Source: Acytostelium subglobosum LB1 (lineage: Eukaryota; Evosea; Eumycetozoa; Acytosteliales; Acytosteliaceae). Taken from it: a stretch of 64,000 bases of DNA. Shown here in pieces: positions 1 through 64,000 of this stretch. The notes beneath the pieces are model-generated. The model did not search any database. It was not told the origin of the DNA and saw nothing but the letters and a program-made list of their open reading frames with translations. Position 1 is the first letter of the stretch; each line of letters opens with the position of its first letter. The stretch is taken from NCBI RefSeq assembly GCF_000787575.1, contig NW_012236524.1, forward strand, positions 807,665 to 871,664, read 5' to 3'. Made by a program: the position numbers and the translations under genes.

Positions 1-770
1 TCATGCAGTATGATTTGAATAATTGGACATTGACCAACTCAGTTGGTAATGTATCCAATGAGTATGAGACTATTGTGAAGAATGGAGCATCGATCAAAGT
101 GACCACGCAATGGTACTTTAGCAACTCCACCATGCCCACCACCGTCTACTTTGCAGGCGATCCCAATCAAGTCCAGCAATACACTCTCAAGGTATCGATT
201 ATGATCACCGACTATCCATTCAGATCACGTCTGAACAGTCTTCAACTTGTGATGAATGCATCGATTGATGCTGTCTCAGATGGTCAGTCATGCTCACTCA
301 AACAGTTGGTCATGGATCAGAGCAACTCGAGTGTGGCATGGATGAGGCTACGCATCAACAATGTCAATCTCTATGGACAGTTCATTCAAAAGGTCATCGT
401 AGACTATCGCAACGCCATCGCTCGTACCGTGCCACTAGACTCCAACTCGCAGGCAACTGACGGACACTCAGCATCAACATTGATTGGAATCAATATGCCC
501 TATTTTGACATGTTCGCAGCGATTGATCCCAACTTCCAAGTGTTGATTGACTCTGATGGTGACAAGAACAATAAGATGGACTATGACAAGTGTACCAATC
601 AATCAAGTTCATCAGGATTGTCCAAGATGGCATTGATAGGTATCATCATTGGTTGTATTGTAGTGGCTGCTGCCATTGCCACTGGAGTTGCCATGATGTT
701 GCGCAAGAACTATCATGAGAAGATGGACAACAAGAGAGTACAACATCGTCTACGTGAGTTGCAGAAATAA
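1..770 (+). CDS. comC-like membrane protein, 3' end only (partial)
   Basis: The window opens inside the last exon, which is open to the TAA at 768-770. The residues match the C-terminal part of the two complete comC-like proteins downstream: a beta-rich extracellular module with the family signatures FAGD, LKYT/LKVS, WMRLR(I/V)N and HFIQ/QFIQ, then one hydrophobic span (about 640-705 nt) and a short basic cytosolic tail. In D. discoideum this module is the C-terminal domain of ComC and relatives, which are single-pass cell-surface proteins linked to cell-cell signalling during aggregation. It is the first of four such genes here on the same strand. The start lies outside the window. Family assignment is firm; the ligand and exact role are unknown. 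Confidence 0.85.
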   Translation, partial: MQYDLNNWTLTNSVGNVSNEYETIVKNGASIKVTTQWYFSNSTMPTTVYFAGDPNQVQQYTLKVSIMITDYPFRSRLNSLQLVMNASIDAVSDGQSCSLKQLVMDQSNSSVAWMRLRINNVNLYGQFIQKVIVDYRNAIARTVPLDSNSQATDGHSASTLIGINMPYFDMFAAIDPNFQVLIDSDGDKNNKMDYDKCTNQSSSSGLSKMALIGIIIGCIVVAAAIATGVAMMLRKNYHEKMDNKRVQHRLRELQK

Positions 771-1361
771 ATGTTTCAACATGGATACATGACATCATCT
801 TGTATTTGGTACAATGTCATGGTTTGGTTTGTGTAGAGTGATGGTGGACGTGGGGGTAATGGGGGGAATTGGTAGACCAAACCCTAAGGCCGCAATTGTG
901 TGTTCCCGAGGGAATGGTTAAATGAATGAATTGATGATCAATCATCTATTTCGGGTGAATTGTCGGCATTGTTTCGGATGTTACCACAATTGTAATTATG
1001 AGTGTCATATGTGGAAAGACCCAGGGAGACCGAGAGCCAATCGACTTTTGATTGATGGGCTATAGTGCAAACATTGAGATATTTTTTATAAATAAGGCCC
1101 TATTCTGTCCGATCACTGCCCATCATTGATATTTATTTAAAGGTGAAACATACCTCATGAATGGGATCATTATCTCAACGATTCCTCGAGGAATGACTTC
1201 AACAACAACAACAACAACAATATTAATGGGTTCAAAATGGACGTGGCTTCCTGTTCCACCAAGTTTGAGAACACTAACACTGATTGGAGTGGAGTGAGTT
1301 AAGTGGAGTGATCATTCTTTAACAAACATAGATATAACAATCATTCAATCACTTTCCAACA
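771..1361. other. intergenic, promoter side of second comC-like gene
   Basis: No supported coding frame. It holds mixed sequence followed by AT-rich DNA and an AAC trinucleotide run near 1201-1220, then the 5' leader of the gene starting at 1362. No RNA gene recognised. Confidence 0.5.
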
Positions 1362-4300
1362 ATGATCAATCATATTATTTCTCTCGCAACAGTAGTGATT
1401 ATCCTTAATCTCTTTGTTGGTAAGTATTTATGATTAAATTATGATCAAACCAAGAATGATATATACTAACTAATTGACACCCAATTATTAGTTGCCTGTT
1501 TATCAGCATCACATCCTTATGTTATATTGGATACCAAGGCAGCTGGGACTTTAACCAAAGATGGTTGTTTGGTTGATGTTTTAATTAAGATTGATACAAC
1601 ACGTTATATTCTCACTATAAATGGAGAACCAATTAGTGACAACTTAAGGATATTGGACTATGAGCTCAACATCCAGATTGGAAGAAGCGAAGATAACAGA
1701 GTACCATTCGGTTCACAACTAGTGACAGGAAACATCACTGTAGTCGGCAGTGCCACCACCCAAGACTGGAACGCGACATTCTCATGTCCATGTAAGTCAT
1801 TCAATCAAATATTGGAATTACTCCAAACGATCAAATATGACTAACTTGTGAATGATAGTCCCTCCTTCAACATTAGAGGTATTATCCAAGACTCCCTTGG
1901 TATCAAATAGTGTCAACCCATTCCAGTATAGTCTGTACACAGCTTTGAATGATGTGTCGTCATACTTTACTTTGAATACTCCTGTTTCAGGACCAAGTAA
2001 TCGAGTTGGTTGTTCTGCCTTTGGATACATATGCCAGATGTTTGAGTATTATAACACCAACGCAACTTCAACCAATGGTTATACCACATATATGTTATCA
2101 TTGTTTCCAGATCAAGTAGGTTATAACTACAGTCAAGATATCACTGTATTATTGGTATCATCAGTTCAAACATCAGCATCAATCGTCTACACATCACCTT
2201 ATGCAGGACAGTTCAAGTCCAATGTCCGTGTCAACTCAGTTGTAGCCTATCCCTCAGAGTCATACAAACAGTTGGACTATACTAATATGAAGGTAGACTT
2301 CTTTGTCAACTCGACCGGACTCAGCTACATAGTCAACAACCTTACAGAATGTAACACTGTCGTCAAGAGAGTACTCGGATCACCAAGCACCTCAGTCCTA
2401 TCCTACTACTTTCATATGATATACCGTCCGGTGGAGATTGAAGTCCAACAAGTCAACTCCAGTCTCAAGACCACTTCTTCATTTTCTTGGTCCAATGGTA
2501 AGTACACCCTCACTGGAATCATTCCAATCAATCGATCACTCACCATACACTCAATCAAACAGATAAGTTCCCTGATGTTACCACAGTTCCTTTGAATATC
2601 CAGTTCAAGGAGACGGTTTCAAGTTTTGTGACTACTGTTATTGATGCTTCGTTGAACACTTTCAAGTCTCATCAGATATCGGGAGTAAATGAGATTCAGA
2701 AGACATACGTCTCGTATCCATTCGGCTTCAAGTCCAACTCCAACCCATCATCACTCACCTTTGAAGCTGTATTCTCCATGAATGAGTACCGCCTTCCCAA
2801 CACCTCAATCTCGATCTACAGACCTCAAGTTGACTATGCATCCTTGGAAACCGCTTATGGCAACACCACCAGCATCGGTATGTTACTTCGCCCTCCCTTC
2901 CCTCACTTGACTACTCTAGACTAACTCTTGCCCTCGCCCATACATATATATATCAGATGATCTACCTCCAAGTTTGATCAATCTAAACTTTGTAGCGATT
3001 GACCCATTCACATACTTGGTACAAGCAGAGGTGAATGATTCAATGAGTAGAGTAGCAACTTTGATGTTGTATTATGGCAGAGAAACAATTGATACGATAT
3101 TATTGACATCTGCCGATGTTGTTGGTGGTGGTGGAGATAACAACAATCATGTATTCTGGGAGTCCATTGTAACTATCAACAGTAGGAGCACCAACTATAT
3201 ACCAAGACCACGTGAAGTCCATCTATTTGACTATACAGGCAATCAGATGGCTTCATTAAGCAACTTTGGCCGAGTATACTCCTTGATCTACAATGCCAAC
3301 TTCAAGACCATTAACAGTCCAGGTTGTAAGTACCTCCCTCCATCAATCACTCACTCACTCAATCACTCAATCACTAACTCACTCAATCAATCAAACGAAT
3401 AGTACCCATCACTATTGACATGATCACTACATTCAAGTTTGATAAGTATGTGATGGATGTATCGAGTGGATCAGTGAACAACAGGTTGTTATTCAATATG
3501 TCAAAGATTGTGTATAGTTGGAAACCAGAGTTGGTCTTTGGTGATGATTTACAGAATCCAATGTATCGTGCTCGTGGTAAATATGACTACAGTCTTCAGT
3601 TGTATGTCATACCATTCACAGTGCCAGCCAGGACGTTCACAACCTCCATGAACTACTTCATTGATTGTCGACCAGAGCACCTCGACATTGCCTTCTTCAA
3701 TCTCAAATTCCCCAACACCTCCACAGTCCAGATCATCTCAACATGTATGTTATGCCCTCATTCAATCAATCATTCAATCAATCAATGACTAACACTTCAC
3801 ATGATCAAAGATGGTGATGAACTTCCACCGATGATCACCAAGATATTGGCTTTCCCAAACAAGACAGTTGATATATCAAAGGGTACTTCTACTTTGATTG
3901 GATGGGACCTGACAATTGAGGATGTACCAAATGGATTCAGCAAGGGAGTGTTCAACATCAGTAGTAATACCGATGGTCAATACCGAGTGATCACAATTGG
4001 TAATGAACAATTAGTTAATGGAGTCTATCAACTTAGATTCAACGTATCAATGTGGTTGAGAACACAAACATTCACCATCCAAGACATCCTACTCATTGAC
4101 ACTTCAAACAACACTGGTCGATACCACAAAGACTACTTTGTTGGCCCTGACAACCTCATGTCCTCCATCAACCCACTTGGAAAGGTGATGGGATCTCCAG
4201 AGCTAAACCTCACAATCATCAGCAGTATGTACCCAATCACTCAACCAATCAATCACCTATTAACCATCTCACATTCTATCTCTCAGACACTGGAGCAGTG

Positions 4301-6059
4301 ACAGCACCTCAAGTAGTTAGTGTTCAGTTGTCTAGGACTAGTGTGGATGTTGGATCAAGTGATAGGTCAGTCGGTATAACGTTCACAGTTGATTGTGGAA
4401 CCTATGCCTATGCATTCGATCATTCGCCAATGGTATACTTCACATCATCATTCGATCAGATTACTGGATGTACTGCTACATTATTTTCGGATGATCAAGT
4501 CAATGTGATCATATTCCAAGCCAATTGTACACTGCCATATTCATTTGGATGGCCATCACGTGTAGCCTATCTCTCCATTCATGGACTTATGAATATTGCC
4601 GGATACATGTCTGGATTCTCGAACCAAGCACTTCCCAATAACAACGTCACAAGATTGGACATCTCATTCTCACAAACAAGTAAGTACTAATCACTCAATG
4701 CACACATGGAACCATTCCACAAACTTATTCAATCAATCATATTTAGCACCCATCATTGAGAGATATTTGGTTTCACCTGGATCAGTGACTATCATTGGAA
4801 GGAACTTTGGTCTTGCACCTGGTTTGGTCAAAGGTGCACTGGACTTTGGTAAATCAGTTGGTATGCCATTGGGCATATTGCCATCAATCCAATCAGGTTC
4901 AATGTTGATCATTGAAAGTGGGTACATCATGGCCAAGCCATTCAATATCACAATCAAAAACCTTGGTATTTCATCAAACATGATCCAAGTCAACGACCTA
5001 CTTCCAACTAATAGCAGTGGTGGCAATGGAGGTGGTAGCAGTGGCAGTGGCGATACCAATGGTAACTCTACACAGCCAACGGTTACGTGTCCAGGCTCCC
5101 CACCTTGCTCCAATAATGGCGTGTGTAGTCCTACTCAGGGATGTCAATGTGTGAGTGGATGGTATGGCGAGGACTGTCTTTCAAAGGTGACCGACTCTGT
5201 GCCAACATATCAAGATGATCAACCAGAGACAACTATTGTCGACAACAAGACATCTACCATCTCGACGATCGATGTTGTCAAATTGAAAGAGTTTGACAAT
5301 GTTGGAAACATGGTCGATCAGATGTATTTGATTGATTGGAAGCAGGAACCAATGAGTGGCGCAACGAACAATCTGAGCAAATCATACTCAATCTCATCAA
5401 GGGGTGGTGGACTGGTCGTTGTCAATGTCCAGTGGTTTGATCAGGACACCGATATCCTCTTTGCTGGCGACACCATCCACATGAAGAAGTCAACGTTGAA
5501 GTACACAATCAACTTGTCCAACTACACATTCAAATCAACGTTGAACACACTTCAGGTCATAATGCGTGTGGCCATCAGTGGACCTGACAGCAACACTTGC
5601 ACACAACAAAGTGTTGGCAACATTGACGGCGAGGACAACAGTCTATATTGGATGCGTCTGAGGGTCAATGACGTCAGCTTGTACGGACACTTCATCCAGC
5701 GTGCATTAGTTGATAATAGGACACATATTATATCAAATGTATTGTTGGATTCATCTGAGCAACAATCAAACAATCAGGAACAGGCAACAATGATAGGTAT
5801 CAATGTACCTCATTTTGATCATCAAGTTACACTGGACCCCGATTTTCAATTATTGATCGATACTGATGGCAATGGCAGTGGTACATGTGGATCAAGATCA
5901 AAGTCATTATCAACCAATGCTTTGATAGGTATCATTGTTGGCGTGGCAATAATAACAACTGCCATAGTTGTAGCTATTGTGATGTGGAGACTTAAGAAAC
6001 ATAAAGATATCAGACACGAGAAACAGATGCAAATCAAACTTCAAAAGTTGACATCATAA
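1362..6059 (+). CDS. comC-like EGF/IPT single-pass membrane protein
   Basis: Nine exons: 1362-1419, 1492-1791, 1859-2497, 2563-2877, 2957-3325, 3403-3744, 3811-4224, 4287-4679, 4747-6059. They sum to 4143 nt (1380 aa) and every splice is phase 1. The first exon encodes a signal peptide (MINHIISLATVVIILNLFVV). A series of beta-sandwich ectodomains follows, then an IPT/TIG-like domain (about residues 944-1022), a six-Cys EGF module (about 1058-1088), the ComC-type C-terminal domain, a TM helix (about 1335-1357) and a short basic tail. Neighbouring genes of the same build show tandem duplication. Relatives act at the cell surface in developmental cell-cell recognition; the partner here is unknown. 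Introns 2, 3 and 8 carry the TGGAA/TTCCA-type dyad. Confidence 0.88.
1812..1826 (+). repeat. intronic dyad TTGGA-ATTAC-TCCAA
   Basis: Five-base arms with a five-base spacer in intron 2 (1792-1858) of the comC-like gene. It is a variant of the recurrent TGGAA-NNN-TTCCA dyad. Confidence 0.5.
2514..2526 (+). repeat. intronic dyad TGGAATCATTCCA
   Basis: Perfect arms, in intron 3 (2498-2562) of the comC-like gene, 16 nt from the donor and followed by CAATC repeats. Confidence 0.75.
4707..4719 (+). repeat. intronic dyad TGGAACCATTCCA
   Basis: Perfect arms with CCA centre, in intron 8 (4680-4746) of the comC-like gene. Confidence 0.7.
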
Positions 6060-6327
6060 GTATCGCCAGTCTGGCATAACACAATAAACTTCTTATTATT
6101 AAAGTAATCAATGATTCTCTACTTAAGGATTGAAGGACCATCTAATTCCATTATGACCTTGGACAATGCCCAGCCAGTGGACATATGAGTGAGCATGGCT
6201 GCCGTCTGAGACAAGTTCCATGTTTGATCCAAACTTTCTGGAGTGAGTGTGATTGAGTGATTGAATGAGTTAAGTACATACCATTACATGATTGAGAGCT
6301 AGTCGCTGGTGCTGCAGGATGATTGTG

Positions 6328-7167
6328 TTATTTGGCCTTTGGACTCTTGAGTTGCTTCAATGACCATCTATCTCTGGGGGATACGATGTCTAAGACTTGA
6401 TGAAATGGTGATGCAAAGTATGAGTGGATTGAGTAGAATGTTGTTTGTTTTGATAGATGGCAGAAACGAAACATGTCGATTCGAACGAGCTTATAGAGGG
6501 CATATATCTCCTCAAAGTCCTGCCATCTCCTCTTTGAATGTGTTCTCTCGATATGATTCATGAATTGCTGCATATGATTAAACTCTTGAATTCTATGACT
6601 TGCTATTGATTGGATATAGCATTTGAGGAATATGTAGGGCATGTTGATGACATACTGTCCATTATTGTCATCTTCTAATCTTATTATGGATTTCCTTTCC
6701 TCTTTCTCAAAGGTAGTGTTGGCTCCTTCTGCAGGAACTTGTTGGTCCAGGTAGATATGAGTGTTCGTGAGACACAGTGCAATCAGTACATGTGCATGGA
6801 GTGGCGGTGTGAATAGATTGCTGTAGGAAGTTCCTTTGATCTTGCCAACGAATTGATTGACAGCAGCAGTGAAGGTGGTGGATTCATGATTGAGGCTTGG
6901 ATAGAAGTCAAAGATGAACAATTGCAACAGTCTTGGCCACCCACCCAGTGAGTCGAGGAGAAGTTGAATGAGTGGTGGGACATGAGTTATACCGAGTAGG
7001 GTACTAACAATACTCTTAGTATCATCCTTGCTCAGAGGAGGAAGTGGAATGACCTTGGCCGCATGTGAGGCGTCTTTAGTGATGACCTCATTGAGTTGGA
7101 GTCGGGGCGTTCCAGCATGGATAACATTGAGGAATACATCACCGACATTGTGGATAAGGACATGTTG
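6328..7167 (-). pseudogene. crinkler-like (CRN) gene remnant
   Basis: On the minus strand an open frame starts next to 7167 and reads about 280 residues without an initiating ATG, ending at 6328. It includes FLNVIHAGTPRLQLNEVIT, a PLPPLSKDD segment and LGGWPRLLQL, which resemble the end of the P-loop ATPase part of crinkler-type proteins (compare the LPPL and GGhPR-L patterns); a variable C-terminal region follows. The part that should hold the Walker motifs is absent. At its 5' side it abuts a decayed comC-like 3' end on the other strand, so it looks like a truncated piece joined by rearrangement. The crinkler call is from memory of family patterns and is moderate; that it is a fragment is clearer. 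Confidence 0.5.
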
Positions 7168-7300
7168 ATCAAGACAAAGTCATTATCATTTGATTTGTAT
7201 CATTGTTGTTTGAGTTGCGAGTCAGCAAAAGTTGTAACTAATATTACAGATATAAGAAACAGATGTATATCAAACATCGAAAGTTAACATCATAAGTATG
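7167..7300 (+). pseudogene. decayed second copy of a comC-like 3' end
   Basis: This stretch aligns in order with 5891-6065, the end of the upstream comC-like gene: first GATCAAGA-CAAAGTCATTATCA, then the TM-coding region in diverged form, then the tail around AGAAACAGATG, AAAGTTAACATC and the stop plus AAGTAT. It has lost coding capacity. It lies at the 3' border of the crinkler-like remnant and upstream of the next complete comC-like gene, as expected if tandem duplication of comC-like genes was followed by loss of most of one copy. Confidence 0.7.
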
Positions 7301-7712
7301 CTATACTTAATAATATTATGCTACCCTTGCTAGTGCCTCTCCTCCATCAATCGTGATCCCTCCCCTCCACAACTCGCTTCCACAACCCTCGAGATTGATA
7401 GTTTCCTTTGACAAACCACGAAAAGGTAGATATTTGTTTCGAAAACGTTGAAGATTGGTGGGGCGAATCCCATCTTCAGAAAGAGGCCATGATGGGCGAC
7501 AGAGGGCAGAGAACTAAGATATTATTATTGTTCCGATTTCCTATTGGAAGATTCAGCTGATCGGTCAGGATGGACAGTCCATCATCATTATTCTGTACAA
7601 AGTATTCTCTAACATTTGTTTCCTGACTATCTTCCCCTCCACAACACATTGAATAACTTCATCATTATTATACACATTCAAATATTATTTATATATATAT
7701 AATTGAATATCT
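7301..7712. other. intergenic with a hairpin
   Basis: No coding frame. 7449-7478 forms an inverted repeat (TGAAGAT ... ATCTTCA with inner GGG/CCC). AT-rich sequence with TA runs precedes the start of the next gene at 7713. Confidence 0.45.
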
Positions 7713-10700
7713 ATGTCTAGATTGATAATAATAATATTATTTATTACCATATTTGGTAATTTGATCAGTAGGTCCAAAAAACGAAGTCCTTAGAAGTTGC
7801 CCCACTCACACACTCACACTTAAATCAGATCAAACACAATCATTTCGAGTATTGGATACTAGGGCCATTGGACAGTACACAAGTACAGGATGTAATGTTG
7901 AAGTGATCATTCAAGTTGATACAATAAGTCCAATTACAAAGATAAATGGATATTCATCACTTGTGACTAAAGATCATCTTGTATTCGATGTAAAAAATAA
8001 CCTACAAACCATACGTGTCACCAGTCTACCGCCAATGACATTCGGTAACACTATCACTGGTAACATAACCGACAGTACTGATACAACCGTACCTTGGACC
8101 ATATCATACTCATGTCCATGTAAGTTGACTCAATCACTCGCTCACTCGCTCACTAGCTCACCTTGTGATCACTCGATTGGTCATGCGATCCAACTTGGAA
8201 TCATTCCAATCACTCAATCATTCACTTTGATCACTCCACTCATTCACTTTGATCACTCGTTTGATCATTCGATCCAATCTTGGAATCATTCCAATCACTC
8301 GATCAATCACTAACAATCACTACTCAATCAATCAATCAATCAATCAATCAAACATACTTAGCAACATCAACTAAGCTGGCTGTTGTGTCAAGTACACCGT
8401 TGGTGTCGAACAATGTCAATCCATTCCAGACAGTGTTGTTGGGAATGTTCAAGGTTGTTTATGATGTTACCTCGTTCGTAACATTGAATGTACCACAGAC
8501 TGGCCCCTCAACAGTAGTGACATGCTATGCCAATGGCTACTCATGTGATCTGAGGAAGCATTTCACTCAATCAAACAACCCATCCATAACTACATATCGC
8601 GTGTATGTAGTACCGAGCACTTTCGTAAAGATAGACTTCACCAAGGTCATCACATTGATGTTCACCGCGGCCCCATTCGGATCGATTACCCTGGACTTTG
8701 CGTCGCCGTTCGCAAATGCCACCGAGAGCGCTTTGAACATGGTGGTCTATCCCGATCCCCTGACATACTCGCAAGTCGACTATATGTATCAAAAGGTGGA
8801 CATCTTTGTAAACTCAACAGGTCAAGGACTATCATACTTTATATCCAACATCACAGCAACCAACACCATTATCAAACGTGTACTCGGCTCACCAAGTACA
8901 TCAATCCTATCCTACAACTACCAAATGATGTCACATGGCAATGGACCCTCCGACATCATTGGGTTCACCCAAATCGACTCCACTCCCAACGCATTATCTA
9001 CATATCAATGGACCAATGGTATGAATGACCTTGCCTTCGCCCTAACCCTCGCCCTAACCCTCGCCCTCACCCTCATTAGGAAATCATCAAATACCATCTG
9101 GAAGTAAGATTGGTCTGGTGCTGATGGATAGACAGAACTTGTTCGTGTCAATGTTGACGACGATGACAATGGAGACATTCTTGGGACACTCAATCAATGC
9201 ATTGAATCAGCAGCATAGGAAGGCAATTGAATATCCATTTGGATTCATCTCCAACGTCGATCCCAAATCACCATCATTCGAAGCAGTATTTGCCATGAGT
9301 GAGTACCGACTACCCTACTCTCACATTGGCATCACCGGCTTTGAGTTTGACAATGGCATCAACAGTACTATTTTCCCCAACACCACCGAGATTGGTATGT
9401 ATCCTCATCATTCATTCAATCAATCAATCGAATGATCACTCACTAATATTCAATCAAACCATCAGACTTATACGCACCAACATTGATCAATATCACTTTT
9501 GTACCTATCAATATGATGGAGTACTTGGTACAGGTGGAGGTGGAGGATGTGACGAGTGGATTTGGTTATTTGGTATTGGAGTATACTACACAGGATAAGT
9601 TAACATTGTCTCCTGCGGACATGGTTGGCGGTGATATCCATCATGCATACTTGGCCAAGATCATAACAATCCCATGGCAGAGTTCCAACAATGCACCAGC
9701 ACCCAACACAATCTACATCTATGACAATGCTGGAAACGAATGCTCACTTCCATTCATTGGCTCAGGAGTGATCTACAATCCACAGCTCAAAAGCACGGCC
9801 GACAGTCCAGGATGTAAGTAATTACATCCAATCACACTGGAATCATTTCAAAGACTAACCCATCACTCTATCAAACTTAGTATCAATCACTTTGGCGGAT
9901 ATTACATCATTCACATTTGAAAAGACTGTTATGGATGTATCGAGTGCGTCGATGAATAATACATTGACATTCACAACATCAAAGTTGATCAATAATTGGA
10001 TACCTATATTGGTGTTTGGTGATGATCTCTCCAATCCTTATTATAGAGCACGTGGTCATTATGACTATGCTACCAGTAGCTACATCATACCATTCACAGT
10101 TCCAGCCAGGACATTCACCACCACCATGAAGTACTACCTCGAGTCACGTCCAGAGTTCATCGACGTTGCACTCTTCAACTCCAAGTTCCCCTCCACCTCA
10201 TCAGTCCAGATCATCTCAACTTGTAAGTTCATCCATGTACTTTGATTGATCATAATACTAATCAATCACTTTTGAATGAATATAGATGGCGATGAACTTC
10301 CACCAATGATCACAAAGGTTGTGGCAGTGCCTTCGAAGGATGTTGTGATTGATTCAGTGGCGGATACGACGGATGTGGGATGGGACTTGACTATTGAGGA
10401 CCAACCAAATGGTTTCAGTTATGGTAGTGTCAACATTAGTAATTCATTGGATGGTCAATTGATATCGATCAACTTTACAAACAATGACGTCGAAGCAGCC
10501 ACTGGTATATACAGACTACGTATCAAAGTATCCAAATTCCAACGTGTACATAGTATCACAATTGAAGACATAATGTTGGTTGACACTATGAACAACGTTG
10601 GACGATACGCTCGTGACCCAAATGGACTTGATCTCATGACCGCCATCAGTCCCCTTGCCAAAGTCCTCGGATCACCCGAGCTCAACATCACCCTCACCAA

Positions 10701-12631
10701 CTCAGGTATGTCCCAACCCTCACTCAATCACTCCTGGAATAATCCCTAACATACCCCTCACATACCATCACTCAATCAATCAATCATAGAGCAAGAGTTG
10801 TCACCACCACAGTTGTTGTCAATGTTCGTGTCAAGACGTGATGTGGATGTTGGTAGCAATGATAGATGGGTACAGGTGAACTTGTCAGTGTCTGATACCA
10901 TATCTGGATATGACTTGGGTCATTTGCCAACAGTATACTTCACATCAACATATGATGAAGTAGTTGGTTATCAAGCAGAGTTTGTCAGTGCCAATGCAAA
11001 TGGATCAATAGTCAACTTTACAGTCAACTGTCTACTCCCCTACGGATTCGGATCACAAGCAAAGATAGCATACCTCTCCATCTATGGGTTGATGAACAAA
11101 GCACGCGACCTTGGTGGATACTCAAACAAGGCACTAAGCAATCATCCCAATGCCTACATCAACTTCCTCAACATTCAATTCACTCAAACAAGTAAGTACT
11201 CACTTATATTCAATCAATCACTCGATGGAACCATCTCACTCAATCAATCAAACATTTTTAGCACCTATTATTGAGAAATACTTGGTAACACCTGGATCAT
11301 TGACCATTATTGGAAGGAACTTTGGAATGAATCCTGGACAGGTCAATGGTGTATTGGGCTTTGCTGATGTTGGAAACGTAACAAAGTCACCATCATTCCA
11401 TTCTGGTATAATGTTGATCATCAACACTCCATCAATCAAGTTGGATTCATCATTCAGTGCAACAATCAACAACAACAATATATATTCCAACACAATATAT
11501 ATCAATGCAGACCCAACAAACAATGGCAACGGCAACGGCAATGGCAACAAGACACAGCCGACTATCACATGTCCTGGCACCCCAGTATGTTTCAATCGAG
11601 GATCATGTTCCCCAACTGTTGGATGCATCTGTGACCCAGGATGGTACGGTAATGACTGCACTTCAAGTAAGTACAACTCTTTTATTCAATCAATCAATCA
11701 ATCAACTCACGCAATCAAACGTATAGCTGTAACTGGATCCGACCCAACATACGATGGCGAGAAGCCAATGACATCGATTGTTGATGGCAATACAACAGTT
11801 GTGTCAACGATCAATGTGGTCAAGTTAAAGGAGTTTGATAATGCTGGGAATATGGTTGATCAGATGGATTTGATTGATTGGACATTGATCAATGAGACTG
11901 TAAATGGCAAGATATACTCTGTCGACACAAGAGGTGATGCCAAGATGAAGGTGGAGATCAAATGGTTCGACCAGGACACCGACATTCTCTTTGCCGGAGA
12001 CACACTACACATGAAGAAGTCCACACTCAAGTACACGATCAGCATGTCCAACTACCCATTCAAATCAAAGTTGAACATACTACAAGTCATAATGAGAGCA
12101 TCGATCAATAGTTCAAACAGCAACTCATGTTCAACCAAGCGTGTTGGCAACATTGATGGCAATGGCAATGATGATGGTTTATACTGGATGCGACTCAAGA
12201 TCAATGGTGTCAGTCTCTACGCACATTTCATCCAGCGTGCATTAGTTGATGGAAGACCACATGTTATATCAAATGCGTTGTTGGACAAATCTGAACAAGA
12301 GGCATCGATCAACAACATCAACAACAATCAGGCACAGGCAACAATTGTAGCAATCAATGTTCCACATTTTGATAGAGATGTCATACTTGATCCAGATTTC
12401 CAATTATTATTGGATGTTGATAAAGTTAGTGGAGATGACAATGATGCAATATGTTCATCCAAGACAAAGTCATTGTCCACTATTGCAATGATTGGAATTA
12501 TAGTTGGAGTGGTGGTAATTGTTCTAGCAATTGTTGCCACAATCATATTACTTCGCAGGAAGAATTTAAGGATGATCAGGGACCAAAAGAGGATTCAACA
12601 AAGACTCCAAAAACTTCAACAACACCAATAA
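7713..12631 (+). CDS. comC-like EGF/IPT single-pass membrane protein
   Basis: Ten exons: 7713-7755, 7829-8119, 8362-9018, 9080-9394, 9466-9813, 9881-10222, 10286-10705, 10790-11191, 11262-11666, 11727-12631. They sum to 4128 nt (1375 aa), and all splices are phase 1 at the same places as in the gene at 1362. A short hydrophobic signal peptide (MSRLIIIILFITIF) is followed by the same ectodomain series, an IPT-like domain, an EGF module (about residues 1042-1073), the ComC-type C-terminal domain, a TM span (about 1328-1350) and a basic tail. The last intron (11667-11726) is 60 nt, in phase and stop-free, so its removal is inferred from splice signals only; it has no counterpart in the first gene. 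Intron 2 is unusually long and holds two dyads. Confidence 0.88.
8196..8208 (+). repeat. intronic dyad TGGAATCATTCCA (copy 1)
   Basis: Perfect arms, extended to TTGGAATCATTCCAA, in the 242-nt intron. Confidence 0.75.
8281..8293 (+). repeat. intronic dyad TGGAATCATTCCA (copy 2)
   Basis: Perfect arms, again extended to TTGGAATCATTCCAA, 85 nt after copy 1 in the same intron. Confidence 0.75.
9034..9073 (+). repeat. telomere-like CCCTAACCCTCG repeat in intron
   Basis: The intron 9019-9079 is mostly tandem CCCTAACCCTCG / CCCTCACCCTC units. Confidence 0.8.
9838..9850 (+). repeat. intronic dyad TGGAATCATTTCA
   Basis: One change from the consensus; in RNA the changed base would still allow a G-U pair. 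Intron 9814-9880. Confidence 0.55.
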
Positions 12632-12691
12632 TAATAAAAATAATATTAAACTTTAAAGTAGAGTACTCTACTTCATGGATATTTATTAATA

Positions 12692-13063
12692 CTACTCCTC
12701 AAAATACGACATTTCTATCATAGGAAGGGGAGGTCGATTAGGATGAAACACAACACGTCTTGATTGTGGATCGATAAAAGTATCTTCTTTATCGGGGATG
12801 TTTGAGAGATGGATAAAATTTGAATCAGGGATCCACTTAACTTGAGGATCTAGATCCAGATAAATGTTTGAGGACACACTATCCATAAACTTGGTACCTT
12901 CGGGAATCACATTGTGTCCATATTGTACTTCTTCACCCTCAATAACATTCCAATTACCGAGGACAATTGTCTCCTCTTGTTTAGATAAAGTTCCTTTAAC
13001 ATTTAATAATATAATTATTATTAAAGATATATAAAAAATATTATATTTATTAATAAATGACAT
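12692..13063 (-). CDS. small secreted protein, unknown family
   Basis: A single open frame of 123 aa with an ATG at 13063 and TAG at 12692-12694. The N-terminus has a basic/polar start and a hydrophobic stretch (about residues 10-22, IFYISLIIIILLN), as in a signal peptide. The mature part is acidic, has no cysteines, and contains LDLDPQVKW and PNRPPLP segments. It is convergent with the comC-like gene (stops 60 nt apart). I recognise no family. The signal peptide and codon use consistent with neighbours make a real gene likely, but a short gene of this kind needs expression support. Confidence 0.6.
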   Translation of the reverse strand: MSFINKYNIFYISLIIIILLNVKGTLSKQEETIVLGNWNVIEGEEVQYGHNVIPEGTKFMDSVSSNIYLDLDPQVKWIPDSNFIHLSNIPDKEDTFIDPQSRRVVFHPNRPPLPMIEMSYFEE

Positions 13064-13503
13064 TTAGTTTTTATAAATATATATATTAATTAGTAACAAA
13101 TTGATATAACAATGTTAACAATAAATATTTATCTATTTATATATTTTTATCACGATTCAATCGATCAACTTTTTGTAGGATTAAGATAAAATCTATACCA
13201 TTAATATAATAAATATAATTTGTTGTAAGTGGTCCGCTCAACCCCCTATTATCACATTACAAAGTTGATTGTTGGAACTTCAATTTCATCCAACATGCAT
13301 AACCCGTAAGGGTAAGTTGATGGAACACCAATCAAATGTTTATTAAAAATCTGAGAGACACCTAAGAACAACAATCAGGAACAGGAAATAATGGAAATCT
13401 TATATCCTAGTCCTGTAAAGGCACCATTTTTGAATTAATACTTCATTTTGCAAACAACAAATAATGAATGAATACAGTAATAATAAGTAATAATACATAA
13501 ATT
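13064..13503. other. AT-rich divergent intergenic region
   Basis: Very AT-rich, between the divergent genes at 13063 (-) and 13504 (+). A 25-nt string near 13368 (CAACAATCAGGAACAGG...) resembles a comC-like coding segment near 5772, but it is too short to call a remnant. Confidence 0.5.
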
Positions 13504-15186
13504 ATGGAGAACCATTGGTGTAAGAATCATAACTTGGCACATAGGTTTATATGTTTAGATTGTAATACATTGATATGCGAGTTGTGTATATGTTCAACTC
13601 ACAAGAAGCATGATGTTGAGAATGCACAACATCTTAGATCATTGATTGATCAACGTCAATATAATGATTCATCAATGTCAAGGTTGAAGTTATTATGGAG
13701 TACACTTAAACAGTTATCAACAACATATCAATCATTGACAGATACCAACAAAGAAGTGACCGATCACTTCAAACAACTACATGATATGTTAGTTATTGAG
13801 GAGCATAAGATAACATCACCAATCAATGACAAGTTACAACAAACATCAACAATAATACATAATATAATCAATGAGATCAAGAACATCAATAATATATTCA
13901 GACCTATAATAACAACAACAACAACATCGACAACAAAGTGCTCAACAACAAGTGATGATGATGTCTTGGACTTTGACTTTGAACTTGATATTGCGATGAG
14001 TGATATCGTTCGTTCAATCACATCTTGTGACTCTATCGATCAGTTCATCGATCAAGCAATACCAACACAGTCATCCACCTCATCCTCCTCAACAACACCA
14101 TCGTCATGCGATAGCACTCAGACCTCGGTAACAGACAATGACATTGAACTGCTGATAACTATTCAAGGTATTGTGGAGGCGATGAACACGACACAACATC
14201 AATTGGTCAGACCATGTACAGTGGAGGTTGACACAGACATGTTGGACTCAATCAAAGATCACCTTCAATCATGCTTCAGACTGTTGGACGACAATGATGA
14301 TGCTGAGAAGTACACACATGGTCTTGATCATCATGTGATGTGCATCGGTCAGGATTCATACTCATTGTTCAATCCAATCAGCAATGAATGGACTCATGTC
14401 AGAGATGAAGGGAATAAGAACATTGAATACCTATTCATGTCAACTGTATATGCACGTGGAAGAGTGTATCTATTTGGTGGAGGCATCAACGACGAAGCCG
14501 AACAAGCACTATACTCAAGGTTCAATCTAGACTCTCGACGGTGGGATCTTCAACAATCAATCGATAATGTGTCAGGTGGATATACCATCGCCTCTTGCTA
14601 TGATGGCAATCAGCTAATCTACTTGGTGGGTGGCATATCCGGTTCAACATACTTGACACGAGTGGACAGCTTCAACATTGACACCCAACAGTTCACTCAC
14701 GTTGGGGATCTCAATCAAGAACTGACTGCGACCTACCTAGTGCACCACGACAACATACTCTACTGCATCGGTGGCCGCTCCAAAGACAACCCCCTGTCTG
14801 GCAAGTGCATCTATACATTCAACCTGACCACCAAAGAACAGACTACCGTCGACTTGCCAACATATGTTACATCATATTGCCATGATGGACGTGGAATGCT
14901 GTATCTGTACTCCAAAGCCTTCAACAGAATGTCATTGTCCACAATGGAGCTTGTAACACTTGCAACTCCACCTCATTGTCCTTTAAGGATGAATAATATG
15001 GTATACAGTTCAACATCACCGTCAAGGGAGGAGACAATACTCCTGCTTCAAGGCCACGACTTCAACTTCCGTTACTCAATCAAACATAACGAGTGGACCA
15101 AGATCAACGACAATGATCCAATATCAAAGAGGGATGAACATGGAATGTGTGTATTATACGACAAGCCTATTAAACAAGGTGATTAA
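13504..15186 (+). CDS. B-box zinc finger / kelch-like protein
   Basis: A single exon of 560 aa. The N-terminus is a B-box: Cys6, His9, Cys17, Cys20, Cys25, Cys28, His33 and His36 supply the zinc ligands. A predicted helical/coiled region with LWSTLKQLSTTYQ follows, then T/S-rich linkers, then kelch-like beta-propeller repeats from about residue 275 (YLFGGG, YLVGGIS, YCIGGRS). This architecture is a large dictyostelid family of unknown function; B-box plus coiled coil plus propeller suggests a protein-interaction scaffold. A paralogue lies at 59546-61546. Its stop codon directly touches the stop codon of the convergent GFA gene (15187), so the two 3' UTRs must overlap. Confidence 0.85.
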   Translation: MENHWCKNHNLAHRFICLDCNTLICELCICSTHKKHDVENAQHLRSLIDQRQYNDSSMSRLKLLWSTLKQLSTTYQSLTDTNKEVTDHFKQLHDMLVIEEHKITSPINDKLQQTSTIIHNIINEIKNINNIFRPIITTTTTSTTKCSTTSDDDVLDFDFELDIAMSDIVRSITSCDSIDQFIDQAIPTQSSTSSSSTTPSSCDSTQTSVTDNDIELLITIQGIVEAMNTTQHQLVRPCTVEVDTDMLDSIKDHLQSCFRLLDDNDDAEKYTHGLDHHVMCIGQDSYSLFNPISNEWTHVRDEGNKNIEYLFMSTVYARGRVYLFGGGINDEAEQALYSRFNLDSRRWDLQQSIDNVSGGYTIASCYDGNQLIYLVGGISGSTYLTRVDSFNIDTQQFTHVGDLNQELTATYLVHHDNILYCIGGRSKDNPLSGKCIYTFNLTTKEQTTVDLPTYVTSYCHDGRGMLYLYSKAFNRMSLSTMELVTLATPPHCPLRMNNMVYSSTSPSREETILLLQGHDFNFRYSIKHNEWTKINDNDPISKRDEHGMCVLYDKPIKQGD

Positions 15187-15654
15187 TCACAGGTGATTGG
15201 TGAACTTGGGTGTCTCATGATGCTTGTCCTCTGCTCCGTTGGCATATGAGTGAATGGGGATGGCGGCGAACTGCTCTTGGGTCAGTCCTTGTAGACAGTT
15301 GATGCTAACATAGATGAACTTTCCATAGCCTGGTATGTCTGTCTTGAGATAGGTCTGAGTGCCACATGTCTTGCAGAAGTAGTGATCCACTCTCTTTGAG
15401 GCATAGTTGTACACTGAAACAGTGTCCTCTGATGAAAGCAGTTTGAATGAGTCGAGGTTGGTCACTGGGTGTGCCCAAAGACGAGTGATGAAGCAGCTCG
15501 AGCAGTTACAACGACCACTCTTTCCCAAGTCCTGATCAAGGTCTGCTTGGAACTTGACGTTGCCACAATGACATGCAAGATTGAATGTCTTTTGAGGTGT
15601 TGGTGTTGCAGTCGTTGGTGTTTGAGTTGCTGATGATGACGCTTCAGTTGACAT
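15187..15654 (-). CDS. GFA-family (CENP-V/GFA) zinc protein 1
   Basis: 155 aa, one exon. After a T/S/P-rich N-terminus come the zinc motifs of the GFA fold: CHCGNVKF, GRCNCSSC and CKTCGTQT. Bacterial members include S-(hydroxymethyl)glutathione synthase (Gfa), which acts in formaldehyde detoxification; eukaryotic members have mostly untested roles, so substrate here is inference. It is one of four paralogues within 5 kb. The ATG at 15654 is chosen because the paralogues start at the same distance from the first CHCG motif. Confidence 0.88.
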   Translation of the reverse strand: MSTEASSSATQTPTTATPTPQKTFNLACHCGNVKFQADLDQDLGKSGRCNCSSCFITRLWAHPVTNLDSFKLLSSEDTVSVYNYASKRVDHYFCKTCGTQTYLKTDIPGYGKFIYVSINCLQGLTQEQFAAIPIHSYANGAEDKHHETPKFTNHL

Positions 15655-15752
15655 GTTTGAATGATTGATCGAGTGTGCTCGTTTGATTGATAGATTGAAA
15701 GGGTCACGAGTGATTGATTATATAATTCTTGGAAGTTGGTGATCCACGAATG

Positions 15753-15762
15753 GTCACGTGAC
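15753..15762. promoter_or_regulatory. E-box palindrome GTCACGTGAC
   Basis: Ten-base perfect palindrome with a CACGTG core, about 100 bp upstream of the GFA gene that starts at 15654. Regulatory role is inferred from position only. Confidence 0.35.
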
Positions 15763-15940
15763 TAAAAACAAGGTGTCTGTCCACATGGAACCTCTTCGTG
15801 GATACCTGGGAGGAGCATGACATTTGGAATAAGCCCAACTTTATTTGGTATAAGGGCGGCCAATCCTTGTCCTTCCCTCTCGTTCAAGTTGTCAAGACAG
15901 AGAGTACTTTACATGATGCGATCACATTCGTAGCATCATG

Positions 15941-16405
15941 TTACAAATGTTTGGTGAACTTGGGCGTGTTCATAAAGTCGTCATTGGCACCATCACCATA
16001 CTTGAAGGGTAGTGATGCGAACTGCTCTTGAGTGAGGCCGAGAAGACATGGTACACTGACGTACATGTATGGACCATAGCCTGGATAGTCACCTTTGATA
16101 TGAGTCGGAGTGCCACAGGTCTTGCAGAAGAAGTGTTGACACTGCTTGGTGCCGTAGAGGTATTGAGATACGTTCTCCTCTGGTGTGAGCAACTTGAATG
16201 AGCTCATATTGTCAATTGGATGCACCCACAACCTAGTGATGAAGCAACTTGAACAATTGCATCTGCCGCTCTTTGACAAACTCTCTTCCAACTCTGCTTG
16301 GAACTTTACATTGCCACAGTGACATGATAGATCAAACAACTTTTGTATTGGTGTTGTCACTGTTTCTGATGATGTTGATGGTGGTGTTGCTGTATCTGTT
16401 GACAT
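15941..16405 (-). CDS. GFA-family zinc protein 2
   Basis: 154 aa, one exon, with CHCGNVKF, GRCNCSSC and CKTCGTPT. In the last motif the usual Gln is Pro, unlike the other three copies. The layout matches its neighbour at 15187: S/T-rich leader, zinc motifs, and a C-terminus ending PKFTKHL. Same strand as copies 1 and 3, consistent with tandem duplication. Function by family only: zinc-dependent, possibly glutathione-adduct chemistry. Confidence 0.87.
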   Translation of the reverse strand: MSTDTATPPSTSSETVTTPIQKLFDLSCHCGNVKFQAELEESLSKSGRCNCSSCFITRLWVHPIDNMSSFKLLTPEENVSQYLYGTKQCQHFFCKTCGTPTHIKGDYPGYGPYMYVSVPCLLGLTQEQFASLPFKYGDGANDDFMNTPKFTKHL

Positions 16406-16588
16406 TGTGAATGATTGATTGAATGATTGATTGATGATTGAAAGTCAAATTCATGAATGATTTGGTACATCAACAAGGAAGTGAATGTAACCTTGTAAAG
16501 TTGAGTACTTCCAGGAAACCAGGTTATAGTACTACTACCTACTAGTTTCGAGAAATGGAAGATTACATCATGTTGACAACATTGTTTA

Positions 16589-18263
16589 TTACTGCATTAT
16601 TATTTCTTGAATCCTAGACTTGGTCACGAACCCATATGGATTAGCCCATTTATCATAAGGATAACTCTTGGAAGATGGACAACAAAAGAATAATTGATCG
16701 TTGATTCTTATCAATTTGAACATACCAGTGACCTCCAGAACCATAACCGAACTCGGCAGTTCTTGAAGTATGTGAACAGAATGTCTTGTCAATACTGTCT
16801 TGAGTTTGATAAGTGAGGGTGGTAGTACATTGATATCCAGTTGTTGTTTATAATCGACCAATTCCAACTTTGTGACTGATGGTGGTATGTCACCTGGCTT
16901 GATATTCCTTGCATTGGATAACTTTAGACTGGTGATAGATGACGGTAGGCAACCTGGCATTTCATTGGCAAAGTCAGAGCCACTGACCCTCAACTTCTCA
17001 ACACCAAATGGAACTGTAAGGTGACTTAAAGGAGCGGTGTGCATCTGGTAGACGCTCCAGAAAATGACACAGCTCTTGAGTGATGATGACATTTGGCTAA
17101 TATCGAGTGAAGTGATATCATCACCTTCATTCAAAGTAAGTCGAGTGAGTTGGGGAAATCTTGATGCGGTGACATCGTTCACCCTACATGTCTCATTAAC
17201 ATTGTCTACAAACAACTCTTTTAAGTTGGGATATTGATGACTGACAGGGATATAGGATTGGACAATGAGATATTCCAATGAAGGACAGTCCAAAGATAGG
17301 TTGATGAATGATCGTGGCAAACTGATTTTTTGGAGTCCATTAGGTAGATTGACCAGATCATGATGATAAATATCATTCTGTGCTTCGATATCCAATCTAG
17401 TGAGGGATGATGGTAGTACACCATTTACTGATTGATTGAAGAACTTGCCAAATGTAATTGTAGTGAGAGTAGTTGGGAATGTGTTTGGATAAATGATTTG
17501 ATTGAACTCATTGTTGAATGATAACTCTCTAAGTCTGTTTGGCAATGATCCAGGTGTGATTGATCCATTCCAAAGTGATACAGATATAAGATTCAATAAA
17601 GTAAGACTGTCTGGAAGTGGCAATAATTTTTTAGGATCCAATTCACCTCTGTCCAAAAATGTAAGTTGTAGTCCTCTTAGAGTATTTGGTAGAGATATTC
17701 GTTGAATATTGTTGAAATCAGTGCTTCGACCAACATATACCAGTAGTGAGAGAGGTAGATGTTGCATTGAGAATATATGATAATCCAGAATCAAATTGAC
17801 CTCCACCGACCTCTTTACCAAATCATCCAACAATAACTTAGTCTCATTCCAATTGGGATGCAAATTTGACAATGGATGTGTAGTTTGTTTATGTAATGGC
17901 TTCACTTTTTGAAAGAAACATACCTCTCTAAGGCATGGTAAATTCAATTGTTCTTTCAGTTTGTCTAAATTAGTGAGGAGTTGATTGAGAGTTAGACAGG
18001 AAGTATTCCACGATAAAAATTGTAATATATGTACCTAATAGTAATGGATGATTAAGTGAATAATACTCTTCCAATTTGATTATTAAGAATGATTTTGATC
18101 GACTATCAATCGACATTGACCATTTAATAATGTCTGTATATGATTTTAGATTATCACATTTACTCAAGATATTCAATCCAACAAAGTTAAGATATTTGGA
18201 TCTATTTTCAAACAATCTTTTCGATACCATAGATAAGAATATCCTATCAACTACATCTTCCAA
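16589..18263 (-). CDS. FNIP-repeat (LRR-like) protein
   Basis: Two exons: 18035 to about 18263 and 16589-17964, with a 70-nt intron (17965-18034, phase 1). The large exon is made of about 22-residue FNIP/LRR-type units with LP-SLT-L and FG--FNQ patterns (for example LPSSLTRLDIE, FGKFFNQSV, LPSSITSLKLS), typical of the large dictyostelid FNIP family, which probably serves protein binding. The N-terminal exon is helical and resembles the F-box-like heads of some members. The start is unresolved: the frame is open back to about 18302 without an ATG, the first in-frame ATG is at 18230, and an ATG at about 18316 is out of frame. Either the gene starts at 18230, an upstream exon is missed, or the sequence has an error. 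Confidence 0.75.
17998..18010 (-). repeat. intronic dyad TGGAATACTTCCT
   Basis: Read on the minus strand in the intron of the FNIP gene; one change at the outermost base of the right arm. Confidence 0.5.
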
Positions 18264-18810
18264 AAATCCAACAACATTGGAAATAATAAATTATGGTAAT
18301 GTATCCATAATAAATAACTATTTAATAGATAAATAATAAACTATAATTAGTTCAATTTTGAGACCACACTGATATAGATATTTATTCATTGTATCGCACA
18401 TGAGATGGATCGCAGAAAAGTACTTCCATCATGTGTGAATGAATGTGTGTGTGTGTGTGTGTGTGTGATCACTTCATTAATTATTGAATAGTTGTGAATT
18501 TTGTCCAATTAATTAATTAAAGGTGATAGATAATATACGAATTTGAATGAATGAATGAATAAATGTTTATTTAGGATAGAGTGCCATATATCTAATTTCT
18601 GATTGGAGTCTATAGTTGGAAATGAACCCATAAAGATTGGGCTTATTACCTTTCTGTGATATTGGACTCCTAAAGAAAATGTACATGTTGATCCTAAACA
18701 ATTTCAAGTGTGCGAATGATCAATGATCATGGAAAGGAAGATTTTTACAATTTATTGAAGTCCAGAAATAATTTGAATTAATTGATTAATTAAATAATAT
18801 AAATTGGATA
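18264..18810. other. intergenic with TG microsatellite
   Basis: AT-rich. Contains the TG run at 18444-18467 and GAATGAAT repeats near 18548. No gene seen. Confidence 0.5.
18444..18467. repeat. (TG)12 microsatellite
   Basis: Uninterrupted TG dinucleotides. Confidence 0.95.
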
Positions 18811-19254
18811 TTAAAGGTGATTGGTATACTTTGGTACATCCATAAAGTTACTGTTGATTCCATCGGCGTAGCGGAACTTGATGTTGGAGAACTCCTCTTG
18901 GGTCAGCTCCTCGAGACAGTTGATACTGGCGAGGATGTAGCGGCCATATCCTGGACAGTCGCCCATCATGTGTGTCTGGGTGCCACAGGTCTTGCAGAAG
19001 TAGTGCTCACACATCTTTGTGTTGTAGACGTATTGGGAGACGTTCTCCTCTGGTGTCATCATCTTGAATGTGCTCAGGTCACTGACTGGATGCACCCACA
19101 TTCTAGTCTTGAAACAACTTGAACAGTTACATCTATGTCCCTTTGTAAGCTCCTTCTCCATCTGAGCTTGGAACTTTACACCTCCACAATGACATGATAC
19201 AGTGTACAGTCTTTGAGGTGGAGGAGTGACAACAGGGGTAGCGGATTCGGACAT
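18811..19254 (-). CDS. GFA-family zinc protein 3
   Basis: 147 aa, one exon. CHCGGVKF, HRCNCSSC and CKTCGTQT supply the zinc ligands of the GFA fold. In the second motif the usual Gly-Arg is His-Arg. It is divergent from copy 4 (19817), with 562 bp between the two starts that may act as a shared promoter. Family knowledge suggests small-molecule thiol-adduct chemistry; the substrate is not readable from sequence. Confidence 0.87.
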   Translation of the reverse strand: MSESATPVVTPPPQRLYTVSCHCGGVKFQAQMEKELTKGHRCNCSSCFKTRMWVHPVSDLSTFKMMTPEENVSQYVYNTKMCEHYFCKTCGTQTHMMGDCPGYGRYILASINCLEELTQEEFSNIKFRYADGINSNFMDVPKYTNHL

Positions 19255-19816
19255 GAATTGACTGACTGTTACTTATTAATATATATATATTATGTAATGT
19301 TTTTTAGTTTGTTGGCGTATGATTGAAAGGAATGACTTCTGAAGTCAAGGATTAAATGTCCGAAGATGTCCTCGTTTGAGGAGAAATGAAGTTTACAAGA
19401 AATCATGAATATATGTATAACCCATCTTGCTAAAGAACCCCCATTATGTTCATCAACCGTGTTCCATCATGAGTAACCCCACCGACCAAAAAGAAAACGA
19501 AACGTTGGGGTTTATCCCAAATATAATGTTTTGGCGCCAATCAGCTCTTCAGATATTAATAGTGATCATCCGATCGAATGTAATCTGAACATAATCATAT
19601 GACTTTGGTGCAAGTACAGTCTGAATTGACTCTTCAAACACTCATAACCCTTTATTTCCAGGAATTGGACATTGAAGATATCTCTTTATCATTCAATCAC
19701 CGATTCAATTTCATAGTGAGTCTTTATTTAAACATTCAACTTACTCAAATCAATCATTCATCACAATACAACTTTAATCACTTTCATCACTCAATCAACA
19801 ACTAATCAATCAAATA
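19255..19816. promoter_or_regulatory. divergent promoter region between GFA copies 3 and 4
   Basis: No coding frame supported. Holds an inverted repeat TTGGG-GTTTAT-CCCAA at 19505-19520 and the perfect palindrome TTGGCGCCAA at 19531-19540, which looks like a classical E2F-type site. Both lie roughly midway between the two divergent GFA starts. Confidence 0.45.
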
Positions 19817-20245
19817 ATGGAAACCAAGGAACCAACCCCTCAAAAGACCTTTGACTTTGCTTGTCACTGCGGTGCCGTCAAGTTCCAGTGTGAGCTGGAC
19901 CATGATCTTCGTCAGAGTGGCCGTTGCAACTGTTCAAGCTGCTCAATCACCCGTCTATGGTGCCATCCCGTCACCAACATTAGCTCATTCAAGATGTTGA
20001 CACCAGAGGAGAACCAATCCGTCTATCGCTACGGAACAAACTACACTGGACACTACTTCTGCAAGACCTGTGGTACCCAGACCTACATCAAGGGTGACCA
20101 TCCAGGCTTTGGCACCTACTCCTACGTGAGCATCAACTGTCTTCAAGGATTCACTCAAGAGCAATTCTCTGCCATTCCCGTGCACTATGCCAATGGAGCC
20201 GAAGACAACCACAAGGATACTCCAAAGTTCACCAGTCACTTGTAA
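19817..20245 (+). CDS. GFA-family zinc protein 4
   Basis: 142 aa, one exon, with a shorter leader than the other copies. Motifs CHCGAVKF, GRCNCSSC and CKTCGTQT. The only copy on the plus strand. Its codons are more C-ending than those of copies 2 and 3, a possible sign of higher expression. The ATG is preceded by AATA, a good A-rich amoebal context. Confidence 0.88.
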   Translation: METKEPTPQKTFDFACHCGAVKFQCELDHDLRQSGRCNCSSCSITRLWCHPVTNISSFKMLTPEENQSVYRYGTNYTGHYFCKTCGTQTYIKGDHPGFGTYSYVSINCLQGFTQEQFSAIPVHYANGAEDNHKDTPKFTSHL

Positions 20246-20655
20246 AATGATGATCGTCGTCATCAAGTGATGTAATGTCCAACATCTCACACACTCGCAC
20301 ACATTTGACAAGATAGACGTAAATGTCTTTCTGTCATCATCACAATCGATCAACACATAATAAATATACTTATATATATTATATCAAACAAATATTACAT
20401 GTTACAATAATGTGACTCAATCAGTTGATTGAACTTGTCATCGTCAAACTGCAAAGCTCCAACAAAACATGTGTTTTTCACACACTTTCAATGAATCTTC
20501 GAAGCAGAAATTAATCAAAAAGTGGTCAATTTCAAACCTCTTTCAGTCTTTGTGACATGTCAACCTCAATCATAATCAATCTTACCTTCTCAAGGTATAA
20601 TATAATAATATTGTTTATATATATTGATATAGATATATATAGAGATAAATAGATA
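20246..20655. other. intergenic
   Basis: 3' region of GFA copy 4 (AATAAA-like signal near 20358) and an AT-rich leader with TATA runs before the ATG at 20656. No further gene seen. Confidence 0.5.
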
Positions 20656-23600
20656 ATGGATTACTTGACACACTTGACTCATAATGACAGGGGCATAAAG
20701 TTCTCTGATATATTCAACACGACGAAATTTCAATGGACTCAATTGACACGTGATCATTATTCAGTGTTGGCAAGAAAGTTGAGGAAATTAAGTAATAGAA
20801 AGGATTATGATAGTATTAAACATATCCTATCACGTTTGGATACACTTGGAAATGGTCTACTGCACACCATCATCCTCTCATCACAAATGTACGCCTCTGT
20901 CCACGAGGCCCTGCAGCCCATCTTCCAAATGTTTCCAGATTTGCTCAATATCAAGAATGAAGAAGAGGAGGTATGTTGTTCAAAGTTGGTCCGTCGGGTG
21001 ACAGTGCAGTGAGTGATCGGGTCATGGAACTATCCCACTCACTCATTCAATCAATCAATCAATCAATCAAAAATAGACACCATTACATGTAGCAACACTA
21101 AATGGAAATAGACAGATGTTGGATGTATTGATTGGTCTTGGTGCGGATGGATCGATGGTCGACAGGAGGAATCTGACTGCACTTGATATTGCGACGTGGC
21201 TAAAGTCAAATGAGATGACAAAGTCGTTGGGAACACTAAAGACATCAAAGTTGACGGTGGTCGGCCCAGATGATCCCAACAGAGAATCACATGTGCCCAT
21301 CTACCAATGGGGCCAGATGCTCACCTCATCACTTACGCTCAACTACGTGTCGGCACCGACCAGTCTGTTGTTCAATCACGTCGAACACTCACCTACCACC
21401 GTCAAGTTTGGCAACAACTTTGCCATCATGCTTACGGACACAGGTCACCTTTACAGCTGGGGACTCAGCAGCTACGGCAAGCTTGGCCATCGCTCCAAGA
21501 AGGACCTGTCCATCCCCACACCCATCAGCGCGCTAAAGAACAAACAGATCGTGGCCATTGCCTGTGGAAAGGACCACACGCTGGCACTTGACGAGATTGG
21601 AATCGTGCACGCCTGGGGTAACGGCTCGGGCGGACGACTTGGAGTTGGAAACACCGAGGCAGGCTTCATCGACACACCAACAATCATCCCATTCTTTGGC
21701 GACAAGAGTGTCACTGCCATCAGCTGTGGACAGGACTTCTCGATGGCCTTGTGCTCGGGCGGACAGCTCTACTCATGGGGAAAGGGCACGATGGGCAACT
21801 TGGGATACATGGGCGAGAATGGATTCGACTTCCAGGTGACGCCCAAGCTCGTTGAGAACCTGCCGCCCATCTCTCAGGTGTCATGTGGAAACTGGCATAC
21901 GATCGTCCTGTCAGAGGAGGGCGAAGTCTACACGTTTGGATCAAACAAAGATGGCAGACTGGGCGTGCCCATCAAGACTTGTGCCAGCTCGTCGACACCC
22001 CAACTGGTCAAGTTTGACAAGAAGATCAAGAAGATTGGCGCTGGCTCCAACTTCAACGCCGTGCTCACAGACACGTCAAACTTCATCTATACATGGGGCT
22101 GCAATGCCAACAGCCAGCTGGGTGTGCTACTGGAGGGCCACGACAAGTTCACAGCGACTCCACAGTTGGTGCAGGCACTACTGCCCTACCCGGTCAGTTC
22201 GATCGAGGTTGGCTACGAGCACGTCATGGTGCTCACAGACAATGGCGAGGTCATCACCTTTGGTAACAACTCCAACTCACAGTGTGGAGAGGGCGAGGCC
22301 ATCAAGGAGCTGTGTAACTTCACCAAGATCAGGACACCGGCCAACTCCACCGTGTTCAAGATCGCAGCTGGAGGCAACTCCTCACTCATCTCATTGACCA
22401 GCGGTCACAGTCTGTTTGGAACAGAGTTGGCATCTTTGTTGGGCGACACCAGCTTTGCAGACCTGCGTCTAACCACCAGCGGCAGTCAATCATCCACCGA
22501 ATATGTTGAGTGCCATCGTGTGATTGTGGCCAGTCGTGTACCCAAGCTTCATCAGCTGCTGATGGACGAGCACAAAAGTCCCAACGCCAAGAACAAGATC
22601 AACGTAACAATGACGTACAGCGTGCAAGCCAGCACTGTGGACAACATCACCTACATCGACTTCCCAAACACATCGATCGAGTCGCTCAGACTACTCACCA
22701 AGTTCAACTACACGGACCATGCACACCTGTCCGTCTCCATTGTCGAGGAGCTGGGCATGATGGCCACGGGTCTGGGACTCGAGCGTCTGGCGTATCTCTG
22801 CAGCATTGGTCGCACCCGCTCCCTCGAGACCATGCCCTCGTCCAGTCTCATTGGCGACCTGAACAAGTTGAACGATCAATCATTCGCCAAGCACTACTAC
22901 GACGTCAAGTTCAACATACATGAGCAGGGCGAAGAGGTGGCGACAGTAGTCCAATCATTCAAGGCAATGCTCTGTCTGCGCTCGCCATACTTTAGAATGA
23001 TGTTGAAGGGACAGTTTGTGGAGACGAGCATGGAGTCAATCGATATGTACGAGATGTCAGTGGATGGCTTCAAGAGTCTGCTGCATTACTTCTACAGCAA
23101 TGAGGTGCCGATCGATCCCAACAACTGTGTGGAGTTGGTCAAGCTGGCCGACTTCCATCAGCTGGGTCGCGCCAAGGAGTTGTGCGCCGCCGTGCTCAGG
23201 ACCTACATTGACAACGACACCTTGTTGAACGTCTACAAGTTCTCTCTACAGTACAATCTAAGAGTGTTAACAGTACTATGTGAATCAAAGATAATCAAGT
23301 TACCCAGTGATGATATCAAAGTAGATACACTACCAAACTTTGATGAACTATCAGAAGAAGTCAGACAACAAGTTCTAAAGATGGTCGATGGATCATCATC
23401 AAGAAGTAGTAACAACAAGACAACAACTAGTACAACAACAAGCAGTACAACAACAACAACAACTTCAACAACTAGTACAAGTGATAATAATAATAATAAT
23501 GTAGATAGTAGGTTTAGGATGGGAGGTCGTGGCGATGATGTACCAACAACTACAGGAGATAGGAAGGTACCTTCTGTGGAGTATGATATAGATGATCACA

Positions 23601-23686
23601 GTGGTGTACTTAGAGAAGAAGAGGAAGAGAGATTGAACAACAACAAGAAGAAAAAGAAGAAGAAGAGTTGGTGGAATCTATTCTAA
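20656..23686 (+). CDS. IBTK-like ankyrin/RCC1/double-BTB protein
   Basis: Two exons, 20656-20970 and 21077-23686 (phase 0), 974 aa. Domains in order: ankyrin repeats (about residues 60-150, with TPLHVATLNGN and NLTALDIA), RCC1 propeller repeats (about 170-540, with repeated LYSWG, VYTFGSN and CGxxHT), BTB 1 (about 563-666, from ADLRLTT), BTB 2 (about 712-813, YDVKF ... YFYSNEV). A T/N-rich linker and a lysine-rich tail ending KKKKSWWNLF follow. This order is that of IBTK, in animals a substrate adaptor of a Cullin-3 ubiquitin ligase and inhibitor of Bruton tyrosine kinase. The amoeba has no obvious reason to keep the kinase role, so a Cul3-adaptor role is the better inference. Confidence 0.85.
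21025..21037 (+). repeat. intronic dyad TGGAACTATCCCA
   Basis: One change from perfect arms, in the intron of the IBTK-like gene. The identical 13-mer is in a PPAN intron on the other strand (58553-58565). Confidence 0.55.
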
Positions 23687-24196
23687 TAGATTGTTAAGAT
23701 TAAGGTGAACACCTGTGTATAAATATCAAACAAATAGATATTACTCTATCTCTATCTCTCTCTCTCTCTCTTTCATTGATATTATTATGATGTAATCCAC
23801 CCTAAGATGGACCCATTCTTGACCCAACCCCGACAATCAGATAATTATGAACCCATAAACAAACCCTGGTGACCCGATGAACCTTACAAGATATTTACAC
23901 CTCCAAGGAAGTATTGAAGAGATACTTTACTTAATCTATCTTAGGACTAAGATGATGTTGTTGTTGGTGCCCAAACCATTATATTAAATATATTGGGGAG
24001 AGTGAGGATAGTTGACCCTGAAACATCTATTGATCCATCATTAATAAAAATATCTTATGATGATGGAGGGTATACCTTGTAGGTGTAGGTGTATACTATT
24101 TTATCTACAATCACTTTACACTATCGTAACATAGATTATTTGATTGATTGGAAGTGATAAGTGCGTTTATATCGCCAGTCACTCACACACCCCATC
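23687..24196. other. intergenic
   Basis: CT microsatellite at about 23743-23772, then mixed sequence up to the next comC-like gene. No gene seen. Confidence 0.5.
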
Positions 24197-27100
24197 ATGA
24201 TCAAGACTCCGTCTCCATCAGTTTTTATTCAGTTGATCATTATTATCTATTTGACAACAAGTATGTATATATAAATAAATAAATAAATGTCCTAACAAAA
24301 TAACTAACTAACCTTTATATGTTATAACATAAGACAATGGAGTATTATCACAAGTACAATTGATGAGGCATGTTGGATCATATGTTGAAGGTGGAACAGG
24401 TTGTAAACTGGCTGTGGCAATGTCTATTCCAACAATTAGTTCAACACCACTTCTTATAACATCAGCTGGAAAGATTTTAATATCTGACTTCAACATCTAT
24501 GATGGTTCAACAGGCTCTTCAACATTCTACATCGATACCCTTACAATTGGCTCCAACTTCATCACTGGCGAGGCCACAGACGGCTTCAACAACATTCATA
24601 AATGGAACATAACTTATAATTGCAACAGTATGTATCATCATTCATTGATTGATTGGGTGAATGAGTGACCGATCAATACTGACCACACTGGAATCATTCC
24701 ATCCACACACAAACTAGATATTTCAACACCATTGAATGTTACATTGAATAGTGGAATGACATTCAATATGGTTAATCCATTCATGTATACTACATATCCT
24801 AATCCTCCCGAACCAATAAGGATGTCAAATGACTTTTATGTCCTTTATGTCAAGATTGAAGAGTCTGGATTAGATCCACTTAATGGTTATACTGTCTCAA
24901 CATTGGGTTATGATGCTTTGATCAAGTTGACGACACCTCATCCAACTCATCCAACTTATCAAATTGGATTGAATCCATCACCAACTACAACCCCTATCAA
25001 CAATGACTACACTCAATCTATCAATCTATTGATCAAAGATAGATTGAATCGAACTGCCACCATCACAATACCATCATATGTCCTACTCAATCAATCAACA
25101 TCATCGTTCATCCTTGAACCAGGTTTGTCGACACAGTTCCCCAACAATCCCCGCCCATACTCTCATTACAGTATCCGGATGTCATCGACCAAGCCAACAC
25201 TGCTGACACTCTATCCCCACGATGGCACCTATTCGTTCAAGTTCATGAAAGGTGGCCCTCAGCACTACTTCACCGAGAGCTGGATGGTGGCCTACACTCA
25301 GACCGGCTCGCCACACACACTCTACGAGCTCAACAAGAGGTTGACCAACAAGACTAGTTGGACATACAGCTATACAAGTCGCCAGCCCAATGCCTCGGCA
25401 ATGGCGTTCACCAAGGGTGTACTCCCCAACACTCCAACGGGCTCAGTGGTGCACAGCTTCAAAGGATCACTCAACTATCTGTCCAACTCGTGTGTGATGA
25501 ACTCTGACAACCATGGTCTATCAATCCCATGGCCATACCCATTTGGTCTTGCCTATCGTCCACTTCTCCCAGGCCACGTATCCACCACAACCTTTGCCCT
25601 TAACCCATTACACAAGGACTACCTCTTTAACCTCAACTGCAACTGGGAGTCAATGGACAATTCATCATTCGCTCCGCCCACAGGTATGTATTATCTTGCC
25701 CTTGATTCAATGTTCATCTTGACTGACATACCTATTCAAGTGGACAAGATACCTCCCGACTTCACAAGCATGATCNTTTACACCAATCTCTCAGTTCTCA
25801 TATCACTTGTCGATGCAGATTAGCGATGCTGGTAGTGGATTCGATACGATCACATTCGAGTACACTTATCTACATTCGTTGAATAGGAGGTATAGGTCAT
25901 TCACTCTGACACCTTCTAATCTAGTACAAGGTGATATACATTATGGTGTCTATGAGACAATTATAACATTCAATGATGTAGCCGTTGGTCTGCCTGACGA
26001 AGCCAGAGCATATGATGGTGCAGGCAACAGTAGATCAATTCAAAAGTTATCCTTCAACGACTATTACATCAACAACAGAATGCAAGATATAACATTCAAC
26101 TCTCCAATAAGTAAGTGTTCCAGGGTTCATGAACCCTCGACCCTCAACCCTCGACCCTCAACCCTCGACCCTCAACCCTCGACCCTAACCCTCGACCCTA
26201 ACCCTCAACCCTCACTCAACCAATCAATCAATCCAAACCAGTATCATGTACATTGGATGATATTACAATGTTATACTTTGATTCATACTTGATGGATGTT
26301 GATAATGGTAGTGTTGGTAATACATTATATTTCAATACAAGTAATAATGATATCAATTGGAAACCAGAGTTCTATTATGGCAATGATGAAGAGAATCCAA
26401 ATTACAAGTCTGTTGGATATTATGATTGGTATAGAGGAATGTATGTCATACCATTCAATGTACCACGTAGGACAATGACCAAAGAGTTACAATACTATAT
26501 TGTTGCCCGGCCACAATACATTGATCACCAACAACTCAAACTAAAGTTTGGATCAGCCACCGCCTCAGTCAACATAGTCTCAACATGTAAGTACCCCTTG
26601 TCTGCCACCTCCCATCAATCTCTAACCATTGCACCGGATATTAGATGGCGATGAACTACCACCTCTTTGTCTTGGACTTGGCGCATACCCTTCTCCAATG
26701 GTCTCATTGAATGTCACAGATAATATTGTGATTGGTTGGATATTGACTATTGATGATGATCCAAATGGATTCTTGGATGGCTATCTCAATGTGATTAGTG
26801 ATGTAGATGCTCAACCAAGACGACTCAATTTGACATTATATAATACAACAACAACACCATCTGTAAAGAGATATATTGGATCATTCAATTTAACTGGCAA
26901 GGCCAGAAGTCAGACATTCACCATCCTTGACATCGTACTCAGAGACAACAGTTACAACATTGCCAAGTACTCATCAGAGACCTCAATATCAGCCACAATC
27001 AATCCAATTGGTTCCCTCATGGTAAGTGGAGGTGCTCAACTCTCGATCACCACAACCGCAACCTTAAGTAAGTGCCCTCGAATGGCTCCATCCCAACCCA

Positions 27101-28975
27101 TCCACAGTTATCTAACATTGCCAAATAGACTCAGATACCAATCCACCTACGATTGGATCATTGACAGTGTCCCCGTCGACCATTGATGTTAGCTCAAGTC
27201 AGAGATCATTCTCATTGAACTTCATTGTGTTTGATATTGGATCGGATGTATCTCTACGACATTGGCCAATGGTATACTTCACATCAAGATTGGATGAGAT
27301 TGTTAGTTATCAAGCATCAGTGATGAGTACAGGACCTGGACAAACATCATATCGATGCTCTGGTGAACTACCATATGGATTTGGTGCAGCCAATGGAGTA
27401 GCATTCATTTCAATATACGGTCTAATGGACAACTATCTCAACCTCAATGGATACTCCCACTCAGACATCATTGCCTTGGGCCTGTCATCATCATCCACAC
27501 CCTCAATAGCAATCACATTCACTCGATCAGGTAAGTTTGTTCGTGAAGGTGATAGTCCCACTACACTCACTAACTCAATCATAATCAGTTCCCATTATCG
27601 AGGAATATAGGAGAACTGTTGGAGCGGTGACTTTGTTTGGAAAGAACTTTGGATTGAATGACTCATTGGTCAATGGTACACTTCAGTTCTCGGAGGATGG
27701 AAGTACTCATTCGGTCAATCATGTATTCTTAACAAGTAGAATGATCATATATAATAGTTCATTGATATCGGCTACGAACAACTTCACTGCTCAAGTCATG
27801 GTCAAGGGACAAGCTTCCAATTGGATGAACATCATATCAACTCTACCAAAGCCACTCCCAATCATCACCTGTACCAACAATTCATGTCTACATGGTGGAG
27901 TATGCTCTACGACCATGGGTTGCCAATGTACCTTCGGTTGGTACGGCAACGATTGTTCATCAAGTATGTATCCAGAATATTAATCCAAAGTCACGTGATC
28001 AATTACAATCACGTGATCAATGATCACGTGATCGATTTCAATCATGTGATACAAACTAACTTTCACAACCATCAATTAGCCATTATCCCAGTCATTCCAG
28101 ATGTTGATCCATCAAGTCCAACCATTATCTATGAGTACCAGACATGGCTATCTAGCATCAATGTGGTGATGATACGCGAGTTCAGTGATTCATCACAGCC
28201 ATACAGAGAGTATCATCTGAAGGACTGGACCCTGGAGTCCTCCAATGCCTTGACATCAATGTACAAGATTGATCTGGTTAATGGAGCAACTGTGAGAGTC
28301 AAGGTGGAATGGTTCACAAAGGATCAGAACATATCATTCGCTGGGGATATCATCCAGATGAAGAACTCCACACTCAAGTACACCGTGAGCGTCTCAAGAT
28401 ACCCATTCAACAGTCGACTCAATACGCTACAAGTCGTAATGGAAGCATCGATCAACTCGTCAGCTGACCAGTCCTGCTCTAGGAAACAGATTGGCAACAT
28501 TGATGACCAGAGCAGTATCTATTGGATGAAGCTCAGCCTCAACAATGTGGAGCTGTATGGTCATTTCATTCAACGGGCAGTAGTTGATTCACGTGTGGCT
28601 ACAGTGTCCAATGTGATTGTTTCGTCCAATGATTCAACGGCACACTCTGCCACCACATTGATTGGAATCAATCTGCCATTCTTTGACAAAGAGGCTATAC
28701 TTGATCCTGATTTCCAATTCCTGCTAGACCTTGACAACACTGGTAACAATGGAGGTGACTCACTTTGTTCCAACAACAACAACAACAAAGGAAATGGTAA
28801 CAATGGTCTTTCCACAGCAGCATTAGCAGGAATCATTGTAATGAGTGTAGTGATCGCGTTGACCATTGTCATTGGAAGTGTGATATACCTTCGCAAGAGA
28901 ATATCACAAAACAAGGAAATAGAGAGAGTTAATGCCAGAATGAATGTTCTACAACAACAACAACAGAATAAATAA
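24197..28975 (+). CDS. comC-like EGF/IPT single-pass membrane protein
   Basis: Nine exons: 24197-24260, 24334-24627, 24718-25683, 25741-26110, 26242-26586, 26645-27067, 27129-27530, 27589-27963, 28080-28975. All splices are phase 1. Signal peptide, ectodomains, IPT-like domain, EGF module (about 27858-27960), ComC-type C-terminal domain, TM span (about 28820-28890) and basic tail match the two upstream genes. Exon 3 corresponds to exons 3 plus 4 of the others, so an intron was lost here or gained there. An N at 25776 coincides with a one-base frame break: omitting it makes the coding length exactly 1378 codons and restores the family sequence, so it is most likely an assembly placeholder. It is the most diverged of the three complete copies. 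Confidence 0.85.
24689..24701 (+). repeat. intronic dyad TGGAATCATTCCA
   Basis: Perfect arms, in intron 2 (24628-24717) of the third complete comC-like gene. Confidence 0.75.
26122..26220 (+). repeat. CCCTCGACCCTCAA minisatellite in intron
   Basis: Intron 26111-26241 is filled with CCCTCGA / CCCTCAA / CCCTAA heptamer-type units. Confidence 0.85.
27991..28051 (+). repeat. CACGTGATC repeats in intron
   Basis: Three CACGTG cores and one CATGTG core at roughly 14-18 nt spacing in intron 27964-28079. GATCACGTGATC (28022-28033) is a perfect 12-base palindrome. Confidence 0.8.
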
Positions 28976-29241
28976 TTGATAAATGAATGTTCTGTTCAGA
29001 CCCTGAGACTTGAGTGGACCAGGCAGGCTCATCATCTAGCCACATCAGTCGCCATTTTCGGAAACATCTTCCACACCCCACTTCCATCTCCACAACACCA
29101 CAAGCTCGATGATCTTCTAACCCCTAGTTCACCACTAAGTAATCGAGAATGAGCCGAACACTCATAAGTGTTAATGACCAATCTACCCTCACTCATTCAT
29201 TAATCAAACAAACAGATAATAACATAGATATATATATAATA

Positions 29242-30123
29242 ATGAACTTTACAAATTATTATTGGGGCATACCTACATCAAGTATAGATTGGTGTGAATT
29301 GAACTATGTAAAGTCAACATATATCTGTGAATTCTATAATACATTATCAAGTCTGGTCATTAGTTTATATGCTGTCTACGGTATATACTTAACAAATATA
29401 ATATCGATATCAGGTCACAATGCATTTCATGTCCAAACATTGAACAAACTTGGTCTACAGCGTCGACTTAACTTTGGTCTACTGTCACTGGCTGTCGTGG
29501 GTCTGGGCTCAGCGGCATTCCACGCCACACTACTATATCAGAACCAGCTTTTGGACGAACTGCCAATGATCATCACTGCACTCATCATGCTCTACATACT
29601 CATAACGATTGGCGAGGACAAGCCCACCAAGAATGGCTACAAGGGTGGTGTGCTGGGCAACTCATTCCTGCGACACGTCATCCCCTACATGCTGACGGCA
29701 TATGGCATCGTCATCTCAGTGTGGATCATTGTGATTCGCAATCAGCCCAAGATCCTGCAAGTGTCTTATGGCGCACTGGTCATGTACATCATCGGTCACT
29801 CATTCTACATTATGAAGCGCAAGAACGTTGGCTACTTTAGTGTGGAGAGACGATCGCCAGATGTCTACCTCTACATCTACTCGTTCGTTGCATTCCTTGT
29901 GGGCTACGTCTGCTGGGTCACCGAGCGAATGTTCTGTGTGGATGGCTACGTAATCTATGGCGTCCAACTTCATGCGATGTGGCACATTGCCACCGGTCTT
30001 GGCGTCTTTGTTTGGATCCAGTTCCTCGTATGCTCACTCCTGGAAGCCAAATACTACACCGTGTCGCTGCAACACTTCTTTGGTATCCCATCAGTCTATG
30101 CCGATCCCAAGAGAGTCGATTAA
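29242..30123 (+). CDS. alkaline ceramidase
   Basis: 293 aa, one exon, multi-pass membrane protein of the CREST superfamily that hydrolyses ceramide to sphingosine and fatty acid in ER/Golgi membranes. The active-site pattern matches human ACER3 with constant spacing: Ser90, His94, Asp105, then His244 and His248 for the zinc site. The calcium-site residues are also present (Asp16, Trp17, Glu19, Asn21, Glu30). I chose the ATG at 29242 because it places these residues at family positions; the frame is open further upstream to 29149 but that part has no family match. About seven TM segments. The D. discoideum counterparts are the dcd3 genes. Confidence in the enzyme class is high. Confidence 0.92.
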   Translation: MNFTNYYWGIPTSSIDWCELNYVKSTYICEFYNTLSSLVISLYAVYGIYLTNIISISGHNAFHVQTLNKLGLQRRLNFGLLSLAVVGLGSAAFHATLLYQNQLLDELPMIITALIMLYILITIGEDKPTKNGYKGGVLGNSFLRHVIPYMLTAYGIVISVWIIVIRNQPKILQVSYGALVMYIIGHSFYIMKRKNVGYFSVERRSPDVYLYIYSFVAFLVGYVCWVTERMFCVDGYVIYGVQLHAMWHIATGLGVFVWIQFLVCSLLEAKYYTVSLQHFFGIPSVYADPKRVD

Positions 30124-30188
30124 CTTAACTCAGCAGCTACATCTTTTATTAATATTCGATCAATCAATGATATGATTGATTCACTCAC

Positions 30189-31592
30189 TCACCGGACATT
30201 AGACTCGGGTACTGTCCTAAATATAAATACTTCTTCCTCCTCATCGCTACTAAACTCTGATATCCTGTCGATTGTTGTGATGTCAACATCCTCATTCTCT
30301 GTCTTGTCGTCTATCTTCATCTTGTCGTCATTGGCTGTTGCACCCTGTTTGTCCTGATCGGCGCCAGTGTCGGGCGGCGCATCAAACTCATCCTCGCGCT
30401 CCACATACTCTTCATTCTCTTCTAGCTCCTTGAACTCTGGCGCAAAGTCACTCCATCGCTCTGTGTAGACTAGTGACCAGACAAAGATCACGCCACTCAC
30501 ACCGATCGTCAGTATGAGGGGACGCAGAGGATGCCAGTAGGCATGGTGCAGGCCTTCCTTTGGGCCCTCCAAGTCCTTGACCAAGCCTCCATTGATGCTC
30601 CACACCAACATGCTCTGTTTGGACTTGTGTTGCATTCCCGCTAGGATATACTCGCAGTTGTTGCTAAAGGTACAGCTTCGCCACTGTACTCTGTTGATGA
30701 TGTCTTGGAAGTCTCGGACGAATGCGTCCATCTCCAAGCTGTACAATCTGATGATCTTGTCTGTGGCGTTGACCAGCATGTATCTACCATTGCGACTGAA
30801 CTCAAACTCCTTGATGCCTGCGCCAGATGGTATCTTTATCGTGCGATCCACTGCCAATGTCTTTGGGTCCAAGAATGTGATCTGACCCTTCCAATCTCCA
30901 ATGACAATCCTCTTTCCATTCCTACTATATACTGCTATCATATTACATTCACTTCTTCCTTTCTAGAATGGTTGTAGGTGTGTATCTTGCTTGTTAGAAG
31001 TCATGTGATCGAGGTGACGAGTCTGACATGTCTGGCTTGCAACATACATTGAGCTCTATCTCTGGCATTGCGCAAAGGGGCGTCGTCTTCTTGGTTGAAA
31101 GGTCGACCAGGAGTGGAGGTGAACCTGAAGGACATACTATACAAAGGTCATTGTTCCTTGGGTGTAGCTGACAATGTAGCAGTGGAGATGCTGATTCAAA
31201 CTCCATCTTCACCTCCATTGTTGCAGTCACAACATTCCAAAGTATCAATGAACCATCATTACTACAACTGATGATCTTCTTGCCATCTCTAGTCCATCTA
31301 TTATTTCGCATATGTTAGCAACTTGTTCATTCATTCATTCATCTCGAGTCGGCAACATCACATACCCTACAGAGTTGACACATTGTTTATGTTCGATCAG
31401 TTGCCTTGCTATAGACATTGTCTCAAAGTCCCAGATGGTCACTGAACCTGATTGATTGCCAACGCATAGTAACAGACCACGTCTATTGTATTGAAGACAG
31501 TTGGCTTTGTCACCAGCTGGGTCGCGCAAGTAGTACTCGACCGACTCTGGTACATCACCTGACCTGAATGGATCTTGCAAGCTGAGATTCAT
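30189..31592 (-). CDS. rbbp5: RBBP5/Swd1-like WD-repeat subunit of COMPASS
   Basis: Three exons: 31366-31592, 31048-31297, 30189-30962 (phases 2, 0), 416 aa. The start MNLSLQDPF and the N-terminal WD repeats (VTIWDFETMSIARQLIEH, WTRDGKKIISCSNDGSLILW) match RBBP5, as does the hallmark end of the propeller (FAPEFKELEENEEYVEREDEFD). In COMPASS/MLL complexes this subunit supports H3K4 methylation by the Set1 methyltransferase in the nucleus. The length equals yeast Swd1 (about 426) rather than the longer animal protein. The acidic C-terminal tail ends with a D/E-rich stretch. Convergent with the ceramidase gene (65 nt between stops). Confidence 0.9.
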
Positions 31593-31707
31593 TGCTCTCC
31601 TCTTTCTCTACATGCATATATAATATGATTATTTATATATCTGACTCGACTGATTGATCATGTGATCAAATGAACTTGAACTTTTTGATCAGTCGGCGAC
31701 ACAAGTT

Positions 31708-33003
31708 TTATTGTTGTTCAGGTTGTTGAGGTTGTTGGGCAACCATGAATGGATATTGAGGTGGCTGGAATGGATATGGCGGTGGCAGATATGATGGATA
31801 TTGTTGCATTTGTGGAGTAGCAGCAGTAGTGGCAGCGGCCGGGGTAGGGACAGGGGTAGCACCTGGATATCCATAAGGTGCCTGATGGACATAGTAGAAC
31901 ATCTGTTGTGGAACAAACTGTTGCTGTTGCTGTTGCTGTGGATGGTACATTGGTGGCATGATCATGTTGTTTGGCATCACGGAGACATCTTTAGCTTGTT
32001 GTTGCTCGATCACAGGTGAGGTCGACATTGTCGGAATAGATGGTGAGATGACTGGAGTATGAACCTCCATTTCAAGTGGCGCTGGCACTGGCAATGGTTG
32101 GTACTTGAACGTTCCATTCCTCATCTTCCTAAGAATGAGTACGACAATGACAAAGATTACTAAAAGGATACCAATGACGATCATCACTTGGATCTCAAAG
32201 TCTGTTGGGCCATCATCATTATAGCGACTGTCATCATTTGTTGTTGTTGTTGATGTTGTTGATGATACATATGATGTGGATCCTGATGATGTACTGTAGT
32301 AAGTAGTGGTGTACTCTCCAGTAGAGGTCGAGTACACTGGTCTTGAAGTAGTGCTGGAGAAGGTACTAGAGTATGGGACAGTGGTCACAGTGGTTCCGGA
32401 GATGCTGCTGGTTCCAGAGTATGGAGTATTAGTGATGCTGCCAGTGGTGCTGCTTGAGTAGGGGCTATAAGTGGTGCTACCAACAATGCTGCTTGAGTAG
32501 GGGCTAGTAGTGCTGCCAGAGATGCTGCCAGTGGTGCTGCTTGAGTATGGGCTATAAGTGGCGCTGCCAGTGGTGCTACTTGAGTATGGGCTATAAGTGG
32601 CGCTGCCAGAGATGCTGCCAGTGGTGCTGCTAGAGTATGGGCTTGAAGTGCTGCCGGAGATACTGCTAGTAGTGCTGCTACCAGAGTATGGTCTAGTGGT
32701 GAAACCGCCAGAAGTGCTGCCAGAGTAGGGGCTAGCTGTGGTGCTAGTAGTGCTGCTTTCAGTAGAGATGCTGCCAGTGGTGCTGCTAGAGTATGGGCTA
32801 GTAGTGCTAGTAGTGATTCTGCCAGAGATACTGCTTGTAGGGCTAGTGGTGAAGCCGCCTGAAGTGCTGCCAGAGTATGGGCTAGCAGTGGTAACGAAGG
32901 TGTCAGTGGTTGATGCAGCGATGGCGATGTTGAATGTCTGTCCAGACACAGCCAACAGCACCAGTACAACAAGTACAAGCCTACTATGTATTATCTCTAA
33001 CAT
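31708..33003 (-). CDS. mucin-like Ser/Thr-rich single-pass membrane protein
   Basis: 431 aa, one exon. A signal peptide (about residues 1-22, LVLVVLVLLAVSGQ) leads into about 230 residues of degenerate SPYSSSTTGSISGS-type repeats, likely heavily O-glycosylated. A TM helix (about 272-292, VMIVIGILLVIFVIVVLIL) and a basic stop-transfer RKMRNG follow. The cytosolic tail is rich in Pro, Gln and Tyr, with a PPPYP motif that could bind WW or SH3 domains. No enzyme domain. I recognise only the type: a surface mucin-like protein with possible signalling tail. The repeats vary by whole units, so copy number may differ among strains. Confidence 0.75.
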   Translation of the reverse strand: MLEIIHSRLVLVVLVLLAVSGQTFNIAIAASTTDTFVTTASPYSGSTSGGFTTSPTSSISGRITTSTTSPYSSSTTGSISTESSTTSTTASPYSGSTSGGFTTRPYSGSSTTSSISGSTSSPYSSSTTGSISGSATYSPYSSSTTGSATYSPYSSSTTGSISGSTTSPYSSSIVGSTTYSPYSSSTTGSITNTPYSGTSSISGTTVTTVPYSSTFSSTTSRPVYSTSTGEYTTTYYSTSSGSTSYVSSTTSTTTTNDDSRYNDDGPTDFEIQVMIVIGILLVIFVIVVLILRKMRNGTFKYQPLPVPAPLEMEVHTPVISPSIPTMSTSPVIEQQQAKDVSVMPNNMIMPPMYHPQQQQQQQFVPQQMFYYVHQAPYGYPGATPVPTPAAATTAATPQMQQYPSYLPPPYPFQPPQYPFMVAQQPQQPEQQ

Positions 33004-33110
33004 CTTATTATTACAATTAATAAAGAAAGTGACCCTTTGCCGAGTCCTTGATCAATTAAAACCCGATGAGGGATGTGAAAATTGATCATCACTTTGGAAA
33101 TGGGAAAAGT

Positions 33111-35747
33111 TTATGATGGATGTAATATTGTTGCAGTGTTTCCACTTCCATGTTCTCCGCCAACACTGGCATGCGCATGTTGGCCCGCTACTACTCGACT
33201 CTTGACGACATCTTTTAGAATGTCCTCGATGGTCTCCATCTTGGACCTTAGTGATACAACCTGTAGATGCATGTACATGTACATTGAAATGGCCAGCAGT
33301 AACATTGCCACCAGTATGAATCCAGACAATGTAAGACTACCATACTTGGTAGACAACTTGAGTTTGAATCCCAATGGTATCTCCTCTTTGGTATGTTGTT
33401 GTTGTTGTTGTTGTTTTTGTTGCTGTTGTTGTAGTTTGGATGCTGTTATTGATGATGGTACACCAAAGCTACTACTTATGTCTGAGAGGTTGCCGGAACT
33501 ATTATTTACAGGTAGGCCAATGTTGGTAGGCTGGGGAGAGCCGATGGGTATCGATGTGGACGTGCTGTGGAGCACGGGTGTGTGATGATGTGAATGGTTG
33601 GGCGATCCAACGTTGGACACCTGGCCCGAAGAGGTCATTAGGTGTTGGCGACTCCTTGACCGCAGATGATGTGGCTTGGGCGAGTCGAGCGTGGGAGATG
33701 ACACCGCAGGCTGCTCCTCATTCTTTAGACGGGCAATAGAGTCGATCAACTCCTTCTTGTTGTCAATACTACGATTGAGCACCAGTTGTGAAGGCTGCGC
33801 TGTGATCATTGTTGGCTTGGGCTTTAGCTGCATCGTCTTTTGTATCTCCTGCTTGGCGAGTTGCACCCACTGAGTGAAGGAGCCCTTGGACTCCTTGATG
33901 GTGCCCGCTTCGATCTTGCTCTTGAACCACGTCTTCTTGATGAAGCGCACACACAGCTGGATGGACAGACGACATGTCTCGCTCGATGTCTCCACCACAT
34001 CCCACTTGGCTTCGATACGAAAGTGGTCGCCATAGGGTATGTCCAACATGATAGTGTCAGTCTCCACTGCCAGCTTCTTGTTGGTCAGATGATATCGCTG
34101 TGTCTCCTGTATCCTTGTCTTGTCGGGGCCAATTGGAGAGTTGACTGGGGCCACATACTCCAGCTCACGCACCGTTCCAAAGCGCTCTCTATGAGTCCAG
34201 TTCTTCACAACGATATTACTATCGCCTCGCTTGGCATGATAAGTATGAGCAAAGTTACATTGATCCGAGCAGAGTACCCTGAAGAAGTTAACTACACTGA
34301 TGTTAAAGTTCTCTACAAGTAACTCCTGGAACTCAGACACTTGATTGATTGATATGATTGGAGTGAGTTGAGTGAGTAAGTGAGTGATGTTGATGATGGT
34401 GATCCATATGATGTACATACCTGAACTTTCAAGTATCGAAGCCTGTTCGTTGGTCGATAGGTATTGCTCAATGTCACCATAGAGTTCGTCGAATGGACTC
34501 TTCTCCTCGGCGGATGGCTTTGGACTTGCCACAGTTGCCGGCTTTGTCGCCGACTGTGTAGCAGGTACATTCATCTGTGCCTTGCTCAAGTCTGTTGTTG
34601 ATGTGTTGGTATTCAGTGATGATGTTGATGGTATAGTTGTGTCCACCTGTGATGATGTTGTTGACTTGTTATTATTATTGTTGTTGTTGTTGTCGATTGA
34701 GTTGGCGATGCTCTTTTGTTGTTGTTGTTGTTGTTGTTGTTGCTGCTCTGAGCCAATGATTGATGCTGACTTCAAGTCAGAGGTCGTCAGCTCACTTATA
34801 CTTGTAGAGGAGGATGATGTATCTGTTGCAGTACCGTTGGTAGAATGACTTGTATGATCATCAAACCCGATCATTTGGTCTTCCTCTGCGTCGTCGTCGA
34901 CACTTTGGGACGATACATCTTCATGGGTCTCACCCGTAACGTCACGCCACGCATCCAACATGTCGTGATAGGTCTTGTCCCTCAACACAAACGAGGCAAA
35001 CACAAACTACAGATTGATTCATCGTTTGATCGGAGGGTCAGAATATCGATCGGGAGTGTCGTTTCGATTTCGAATCAATCAATCACTTACCTTTTGTCCA
35101 TTCTGCAATACAAGTTCTATACCAACAGGGAAACGCTTCTTTGTTATGCTTATGATGTCCTTGATCATCAATGTCTCCATCGTCTTGATGCCAAAGATCT
35201 TGGACTCGAAGCAGATGTAGTTTGTGAACAGGTACATGCGCCCATGCAGCAGTATCTGCCTGTAGAGCGCAGCCGAGTAGTCGTCTATCAGTATCTCTGA
35301 CGACGGCAGTTTGAACTTCTTAATGTATGGATTGCTCTTCATTCGATTGTCCAGCGTCTTTGAGATTGGTGGTTCGTCACCAACAATCGTCCGATGCTTG
35401 CCTGGCAGCAACAACTTTGGCGAAAGGAATGGCTTGCGCTTTCCCTGCTTGTCGGCATCGCCGCCCGCATGCTTAAAGTCATCGCTCTGGCTCCGCCCAC
35501 GATGAGGAGTCGACGATTCCTTGCTTCCACTATTATTGTAATCTTTGCTCTTGGGGCGTTCGCCGCGCGCAGGTGTGGACGAAGCCGACACTGGTGCGCT
35601 TATATTATCATTATTGGAAGGAGAAACAGAGGCTGTTGTCGTCGTCAATTGAGGAGATAATGATTGAGCTGTATTCAACGGAGACATTATCGGTGCACTT
35701 GTTGGAGCGGCACCAACTGACAATGAAGGTGATAAGCTTGCCATCAT
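33111..35747 (-). CDS. GRAM/VASt domain protein, sterol-transfer (Lam/GRAMD1) type
   Basis: Three exons: 35091-35747, 34421-35006, 33111-34339, 823 aa. A low-complexity N-terminus leads to a GRAM domain (about residues 137-240, with LYRQILLHGRMYLFTNYICFES), a linker with poly-Q and poly-N, a VASt/StART-like domain (about 416-585, with YHAKRGD and VKNWTHRERFGTVREL), a second low-complexity linker with poly-Q, a TM helix (about 753-774) and a short C-terminus. This order matches yeast Lam and animal GRAMD1/Aster proteins, which are anchored in the ER and move sterol at contact sites with other membranes. The second intron (34340-34420) is 81 nt, in phase and stop-free, so retention would insert 27 residues. 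Confidence 0.88.
33392..33435 (-). repeat. poly-glutamine codon repeat
   Basis: CAA/CAG run inside the GRAM/VASt gene; a second run lies at about 34710-34745. Confidence 0.85.
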
Positions 35748-36868
35748 TTATATACTCGCTTTCACTCCTCCTTCTATCTTCTCTAATGTTTAATTGATTG
35801 ATTGTCTGGGTGACCAAAGGTAGTAATATATGTATAATTATGGCAAACAAGTATATATATAGTATTGATATCCTATTATATGTTGTATTTCCTATTCCTA
35901 ATGTTATATATATCCTGTATTACTACTGCTTCTATCAATATTTATAAATGTATTTATCCAATGAATGGATGCTTTAAATGTTGTGTATAATAGTACTATT
36001 ATATATTTATGTTGTTGATGGTGATGGTAATGGTGAAGATGAAGGTGATGTTGGTGTTGACCTGGTATGGTGTGTTGTGTGTGTGCGTGTTGGAACTTGG
36101 AAGTAATTGATGGCGCGTTTAGTTGAGTGGTGGCGAGTGGTGTTGTTGCCGACACTGACACTGGATGTTAGAGATAGTGGTAATGGTAATGGTAATATAT
36201 AACAAGCCAAGCCAAGCCAAGCCAATCCACAAATATATATTTATAAATAATTAAGTTGAGTTTGTTGATGTCTTAAGTGTATATAATTGTATTGTGTTGT
36301 TGATTGAACGATGTTATTATTATTATTATTGAAGCTTCCAAACTAATAATAAATACGCTAACACTGGTAAAAGGTATGTTTAAGTTTACGCGAGGACAAA
36401 GAAAGAGAGAGTTGTCAACAAACAAACAAACAAACAAACCAAAAGGTACAATGATAGTGAAGTTGGTGATAGAAATAGAGATAACTAATGCTACTGTTGG
36501 TTGTGAAGTTAGATGTAGATCACTGATGCTGTTGCAAAGCCGCCATCATCACGAATAGTGGTGAAGCATCACTACTTATATTAATCGGAAGTCAAGCAAG
36601 TCATTCGACGCGGCGAGACTTACACCAACCTTGAAGGTAGAACGGCCAAAGATTGTGGGGTGACTCGACCATGGTGCGTAGGGCCAGGTGATGGTGTGAT
36701 CATGCGTCCAACATCATCGCGAGCAAAAGTGATGCCCAGAGTTCGCGTTGTGGTGCTTTGGTTAGCCCAAAAAAAAACTGACGCAGTGGACACGTTGACA
36801 CTAGGCCGGGGACAGAGTCCTTGGTTCGCAAGTGGTGCCCTAATAGGTCCAATTGACTCTAATTGCGG
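35748..36868. other. long intergenic region
   Basis: AT-rich. Holds a GATGGTGATGG-type repeat (about 36013-36060), GGTAATGGTAATGG (36178-36195), a CCAAG pentamer run (36205-36223) and an ACAAACAA run (36418-36437). No coding frame is convincing and no tRNA-like fold was recognised. Confidence 0.45.
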
Positions 36869-37853
36869 TCAACTCTTATGCACCGTTTCGTCTTGGTCAG
36901 ATGAGAGTGTGATCGCATAGAGCAGAGACTCTGGCGTGGGCAAAGATGCCGTTGCTGACACGGCAGGCCTGTTGCCGCTGATGTTGTTGTTGTTGTTGCA
37001 TCGAAGTACCGCGTCTCCTGTTGTAGGGCCTATCACTGCGATCTTAGCCTGCGATAGAAGAGGATGTGTCTGTTGAAGATGGCTCATGCACTCGAACCCT
37101 GAAGGGCTGAAGTAGACCACCCAGTCCAGCCGTGGAGGTATGGACAACCCATTGTCAGTCTTGACAGCGAGCGCATCAATCAAAGTGTCACCAGAGATGT
37201 TTGTCGCTGTTGACGTGGTGTATGCAGTGACTTCATCGACAAGACATCCACCCTGTACAAGAATAGTTGGTAACTCGTCTCTCCTTAAGTTGCCACATGG
37301 ATAGAGAAGTCGTTGTCGTTGATGTTCACTCTCTGATGTAGGAATTTCCTGTCTTTGTACAATCGACTCAGCCAATGATCTGGCATTACCAAGAACAACT
37401 GCATGCGATAGAGATGATGTGTTTAGGCCTATACTCGTGGCGATGGACTTTAAAGCATTGAGTGAAGTCTGACCAACAATATAGAGTTTCTTCTCAGTCA
37501 ACCAACACTTGATAGCATCAATCGTCGTCTCGTCTTGATAAGTATCGATCATCAACTTGATTGTACCAACTGCATTACAAGATGTTATAACCAATGAGCT
37601 ATAACAATCTACATTATCTACCATACATTGTTTCAACCTATCCACATTACAATATGTAATCTTTAACAATGGCATGAAGTATACATTATATGAATGATCT
37701 TCAAACAACTATTAATTCAATCATTAGTTCATTAGTTCATTAGTTCATTCATTCAAATTATAACAAGTTATGTATTCTTACCGATTGATAGGGATCAACA
37801 TCAGTATCATCCTTTGGTGCTTTAAAGAATAGTATTGACTTGTTATTGTTCAT
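36869..37853 (-). CDS. uroporphyrinogen-III synthase
   Basis: Two exons, 37782-37853 and 36869-37708 (phase 0), 303 aa. The sequence follows the two-lobed HemD fold: an N-terminal FKAPKDDTDPYQ start, then a VITSCNAVGTIK segment, YIVGQTSLNAL (the usual VG-xTA region), LYPCGNLRRDELPTIL, VDEVTAYTT, VVYFSPSGFECM and IAVIGPTTGDAV. These are the hallmark segments of the enzyme that cyclises hydroxymethylbilane, with inversion of ring D, on the way to haem. It is slightly longer than the human enzyme (265 aa). A spacer with poly-Asn near the end is a low-complexity insert typical of these amoebae. Confidence 0.88.
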
Positions 37854-38058
37854 AATGTTGTGTAGCGTGGATGGATATCATCGTCTGTCTTTCTCTCTTT
37901 CCAAAGTTGTTTGTCAGTTGGGTCAGGGGTTCCCAAACGATTTTCGAAAAGTGAGTTGATTTTTGGTCCTTGTGGCTTTTGAGGTCTAAAGACAATCCGG
38001 TTAAACTTTCCACATCATCACTCGCAACAATACTACACACACATTCACTCGATCAATC

Positions 38059-38093
<35 letters not shown>

Positions 38094-38621
38094 TTGATCA
38101 CTGATCAATCAAATCAAATACATCAGTAACATTCCTTATTACTTGTTTATCTACAAACATTGTATTCCTTTACAGCATGCTTTGATTGGACACTATCAAC
38201 TTGCCAAACAACAATATATAGTTTACCATTTTTCCTCTCCTTCCTCCCTCCCTCCTTCCTCCTCTTCCTCTCCCTACCCTACCCTTTTTTTAAACCATCA
38301 ACCTCTCCTCTCTCTCCTCATATCACTTCACATTACTATCCTTTGATTATACATTGTACACTCATTCAATCTCCTTTTTTCCGTCCTCCTTCTCCTTCCT
38401 CTCTCCCTCCTTCCTCCCTTTTTCAGACCCTTACCGATCATCCATCAACCAACAGCAGCAGCAGTAGCAGACAGCATATCCTATTTATTTAAACAATAGC
38501 AACAACAACCAACAACACCAATAACACAACAGCAGACAAACATATATATTCAAGCAGACATACAGCAGATAGACAGACAAGCAACAACATCATTCAAACA
38601 AACAAACAAAACAACACTAAA
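37854..38621. other. intergenic; pyrimidine-rich leader of the G-alpha gene
   Basis: Contains an AC microsatellite (38069-38093), a long C/T-rich tract (about 38217-38425) and A/C-rich CAACAA repeats just before the ATG at 38622. No separate gene seen. Confidence 0.5.
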
Positions 38622-39875
38622 ATGACAATCAAGAGCCAGGACGTCTCGAGGGACCCTAACGAGGCCCGGCAAAAGTCACTCGAGATTGATAAGACCCTGA
38701 AGAGGGAATCGACCAACACATCTGTGTTTAAGATCCTGCTGTTGGGCTCATCAGACTCGGGCAAGTCCACAATGTTCAAACAGATGAAGATCATCCAGGA
38801 GAACGGTGGCTACACAGAGTCAGAGTTGATTGCCAATCGAGGCCTCATCTATGACAACATCGTCAGTCTAATGCATCTGCTGCTCGAGGCCATGTACAAT
38901 GATCGCGGCAGCAACTACGAGCTGGGCACCGACGACCTTATGTACTTTGAGGATCCGGCACACTTTGAGCGTGCGGTGCGTGTCAAGCATGCCCACGCCC
39001 TCCTTCGCGCCGGCCAAGCCATTGCCAGTTGGACACTCATCATCCAAGACATCATGACCCTCTGGCAGACCAACGAGATACAGCATCAATACACCATCAG
39101 AGAGAATGGTGGTCTAGGCTCTTCACAATATCAACTCAATGATTCAGCTTCATAGTAAGTGTACCCTATGGGCGGAATGGCAAGGCTCACTCACTTACTT
39201 ACTCATCTTGCCCAACAGCTTCCTCAACAACCTAGATGCGTACTCAACAGAGACGTTCATACCGACCGAACAGGATATACTTAGAGTACGAACAAAGACA
39301 ACAAGTGTCAAAGAAGCTGAATATGTGTTCAGAGGTCTACGATTCATGTAAGCTTACATGTGAATGAATGAATGTGTAGCCACTCAATCACTAACAAACT
39401 CATACTCATACAACAGGATGGTCGATGTTGGAGGACAGAAGAGCCATCGAAGAAAGTGGATACAATGCTTTGATGGAGTGTCAGCGGTGTTGTTTGTGTC
39501 CTCGCTTAGTTCGTATGACCAGGTACTCGAGGAGGATGGCAAGACGAATAGGTTGGAGGACTCGCTGACACTGTTCAAAGAGATTGTCAACTCGACATGT
39601 TCAAGAAGAGCGCGATGGTATTGTTCTTGAACAAGGTGGATATCTTCAAACACAAGATCAAGCGCGTGCCCCTCTCCAAGTACTTTAGCGATTATAATGG
39701 TGGCTCAAGCTTCAAGGCGGCGGCCAGCTTCGTTTCCAGTCAATTCCTGAAGCGCATCGAGCCCAGACGCTCGTGCTACCAACATGTGACATGTGCCATC
39801 GATACCGACAATGTCAAAGTTGCCTTCCAGACCATCATCGATGACTTTATCAAGAAGTCCGTGGCCATGTTCTAG
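38622..39875 (+). CDS. divergent heterotrimeric G-protein alpha subunit
   Basis: Three exons: 38622-39154, 39219-39347, 39417-39875, about 370 aa. G1 is GSSDSGKST (residues 42-50) where most G-alphas have GAGESGKST. Switch I keeps the catalytic Arg (RVRTKTT), switch II keeps the Gln ([12 protein letters not shown]), then NKVD and TCAID; the helical domain is present. The N-terminus has neither Gly2 nor a nearby Cys, so the usual myristate/palmitate sites are missing, and the C-terminus (KKSVAMF) lacks the Cys at -4. The frame breaks by one base near 39597, between EIVNST and [15 protein letters not shown], with no splice signal; the rest is well conserved, so a missing base in the assembly is most likely. 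Expected role: coupling cAMP- or folate-type receptors to effectors. Confidence 0.82.
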
Positions 39876-40917
39876 TCATCACTGTGTGGGCGCGTGGTTC
39901 GCGCGCGTGGTCTGTGCCTAGCTGGCTGGCAGACTTGCGACGCGCATCCAACATCCTTCCTCCTCCCTCCCCTTTTCCTCCCAACACCTCCCGCCTTTCT
40001 TTTCATTTCCTTCCTTTCATTTCCTTTCCTTTCATTTCCTTCCTTTCCCATCCACTCCTCCCTTCCCTCCCCTTTCCTTTCCTCTCTCCACCTCCTTTCC
40101 TTTTCCTTTTTCTGTACCTTCCTACTACTCTCTTCAATCGATCATCCTCTCCTCTACTTTACAAGCCAAAGTGTACATTTACCATTCAATTCCCTTCACA
40201 TATTACTCAGTGCTTCATACAATCTATACTATACTATACACCTTGCATTATTAGTTACCGAATCAATCTAATAAAGCACATTTTAGAGAGACGACCTTTC
40301 CCCTCAATCACTGCCTCACTGTTGGCAACATACAACAGATCTTTGGATACCAGCCATCTGTCAATGGGAATGTGTAGCGCCCATACCCCTCTAGGAATGG
40401 CACAAGTGATGATTCACTGACTAGATTCGTTGCCCATCAATTTATTCCAAAAATAATCATTATCGTCATTGATCATTGTAACAGGGCCTGACGATACACG
40501 ACACAATTGATGTGTGTGTTTGAGGGGTACTAGTAGGTGGTGGGTCCAAGGAGTGTTCCCCAAACACATTCGTCAGACGCCACCTTACGACCCACTGTAT
40601 TTCAAAGGGGTGTGTTCCCAACAACAACAACTACAATGCATTGCTTCAAGCACATCCAGTAACATTGTGAACACACTTATTCATTCATTCATTCATTCAT
40701 TCACTTGACTTATACTTATAATTATACTTATATAATAAATAAATAGTACTAGTAGCAACTTAGTTAATACCTTTCCAACCCTTCCCTCCCTTCACCTTCC
40801 AAGAGCCACTCAATGGTCCATCCATCAATCCCTCTCTTGCACATCGACTGACATACAACAGACCCCAAACAAACATTACAACAACTTAAAGAACAAACAA
40901 CAACAACAACAACAACA
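39876..40917. other. intergenic with strong pyrimidine tract
   Basis: 39950-40135 is almost pure C/T on the plus strand (TTTCCTTCC units). After it, mixed sequence, an ATTC tetranucleotide run near 40680-40702, and a CAA run up to the ATG at 40918. No gene seen. Confidence 0.5.
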
Positions 40918-41754
40918 ATGGAACAATTAGTAACATCATTGAAGAAGCAATTTGCCAATAACGGTTTCAATATCGTCGAGCCGTTCATGGTAAATGATTA
41001 CAACAATGCTTGCAAGTACAAGCTCAATAATATGGGCAATGACAATGCGATGGGCTTGGTCGTGGGCTGCAGCAAGCACTTTTGGGAGCACTTTGTACGC
41101 TTCATTGTCGATCTTGACCAGATCCCCAAGGACCCCATGAACACGTTCTGTCTAACGACGATCGAGCAAGTGCTCTCTAGCAACGACGAGGCGCAGAAGC
41201 ACCGTTTCGACGTGCGCTACGACTGGAACACCGTTCAGTCTGGCCGCTACGCGCACATGCAAACCGCCGGTCACTTTGCCGGTGTCGCTCACTACGACCA
41301 GGACGTGATGTGGTCGATCCATCCAGAGTATGGCCTCTGGTTCGTCTTCCGCGCCATCATTGTGTTCGACGTGCCCTTCACGGGAGAGCGTCCGACGCCC
41401 GCCCGCAACCTCTTCACGACAGAGGCCAAGCGCGAGATGATGAAGTGGACGACCGTAGCCATTGACGAGGGTTGGAGCAACCTGGAGACACGTCTCAAGA
41501 TTCGCGAGTCCTGTCCACATGGACGCGAACTGTACCGCTACGAAGGTGACATGTTTGATTACTTCTATCCAATCCAGAGGTCGGCTCGCTCTGTCCTCGA
41601 GTCAATCATTCAACAGCATGACAGCACAGTGGAAGGACGTCTGCGCAAACAATCTTCCTCCTCATCGGCCACCCCCTGTAACGATGATACAATCGTCCCA
41701 GTCTCCGTGCCACTCGTGTCGACAGTTCCAGACACCATCATGTTGCAGCCATAG
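40918..41754 (+). CDS. MMACHC-like cobalamin-processing protein
   Basis: 278 aa, one exon. The core matches MMACHC (CblC): QTAGHFAGVAHYDQ (residues 115-128), corresponding to the human QTAAHVAGAAYYYQ, then IHPEYGLWFVFRAIIVF (134-150), corresponding to the human IHPRFGGWFAIRGVVLL, and a final acidic/aromatic region. In animals the protein removes the upper ligand of cobalamins with glutathione and passes B12 to methionine synthase and methylmalonyl-CoA mutase. The C-terminal S/T-rich tail is not shared with the human protein. Codons are unusually C/G-ending, suggesting good expression. The ATG follows a CAA run typical of dictyostelid leaders. Confidence 0.85.
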   Translation: MEQLVTSLKKQFANNGFNIVEPFMVNDYNNACKYKLNNMGNDNAMGLVVGCSKHFWEHFVRFIVDLDQIPKDPMNTFCLTTIEQVLSSNDEAQKHRFDVRYDWNTVQSGRYAHMQTAGHFAGVAHYDQDVMWSIHPEYGLWFVFRAIIVFDVPFTGERPTPARNLFTTEAKREMMKWTTVAIDEGWSNLETRLKIRESCPHGRELYRYEGDMFDYFYPIQRSARSVLESIIQQHDSTVEGRLRKQSSSSSATPCNDDTIVPVSVPLVSTVPDTIMLQP

Positions 41755-41943
41755 GTGATGGATGAGCGACATACATCAGAGAAGAAGTCAGTCATTAAAG
41801 TTATACCGATGCGATCATTCAATCAATCAATCGATTGACAGAAGTGGAGGTCCATCCATGTTTAATGTGCATCTCTCAATCAAGTGATCGAGTATGTTTA
41901 TCTATATTATTATGTTACAAGGTACATTCAATGTGTCCACTGC

Positions 41944-42467
41944 TTAGGCCTTCAAAGCTGGCTTGGGCTTCTCTGAGAGTAGACGTACAAGTGCAGCAGG
42001 AGGAGCGAACCAGTTGTTGAACATTCCAATTGAGACCAACTCTGGATCGGACAAGACCTCCTTCTTTGAGTATATCAGTGTACATACCAACAAGTTAACA
42101 GGGTACATCAGCAACTTCTTTGGCATTATCTTGATGAATAGTCCCTATTCATTGCATTGTGGTTAGGAATATAACAAGGATGGGATGGATGGGATGGATG
42201 GGATGTCGCGCAGTGCACACTTACATAGAAGAAGTTGTTGTTGGTGGCATAACGCTCTACCATCTTGTGAAGTGACTCGACTGATGGGTTGGTAGCCATG
42301 GCTATCACAACTATAAGTATTAAGAAGAATGTAGTCTTAAGTAAAGTATTGAATATGAATACAACAATGTTGAACAACAAGTTCAACGTTCCAAATAGTA
42401 TTGCAATCAATGTATCTCTAAAGTAAATGATCAATGCCAATATAGATATAGTTGATAACGCTCCCAT
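41944..42467 (-). CDS. small multi-pass membrane protein, unknown family
   Basis: Two exons, 42225-42467 and 41944-42144 (phase 0), 147 aa. The N-terminal half is almost entirely hydrophobic (about residues 5-57, two or three TM helices, with LIAILFGTLNLLFNIVVFIF). A basic middle follows (KIMPKKLLMYPVNLLVCTLIYSK), and a tail rich in Pro, Lys and Ala ends KPKPALKA. The 80-nt intron contains CATCC repeats. I recognise no family. Convergent with the MMACHC-like gene. The closing phase across the intron and the TM pattern support a real gene. Confidence 0.65.
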
Positions 42468-43024
42468 TCTTCTTCTTCTTCTCCTTGTTCTTGACTTGTA
42501 AGATAACTGTTAACTGATACAGATAAGATGGTATTGAGGATAATGACTTGAGAATCGAATGATAATGACCTCAAAGTGTATCCAGGTGATGAGTGATTGA
42601 TTGAGTGACCCAAACAATTATCTGATTGGTTGCATGCACACTTGTGTTATCAAGTTTACTCATTTCTGAGTTTGGTGACTCGTCTTTTCTCAATTTATTA
42701 TCTTTATTTAATTGATTGCCTGATTGATTGATTAGTCGAGTCACCAATGATCATATGACAAGTCAATAACTTAAAGATATAGGTATTATAATTGATGGGA
42801 AAAGAGAACCAGGTAAGGTTTGGGTTAGGGTGAGGGCAAGGGCGAGGGCAAGGGTTAGAGTTTGGCAAGTTTTAAACCAACCCATCAAAGGTTACAATCC
42901 CCAACATCGTGTGATGGTGAAGTTGCATCAACTCATACTTTACTCAATCAATCAATCAATCAGTCAATACATCATTGGTTCGTATTACATTATATAAATA
43001 CACCTAACAAAGAAGGAATATAAG
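42468..43024. other. intergenic with telomere-like G-rich run
   Basis: Between divergent genes. 42822-42858 is GGGTTAGGGTGAGGGCAAGG-type repeat; CAAT repeats follow near 42944. No gene seen. Confidence 0.5.
42822..42858. repeat. interstitial GGGTTAGGG/GAGGGCA repeat
   Basis: G-rich units of six to seven bases, flanked by unique sequence. Confidence 0.75.
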
Positions 43025-43930
43025 ATGGCAACATTACCCCAAAGTGGAATATTGATTGAACATTGTAAGTTTGCCATTGTCATTGAGGCAATGGTATGTG
43101 CTGAACAACATGGTGCATTGAAGATGGCTTGTGGCACATTTGCAAAGACATTGGAGGATATGCAGAGAACTTATCCAAATGATAAGTTGGGTTCAGTCGT
43201 GGCATTTGGTCATAATCTTTGGAAGAGTATCGGTTGCAAGGGAGGACCAGACCTCAAGAACTTTGAGCCGATGGGTGTGGCGCCAGCGACACAACGCGAC
43301 CTGCTCATACACATACAGTCACTGCGCCACGACATCAACTTCACGCTGGCACAGCATGCCATTCGCGCGTTTGGCAACGCAATCAAGGTGCAGGAGGAGA
43401 CACACGCCTTCCGCTGGGTGGAGGAGCGTGACCTGAGCGGCTTCATCGACGGCACTGAGAACCCCAAGGGCGCCAAGGTAGCCAAGGTCGCGCTTGTCAG
43501 CAAGGAGGACGACCCCGACAGTGAGTGTGGCAGCTACGTCCTTGTGCAAAAGTGGGAGCACAACCTGGTCGAGTGGGCCATGTATCCCGAGCAGCAACAG
43601 GAGCGAATGATCGGTCGCACCAAGAAGGACAGTGTCGAGTTGGACGATGACAAGCGCAACGAAACATCACACGTGGCACGCGTTGACTTGAAGGAGAATG
43701 GGCAGGGTCTCAAGATACTCCGACACAGTCTGCCCTATGGCACCGTGAGTGGCAAGCATGGACTCTTCTTCATCGCCTACAGTGGAAGATTGTACAACAT
43801 TGAACGACAGCTACAGAGTATGTTTGGACAGTTGGAAGATGGCAAGACTGATGACATCCTCAAGCTGTCCACACCCGTCAGTGGTGGATATTACTTTGCG
43901 CCCTCCATCAGTAAACTAGCATCCATCTAA
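43025..43930 (+). CDS. dypA: DyP-type haem peroxidase
   Basis: 301 aa, one exon. All family marks are present: GFIDGTENP (residues 139-147) with catalytic Asp142, the proximal haem His216 in SHVARVD, and the distal Arg233 in ILRHSLPYG. The compact length fits the bacterial-like (type A/B) DyPs, and D. discoideum has such an enzyme. It oxidises dyes and other substrates with peroxide; in amoebae it may act on bacterial material taken up by phagocytosis, but no signal peptide is visible, so location is uncertain. The start at 43025 is just upstream of the first conserved block and has an A-rich context. Confidence 0.92.
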   Translation: MATLPQSGILIEHCKFAIVIEAMVCAEQHGALKMACGTFAKTLEDMQRTYPNDKLGSVVAFGHNLWKSIGCKGGPDLKNFEPMGVAPATQRDLLIHIQSLRHDINFTLAQHAIRAFGNAIKVQEETHAFRWVEERDLSGFIDGTENPKGAKVAKVALVSKEDDPDSECGSYVLVQKWEHNLVEWAMYPEQQQERMIGRTKKDSVELDDDKRNETSHVARVDLKENGQGLKILRHSLPYGTVSGKHGLFFIAYSGRLYNIERQLQSMFGQLEDGKTDDILKLSTPVSGGYYFAPSISKLASI

Positions 43931-44582
43931 AGGTCCACCTACCAACAAAGGTTTAGGGTACTCATTGCCCTGCTTGCACGTCATTCTCTCGCCCCTGACC
44001 AGTGAAGGTGAAGGGTGTGGGATGCACATAAATGCGCAACCCACAGGATGGATGTAAAGGTCAAACGAACGAGTAAAGGAAAGATACAAGTATGGATGAC
44101 AATGGATCTTTGTCCTTTGGTGGGTGTCACTCTAGCACGCACACGGATTGGCCCGGCTTGCCCATTGCGTCATCATTCCGGGGCACGCACAACGATGGAA
44201 GGATAATGGTAAAAAAATCGAATTAAAGTGAGTGGGCCCTTTTTTGGCCCGTTTTGACAATGTTAGACGGGCCGTTTGAAGTTATCCATTAGTGTGTTTT
44301 GATTGAAAGGGTCAGGATTGGATAGAGGGTGGGGTAATGCCAGTGATCCATGGTATCTGAATAGGTCATACAATCTATTATTAATATTCAGAGATGTTGT
44401 TTGTATGTGTGACGACTTCCCCCATCATATTGTCATTCCCTGTTGCAAGGGACAACGACCGCCTTTGATTGAGTGATTTGAGTGTGTTAGTTTGTTTATC
44501 TTAATGCTGTACCAGACACTCACTCAATCAATCATTTACTTGCCATACTATAACAAGAGATATATATAATATAAGATATAAG
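43931..44582. other. intergenic with GC-rich inverted repeat
   Basis: GGCCCG (44246-44251) and CGGGCC (44268-44273) form a perfect 6-bp stem in otherwise AT-rich DNA. No gene seen. Confidence 0.45.
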
Positions 44583-45257
44583 ATGATGGACATTGTCAGA
44601 CGCCTGATTCAACATTTGGTGGCGGCAACATTGGTTACACTTTTGACAACAATGCCAAGTGTGTCAAATGCATTCATGTCACATGATCAACAACAATTAC
44701 AACAGACGATGAATAGTCATCAATCATATATTGCCATCACTGGATACTCAATGACAACATACTTTTTGAGTGGATACTGCCACTTGCCTCTGGAAGGCGG
44801 CAAGGCATACATGTACACCGTGCTGCCAGACTATACAGTACACTACGCGATATATAATGATGAAAACTGTCGAAGCAGTGCACTGGAGCACAACGAGACG
44901 ATTGCCACGGGCAAGCAGCCCAACCACCCGTGGATCCAGGTCTACCTGGTCGACGAGGTCAACGTGACGAACCGCGCGCACCACTTCACCTGGACCTACT
45001 ACGCCACCGGTCGACAGTGCAATGGAATACCGGCCATTGCCTATTCGCAACCCATTGGCAACTGTCTGCCGCGCGACTTTTGGGACCCGTGGGGCAAGTA
45101 CCAGACGATCATGTGCCATCCCTCGGGCAAGACCTACACACAGACCATCTACGAGGATCGCGTCTGTACGGAGCGCGTCTCTGAGTACGTCAATGTGCTC
45201 GAATCGACATGCAACACTGCACAAGAGTCATGTGGTCATCACTATTCATGTCAATAG
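44583..45257 (+). CDS. secreted Cys-rich protein, unknown family
   Basis: 224 aa, one exon. A signal peptide (about residues 1-30, with LVAATLVTLLTTMPSVSNA) precedes a mature chain with about ten cysteines, several in YC-H, NDENC, GNCLP, VC-E and CNTAQESC contexts, plus three possible N-glycosylation sites (NET, NVT and similar). It ends CGHHYSCQ. The spacing suggests two related halves, each with an aromatic beta-rich unit. I do not recognise the family. Codon use is more C/G-ending than in the introns and intergenic DNA, as in the expressed neighbours, which supports a real gene. Confidence 0.65.
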   Translation: MMDIVRRLIQHLVAATLVTLLTTMPSVSNAFMSHDQQQLQQTMNSHQSYIAITGYSMTTYFLSGYCHLPLEGGKAYMYTVLPDYTVHYAIYNDENCRSSALEHNETIATGKQPNHPWIQVYLVDEVNVTNRAHHFTWTYYATGRQCNGIPAIAYSQPIGNCLPRDFWDPWGKYQTIMCHPSGKTYTQTIYEDRVCTERVSEYVNVLESTCNTAQESCGHHYSCQ

Positions 45258-46145
45258 TGTGCTCGCTCTCGAGAGATATCGAGCTATATCCTCGGCAACA
45301 TACTCCTTTCGTCCAGCCATCTAGACATACCATGTCCTTGCCATGCCTTTGCCCTTTGCCCTTGCCATTGCCACGCCTTGAAGTGCTAGCATCCAGGCTA
45401 CATTACGCCCAGCACTCCCACACCGGCGCCATTACGTACTCTCTCATAGTCCAGGCCCGGGCAACAGCTCAGACAGACACTCCTTACCAACCTACTTGGA
45501 GTGGCAACCAACAGTCATGTTCATGTTCATGTCAATATTGATGTGCACCTTTGTAAATATATAGAACGACCAGCAGACGGTTTATAGCTCCTGCTGTTAC
45601 CTACCCCATCCTATCTATCCGCCCCGCTGCCCTTTCCTTTCCTTCTTCCTATCCTTTCCTTACGTGTATATCTATGGTTGATTGTAATACTCTAGAATGA
45701 ATTAATGAATGAGAGGATTAATGTATTATCAACCAACTCATCCATCCAGGACAACACAATAACAATAACATACCAACGTAGCACATTATCCAACCTTCGA
45801 AGGGTTGGTAGTCCAAGCCTACACACTCGCACACTCTTGGACACTTTCGAAACCCCTGGGGTTTGTGGTGGTTCCCCGGGGCCCTGGACCAAGGTTCACG
45901 TCTCTAATCTTAGACTACATCTAGATGGGTCATGGGCTCACCCAAGCTACACTTTAACCAATTAACCAATTAATATTACAAGTTTGGATCATTTTAATAT
46001 CTTTGATCAAAGATCCTGAAGTTCCATTTAATATCTAGGGATGGCGCCTTTTTCAAAATAATATTATCTCTTTTCGACTTCATTCAAACTATGAACTTGA
46101 ACTTCTCCCTATTATCTGTTGATTTATCACTATCCAATCAAAGCA
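45258..46145. other. intergenic with GC-rich palindromes
   Basis: Includes TGCCCTTTGCCCTTGCC-type runs (about 45345-45370), AAACCCCTGGGGTTT (45850-45864) and CCCCGGGG (45874-45881). No coding frame is convincing. Confidence 0.45.
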
Positions 46146-46960
46146 ATGTATACAGAGAAGGCAATTGAAATACTGAAAGAGTTGAAACGCTCAGAGAATC
46201 TACCAATATATGATGTAAGTATGGTTTGTTGTGAACAATGATCGATCATTGTTATTGACATGACACATTCATTCATTCATTCACTATCACAAGGAAGGTG
46301 CAATTCGAAAGACAATCGATGAGATCAATGCACTGAAAGCAGAACTTGTTCAGACATTGGAGTATGTATCGATCACTCAATCAAAGTTAGACAGGCCAAC
46401 TAACATAACATTACACATAATATAACAGTGAACATGAAGAGAATAAGAATGACCCTTATATATTGGCACATTCAAAGGTGTTTCAAACAAGTATGTTAAG
46501 GAACAAACGTATTATATTGGCTTATTTGAATGAGAGATTGGAACGTATAAAGGAGTACAGATGGAGTTCTGGCAGTGGCATACTTGCGCCACAACTCAAG
46601 AGTGCAATGTCGCCCATTGAACTATCCTTCTTTGCTCAACACGATAAAATGCTATCAGAATACCATCAAGCCATTGGTCTAGACTTGACAATAGTATGTT
46701 ATGTTTATCAACTTCCACCTCTGGCGTCGTCCCCCTCGCTCCCACAATCTCCATCTAACACATAATCATTACAATGACAACAGGATATACTTCAACCTCC
46801 AAAGGAGTTGTTCATTGAGGTTAGAGTGATCAAGGAGTTTGGTGAGGTAGTGCTGGCGTCGGGAAGCACTGTTAACCTCAAGCTACATACAAGTCACTTC
46901 CTCCGTCGATCAGATGTTGGTACACTCATCAGTCAAGGTGTTCTGGAGCACATTGTTTAA
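46146..46960 (+). CDS. gins1: GINS complex subunit 1 (Psf1)
   Basis: Four exons: 46146-46214, 46294-46361, 46429-46693, 46784-46960 (phases 0, 2, 0), 192 aa, the usual Psf1 length. The start MYTEKAIEILKEL, the helical A-domain with NKRIILAYLNERLERIKEYRW and LSFFAQHDKMLSEY, and the C-terminal B-domain (IEVRVIKEFGEVVLASGSTVNLK, HFLRRSDVGTLISQGVLEH) match the family. GINS joins MCM2-7 and Cdc45 in the CMG replicative helicase. Intron 1 contains a perfect 20-base palindrome. The next gene starts about 130-210 nt downstream on the same strand. Confidence 0.92.
46234..46253 (+). repeat. perfect 20-base palindrome in GINS1 intron 1
   Basis: AACAATGATCGATCATTGTT, every base paired across the centre. 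Confidence 0.9.
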
Positions 46961-47167
46961 TCTTTGGATTGGATTGTTCGATCGTTCGTCTGTAAGTCTG
47001 CACAGGCCTTTCATTATTGCCTTTTTCGGTTGGCTCGGTCGACTAGTCTCGCCCAAGTTGAGCTCCCCCTCGCCCTTCAAACACAAATGACGACGACTTC
47101 AAGTTCAGCACATTCATTCAATCTTTCAATCATTCAAACATTCAAACATACATATAATAGACGAAGA

Positions 47168-48787
47168 ATGTTACAGACGACAGTACGCAAATACATAGTT
47201 GCAACTGCTACAGGTCAACTGCTGCGGCACAACATCAAAGCTACACCACTGATTGAAGGAAAGCAACAACAACAGCAACATCATCAACATGTACATTTAA
47301 ATAAACTATGGCAAGACGACTTGCCATTGTCCATCTTACTCAACTACTCCAAACCAACGACAACATATCTATTCAACATCATCAATCAACCGAGTCATCA
47401 CCATTATTGTACAAAGACAGCGACCTCAAGCACGGTGGCGCCACCATCAATTCAAGGTATGTTGTCAACATGAAGTTCATTCAATCGTGAACAACAATAG
47501 CTAACTATGAATGTGATGTGTAGACCAACAGATACGAGAGAATGAAGTGCGAAGGATAGTTGATCTGTTGATCAATGGCAGACGACATAAGGAGTGCGTG
47601 GCAAAGATGTTGAATGAACGACATTTGGCTGAGCAGGCACAGGCAGGTCAGTTGGATCATTCAATGATGCATCTGCTCAAACAGTATAATAGGACAAAGG
47701 ATGAGGTGGCACAGGTCGAGCAACTACAACAGAGTCTGGCAGACTACATCGATCTTCAGACGATGGCCAAAAGTGAGAATGATGCATCGATGCTGGCCGA
47801 GGCCGCTGGTATCCTTGACGAACTATATGCGCAGTGTCAGGAGCTAGAGTTCAAGTCATTGATGTCAGGTCAGAGCGACCATGAGAGTTGCTACCTTGAG
47901 ATCCACGCCGGTGCTGGAGGTACAGACAGCATGGATTGGGCAGAGATGCTACATGGCATGTACTCAAAGTGGGCCCTTCGCAAGGGTTACCAGAGTAAGT
48001 ATTGATTGAGCGAGAGAGTAAGACTGGCTGGAATCATTCCACTTACTCAAACTCATACATTATTGTCACATCACATGATCAGTGACCTTCATTGATGAAT
48101 CAAGAGGAGAATATGGATACAAGAGAGTTGTGGTCAAGATTGATGGAGAGTATGCACATGGGTGGTGTCGATCAGAGTCTGGAATTCACAAGTTGATCAG
48201 GATATCACCATTCGATTCATCAGTAAGTTGGAATAATTCCAGGTCTCACTCAATCAATCAATCAATCAAACTCACACTCTCTCAATCAAACCCGAAAATA
48301 GGGAAAGAGACATACATCATTCGCATCTGTATTGGTGTATCCAGTGGCTGATGATAGTATTGTGATTGATATACAGCCAAAGGACTTGGTGATTGAGACG
48401 ATGAAGTCAAGTGGACCGGGTGGACAACATGTTAACAAGACAGAGAGTGCTGTGAGGATCACTCACACACCATCTGGAATAATGGTGACAGTGTCAGAAC
48501 AACGATCACAACATCAGAACAAGAGTATTGCAATGGAATTGATCAAGGCCAAGTTGATGGCGATTGAAGTGCGAAAGAAGGAACAACAAGAGCAGAGCAT
48601 GAGATCGGAGCTCGGTGTCAATGGCTGGGCCAGCGACAAGATCGTGCGTACCTACACCGTTCATCCACAATGTCGAGTCAAAGACCAGCGCACCAATCAA
48701 GAGACCATGAACTTAGATGCCATCATGCAAGGCGAAGAAGAGCTAGACATAATGATCAAAGCAGCACTATCTCAGACATCAAGTTAA
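47168..48787 (+). CDS. organellar peptide-chain release factor 2 (RF2 type)
   Basis: Four exons: 47168-47456, 47524-47994, 48083-48222, 48302-48787 (phases 1, 1, 0), 461 aa. The N-terminus is basic and low in acidic residues, as in a mitochondrial targeting peptide. A helical domain, the codon-recognition motif SPF (residues 295-297, the RF2 type that reads UGA and UAA) and the catalytic GGQ (340-342) with [20 protein letters not shown] follow. So it terminates translation in mitochondria and implies that UGA is used as a stop there. An upstream in-frame ATG at 47087 would add 27 residues. No in-frame stop or bacterial-type programmed frameshift is seen. Confidence 0.9.
48029..48041 (+). repeat. 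intronic dyad TGGAATCATTCCA
   Basis: Perfect arms, in intron 2 (47995-48082) of the RF2 gene. Confidence 0.75.
48229..48241 (+). repeat. intronic dyad TGGAATAATTCCA
   Basis: Perfect arms (six-base arms with a single-base centre), 6 nt from the donor in intron 3 of the RF2 gene. Confidence 0.75.
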
Positions 48788-49943
48788 TATAATGACCATG
48801 GATCATTCATTCATTCAATCATTCAATTCAATCAATGACCTTTATTCAATCATTCAATCAAGTTGATGTAGCCAACCATGCGCGATCTAATCTCCTGTTT
48901 CCAGTCAAGTGGCACCTTCACTCATTCACTCATTCATTCATTCCAACATGTGGCGTCACCTGATTAGACAGCTTGCTGCGTTTGCTGTATTGTAGCAATG
49001 ATTATTATAACATCTTTCGCCATTCGCCATTCACCATCCTGGCATGCAACGCATGTTACTCTACTCCATCAACAACAATCCATCAATCCATACTTGTCAA
49101 CATGAGGGTTGGAATGTACTTTCAACCAGGTACCAAACAAACCATCTAGATGTACCATTAAAGGTGGACCACACTTTGAAAGTTCATTCAAAGGCTCAGG
49201 GCCTCCCTACCCTAACTTCTAACTCCTACCCTATCTATGTGTTTGAGTGAATGTGTAACTAATGAAACAAATAAATAATATTAATAAAATATCTTTTACA
49301 CCCAAACACATCAACCTCGGGGAATTGATTGGGCTACACACACTCGATCGCCACATGACACTCTCCAACAACTCCGACTTTTTGAAGTTGGACCCACTCC
49401 CACAACCCCCTTCACAACCCCACTCAATGGGCCATCAAACATGTTGAAGAAGATATTTACATCAAATGGTTGTGAATGGGGGGTTGCATGTTTGCAAACA
49501 ATTTCAAAAAACATGAAAAATCAAAACAAGATATCGTTATTTTTATTTGTTTTTTATTTTAATCAGTTTGATCACACCCACTAAATGTCGGTTACAGGGT
49601 CAACTACTTACATTACACTCATAGACACACACATCTCTTGGGCCAGCGCCATAAAGACCCTAACTCCAATCCAACTAATACCAACAAAAGCAACAAACAG
49701 TCTCACAGTAATAGTGTCCTCCTCAACAACACCATTCACATTCATATTTGGTTGCAACTACGACATTGTTTCAGAATCATTCATTCTATTATCCACCATC
49801 CATTGCCTATTATACAAGTAGCAGCGCGCTCAAAGCTATAATAGACTATATCTCTCGTTGTATATATAATAATAATATAAAAATACATACCATCAACATT
49901 TACCCAATTAATAATATTACCGACAATAACATAATATAATATA
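48788..49943. other. intergenic
   Basis: ATTC/CAAT repeats near 48808-48850, then mixed and AT-rich sequence with a T-rich stretch near 49540-49560. Short frames exist but none has codon bias or family similarity. No RNA gene recognised. Confidence 0.45.
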
Positions 49944-50670
49944 ATGAAGGTCTCATCTAGAGTTGCTATCGGCGTCCTTTCCACCATCCTCTTTGTAAGT
50001 GTCATCTTCATCATCATTGTCGACCACGATGTGACTGTCCATCATTCATTCTTTCGCGAGATGTGAGCGAGCAAGTGTGTTTGGTTCTCCGACCTCGGAA
50101 AGCGCAAACATGATTACACGCACACTCGCGACATGATAATACTTGTTAGTCCATCAATCGATCAATCAACGAATCAAACGAATCAAACAAAACAAACAAA
50201 ACAACCATACTAACATTGACATTAACATTAACATTTAACAGGGATTTGGTGTCGCTCAGATTGTTATGACATGGGCTTACCAGAACCTCAAGAGTGAGCA
50301 TACTTGGGCATACTTTGCTAATGGATTCTGCTGTGTTGTCACTGGTATCTGTGGTATCGTCGCCACATTTGTTAGACGCGAGAGAGTCAGCCAATTGTTC
50401 TTCATCTTCTCGTTGTTGACCACACTGGAGGCCATCGTCGTCTACATCATCTACTCGAGATTCCTGCCACGTTACATCAAGAACAGCTGCGGCGGCGTTG
50501 TCTACTCTGAGTTCTGCCAGGGTATCACCCAGTACCTCGCAGTGTCCACCACCCTTTTCTGGGCTTTCATCATCCTGTTGCTCCCACTGACCACCTTTGT
50601 TTCCTGGAAGTACACCGTCGGAATGATGAAGGGAGATGAGGATATCGAGATGGACAAGAGAAGCCCATAA
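49944..50670 (+). CDS. four-TM membrane protein, unknown family
   Basis: Two exons, 49944-49994 and 50242-50670 (phase 0), 159 aa. Four hydrophobic helices: about residues 8-29, 43-63, 73-95 and 118-141, with a Cys-containing loop between helices 3 and 4 (KNSCGGVVYSEFCQ) and an acidic tail ending EDIEMDKRSP. The topology is tetraspanin- or MARVEL-like but the tetraspanin CCG motif is absent, so I name only the topology. Strongly C-ending codons suggest high expression. The 247-nt intron is long for this region. Confidence 0.7.
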
Positions 50671-52060
50671 GCTCTCATTCATTCATTCTCACTTCTCTGT
50701 GTAATACCAATCGTATTTAAATAATAATAAAATAAGCAATAACACTTGCTTACCCTACCCTACCCTTGTCTCTGCCCTTGCCCTTGCCCTTACCACTACC
50801 TCGCTCCCGAAATGAATGTAAGAATGAAAGGTAAGTAAGGTAAGAACGAATGAATGAACAAATGATTGGTTGATTGATAGAGAAGCACGACAAGGTGGAT
50901 CTCTATGAATCTGATCAAGGTTATGATCGAGTTCGTGCATGCCATGAAGTCGGGATTGTATGAATGACACTGTAGTGTTCATTCATTGAATGAATGAAAA
51001 GCACACGAACGAAGATAACCGAACTGACACATTAAAGATTCATCCATTCGAATGGATCTCTACGTGACCAATCCAATCAATTCAATCAATTCAAGTCATT
51101 AATGCAGTCTTGAAGTGTGACTCACCGGTTGAGAGTAAAGAATATCTACTAATTATTTGATTCATCATTCATTAATTCAGAGAGATATCTCAAAAAATAT
51201 TATAAAAAGAGATATTTGAATAGATATGTTATAGATATTTGTGATAAATTATCTGATCAACAACAACAAAAACACTCACTCACTAAAAGTGTAGCCCTTG
51301 TTTTAGCATTAGACACAATTTGTAAGTATTGTAGTGGTTGTTTTGATGAGCTTGATATGATCGTAGGCCCCGTTCTCGGAGTATGGGGCTTTGACTATCC
51401 AAGGTCTTCTCTCGCCAATAAACCACTCCGAGCCAAAAAGGTCTGTTTTTGTAAAGATCAACTTTAAAAAATGAGGCCAGATATATCGATGTTGTTGTCG
51501 CAGTGAGGCTCACGACAAAGCCCATGGATATTAGACCTTGCTTTGATCAAAACATCTGCGACCTTAATGAACAACATACATAGATCAGGCCCCCTATCCC
51601 ATCCTCCAATCAATCAACCTGAGCTTTGCATGCTTTACTTCACCCTGGGTCTGTGGTCTTATCTGATTTGGTTTGGTTTGGTTTGGTCTAGTCCAGCCCT
51701 CCACCTTGTAAACAGAGTTGATGTTATCGAGGACAACAACAACAACAACACTACAACACTACAACAACTACAATCACTCAACACTACCTACTTGGTACTC
51801 ACACCAATCGTATTATTAAAGTTGCACCTTGTGCAAATATTTGCATTTCTTTGTTTGTTTGTTATCTATCTCTCACCTATTATCCGGAGTTTTAGTTAGT
51901 TAACTTTATTACCAACTACAACTTGTATATCTATTCTATAAATAACTCAAACACATATTGTATTATTATCAATCCACTCAATCATACTCATTCAATCATT
52001 CAATCAATCAATCAATTATTCATTCAAATACCCAGCGTTATAAATTACATCACACCAACA
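50671..52060. other. longest gene-free stretch; possible gene fragment
   Basis: Contains CCCTACCCTACCC/TGCCCT runs (50751-50790), AATGAATG repeats and CAACAACAAC runs (51734-51750). A frame at about 51204-51467 begins KKRYLNRYVIDICDKLSDQQ and has a GTAAGT after TIC (near 51317); it could be the start of a dictyostelid multigene-family member, but it lacks an ATG and has no clear continuation. Confidence 0.4.
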
Positions 52061-55000
52061 ATGAGCTTCGTAGTTGGTGATACTTCCAAAACATTCACTT
52101 CTAGAAGAGTGGGTGGTCTAACTACATCAAGGTCCAGACTGCCAGTCAGTCAGATTCAATTTGAAGGTCAATCATCCCTTCAACTAAAGACAGCACGTAG
52201 GTCATCACTTACCAGCCCAACAACTTTTGCAAACTCATCAATGGTCCATATGCTGACTCACTTGGAATGATTCCAATCACTCTTAAACACACTACCAAAA
52301 TTAGAACAAAAATTATATTCAATACCATCAAACAATGCGTCAAGATATACAGAGAAACTAAAGGATAGGACAACAGCTGGTGAGGCGGTATTCATGGCGC
52401 CAGATGGTACTTTCTACGATATCCACTATTCTCCAGCACTCAAACATAAGGCTGGATCAGTCAACACAACATCCACAACAACAACAACCACAACTACCAA
52501 CTCAAACAACACCAACAACATCAACAACACAACATCTGAAGAGGATGATGACACTGAACTATCATTCGCCCAACAACTCACACATCTACACAACTCAATT
52601 CCCCAACTGGACGAGTTTGACAACTTCTTTGATTATGAACAGGCATATTTGAGATGGAGATACGCCATCGAGACAATATTGGGAGACATCCGTTTACCTG
52701 AATTATCAGGTCGCTCTTATTATCGTCCACGTGTTACCGATTATACTAGAGGTGGACGTGATACCTCTTCATCAGACTTTAGACCAAGTTCATCATCCTT
52801 CTCACAGGAAGCCGACTCTGATGATAAGAGTGATCCACTAAACAGTGAGATCGAGGATGATATCAATGCCATGAGGGAGTCGGTCACTGATTCATTGGAC
52901 TCTGCCATCATCCGAGACTGGGAGAGCAACTCTGACCCCTGGGACTCGCACCTCTACCCTCACGAGCCACAGCCAGATGATTATAATACATATGAAGGTA
53001 TGTTAGCCCCTAGTTCGACCATTGCCATGACCCAAGTCTAACCATTCACACAAATATACAGAGTATAGCGAAGCCCTTTCGAGATGGGCATCAGTTTGTT
53101 CACAACTTCCATTCTTTCCACCACATGCATCACAGTTGAAGGACTTGATTCCAATCCAGTCGATCACAGATGCCTCCAAGAAGATTGATGACATGTCTAC
53201 TGGCCCAGGCAACAACCCAAACAATACATTAAGTCACGAAGCCTCAAACACACAAGCTCAACAAATCGCCGTCAAGTCTGGCGTCAAGGAACTATTGTTC
53301 CTGGATGTATGTGCACAACTAACCCAGGACATCATCGAATATTTACTAACATCTACCACTTGCCCACGATCAATCATAGCACTCCATACTTTCCAAACAA
53401 AGTATGGCTACAACTACAACAATACAATCATCATCATCATCACAAGAGTTTAGCAAGGATGCCATTCATGCTAAACTCAGTGAGACTGCAAAGAAGAATA
53501 TTAGAACGGTGATAAGCGATATTAATTCAAGATTGTTCAATAGTGGAAGTACAAGTTCGAGTGGTGGCTCGACCAAGTTGTTCAATCATCGCCAGGTGAC
53601 CCAGCTGCCAAAGATCCACGGCTCATTCCCATTGCCCATGATGTCCCTCCAGAAGACCTTCAAGGACTTTCGCAACACCCACCTTCGACGCACTGACCTG
53701 ACAGCAGAGCAATTGAAGCGTTGCCAAGACTCGCCACCCGTGGTCGCCGGTCAGACCGTCCAGTTCAACGTGCCTGGCCACGACATCTATCTGGACCATG
53801 CCAAGTTGTCCGACCCTAACTACATTGCCCAACAACAACTTGCTCTGCGCACCTTCATATCGGCAGACCGATTTAATCACCTCTACTCTTGGTATCACCC
53901 CATGGTGTCTGAATGGATGCACCAAAGACACAAGGATGACATCGATATGATCATCACTTCCAATCAGCGAGGGGCGTCTCGCGAGTCCCTGAGTCTGGAC
54001 AGCATCACGGATATCCTTAACGTAGGCATGTACGTGGACAAGTTCTCAGACCTGCTCGACTCGACATTTAGCGAGGACTTTGATGGCGTCAAGTCATACG
54101 CGTCGGTCATGTCCAAGGGCATATCATCCGATAACATTGGACATCTGTTGCGCCAGTTGGACGAGACCAAGAACCCTCTGTTTCACGCCAAGATGGCCTA
54201 CCTCATCATGAACCTGTTCAGCGGCAATCAGGGATCATCCATCCTATCGACACTTGTCGCCAACAAAGATGTCCGCTCACTATCATTGCTGGCCTACGCC
54301 TTTGACTATGTTAGTCCATTGCCAGTTGACATGTATCCATGGCGTGACGAACACTATTCCCTCGTCCGTACCATCATTGGTGACTCCATGGAGACCATCA
54401 TGAAGCTCACCTTTTGTTACTACTACCTATGTATCATTGGAAAGGTACTGGATGTCCATGTCCATCTATATTATTCCAAGTCCACAGTCAGCCAGACTAA
54501 AGTTGTATGTATCCCAAATTCCCCAGTCCATCCTGGAATGATCCCATACTCATCACCCACCCTCCCATTCTTCCAATCAATCAGTCTATCGCACATACTA
54601 TATCAAGCATGTTGCAACAGAACACTCCAAATGTGTTGGACCGCTTGTTCATTGGAATCAAGCATCGAAGCAACACAGTATCCTCTTTCTGCCTGTTTAT
54701 CTTGTTGCAACTGATGAGTAATCAGGAGGGCGTAGCTATCCACAACAGTCTAAAGGCCGACAACTGCTTCCTTTATGAGCGCATCAAGCTTGTTTGTCAA
54801 TCAAAGATGAAGCATGTCCAGTTTGCTGCACGTCGTCTATTCGCACTGCTATGCAAGGTTCCATGGCAAGAGTACATATTCAAGGAATACAACAAGGATC
54901 CAGAGTCTGCCGTGCGCGACCTGATTGGCACGGAGGAGCTTCGACCTAGCAGTCTGATGCTTGAGCTACTTCTCGAGTTCTTCCAGGCGGCCACTCACTC

Positions 55001-56401
55001 ATTGGTCGATGCGGCCACTGCCTCCATGCCAATCTCCAACACATCAACATTGGGCTCGACCTCTTTAAATGGAGCCAGCTCAACAACTCAAAGTTCGCCG
55101 CCAGTAGGAAGTTTGCCAGCACCAATTGTCACAACAGGTATCCGCAGCAAGTTCCAATTCCTACTCGATGCCATGTTGTTCCACTCACTCTTCCAGTATC
55201 TGATCAAGAACTCACGTGTCGTCAATGGTCAGACTCTGAGTATCTCTACCTTGGTCACACGATTGGTTGTGGTACATGGCTATCTTGGCTCGATCCAAGC
55301 CACACAGGATGTCAAGACCACTCAACGTCGCTGGGGTCAGACCAACTTATTGTTGTCGCCAATCGATATGCGCAACATATCCAATCGCATCAACGATACT
55401 TCATCACTCAATCTGAGCGGCAACACAGTGCCCACCACCAACAATATGGTGATGGCCTATCAGATCAGGACCAACTTGCTCAAGGTCACACGCATATTCC
55501 TCAAAGTGCAACTGGTGTATGATTTGATCAAGAGTGAGGAGGACTTCTTCTCGCGTCTGATGACCTACTGCCGAGACAGTAACAANCCAGGCTTTCAACC
55601 CGCGAGGCCTGGAAGCTGTTGTACCAAACAATGAAGAATCATCCAGGAACGATCGAGAGCCTCAACAAGGACTCGACATTGTGGAACTTCATGGAACTGG
55701 TCGGTCCCAGCTCACACATCGCGGTGGTCACCAACGGCCTGCACTACATCACCAAGATGTTTGAGATCACAACCACGCTCACCAAGACTGTCGGTGGCGG
55801 CCCGAGCACCACGAGCAGTGGCGGTGGATTGTCCAAGAACGATGTTAAGGCCGTCGACAAGGACCTCAAGACATTGATTGGTCTGTTCACGGCCAAGCGT
55901 CAATTCATCAAGATCCACATGATCTACAAACGATACATTACCAATCATCCGGGCATGGCCTTCATCGAATTGGCCAAGTTCTACAACACAATGTACACGT
56001 CGTCCAACTGTGGCAAGCTGCTCAAGGACACCGTGAAGAAGGTGGAGTACAAGGAGGGTCTGGACATCATTGGCGCCATGTTCGATCCAACAATGTCACA
56101 TCATCCAGGCGAGAATATGATGTCGAGTGTATCAAGTGTGCCACAAACCAGCACTCATAGTTCATCGACTTCCCATTCATCATCGTCTTCGTCGCTCTCG
56201 CTGAACACATCGTCATCTTCCTTGCACATTGGATCTCCCTCCTCCAAGGATTCAACATCCAGCGCTACGCAAGGCAAGGACGAGAAGGAGAAGCAATCAC
56301 GATCCGAGTCCACTCTCAATGTTGCCAAGCTGACCGTATCATCATTCAAGTCCTTCCTCAGTCGTAACAAGAAAGAAGACAAGGGTGATTCAAGGACTTG
56401 A
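52061..56401 (+). CDS. large conserved-looking protein, family not recognised
   Basis: Five exons: 52061-52196, 52305-52997, 53062-53306, 53380-54504, 54585-56401 (phases 1, 1, 0, 0), about 1338 aa. The N-terminal third is low-complexity (T/N and S/D runs) around a conserved-looking core; the middle and C-terminal parts (about residues 370-1190) are mostly helical and look like armadillo/HEAT-type repeats; the last 100 residues are Ser-rich and basic. An N at 55586 coincides with a frame change: one further base there is needed to keep the frame into RLSTREAWKLL, so it is probably an assembly gap. Introns 1 and 4 carry the TGGAA dyad. The donor of intron 1 (GTAGGT) is the weakest splice site in the model. 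Confidence 0.7.
52263..52275 (+). repeat. intronic dyad TGGAATGATTCCA
   Basis: Perfect arms, extended to TTGGAATGATTCCAA, in intron 1 of the large unrecognised gene. The centre is the complement of the common TCA form. Confidence 0.7.
54534..54546 (+). repeat. intronic dyad TGGAATGATCCCA
   Basis: One change, in intron 4 (54505-54584) of the large unrecognised gene. Confidence 0.5.
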
Positions 56402-56578
56402 TCAATTAGTTCGTTCGTTCATTCGTTCAAACATGACCAATAAAGTTCGTTTATACGCTCCTCCATCCATCCAGTATATTTGAACAAGGCGCGTGCCAAA
56501 TGGCCAGCCAATCATCATAATTTAATCAATCGAGTTGGTCATATTGTCCTTTGTCTGGTCCAGGATGTTGTTTTATCA

Positions 56579-57514
56579 TTAGCCATACCTCTTTTTGAGA
56601 TCCTAGATGAGACAAAGCGAGTGAGGCGTGTTAATAACTCATTCATTCAATCAATCAATCGATCGATCAATCATAAACATACCTCTTTCTTTTTCTCCAA
56701 AGCAGTCTTCTCAACTGCATTGTTGTTATTATCGCTAGCCATCTCGATGTCCTCTTTTGTGATCTTGTGTTGACGAGTTGGTCCACCGCCAGCACTTGCA
56801 TTCGCGCCAGCACCAACGCCAGCACCACTGACTGTAGACTTGACCTGATACTTTTGTCTCTGTTCATCCTTCCATTTGGCGACGGCCTCTTCGATGGCCT
56901 GCTTCTCGACATCTCGCTCGACCTCCTCCAGCAGGCCGTCCTCATCATCTCTATATCCATAATAGTCTGCGTCGACGCTCTTGTGTAGTTCAAACTTTGA
57001 TCGCTTCGTGACGGGCACTTCAGGCTTCTCCAACATCTCCTTGACACCGGGTAGATTCCTCGCCTCTCCATAATACTTGTAGTGACCCTTGCCTGCCGCC
57101 TCTCGCCCATCCGCATCGAATATCTTTGATTGTGTCGCTAAATAGTTTGGTCCACCCAATTGTATAATCCTCTTCTCCCAATGATGCTTCTCTCTTCCTA
57201 ACTTATTAATCTCATCATTCAAGTCTCTTATTCTATATTCTCCAAGTGATGCTATTTGAATGATTGAATGAGTGAGTGATTGATAGAGTGATTGATAGAG
57301 TGATTGACAGTGAATCACTAAACATACAATTCTGTATCTCTGATATCTTTCTTGACATCTCTCTGATGATCTGATGTCTCCATCTCTCTGCTTCTGTAAG
57401 GTTCTCACAGAGTGATGCAAGGTGAGGTCTCTTCTTCTCTATCTTATCCTCATCATTCCTCATCCTGAGGAATCTATTCAGCATTGACTGCGCCTTCTCT
57501 TCACTCCTTGCCAT
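56579..57514 (-). CDS. isy1: ISY1-like pre-mRNA splicing factor
   Basis: Three exons: 57328-57514, 56683-57251, 56579-56602 (phases 1, 0), 259 aa. MARSEEKAQSMLNRFLRMR and RPHLASLCENLTEAERWR are hallmark ISY1 blocks, followed by IRDLNDEINKLGREKHHWE and LGGPNY, and a variable C-terminus with an A/G-rich linker. ISY1 is part of the Prp19-associated (NTC) complex in the spliceosome and influences the first catalytic step. The last exon has only eight codons including the stop (DLKKRYG), inferred from a CTAG acceptor and matching phase. Convergent with the large gene ending at 56401. Confidence 0.92.
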
Positions 57515-57707
57515 TCTTTATCTTATCTTATCTTATCTGTTACAGTTATATATACACAATCAATTGAATGAATGAATGATCTTCGCTCATGACCCTTTTG
57601 TTTAAACTTCATCAAACCCATAAATTCAACTTTTGACGACACTTTCGTCTGAATGACAGAACACGAATGATTGAATGATTGATTGATATCAATGAGTAAT
57701 ATAGACT

Positions 57708-59330
57708 TTAGTTATTTCTTGGCTTCTTGAATGGTCTCTTGGTTCGTCTGTTGGCACCTATTCCACTCTTGAAACTCTCGTCTGGCTCTTCACCGACCTC
57801 CTTTCTGTACCACTCCTCATCATCATCGTCATCATCATTGGCCTCATTGGCAAAGCGTTTCAGTTGCTTATCCTTCTTCTTCTTCATCTTCTCATCAGAT
57901 GCCTTCTTCTTTGCCTCAACATTCTTATTCTGCTCATCAATCCTACGCTGCTTCTCAATCATCTCATCCTGCTTCTTGACATGCAATTCATCAATCTCTC
58001 TCTCTGACTTGGAGACTATTCATTCGTTTGATTTGATTGAGTTAGTATGTTATGTGATTGATTCGATCGAATGAGTTGAAGAACTTACCATATTTATGAT
58101 AAAGGATGCCACCCTTGAACAGGTCATCCTCGACTTTGACGAGATCGAGGGACATTCTTGGACCAATCTCCTCAAGCTTGATAGCCTTTTGATTGGACTG
58201 GATTGTCTTCTTACGCTTGGTGTCCAGGAACTTGGAGTCAATGTCGATCTTGCCATCGTTGGCATCCTCATAGTCACTCTCACTCTCTCCAGTGCCACCC
58301 AAAATATAATCACTAATATCTCCCATATTCGATACATCTGGCATTCTTGATTGAATCACTCTCTTTACACTCTTACTGATTCCAGTCTCTGCCACCCTAA
58401 AGTTGATTGAGGTTAGTGATTGATTGATTGATTGATTGAGGTGATCATGATCAAACATACTTGATCTTGTAATGTCTAAACTCGACCATGTTGGTCTCCT
58501 TGTCAAAGTTGAACAACACGATTCTCTTGCACTTGGACAATTGAAGCTAAAGTGGGATAGTTCCAGGATTGAAGTGTGAGTGATTGTTTGATTACTTTGA
58601 TCAATCACATGATTGATACTACATACTGTTAGGACATTGATGGATGGGAATAGGTTCTGCAAGAGTGTGGACATCATCTCGATGTGTGGAGAGCCTTTGG
58701 AGAAGTTGTTGAGAACGACGAGTGGTGCGGTCATGTACTCGGCAGTGCCAAGGGACGATGGTCTGAGCTTGGCCTTGTTGACGTCGGCCATCAAAGAGTA
58801 CTCGGCGATCTTGAAGGTGATGGTGGGGCCCTTGGGCGACTTGCCCACGGACATGTAGCTGCCAATGTCAGTGTTGGAGAAGGTGACCAAGTGAGTGACA
58901 CCATAGATGCTGGCCACATTGACAAAGTCCTTTGTCGTGTTGGTTGGCATCTCTTTCAGTTTTGCCGCTGTGTTTGGTTCCATCACCTTACGGAAATCAA
59001 CCACCAACTGTTTGATCATCTTATTACAATCTCCACGTCTAAAGACAAATGACTTGCTAACTCCTGTCATATCATCATCCTCTTGATCTGGATGTGTATC
59101 ATTCCTCGTCTTCTTCTGTTGTTTCTTATTAGCTCTCTTTTGTTGTAGTTTTTGATGTTTCTATAATTGATTGATTGATTGAATGAGTATGATTGATTGA
59201 ATGAGTATGATTGGTTGAATGATTGAGTGAGTGATGGACTTACCTTGCCAGCAGCAGCACCACCTGTACCACCTGTACTATATGACTTCTTCTTGCCACC
59301 GAATCCTTTCTTGTTATCAGTCTTTCCCAT
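57708..59330 (-). CDS. ppan: PPAN/Ssf1 Brix-domain ribosome-biogenesis protein
   Basis: Five exons: 59244-59330, 58627-59160, 58461-58546, 58089-58396, 57708-58015 (phases 0, 0, 2, 1), 440 aa. A basic N-terminus precedes the Brix domain (about residues 60-300), with [17 protein letters not shown], the YEYSLM-like segment, [10 protein letters not shown] and [19 protein letters not shown] Lys/Glu-rich coiled coil, an Asp run and a basic C-terminus follow. Peter Pan/Ssf1 acts in the nucleolus in maturation of the 27S rRNA of the large ribosomal subunit. Intron 2 holds a TGGAA dyad on the coding strand. Confidence 0.92.
58553..58565 (-). repeat. intronic dyad TGGAACTATCCCA
   Basis: Read on the minus strand, in PPAN intron 2 (58547-58626). 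Identical to the 13-mer in the IBTK-like gene intron (21025). Confidence 0.55.
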
Positions 59331-59545
59331 GTCTGTATCTGTATGATTATATATATAAATGAATAAGATTGAAGTTTGAAGAATACCCTCAAAGTGTGTG
59401 AGGTCAACTCGACTTTCGTTCGTCTCAACACAAACACATCTTTTTGAAATTAATTGAATTTAATAATTCTTCACAAAGTCAATCTAATCTCACTCATTCA
59501 TTCTTGTATCTACTTATACTTATGTACATGTACAATGTAGTATAC

Positions 59546-61546
59546 TTATTGTTGGAGGAGTGGCTTGACTGATACGTGGGGTACTACTTTAGGATGATCA
59601 GCAATAACACATGTTATTCTGGATGAATGCGAGGTCCATGGACATTGCTGATCACTGATCTTGATCCACAGATCATTTAGGATTGAGTAGCGATAGTTCC
59701 ATCCTTGTCCTTGTAGTAACAACAATGTTGATCTCTCTGATGTACATGTAACTAAGTTATGATGGCCAGGAATACTCTGTCCCAATCTACTTGGTGCAGA
59801 TGCAAGGCGAGTCAGCTTAGCCGCCACCATTATCATCCTAGAGTTGGATGTTGACGTCGACAATGCCATGCTGTAGAATCTACCTTCATCGAACAACATG
59901 TAGAGCTTGTCACGGTGGATGGTGCAGGTGTGGAGCTTGCCCAAGAGACGGGTGTAGGACTCCTGTTTGGTGACCAGGTCGTATGTGGCGATGCAGTTTG
60001 GAGAGGAATCTTGATCAATGCAATAGATCACCGTGCCATGAATGAATGTGAATGATGGATCGAAGCCGGGTCTAAAATAGCCAATCCTTCTGATTTGTTG
60101 AGTCTCAATATTGAAGCTTTGAAGAGGTTTTTGGCGGACTTCTTCATAATTGTCTTCATCATTGTCTTTATCCTCGTTGTCGTCGTCATCATCATCATCG
60201 TCTTTATCCTCGTAGTCGTCATCATCATCATCGTCGTAGTCGCCCTCGTAGTCATCATCATCATCATCGTTCTTGTCCTTGACCTTGACCTCGTCCTGTT
60301 CAATAAAGCCTCCATGTGCCAGGTAGATCATCTTTTCTCCATCATAGCATGTAGATAATCTAATTGAATTATGGTCTTCTTTGTCGTTCACTACGTGATC
60401 ATCTGAGAGACCAAAAATTTGGTTGCCAACTTGCCATCGATGCTCCGAGACGGAGTATAGGGAGTATGTTTCCAAAAGACTATATCTTATTCCAGTTGTA
60501 AACAAATATACATGTCCCCTGGCATACACGGCGGATGTTCCAAGAAGCTCTGGATGTTTGATCACAACTCCATCTTGGTCGGCATACTTCTCTGACCATG
60601 TGTTTTCCATTGGTGAGAAGAATGAATATACTCCATGCTCAATGCACATCACTTGATGATCCAGAGCATTGGTATACTTCTCAGATACTTCTAAAAGTTG
60701 GAAACACGTTTGTAACTTATCCTTGATGATATCAAGCATATCCACATCAATATCGACATTGAACGATGGTCTTGGCACATGATGATTGGACGTTCTCATC
60801 ACTTGAAATTGTCTTTGGACCAGTTTAAGTAACTCATTGTCAGTGATTGTGATTGTGAGTGCCGCCTGTGATGATATTGTTGTTGGGAAAGAATGATCGA
60901 TGAACTGATTGATTGAGGTTGAAGATTTGATTGATTGAATGACATCATCCTCATTCCAACTTGTGAGGTCTTGTGAACTTGATGGTGATGTAGACGTCAC
61001 AGTGGCTTGCGACGGCTTGAATAAGTTCTTGATGTTCTTGATCTCATCAATGATATCATGTATGGATGACATTGTTTGTTGTAATTGATCATTGATTGGG
61101 GATGTTAGCTTATGCTCCTCAATTATTAGTATGTCATGTAGTTGTTTGAAATGATCAGTTGTGGATCTTGAAGTCTCCTTCAATACTTGATATGTTGTAG
61201 ATAGTTGTTGTAGAGTTGACCATAATATATTTAAACGGGATGTTGATGATTCATTATACTCTCTTTGATCAATTAATGTTCTTAAATGTATTATACTCTC
61301 AAAATAATGTCTCTTATGACTTGTACTCAAACAACAATCACAAACAATACAATTACAATCAATACATATTAACCTTTGTTGTTTACCATGTATCTTACAC
61401 ATGTCATTATTATTATTATTATTATTATTGATTGTGTCCATCTCCATCATTATTATTATTATCTCTTTGATTGAATGATTGTGTGTGTACAAATGTTCAA
61501 AATGATTGATTGATTGACTGATGGTTGTGTAGTCAAGCCTTGTCAT
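59546..61546 (-). CDS. B-box zinc finger / kelch-like protein with acidic insert
   Basis: One exon. From the ATG at 61546 it is 666 aa; a later start at about 61450 (MMEMDT) fits the paralogue better because the first 32 residues match nothing. B-box ligands are in MCKIHGKQQRLICIDC and VCDCCLSTSHKRH. The helical region (LWSTLQQLSTTYQ) is nearly identical to the gene at 13504, so the two are paralogues. The kelch-like propeller follows, interrupted by an acidic insert of about 55 residues encoded at 60140-60310 (runs of Asp with Glu, Tyr, Lys). The insert is absent from the paralogue and is made of GAT/GAC/GAG repeats, so it probably arose by slippage. Confidence 0.83.
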   Translation of the reverse strand: MTRLDYTTISQSINHFEHLYTHNHSIKEIIIIMMEMDTINNNNNNNNDMCKIHGKQQRLICIDCNCIVCDCCLSTSHKRHYFESIIHLRTLIDQREYNESSTSRLNILWSTLQQLSTTYQVLKETSRSTTDHFKQLHDILIIEEHKLTSPINDQLQQTMSSIHDIIDEIKNIKNLFKPSQATVTSTSPSSSQDLTSWNEDDVIQSIKSSTSINQFIDHSFPTTISSQAALTITITDNELLKLVQRQFQVMRTSNHHVPRPSFNVDIDVDMLDIIKDKLQTCFQLLEVSEKYTNALDHQVMCIEHGVYSFFSPMENTWSEKYADQDGVVIKHPELLGTSAVYARGHVYLFTTGIRYSLLETYSLYSVSEHRWQVGNQIFGLSDDHVVNDKEDHNSIRLSTCYDGEKMIYLAHGGFIEQDEVKVKDKNDDDDDDYEGDYDDDDDDDYEDKDDDDDDDDNEDKDNDEDNYEEVRQKPLQSFNIETQQIRRIGYFRPGFDPSFTFIHGTVIYCIDQDSSPNCIATYDLVTKQESYTRLLGKLHTCTIHRDKLYMLFDEGRFYSMALSTSTSNSRMIMVAAKLTRLASAPSRLGQSIPGHHNLVTCTSERSTLLLLQGQGWNYRYSILNDLWIKISDQQCPWTSHSSRITCVIADHPKVVPHVSVKPLLQQ
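60140..60310 (-). repeat. GAT/GAC/GAG codon repeat (acidic tract)
   Basis: Imperfect trinucleotide repeat encoding Asp/Glu runs inside the kelch-like region. Confidence 0.85.
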
Positions 61547-61824
61547 TAATGGGCTTGAATTATTATTTTTATATATATATATATATTATAATGTATATAT
61601 ATACCATGTATTATTATGGTACATTGGAATATTGATGATTGAAGGTCCTTCCAAATATTACAAATATTAGATGGGCTGGTCAATCCATCAATGTATATGT
61701 CTTTGATTGATTGAATGGATGTATAGTTGGCTGATGGTATAGTGTCGACACTATCCCATTCATCCATCCCATGACATCCCATACTTGATTGAGCTGACAG
61801 CAAACTCAAGCGTCAAACTCACAC

Positions 61825-62639
61825 TCAAATACCAAAGTGCTTCTTGAGAATGGCAATGGTCTCATTGGCAAAGTTGATGAGGGATTGGATCATGAACATT
61901 AGTTCATCGACAGAGACATCTTGTTCCAGTTGAGCTTGGATCACTGAGAGTTTGCTGTCGAGTTGTTCGTTGATGTAGGTCATGTGGTCGTTGTGCTCGG
62001 TGAAGATCCTCAGCAGCTGCTTGATCAACTGCTTGCTCTTGGGCAGATCCTTGGACTCAAAGGCCGTCAGGCAGCTGGTCGAGACAGTCAATGATGCGCA
62101 CCTCAATACTCAGCACGGGTATCATCATCTTGATAGAGCTGATCAATTGTCCATGCTTGTTATGTTGTGATATGTCTAGATTGTTGATGATCTCTATTAT
62201 CTGTAGATGTAGTACTTCTTGGTCCTCATTGATCTCCTCCAGTTGTTTGACATAATAGTTGATCTTTGATATCACCGGTTGTTTGTTTATAATGCTCACC
62301 CTAGTGAACACTTGGAAGTATGACTTGATTGATTGTAATATTGCTGCTATTCTTTGTATTATTTGTCTTAAGTTGATTCGAGGGTTGAGGGTTAGCGAGG
62401 GTTGAGGGTTGAGGGTCGAGGGTCGAAGGTCGAAGGTTGAGTGACACTACTACATACCTATATCTTGTGATAATGATTATATCACCTGGGTTCTGTAGAT
62501 CATCTATTAGATCATCTAGTGAACTTGTCAATGGTCTAATGTCTATTGCAGTAACAGCGGCATTATCTGCACCGTCCTTTGCTACCATTGCACGTAACTT
62601 TTCAAAGTCTGGTGATATAGGGCTGATTTGATCTGACAT
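61825..62639 (-). CDS. coiled-coil protein, unknown family
   Basis: Two exons, 62458-62639 and 61825-62366 (phase 2), about 240 aa. The start MSDQISPISPDFEKLR is followed by helical, heptad-rich sequence (VKQLEEINEDQEVLHLQIIEIINNL, then SKQLIKQLLRIFTEHNDHM). The frame changes by one base near 62060, between DCLDQLPD and AFESKDLP, with no splice signal; both sides look like the same coiled coil, so a single-base assembly error is more likely than decay. The intron is filled with CCCTCAA/CCCTCGA repeats. I recognise no family; a subunit of a cytoskeletal or trafficking complex is possible but not supported. Confidence 0.65.
62386..62440 (-). repeat. CCCTCAACCCTCGA repeat in intron
   Basis: Heptamer units of the same kind as at 26122-26220, on the coding strand of the coiled-coil gene. 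Confidence 0.8.
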
Positions 62640-63639
62640 CTTTGTTGTTGTTGTTGTTGTTGTTGTCTCTTCTTGTTATAATGTATATATATAAACTGAT
62701 TTTGATATTGATATTATATCTTGCTCGCACTATTGATGCGAACCTAGATCAATCAATCAATTAAGTTAATCAACCAATCGTCACTCCTAACTGAACAAAT
62801 AAATAAATAAATAAATAAGATATTATTACAAACTTTATCTCTTCTGTATGTCTATGTATGTCTGTCTCTGTATGTGTATGTTTGAATTATATGTATGTCT
62901 TAACAATGTTTAACGAATAGAACACAACACAACACACTATTCTGCACAATATCTATTCAACCACAAACCAATCAATGTTGGATGATTCAACACAACACAC
63001 CACACACAAACAAACAAACACAGATACATCTTACAACTACATCATCATCGCATCCCAGTAATGAAGTGGGTTGCACCCGCCTTCTGGAATGACCCTATCT
63101 GATGGGGCACTAATGAGAAATTCCATAATTAATTGAATGATGGGGTGGGTGCTCAGTAATTGATTGGATGAACATTTATGCGTGTCGTTTCAATTTTCAA
63201 CCGTTGATCAAACACACTCACTCAATCAGAAATCGTAACGGACAGGTCATTGCCTTCATCACTCATACCTGAATACTTAAAGAGAGAGTGGTAGTGTTCT
63301 GCAAGTCCAACACACTACAAAGATGTACATACATCTTATAATTTGGTAGGGAGTATAAGGCACAAGGCACAACAAGATGTGATGTGATGATGTTGACCTT
63401 AGTGTAGAACATTGACAAGAGTTCTCCACTTGCCAATCAATTTGTAGGCATTCATTGTTGAACAACACAAGTGTGCATACATGATGTTGATGGCCATGCC
63501 ATATATATATATTCAAAATCTCAAGTGTGGCGCCACATTATCGTTGAGAGAGCTCTCTCTCTTAATTATGAGGGTTGCATTCATGCCTCCTCCTCCCTTT
63601 ATTCAATCAATCAATCATTGCAATCCAACGATATGATTA
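62640..63639. other. intergenic
   Basis: TTG run (62643-62667) in the leader of the coiled-coil gene, AAATAAAT repeats (62799-62818), TGTATG repeats (62846-62895), CAACACAACAC repeats (62920-63010). No gene seen. Confidence 0.45.
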
Positions 63640-64000
63640 TCAGTCATGATATATGAGCTTGGGCATATATGGACCAGTGATGGTAGCCTTCTTCCAACCT
63701 TCGCGCTCATTTGGTGTAGCAAATGCGTTCTGTACATATCTTACATTGTCAATTACAACATCGTCTATAGGTATACCGCGGGCGCAAGAGTGATGGGTCA
63801 GTATGAATGAATGAATGAATGATTGAATGAATGAATGGAGTACATACAATCGATATGAGTATGACCAAACACATGTACGGTCGATCCGGCCCTGCGCAAT
63901 TGTTTGTCCAACTCGAGTGTTCCAACAACCATTGGCAGGAACTTATGTATGAGTACCTTCTTGGGAGGTAACAACTCACGTCTTGGTACAAAGTGTGTAA
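63640..64000 (-). CDS. calcineurin-like metallophosphoesterase, 3' end (partial)
   Basis: Two exons are visible: 63848 to beyond 64000, and 63640-63764, with an 83-nt intron (phase 1). The residues HKFLPMVVGTLELDKQLRRAGSTVHVFGHTHID end with the metal-binding GHTH motif of the calcineurin-like phosphoesterase fold; after splicing they continue YDVVIDNVRYVQNAF, the usual strand following GHTH. The N-terminal metal motifs (DxH, GD, GNH) would lie beyond the window. The substrate cannot be told; the form resembles small bacterial-type phosphoesterases. Confidence 0.8.

Follow-up and report, generated by a model that had tools for sequence, protein, structure and literature searches.

In compact genomes, descriptions of how introns are recognized usually invoke the two splice sites, the branch site, intron length and base composition. 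According to the accessible part of PMC3033335, the information deficit that remains after the five standard features is smallest, at about 7.3%, in Dictyostelium discoideum among 61 species; this relative of the organism studied here thus has no obvious need of an additional signal. The available text of PMC2483917 lists actaat at 18.66% and wctaay at 31.89% for D. discoideum, so that about 32% of its introns use wctaay; taking CTAAC or CTAAY as the branch site in the introns analyzed below thus fits a relative.

Human intronic enhancers, which offset weak polypyrimidine tracts, provide a precedent for the mode of action proposed here. As presented in the excerpted portion of PMC2481429, they resemble our motif in that they are short intronic words and lie upstream of the 3' splice site at no single fixed position; they are also concentrated in introns with a weak core splicing signal, for which our data on the motif are suggestive. 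However, those enhancers are short, degenerate, triplet-type words that were tested in cells and are tied to weak polypyrimidine tracts, whereas we describe a near-fixed 13-mer that is a candidate enhancer and is tentatively linked to weak branch sites. Introners, according to the accessible parts of the reports on Micromonas (PMC3879977) and Amoebophrya (PMC7789003), also place repeated intron sequence into unrelated genes, and inverted repeats are reported for those of Amoebophrya. Yet introners are whole similar introns whose inverted repeats join the intron ends, whereas 13 internal bases are shared here. The U2-type branch site (CTAAC/CTAAY) is, like our motif, intronic and sense-oriented, and the center of the motif resembles its YNAY; the motif is far longer, however, and its distance from the intron end varies and is generally larger.

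A preliminary description of a genomic stretch from Acytostelium subglobosum LB1 had drawn attention to a dyad, TGGAA-NNN-TTCCA, in the introns of genes with nothing else in common, and knew of no earlier account of it. Our literature search likewise found no description of the motif; literal strings turned up only in papers with unrelated titles, and the portions of PMC4334915 and PMC5282741 available to us contain no intron motif.

Materials and Methods

Our analysis covers one window from one species, a 64-kb stretch of contig NW_012236524.1 of A. subglobosum LB1. Intron ends were placed by eye and then checked for GT/AG and for the reading frame; 53 of the 54 introns passed this check directly, and the intron of the HEM4-like gene was moved by one base. 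The curated set comprises 54 introns with 4,430 bases, in agreement with the earlier estimate of about 54 introns and about 4.4 kb. Automatic gene finding was set aside, as one run over-predicted introns (187) and another under-predicted them (35); in the latter, 11 of the 15 motif-bearing introns had ends identical to ours. Frameshifts are left in three gene models, those of comC-like gene 3, a large unknown gene and a G-alpha gene. A single N is present where the frame shifts in each of the first two (25776 and 55586, respectively), and the G-alpha gene contains a further frameshift at about 39590-39600; the N-linked and the G-alpha frameshifts are probably assembly errors.

Host genes were named through Pfam, for which 10 exons, one per gene, were tested. 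Matches to ComC_SSD and to FNIP repeats were found among the genes of the window, the host of the motif copies at 48029 and 48229 is an RF-1-domain gene, and that of the copy at 58553 is a Brix-domain gene. The copy at 17998 has a FNIP-repeat gene as its host and that at 21025 an RCC1/BTB gene, while exon 53380-54504 of the gene for a large protein, with the copies at 52263 and 54534, matched no Pfam family.

The motif was scanned on both strands with a regular expression that permits A or C at position 8. Because the consensus was drawn from these very sites, the count that this expression returns is by itself not independent evidence; evidence independent of it comes from the count of intact words, a census of TGGAA and a mismatch scan.

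Results and Discussion

Restriction of the Motif to Introns

With both strands scanned, the consensus was found at 16 sites in 15 of the 54 introns, distributed over eight genes. Nine of these sites lie on the plus strand in the comC-like genes. Gene 1 carries TGGAATTACTCCA at 1813..1825 (intron 2, 1792-1858), TGGAATCATTCCA at 2514..2526 (intron 3, 2498-2562) and TGGAACCATTCCA at 4707..4719 (intron 8, 4680-4746). Gene 2 carries two copies of TGGAATCATTCCA at 8196..8208 and 8281..8293 in its intron 2 (8120-8361), TGGAATCATTTCA at 9838..9850 (intron 5, 9814-9880), TGGAATAATCCCT at 10735..10747 (intron 7, 10706-10789), which overlaps a CTAAC, and TGGAACCATCTCA at 11226..11238 (intron 8, 11192-11261). 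Since the copies at 8196 and 8281 share one intron and, as judged by eye, the second lies within a local duplication, these two are not independent. Gene 3 contributes TGGAATCATTCCA at 24689..24701 (intron 2, 24628-24717).

The other plus-strand sites are TGGAACTATCCCA at 21025..21037 in the RCC1/BTB (IBTK-like) gene (intron 20971-21076), TGGAATCATTCCA at 48029..48041 and TGGAATAATTCCA at 48229..48241 in introns 2 (47995-48082) and 3 (48223-48301) of the RF2-like gene, the latter adjoining the GTAAGT donor, and TGGAATGATTCCA at 52263..52275 and TGGAATGATCCCA at 54534..54546 in introns 1 (52197-52304) and 4 (54505-54584) of the large protein gene. On the minus strand, TGGAATACTTCCT occupies 17998..18010 in the FNIP-repeat gene (intron 17965-18034), and TGGAACTATCCCA occupies 58553..58565 in intron 2 (58547-58626) of the PPAN-like (Brix) gene, six bases from the intron end. 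The eight intact dyads listed in the preliminary description, all intronic, were recovered at their stated coordinates and within the curated introns, and every listed variant is present, although the one given at 1812 begins at 1813. That list does fill 13 introns, as had been counted, but it misses the sites at 10735 and 11226. The claim of unrelated host genes on both strands holds; two of the eight genes are on the minus strand.

The intact word TGGAANNNTTCCA occurs eight times in the window, each time in an intron, compared with a mean of 0.15 (maximum 1) in the dinucleotide-shuffled whole window and means of 0.01, 0.007 and 0.038 in introns shuffled with their 2-, 3- and 4-mer counts kept; the excess over chance proposed earlier is therefore borne out by the trinucleotide control. 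For the consensus, 1000 shuffles of each kind gave means of 0.05, 0.09 and 0.26 (2-, 3- and 4-mers kept) and a maximum of 3. When the comC paralogues are left aside, seven sites remain, whereas 2000 Markov resamples of third order gave a mean of 0.09 and never more than 2; three intact copies remain where 0.015 are expected. Among intronic 5-base dyads with spacers of 0-8 bases, TGGAA with a spacer of 3 ranks first with eight copies and the next distinct dyad reaches two; the GGAAT dyad with spacer 1 and the TTGGA dyad with spacer 5 are the same sites. All 16 sense-strand TGGAA words in introns are within the motif. TGGAA itself is about as frequent in 4-mer intron shuffles (mean 14.6) as observed, so that what is fixed is the context of TGGAA.

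Consistent with the intron-only occurrence claimed before, intact copies are absent outside introns and the consensus is absent on either strand from 42,965 exon and 16,605 intergenic bases, where second-order Markov resamples lead one to expect 0.66 and 0.27 sites, respectively. With one mismatch allowed, a single match in the whole window falls outside introns, at 9675, and it is without the TGGAA arm; the 34 matches found there with two mismatches (29 exonic, 5 intergenic) represent background. The shuffled-window, shuffled-intron and Markov controls speak against chance composition. The motif is a real, intron-restricted element that is common to unrelated genes on both strands.

Direction and Asymmetry of the Motif

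Alignment of the 16 sites yields the directional consensus TGGAA-Y-N-M-YYY-C-W, in which M is A or C, mostly A. Positions 1-5 and position 12 are invariant, position 6 is T in 12 sites and C in four, and position 7 is unconstrained. Position 8 is A and position 9 is T in 15 sites each, position 10 is T in 11 and C in five, and positions 11 and 13 are C and A, respectively, in 14 sites each. Hence, the view that the arms are constant around a variable center is correct for the 5' arm; the 3' arm varies, and position 7 is the only free position of the center.

A scan with up to two mismatches found 17 sites lying wholly within introns, nine of them imperfect. Eight of these nine are changed in the 3' arm only and none in the 5' arm only, while the remaining one, at 27078, has changes in both arms and is probably a chance match. 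If the site were symmetric, a split of eight to none would have a two-sided p of 0.008, an arithmetic value that is unadjusted for the G-poverty of sense introns (12% G vs. 26% C), which somewhat favors changes in the 3' arm. Nine sites match in the sense orientation only, none in the antisense orientation only, and seven both ways, with the reservation that sense sites had been used to derive the consensus. In the two genes on the minus strand, the motif is likewise in the sense orientation. The orientation of the motif follows transcription, and this direction together with the intergenic absence points to recognition in RNA.

The same evidence bears on the proposal that a dimeric protein binds the motif as DNA within transcribed regions. 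Seven sites are indeed self-complementary over TGGAATNATTCCA; however, a symmetric dimer site should be altered in either arm and should also occur in promoters. Changes confined to one half (the eight against none above) and the absence of copies from the exons and from the 16.6 kb of intergenic DNA do not support this, and we consider such a protein site very unlikely.

An RNA hairpin, in which UGGAA and UUCCA would form a 5-bp stem with a 3-base loop that is bound by a stem-loop protein or shortens the intron, finds some backing in the eight perfect dyads among the 16 sites. When whole introns are folded, the stem attains a pair probability of about 0.7 or more at eight of the 16 sites, but it remains under 0.2 at the other eight, and the stem alone reaches -2.3 kcal/mol at best. 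The arms pair in register in 87.3% of cells, compared with at most 58.2% when slid against each other. This excess, however, stems from the eight perfect copies, and a shuffle control on pairing carries no information, as one of the two sides is constant. Against the hairpin stands that no pair is changed on both sides among the 11 distinct sequences: the 5' arm never compensates, and A faces C at pair 4-10 in four distinct sequences, representing five of the 16 sites. Moreover, a 3-base loop leaves the fixed A8 and Y6 unexplained. A hairpin is accordingly unlikely, and the earlier conclusion that the dyad rather than a word is kept is not supported, given the one-sided changes of the imperfect sites, the missing double changes and the improbable stem at half of the sites.

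Pairing in trans with a nuclear RNA would place G opposite positions 6, 9, 10 and 11 and would thereby tolerate either U or C. A hand recount of the 16 sites is in keeping with this idea, as 12 of the 15 departures from TGGAATNATTCCA exchange one pyrimidine for the other; such transitions are common anyway, though, and the window holds no match to an Rfam family at the gathering score that would speak for it. We regard this reading as improbable, too. We know of no partner RNA for the motif.

A relic of an introner or of another intron-spreading element, the latter also considered in the preliminary description, would fit a word that is common to unrelated genes and has some signal on its 3' side. 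Such a footprint predicts similar flanks, but the flank columns hold at most 0.77 bits, compared with 0.96-3.01 bits in the constrained motif columns. Summed over the 12 downstream bases, the information (5.46) exceeds that at random positions (1.94) and at positions following C[AT] (2.78; p = 0.0035); the 12 upstream bases are slightly above random positions (p about 0.03). The words found downstream resemble the CACTC/CAATC vocabulary common in these introns, and neutral decay would strike the 5' half as well, so that we attribute hardly any probability to a spreading element. Nor did the listed introns show any conspicuous terminal inverted repeats or target duplications at their ends. The related remark that CAATC repeats usually follow the motif proved weak, with CA[AC]TC present within 12 bases downstream of 7 of the 16 sites compared with a rate of 25% at positions drawn at random from motif-free introns.

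Position of the Motif and Branch Sites

Position 8 of the motif is separated from the donor by 14-169 bases and from the intron end by 11-158 (median 39.5, counted by hand), and the relative position within the intron does not depart from uniformity (KS p = 0.25). The motif thus occupies no fixed place, which is compatible with an enhancer, as enhancers may vary in place. In motif-free introns, the distance from the A of CTAAC to the end is 13-40 bases, with a median of 22, a distribution from which that of A8 differs (KS p = 2e-5); as a rule, the motif is therefore not itself the branch site.

YTRAY with its A at 10-45 bases from the intron end is present in 5 of 15 motif introns and in 33 of 39 others (p = 0.0005), CTAAY in 4 of 15 vs. 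27 of 39 (p = 0.006) and CTAAC in 4 of 15 vs. 24 of 39 (p = 0.033), all of these being post hoc values for a window of distances chosen after those of CTAAC were known. With no such window, or with 10-60 bases, six p values range from 0.065 to 0.26. At 10-45 bases, the YTRAY contrast is seen in the non-comC genes (1 of 7 vs. 18 of 22; p = 0.003), whereas the comC genes alone give 4 of 8 vs. 15 of 17 (p = 0.06; 0.06-0.09 across the comC-only tests). It is also seen in introns with at least two CAATC words (1 of 9 vs. 9 of 13; p = 0.011), compared with 4 of 6 vs. 24 of 26 in those with fewer than two (p = 0.15). Masking 13 bases at the motif positions in the other introns leaves an expected 9.7 of 15 with YTRAY, and the probability of five or fewer is 0.014. 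Collectively, these data are suggestive of motif introns often lacking a consensus branch site at the distance where one is usually found. Since YTRAY at 10-45 bases is lacking in 6 of the 39 motif-free introns as well, the motif is not obligatory where that site is missing.

Could the motif itself contain the missing branch site? Y6-N7-A8-Y9 resembles UNAY, A8 would be the branch nucleotide, A is found there in 15 of the 16 sites with Y6 and Y9 in all 16, and motif introns are short of the usual branch site. Yet the span of 11-158 bases between A8 and the intron end is at odds with the 13-40 bases of CTAAC, and A8 lies only 14 bases from the donor in one intron and 11 bases from the end in another. 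Furthermore, 8 of the 10 motif introns without YTRAY contain CTCA[ACT], the A of which lies 17-35 bases before the intron end, a count made without a control. There is, in our estimation, little likelihood that A8 serves as the branch nucleotide. CTCA also occurs within eight bases after the motif at 6 of the 16 sites (12.6% expected; p = 0.01, one of 18 uncorrected tests), and the same set of tests revealed no link to CTAA or to a general branch pattern just downstream.

The reading that we favor, albeit tentatively, is that the motif acts as an intronic splicing enhancer in the pre-mRNA and aids introns with a weak branch site. The 13-base element UGGAA-Y-N-A-Y-Y-Y-C-W would be read directionally by a putative sequence-specific RNA-binding factor, either a protein or a small RNA; in the small-RNA version, G would face the tolerated pyrimidines. 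Once bound, this factor may help the spliceosome on short introns that lack a consensus CTAAC-type branch site. The four of 15 motif introns that do have CTAAC at 10-45 bases are a counterpoint to this model. Present in more than a quarter of the introns, a 13-base signal that is nearly fixed in sequence and tied to no position would, if the enhancer reading is true, give intron recognition an unusually specific component. As the motif is short, frequent and easily mutated, its role is directly testable, and the factor could be identified by RNA pull-down.

The link to weak branch sites would equally suit a silencer or switch by which the motif renders such introns retainable under some condition. 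However, the hosts include genes of a housekeeping type (RF2-like, Brix), and the lengths of motif introns modulo 3 (8/4/3) are no different from those of the others (20/10/9). We therefore strongly doubt that splicing is repressed through the motif.

The comC-like genes offer a view of how the motif is distributed among paralogues, with intron homology judged by eye. Intron 2 carries the motif in all three genes, intron 8 in two, and introns 3, 5 and 7 in one paralogue each, a distribution that looks like turnover. Intron 3 has the motif in copy 1 and CTAAC in copy 2, and introns 7 and 8 have the motif in copy 2 and CTAAC in copy 3. Protein identity between comC-like genes 1 and 2 is 49.7%, and their fourfold sites agree at 47.4% compared with 26% at random. 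A rather doubtful, though conceivable, scheme would thus comprise two intron marks, either a CTAAC-type branch site or UGGAAYNAYYYCW with a dedicated factor as its stand-in, with introns switching between the two states.

Other Features of the Window

Repeats of CCCTCG, CCCTCA and CCCTAAC make up most of the introns 9019-9079 (+), 26111-26241 (+) and 62367-62457 (-); these introns are C-rich on the sense strand, and their host genes are unrelated or paralogous. A G-rich counterpart tract is situated in intergenic DNA at about 42820-42865. The last intron of comC-like gene 3 (27964-28079) contains several palindromic CACGTGATC/CATGTGAT words. A possible decayed protein gene is present between comC-like genes 1 and 2 at about 6120-7250 on the minus strand. 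Around the FNIP-repeat gene, at 15187-20245, there is a small cluster of four paralogous Cys-rich open reading frames, all short and alike, of which the first three are on the minus strand and the last on the plus strand.
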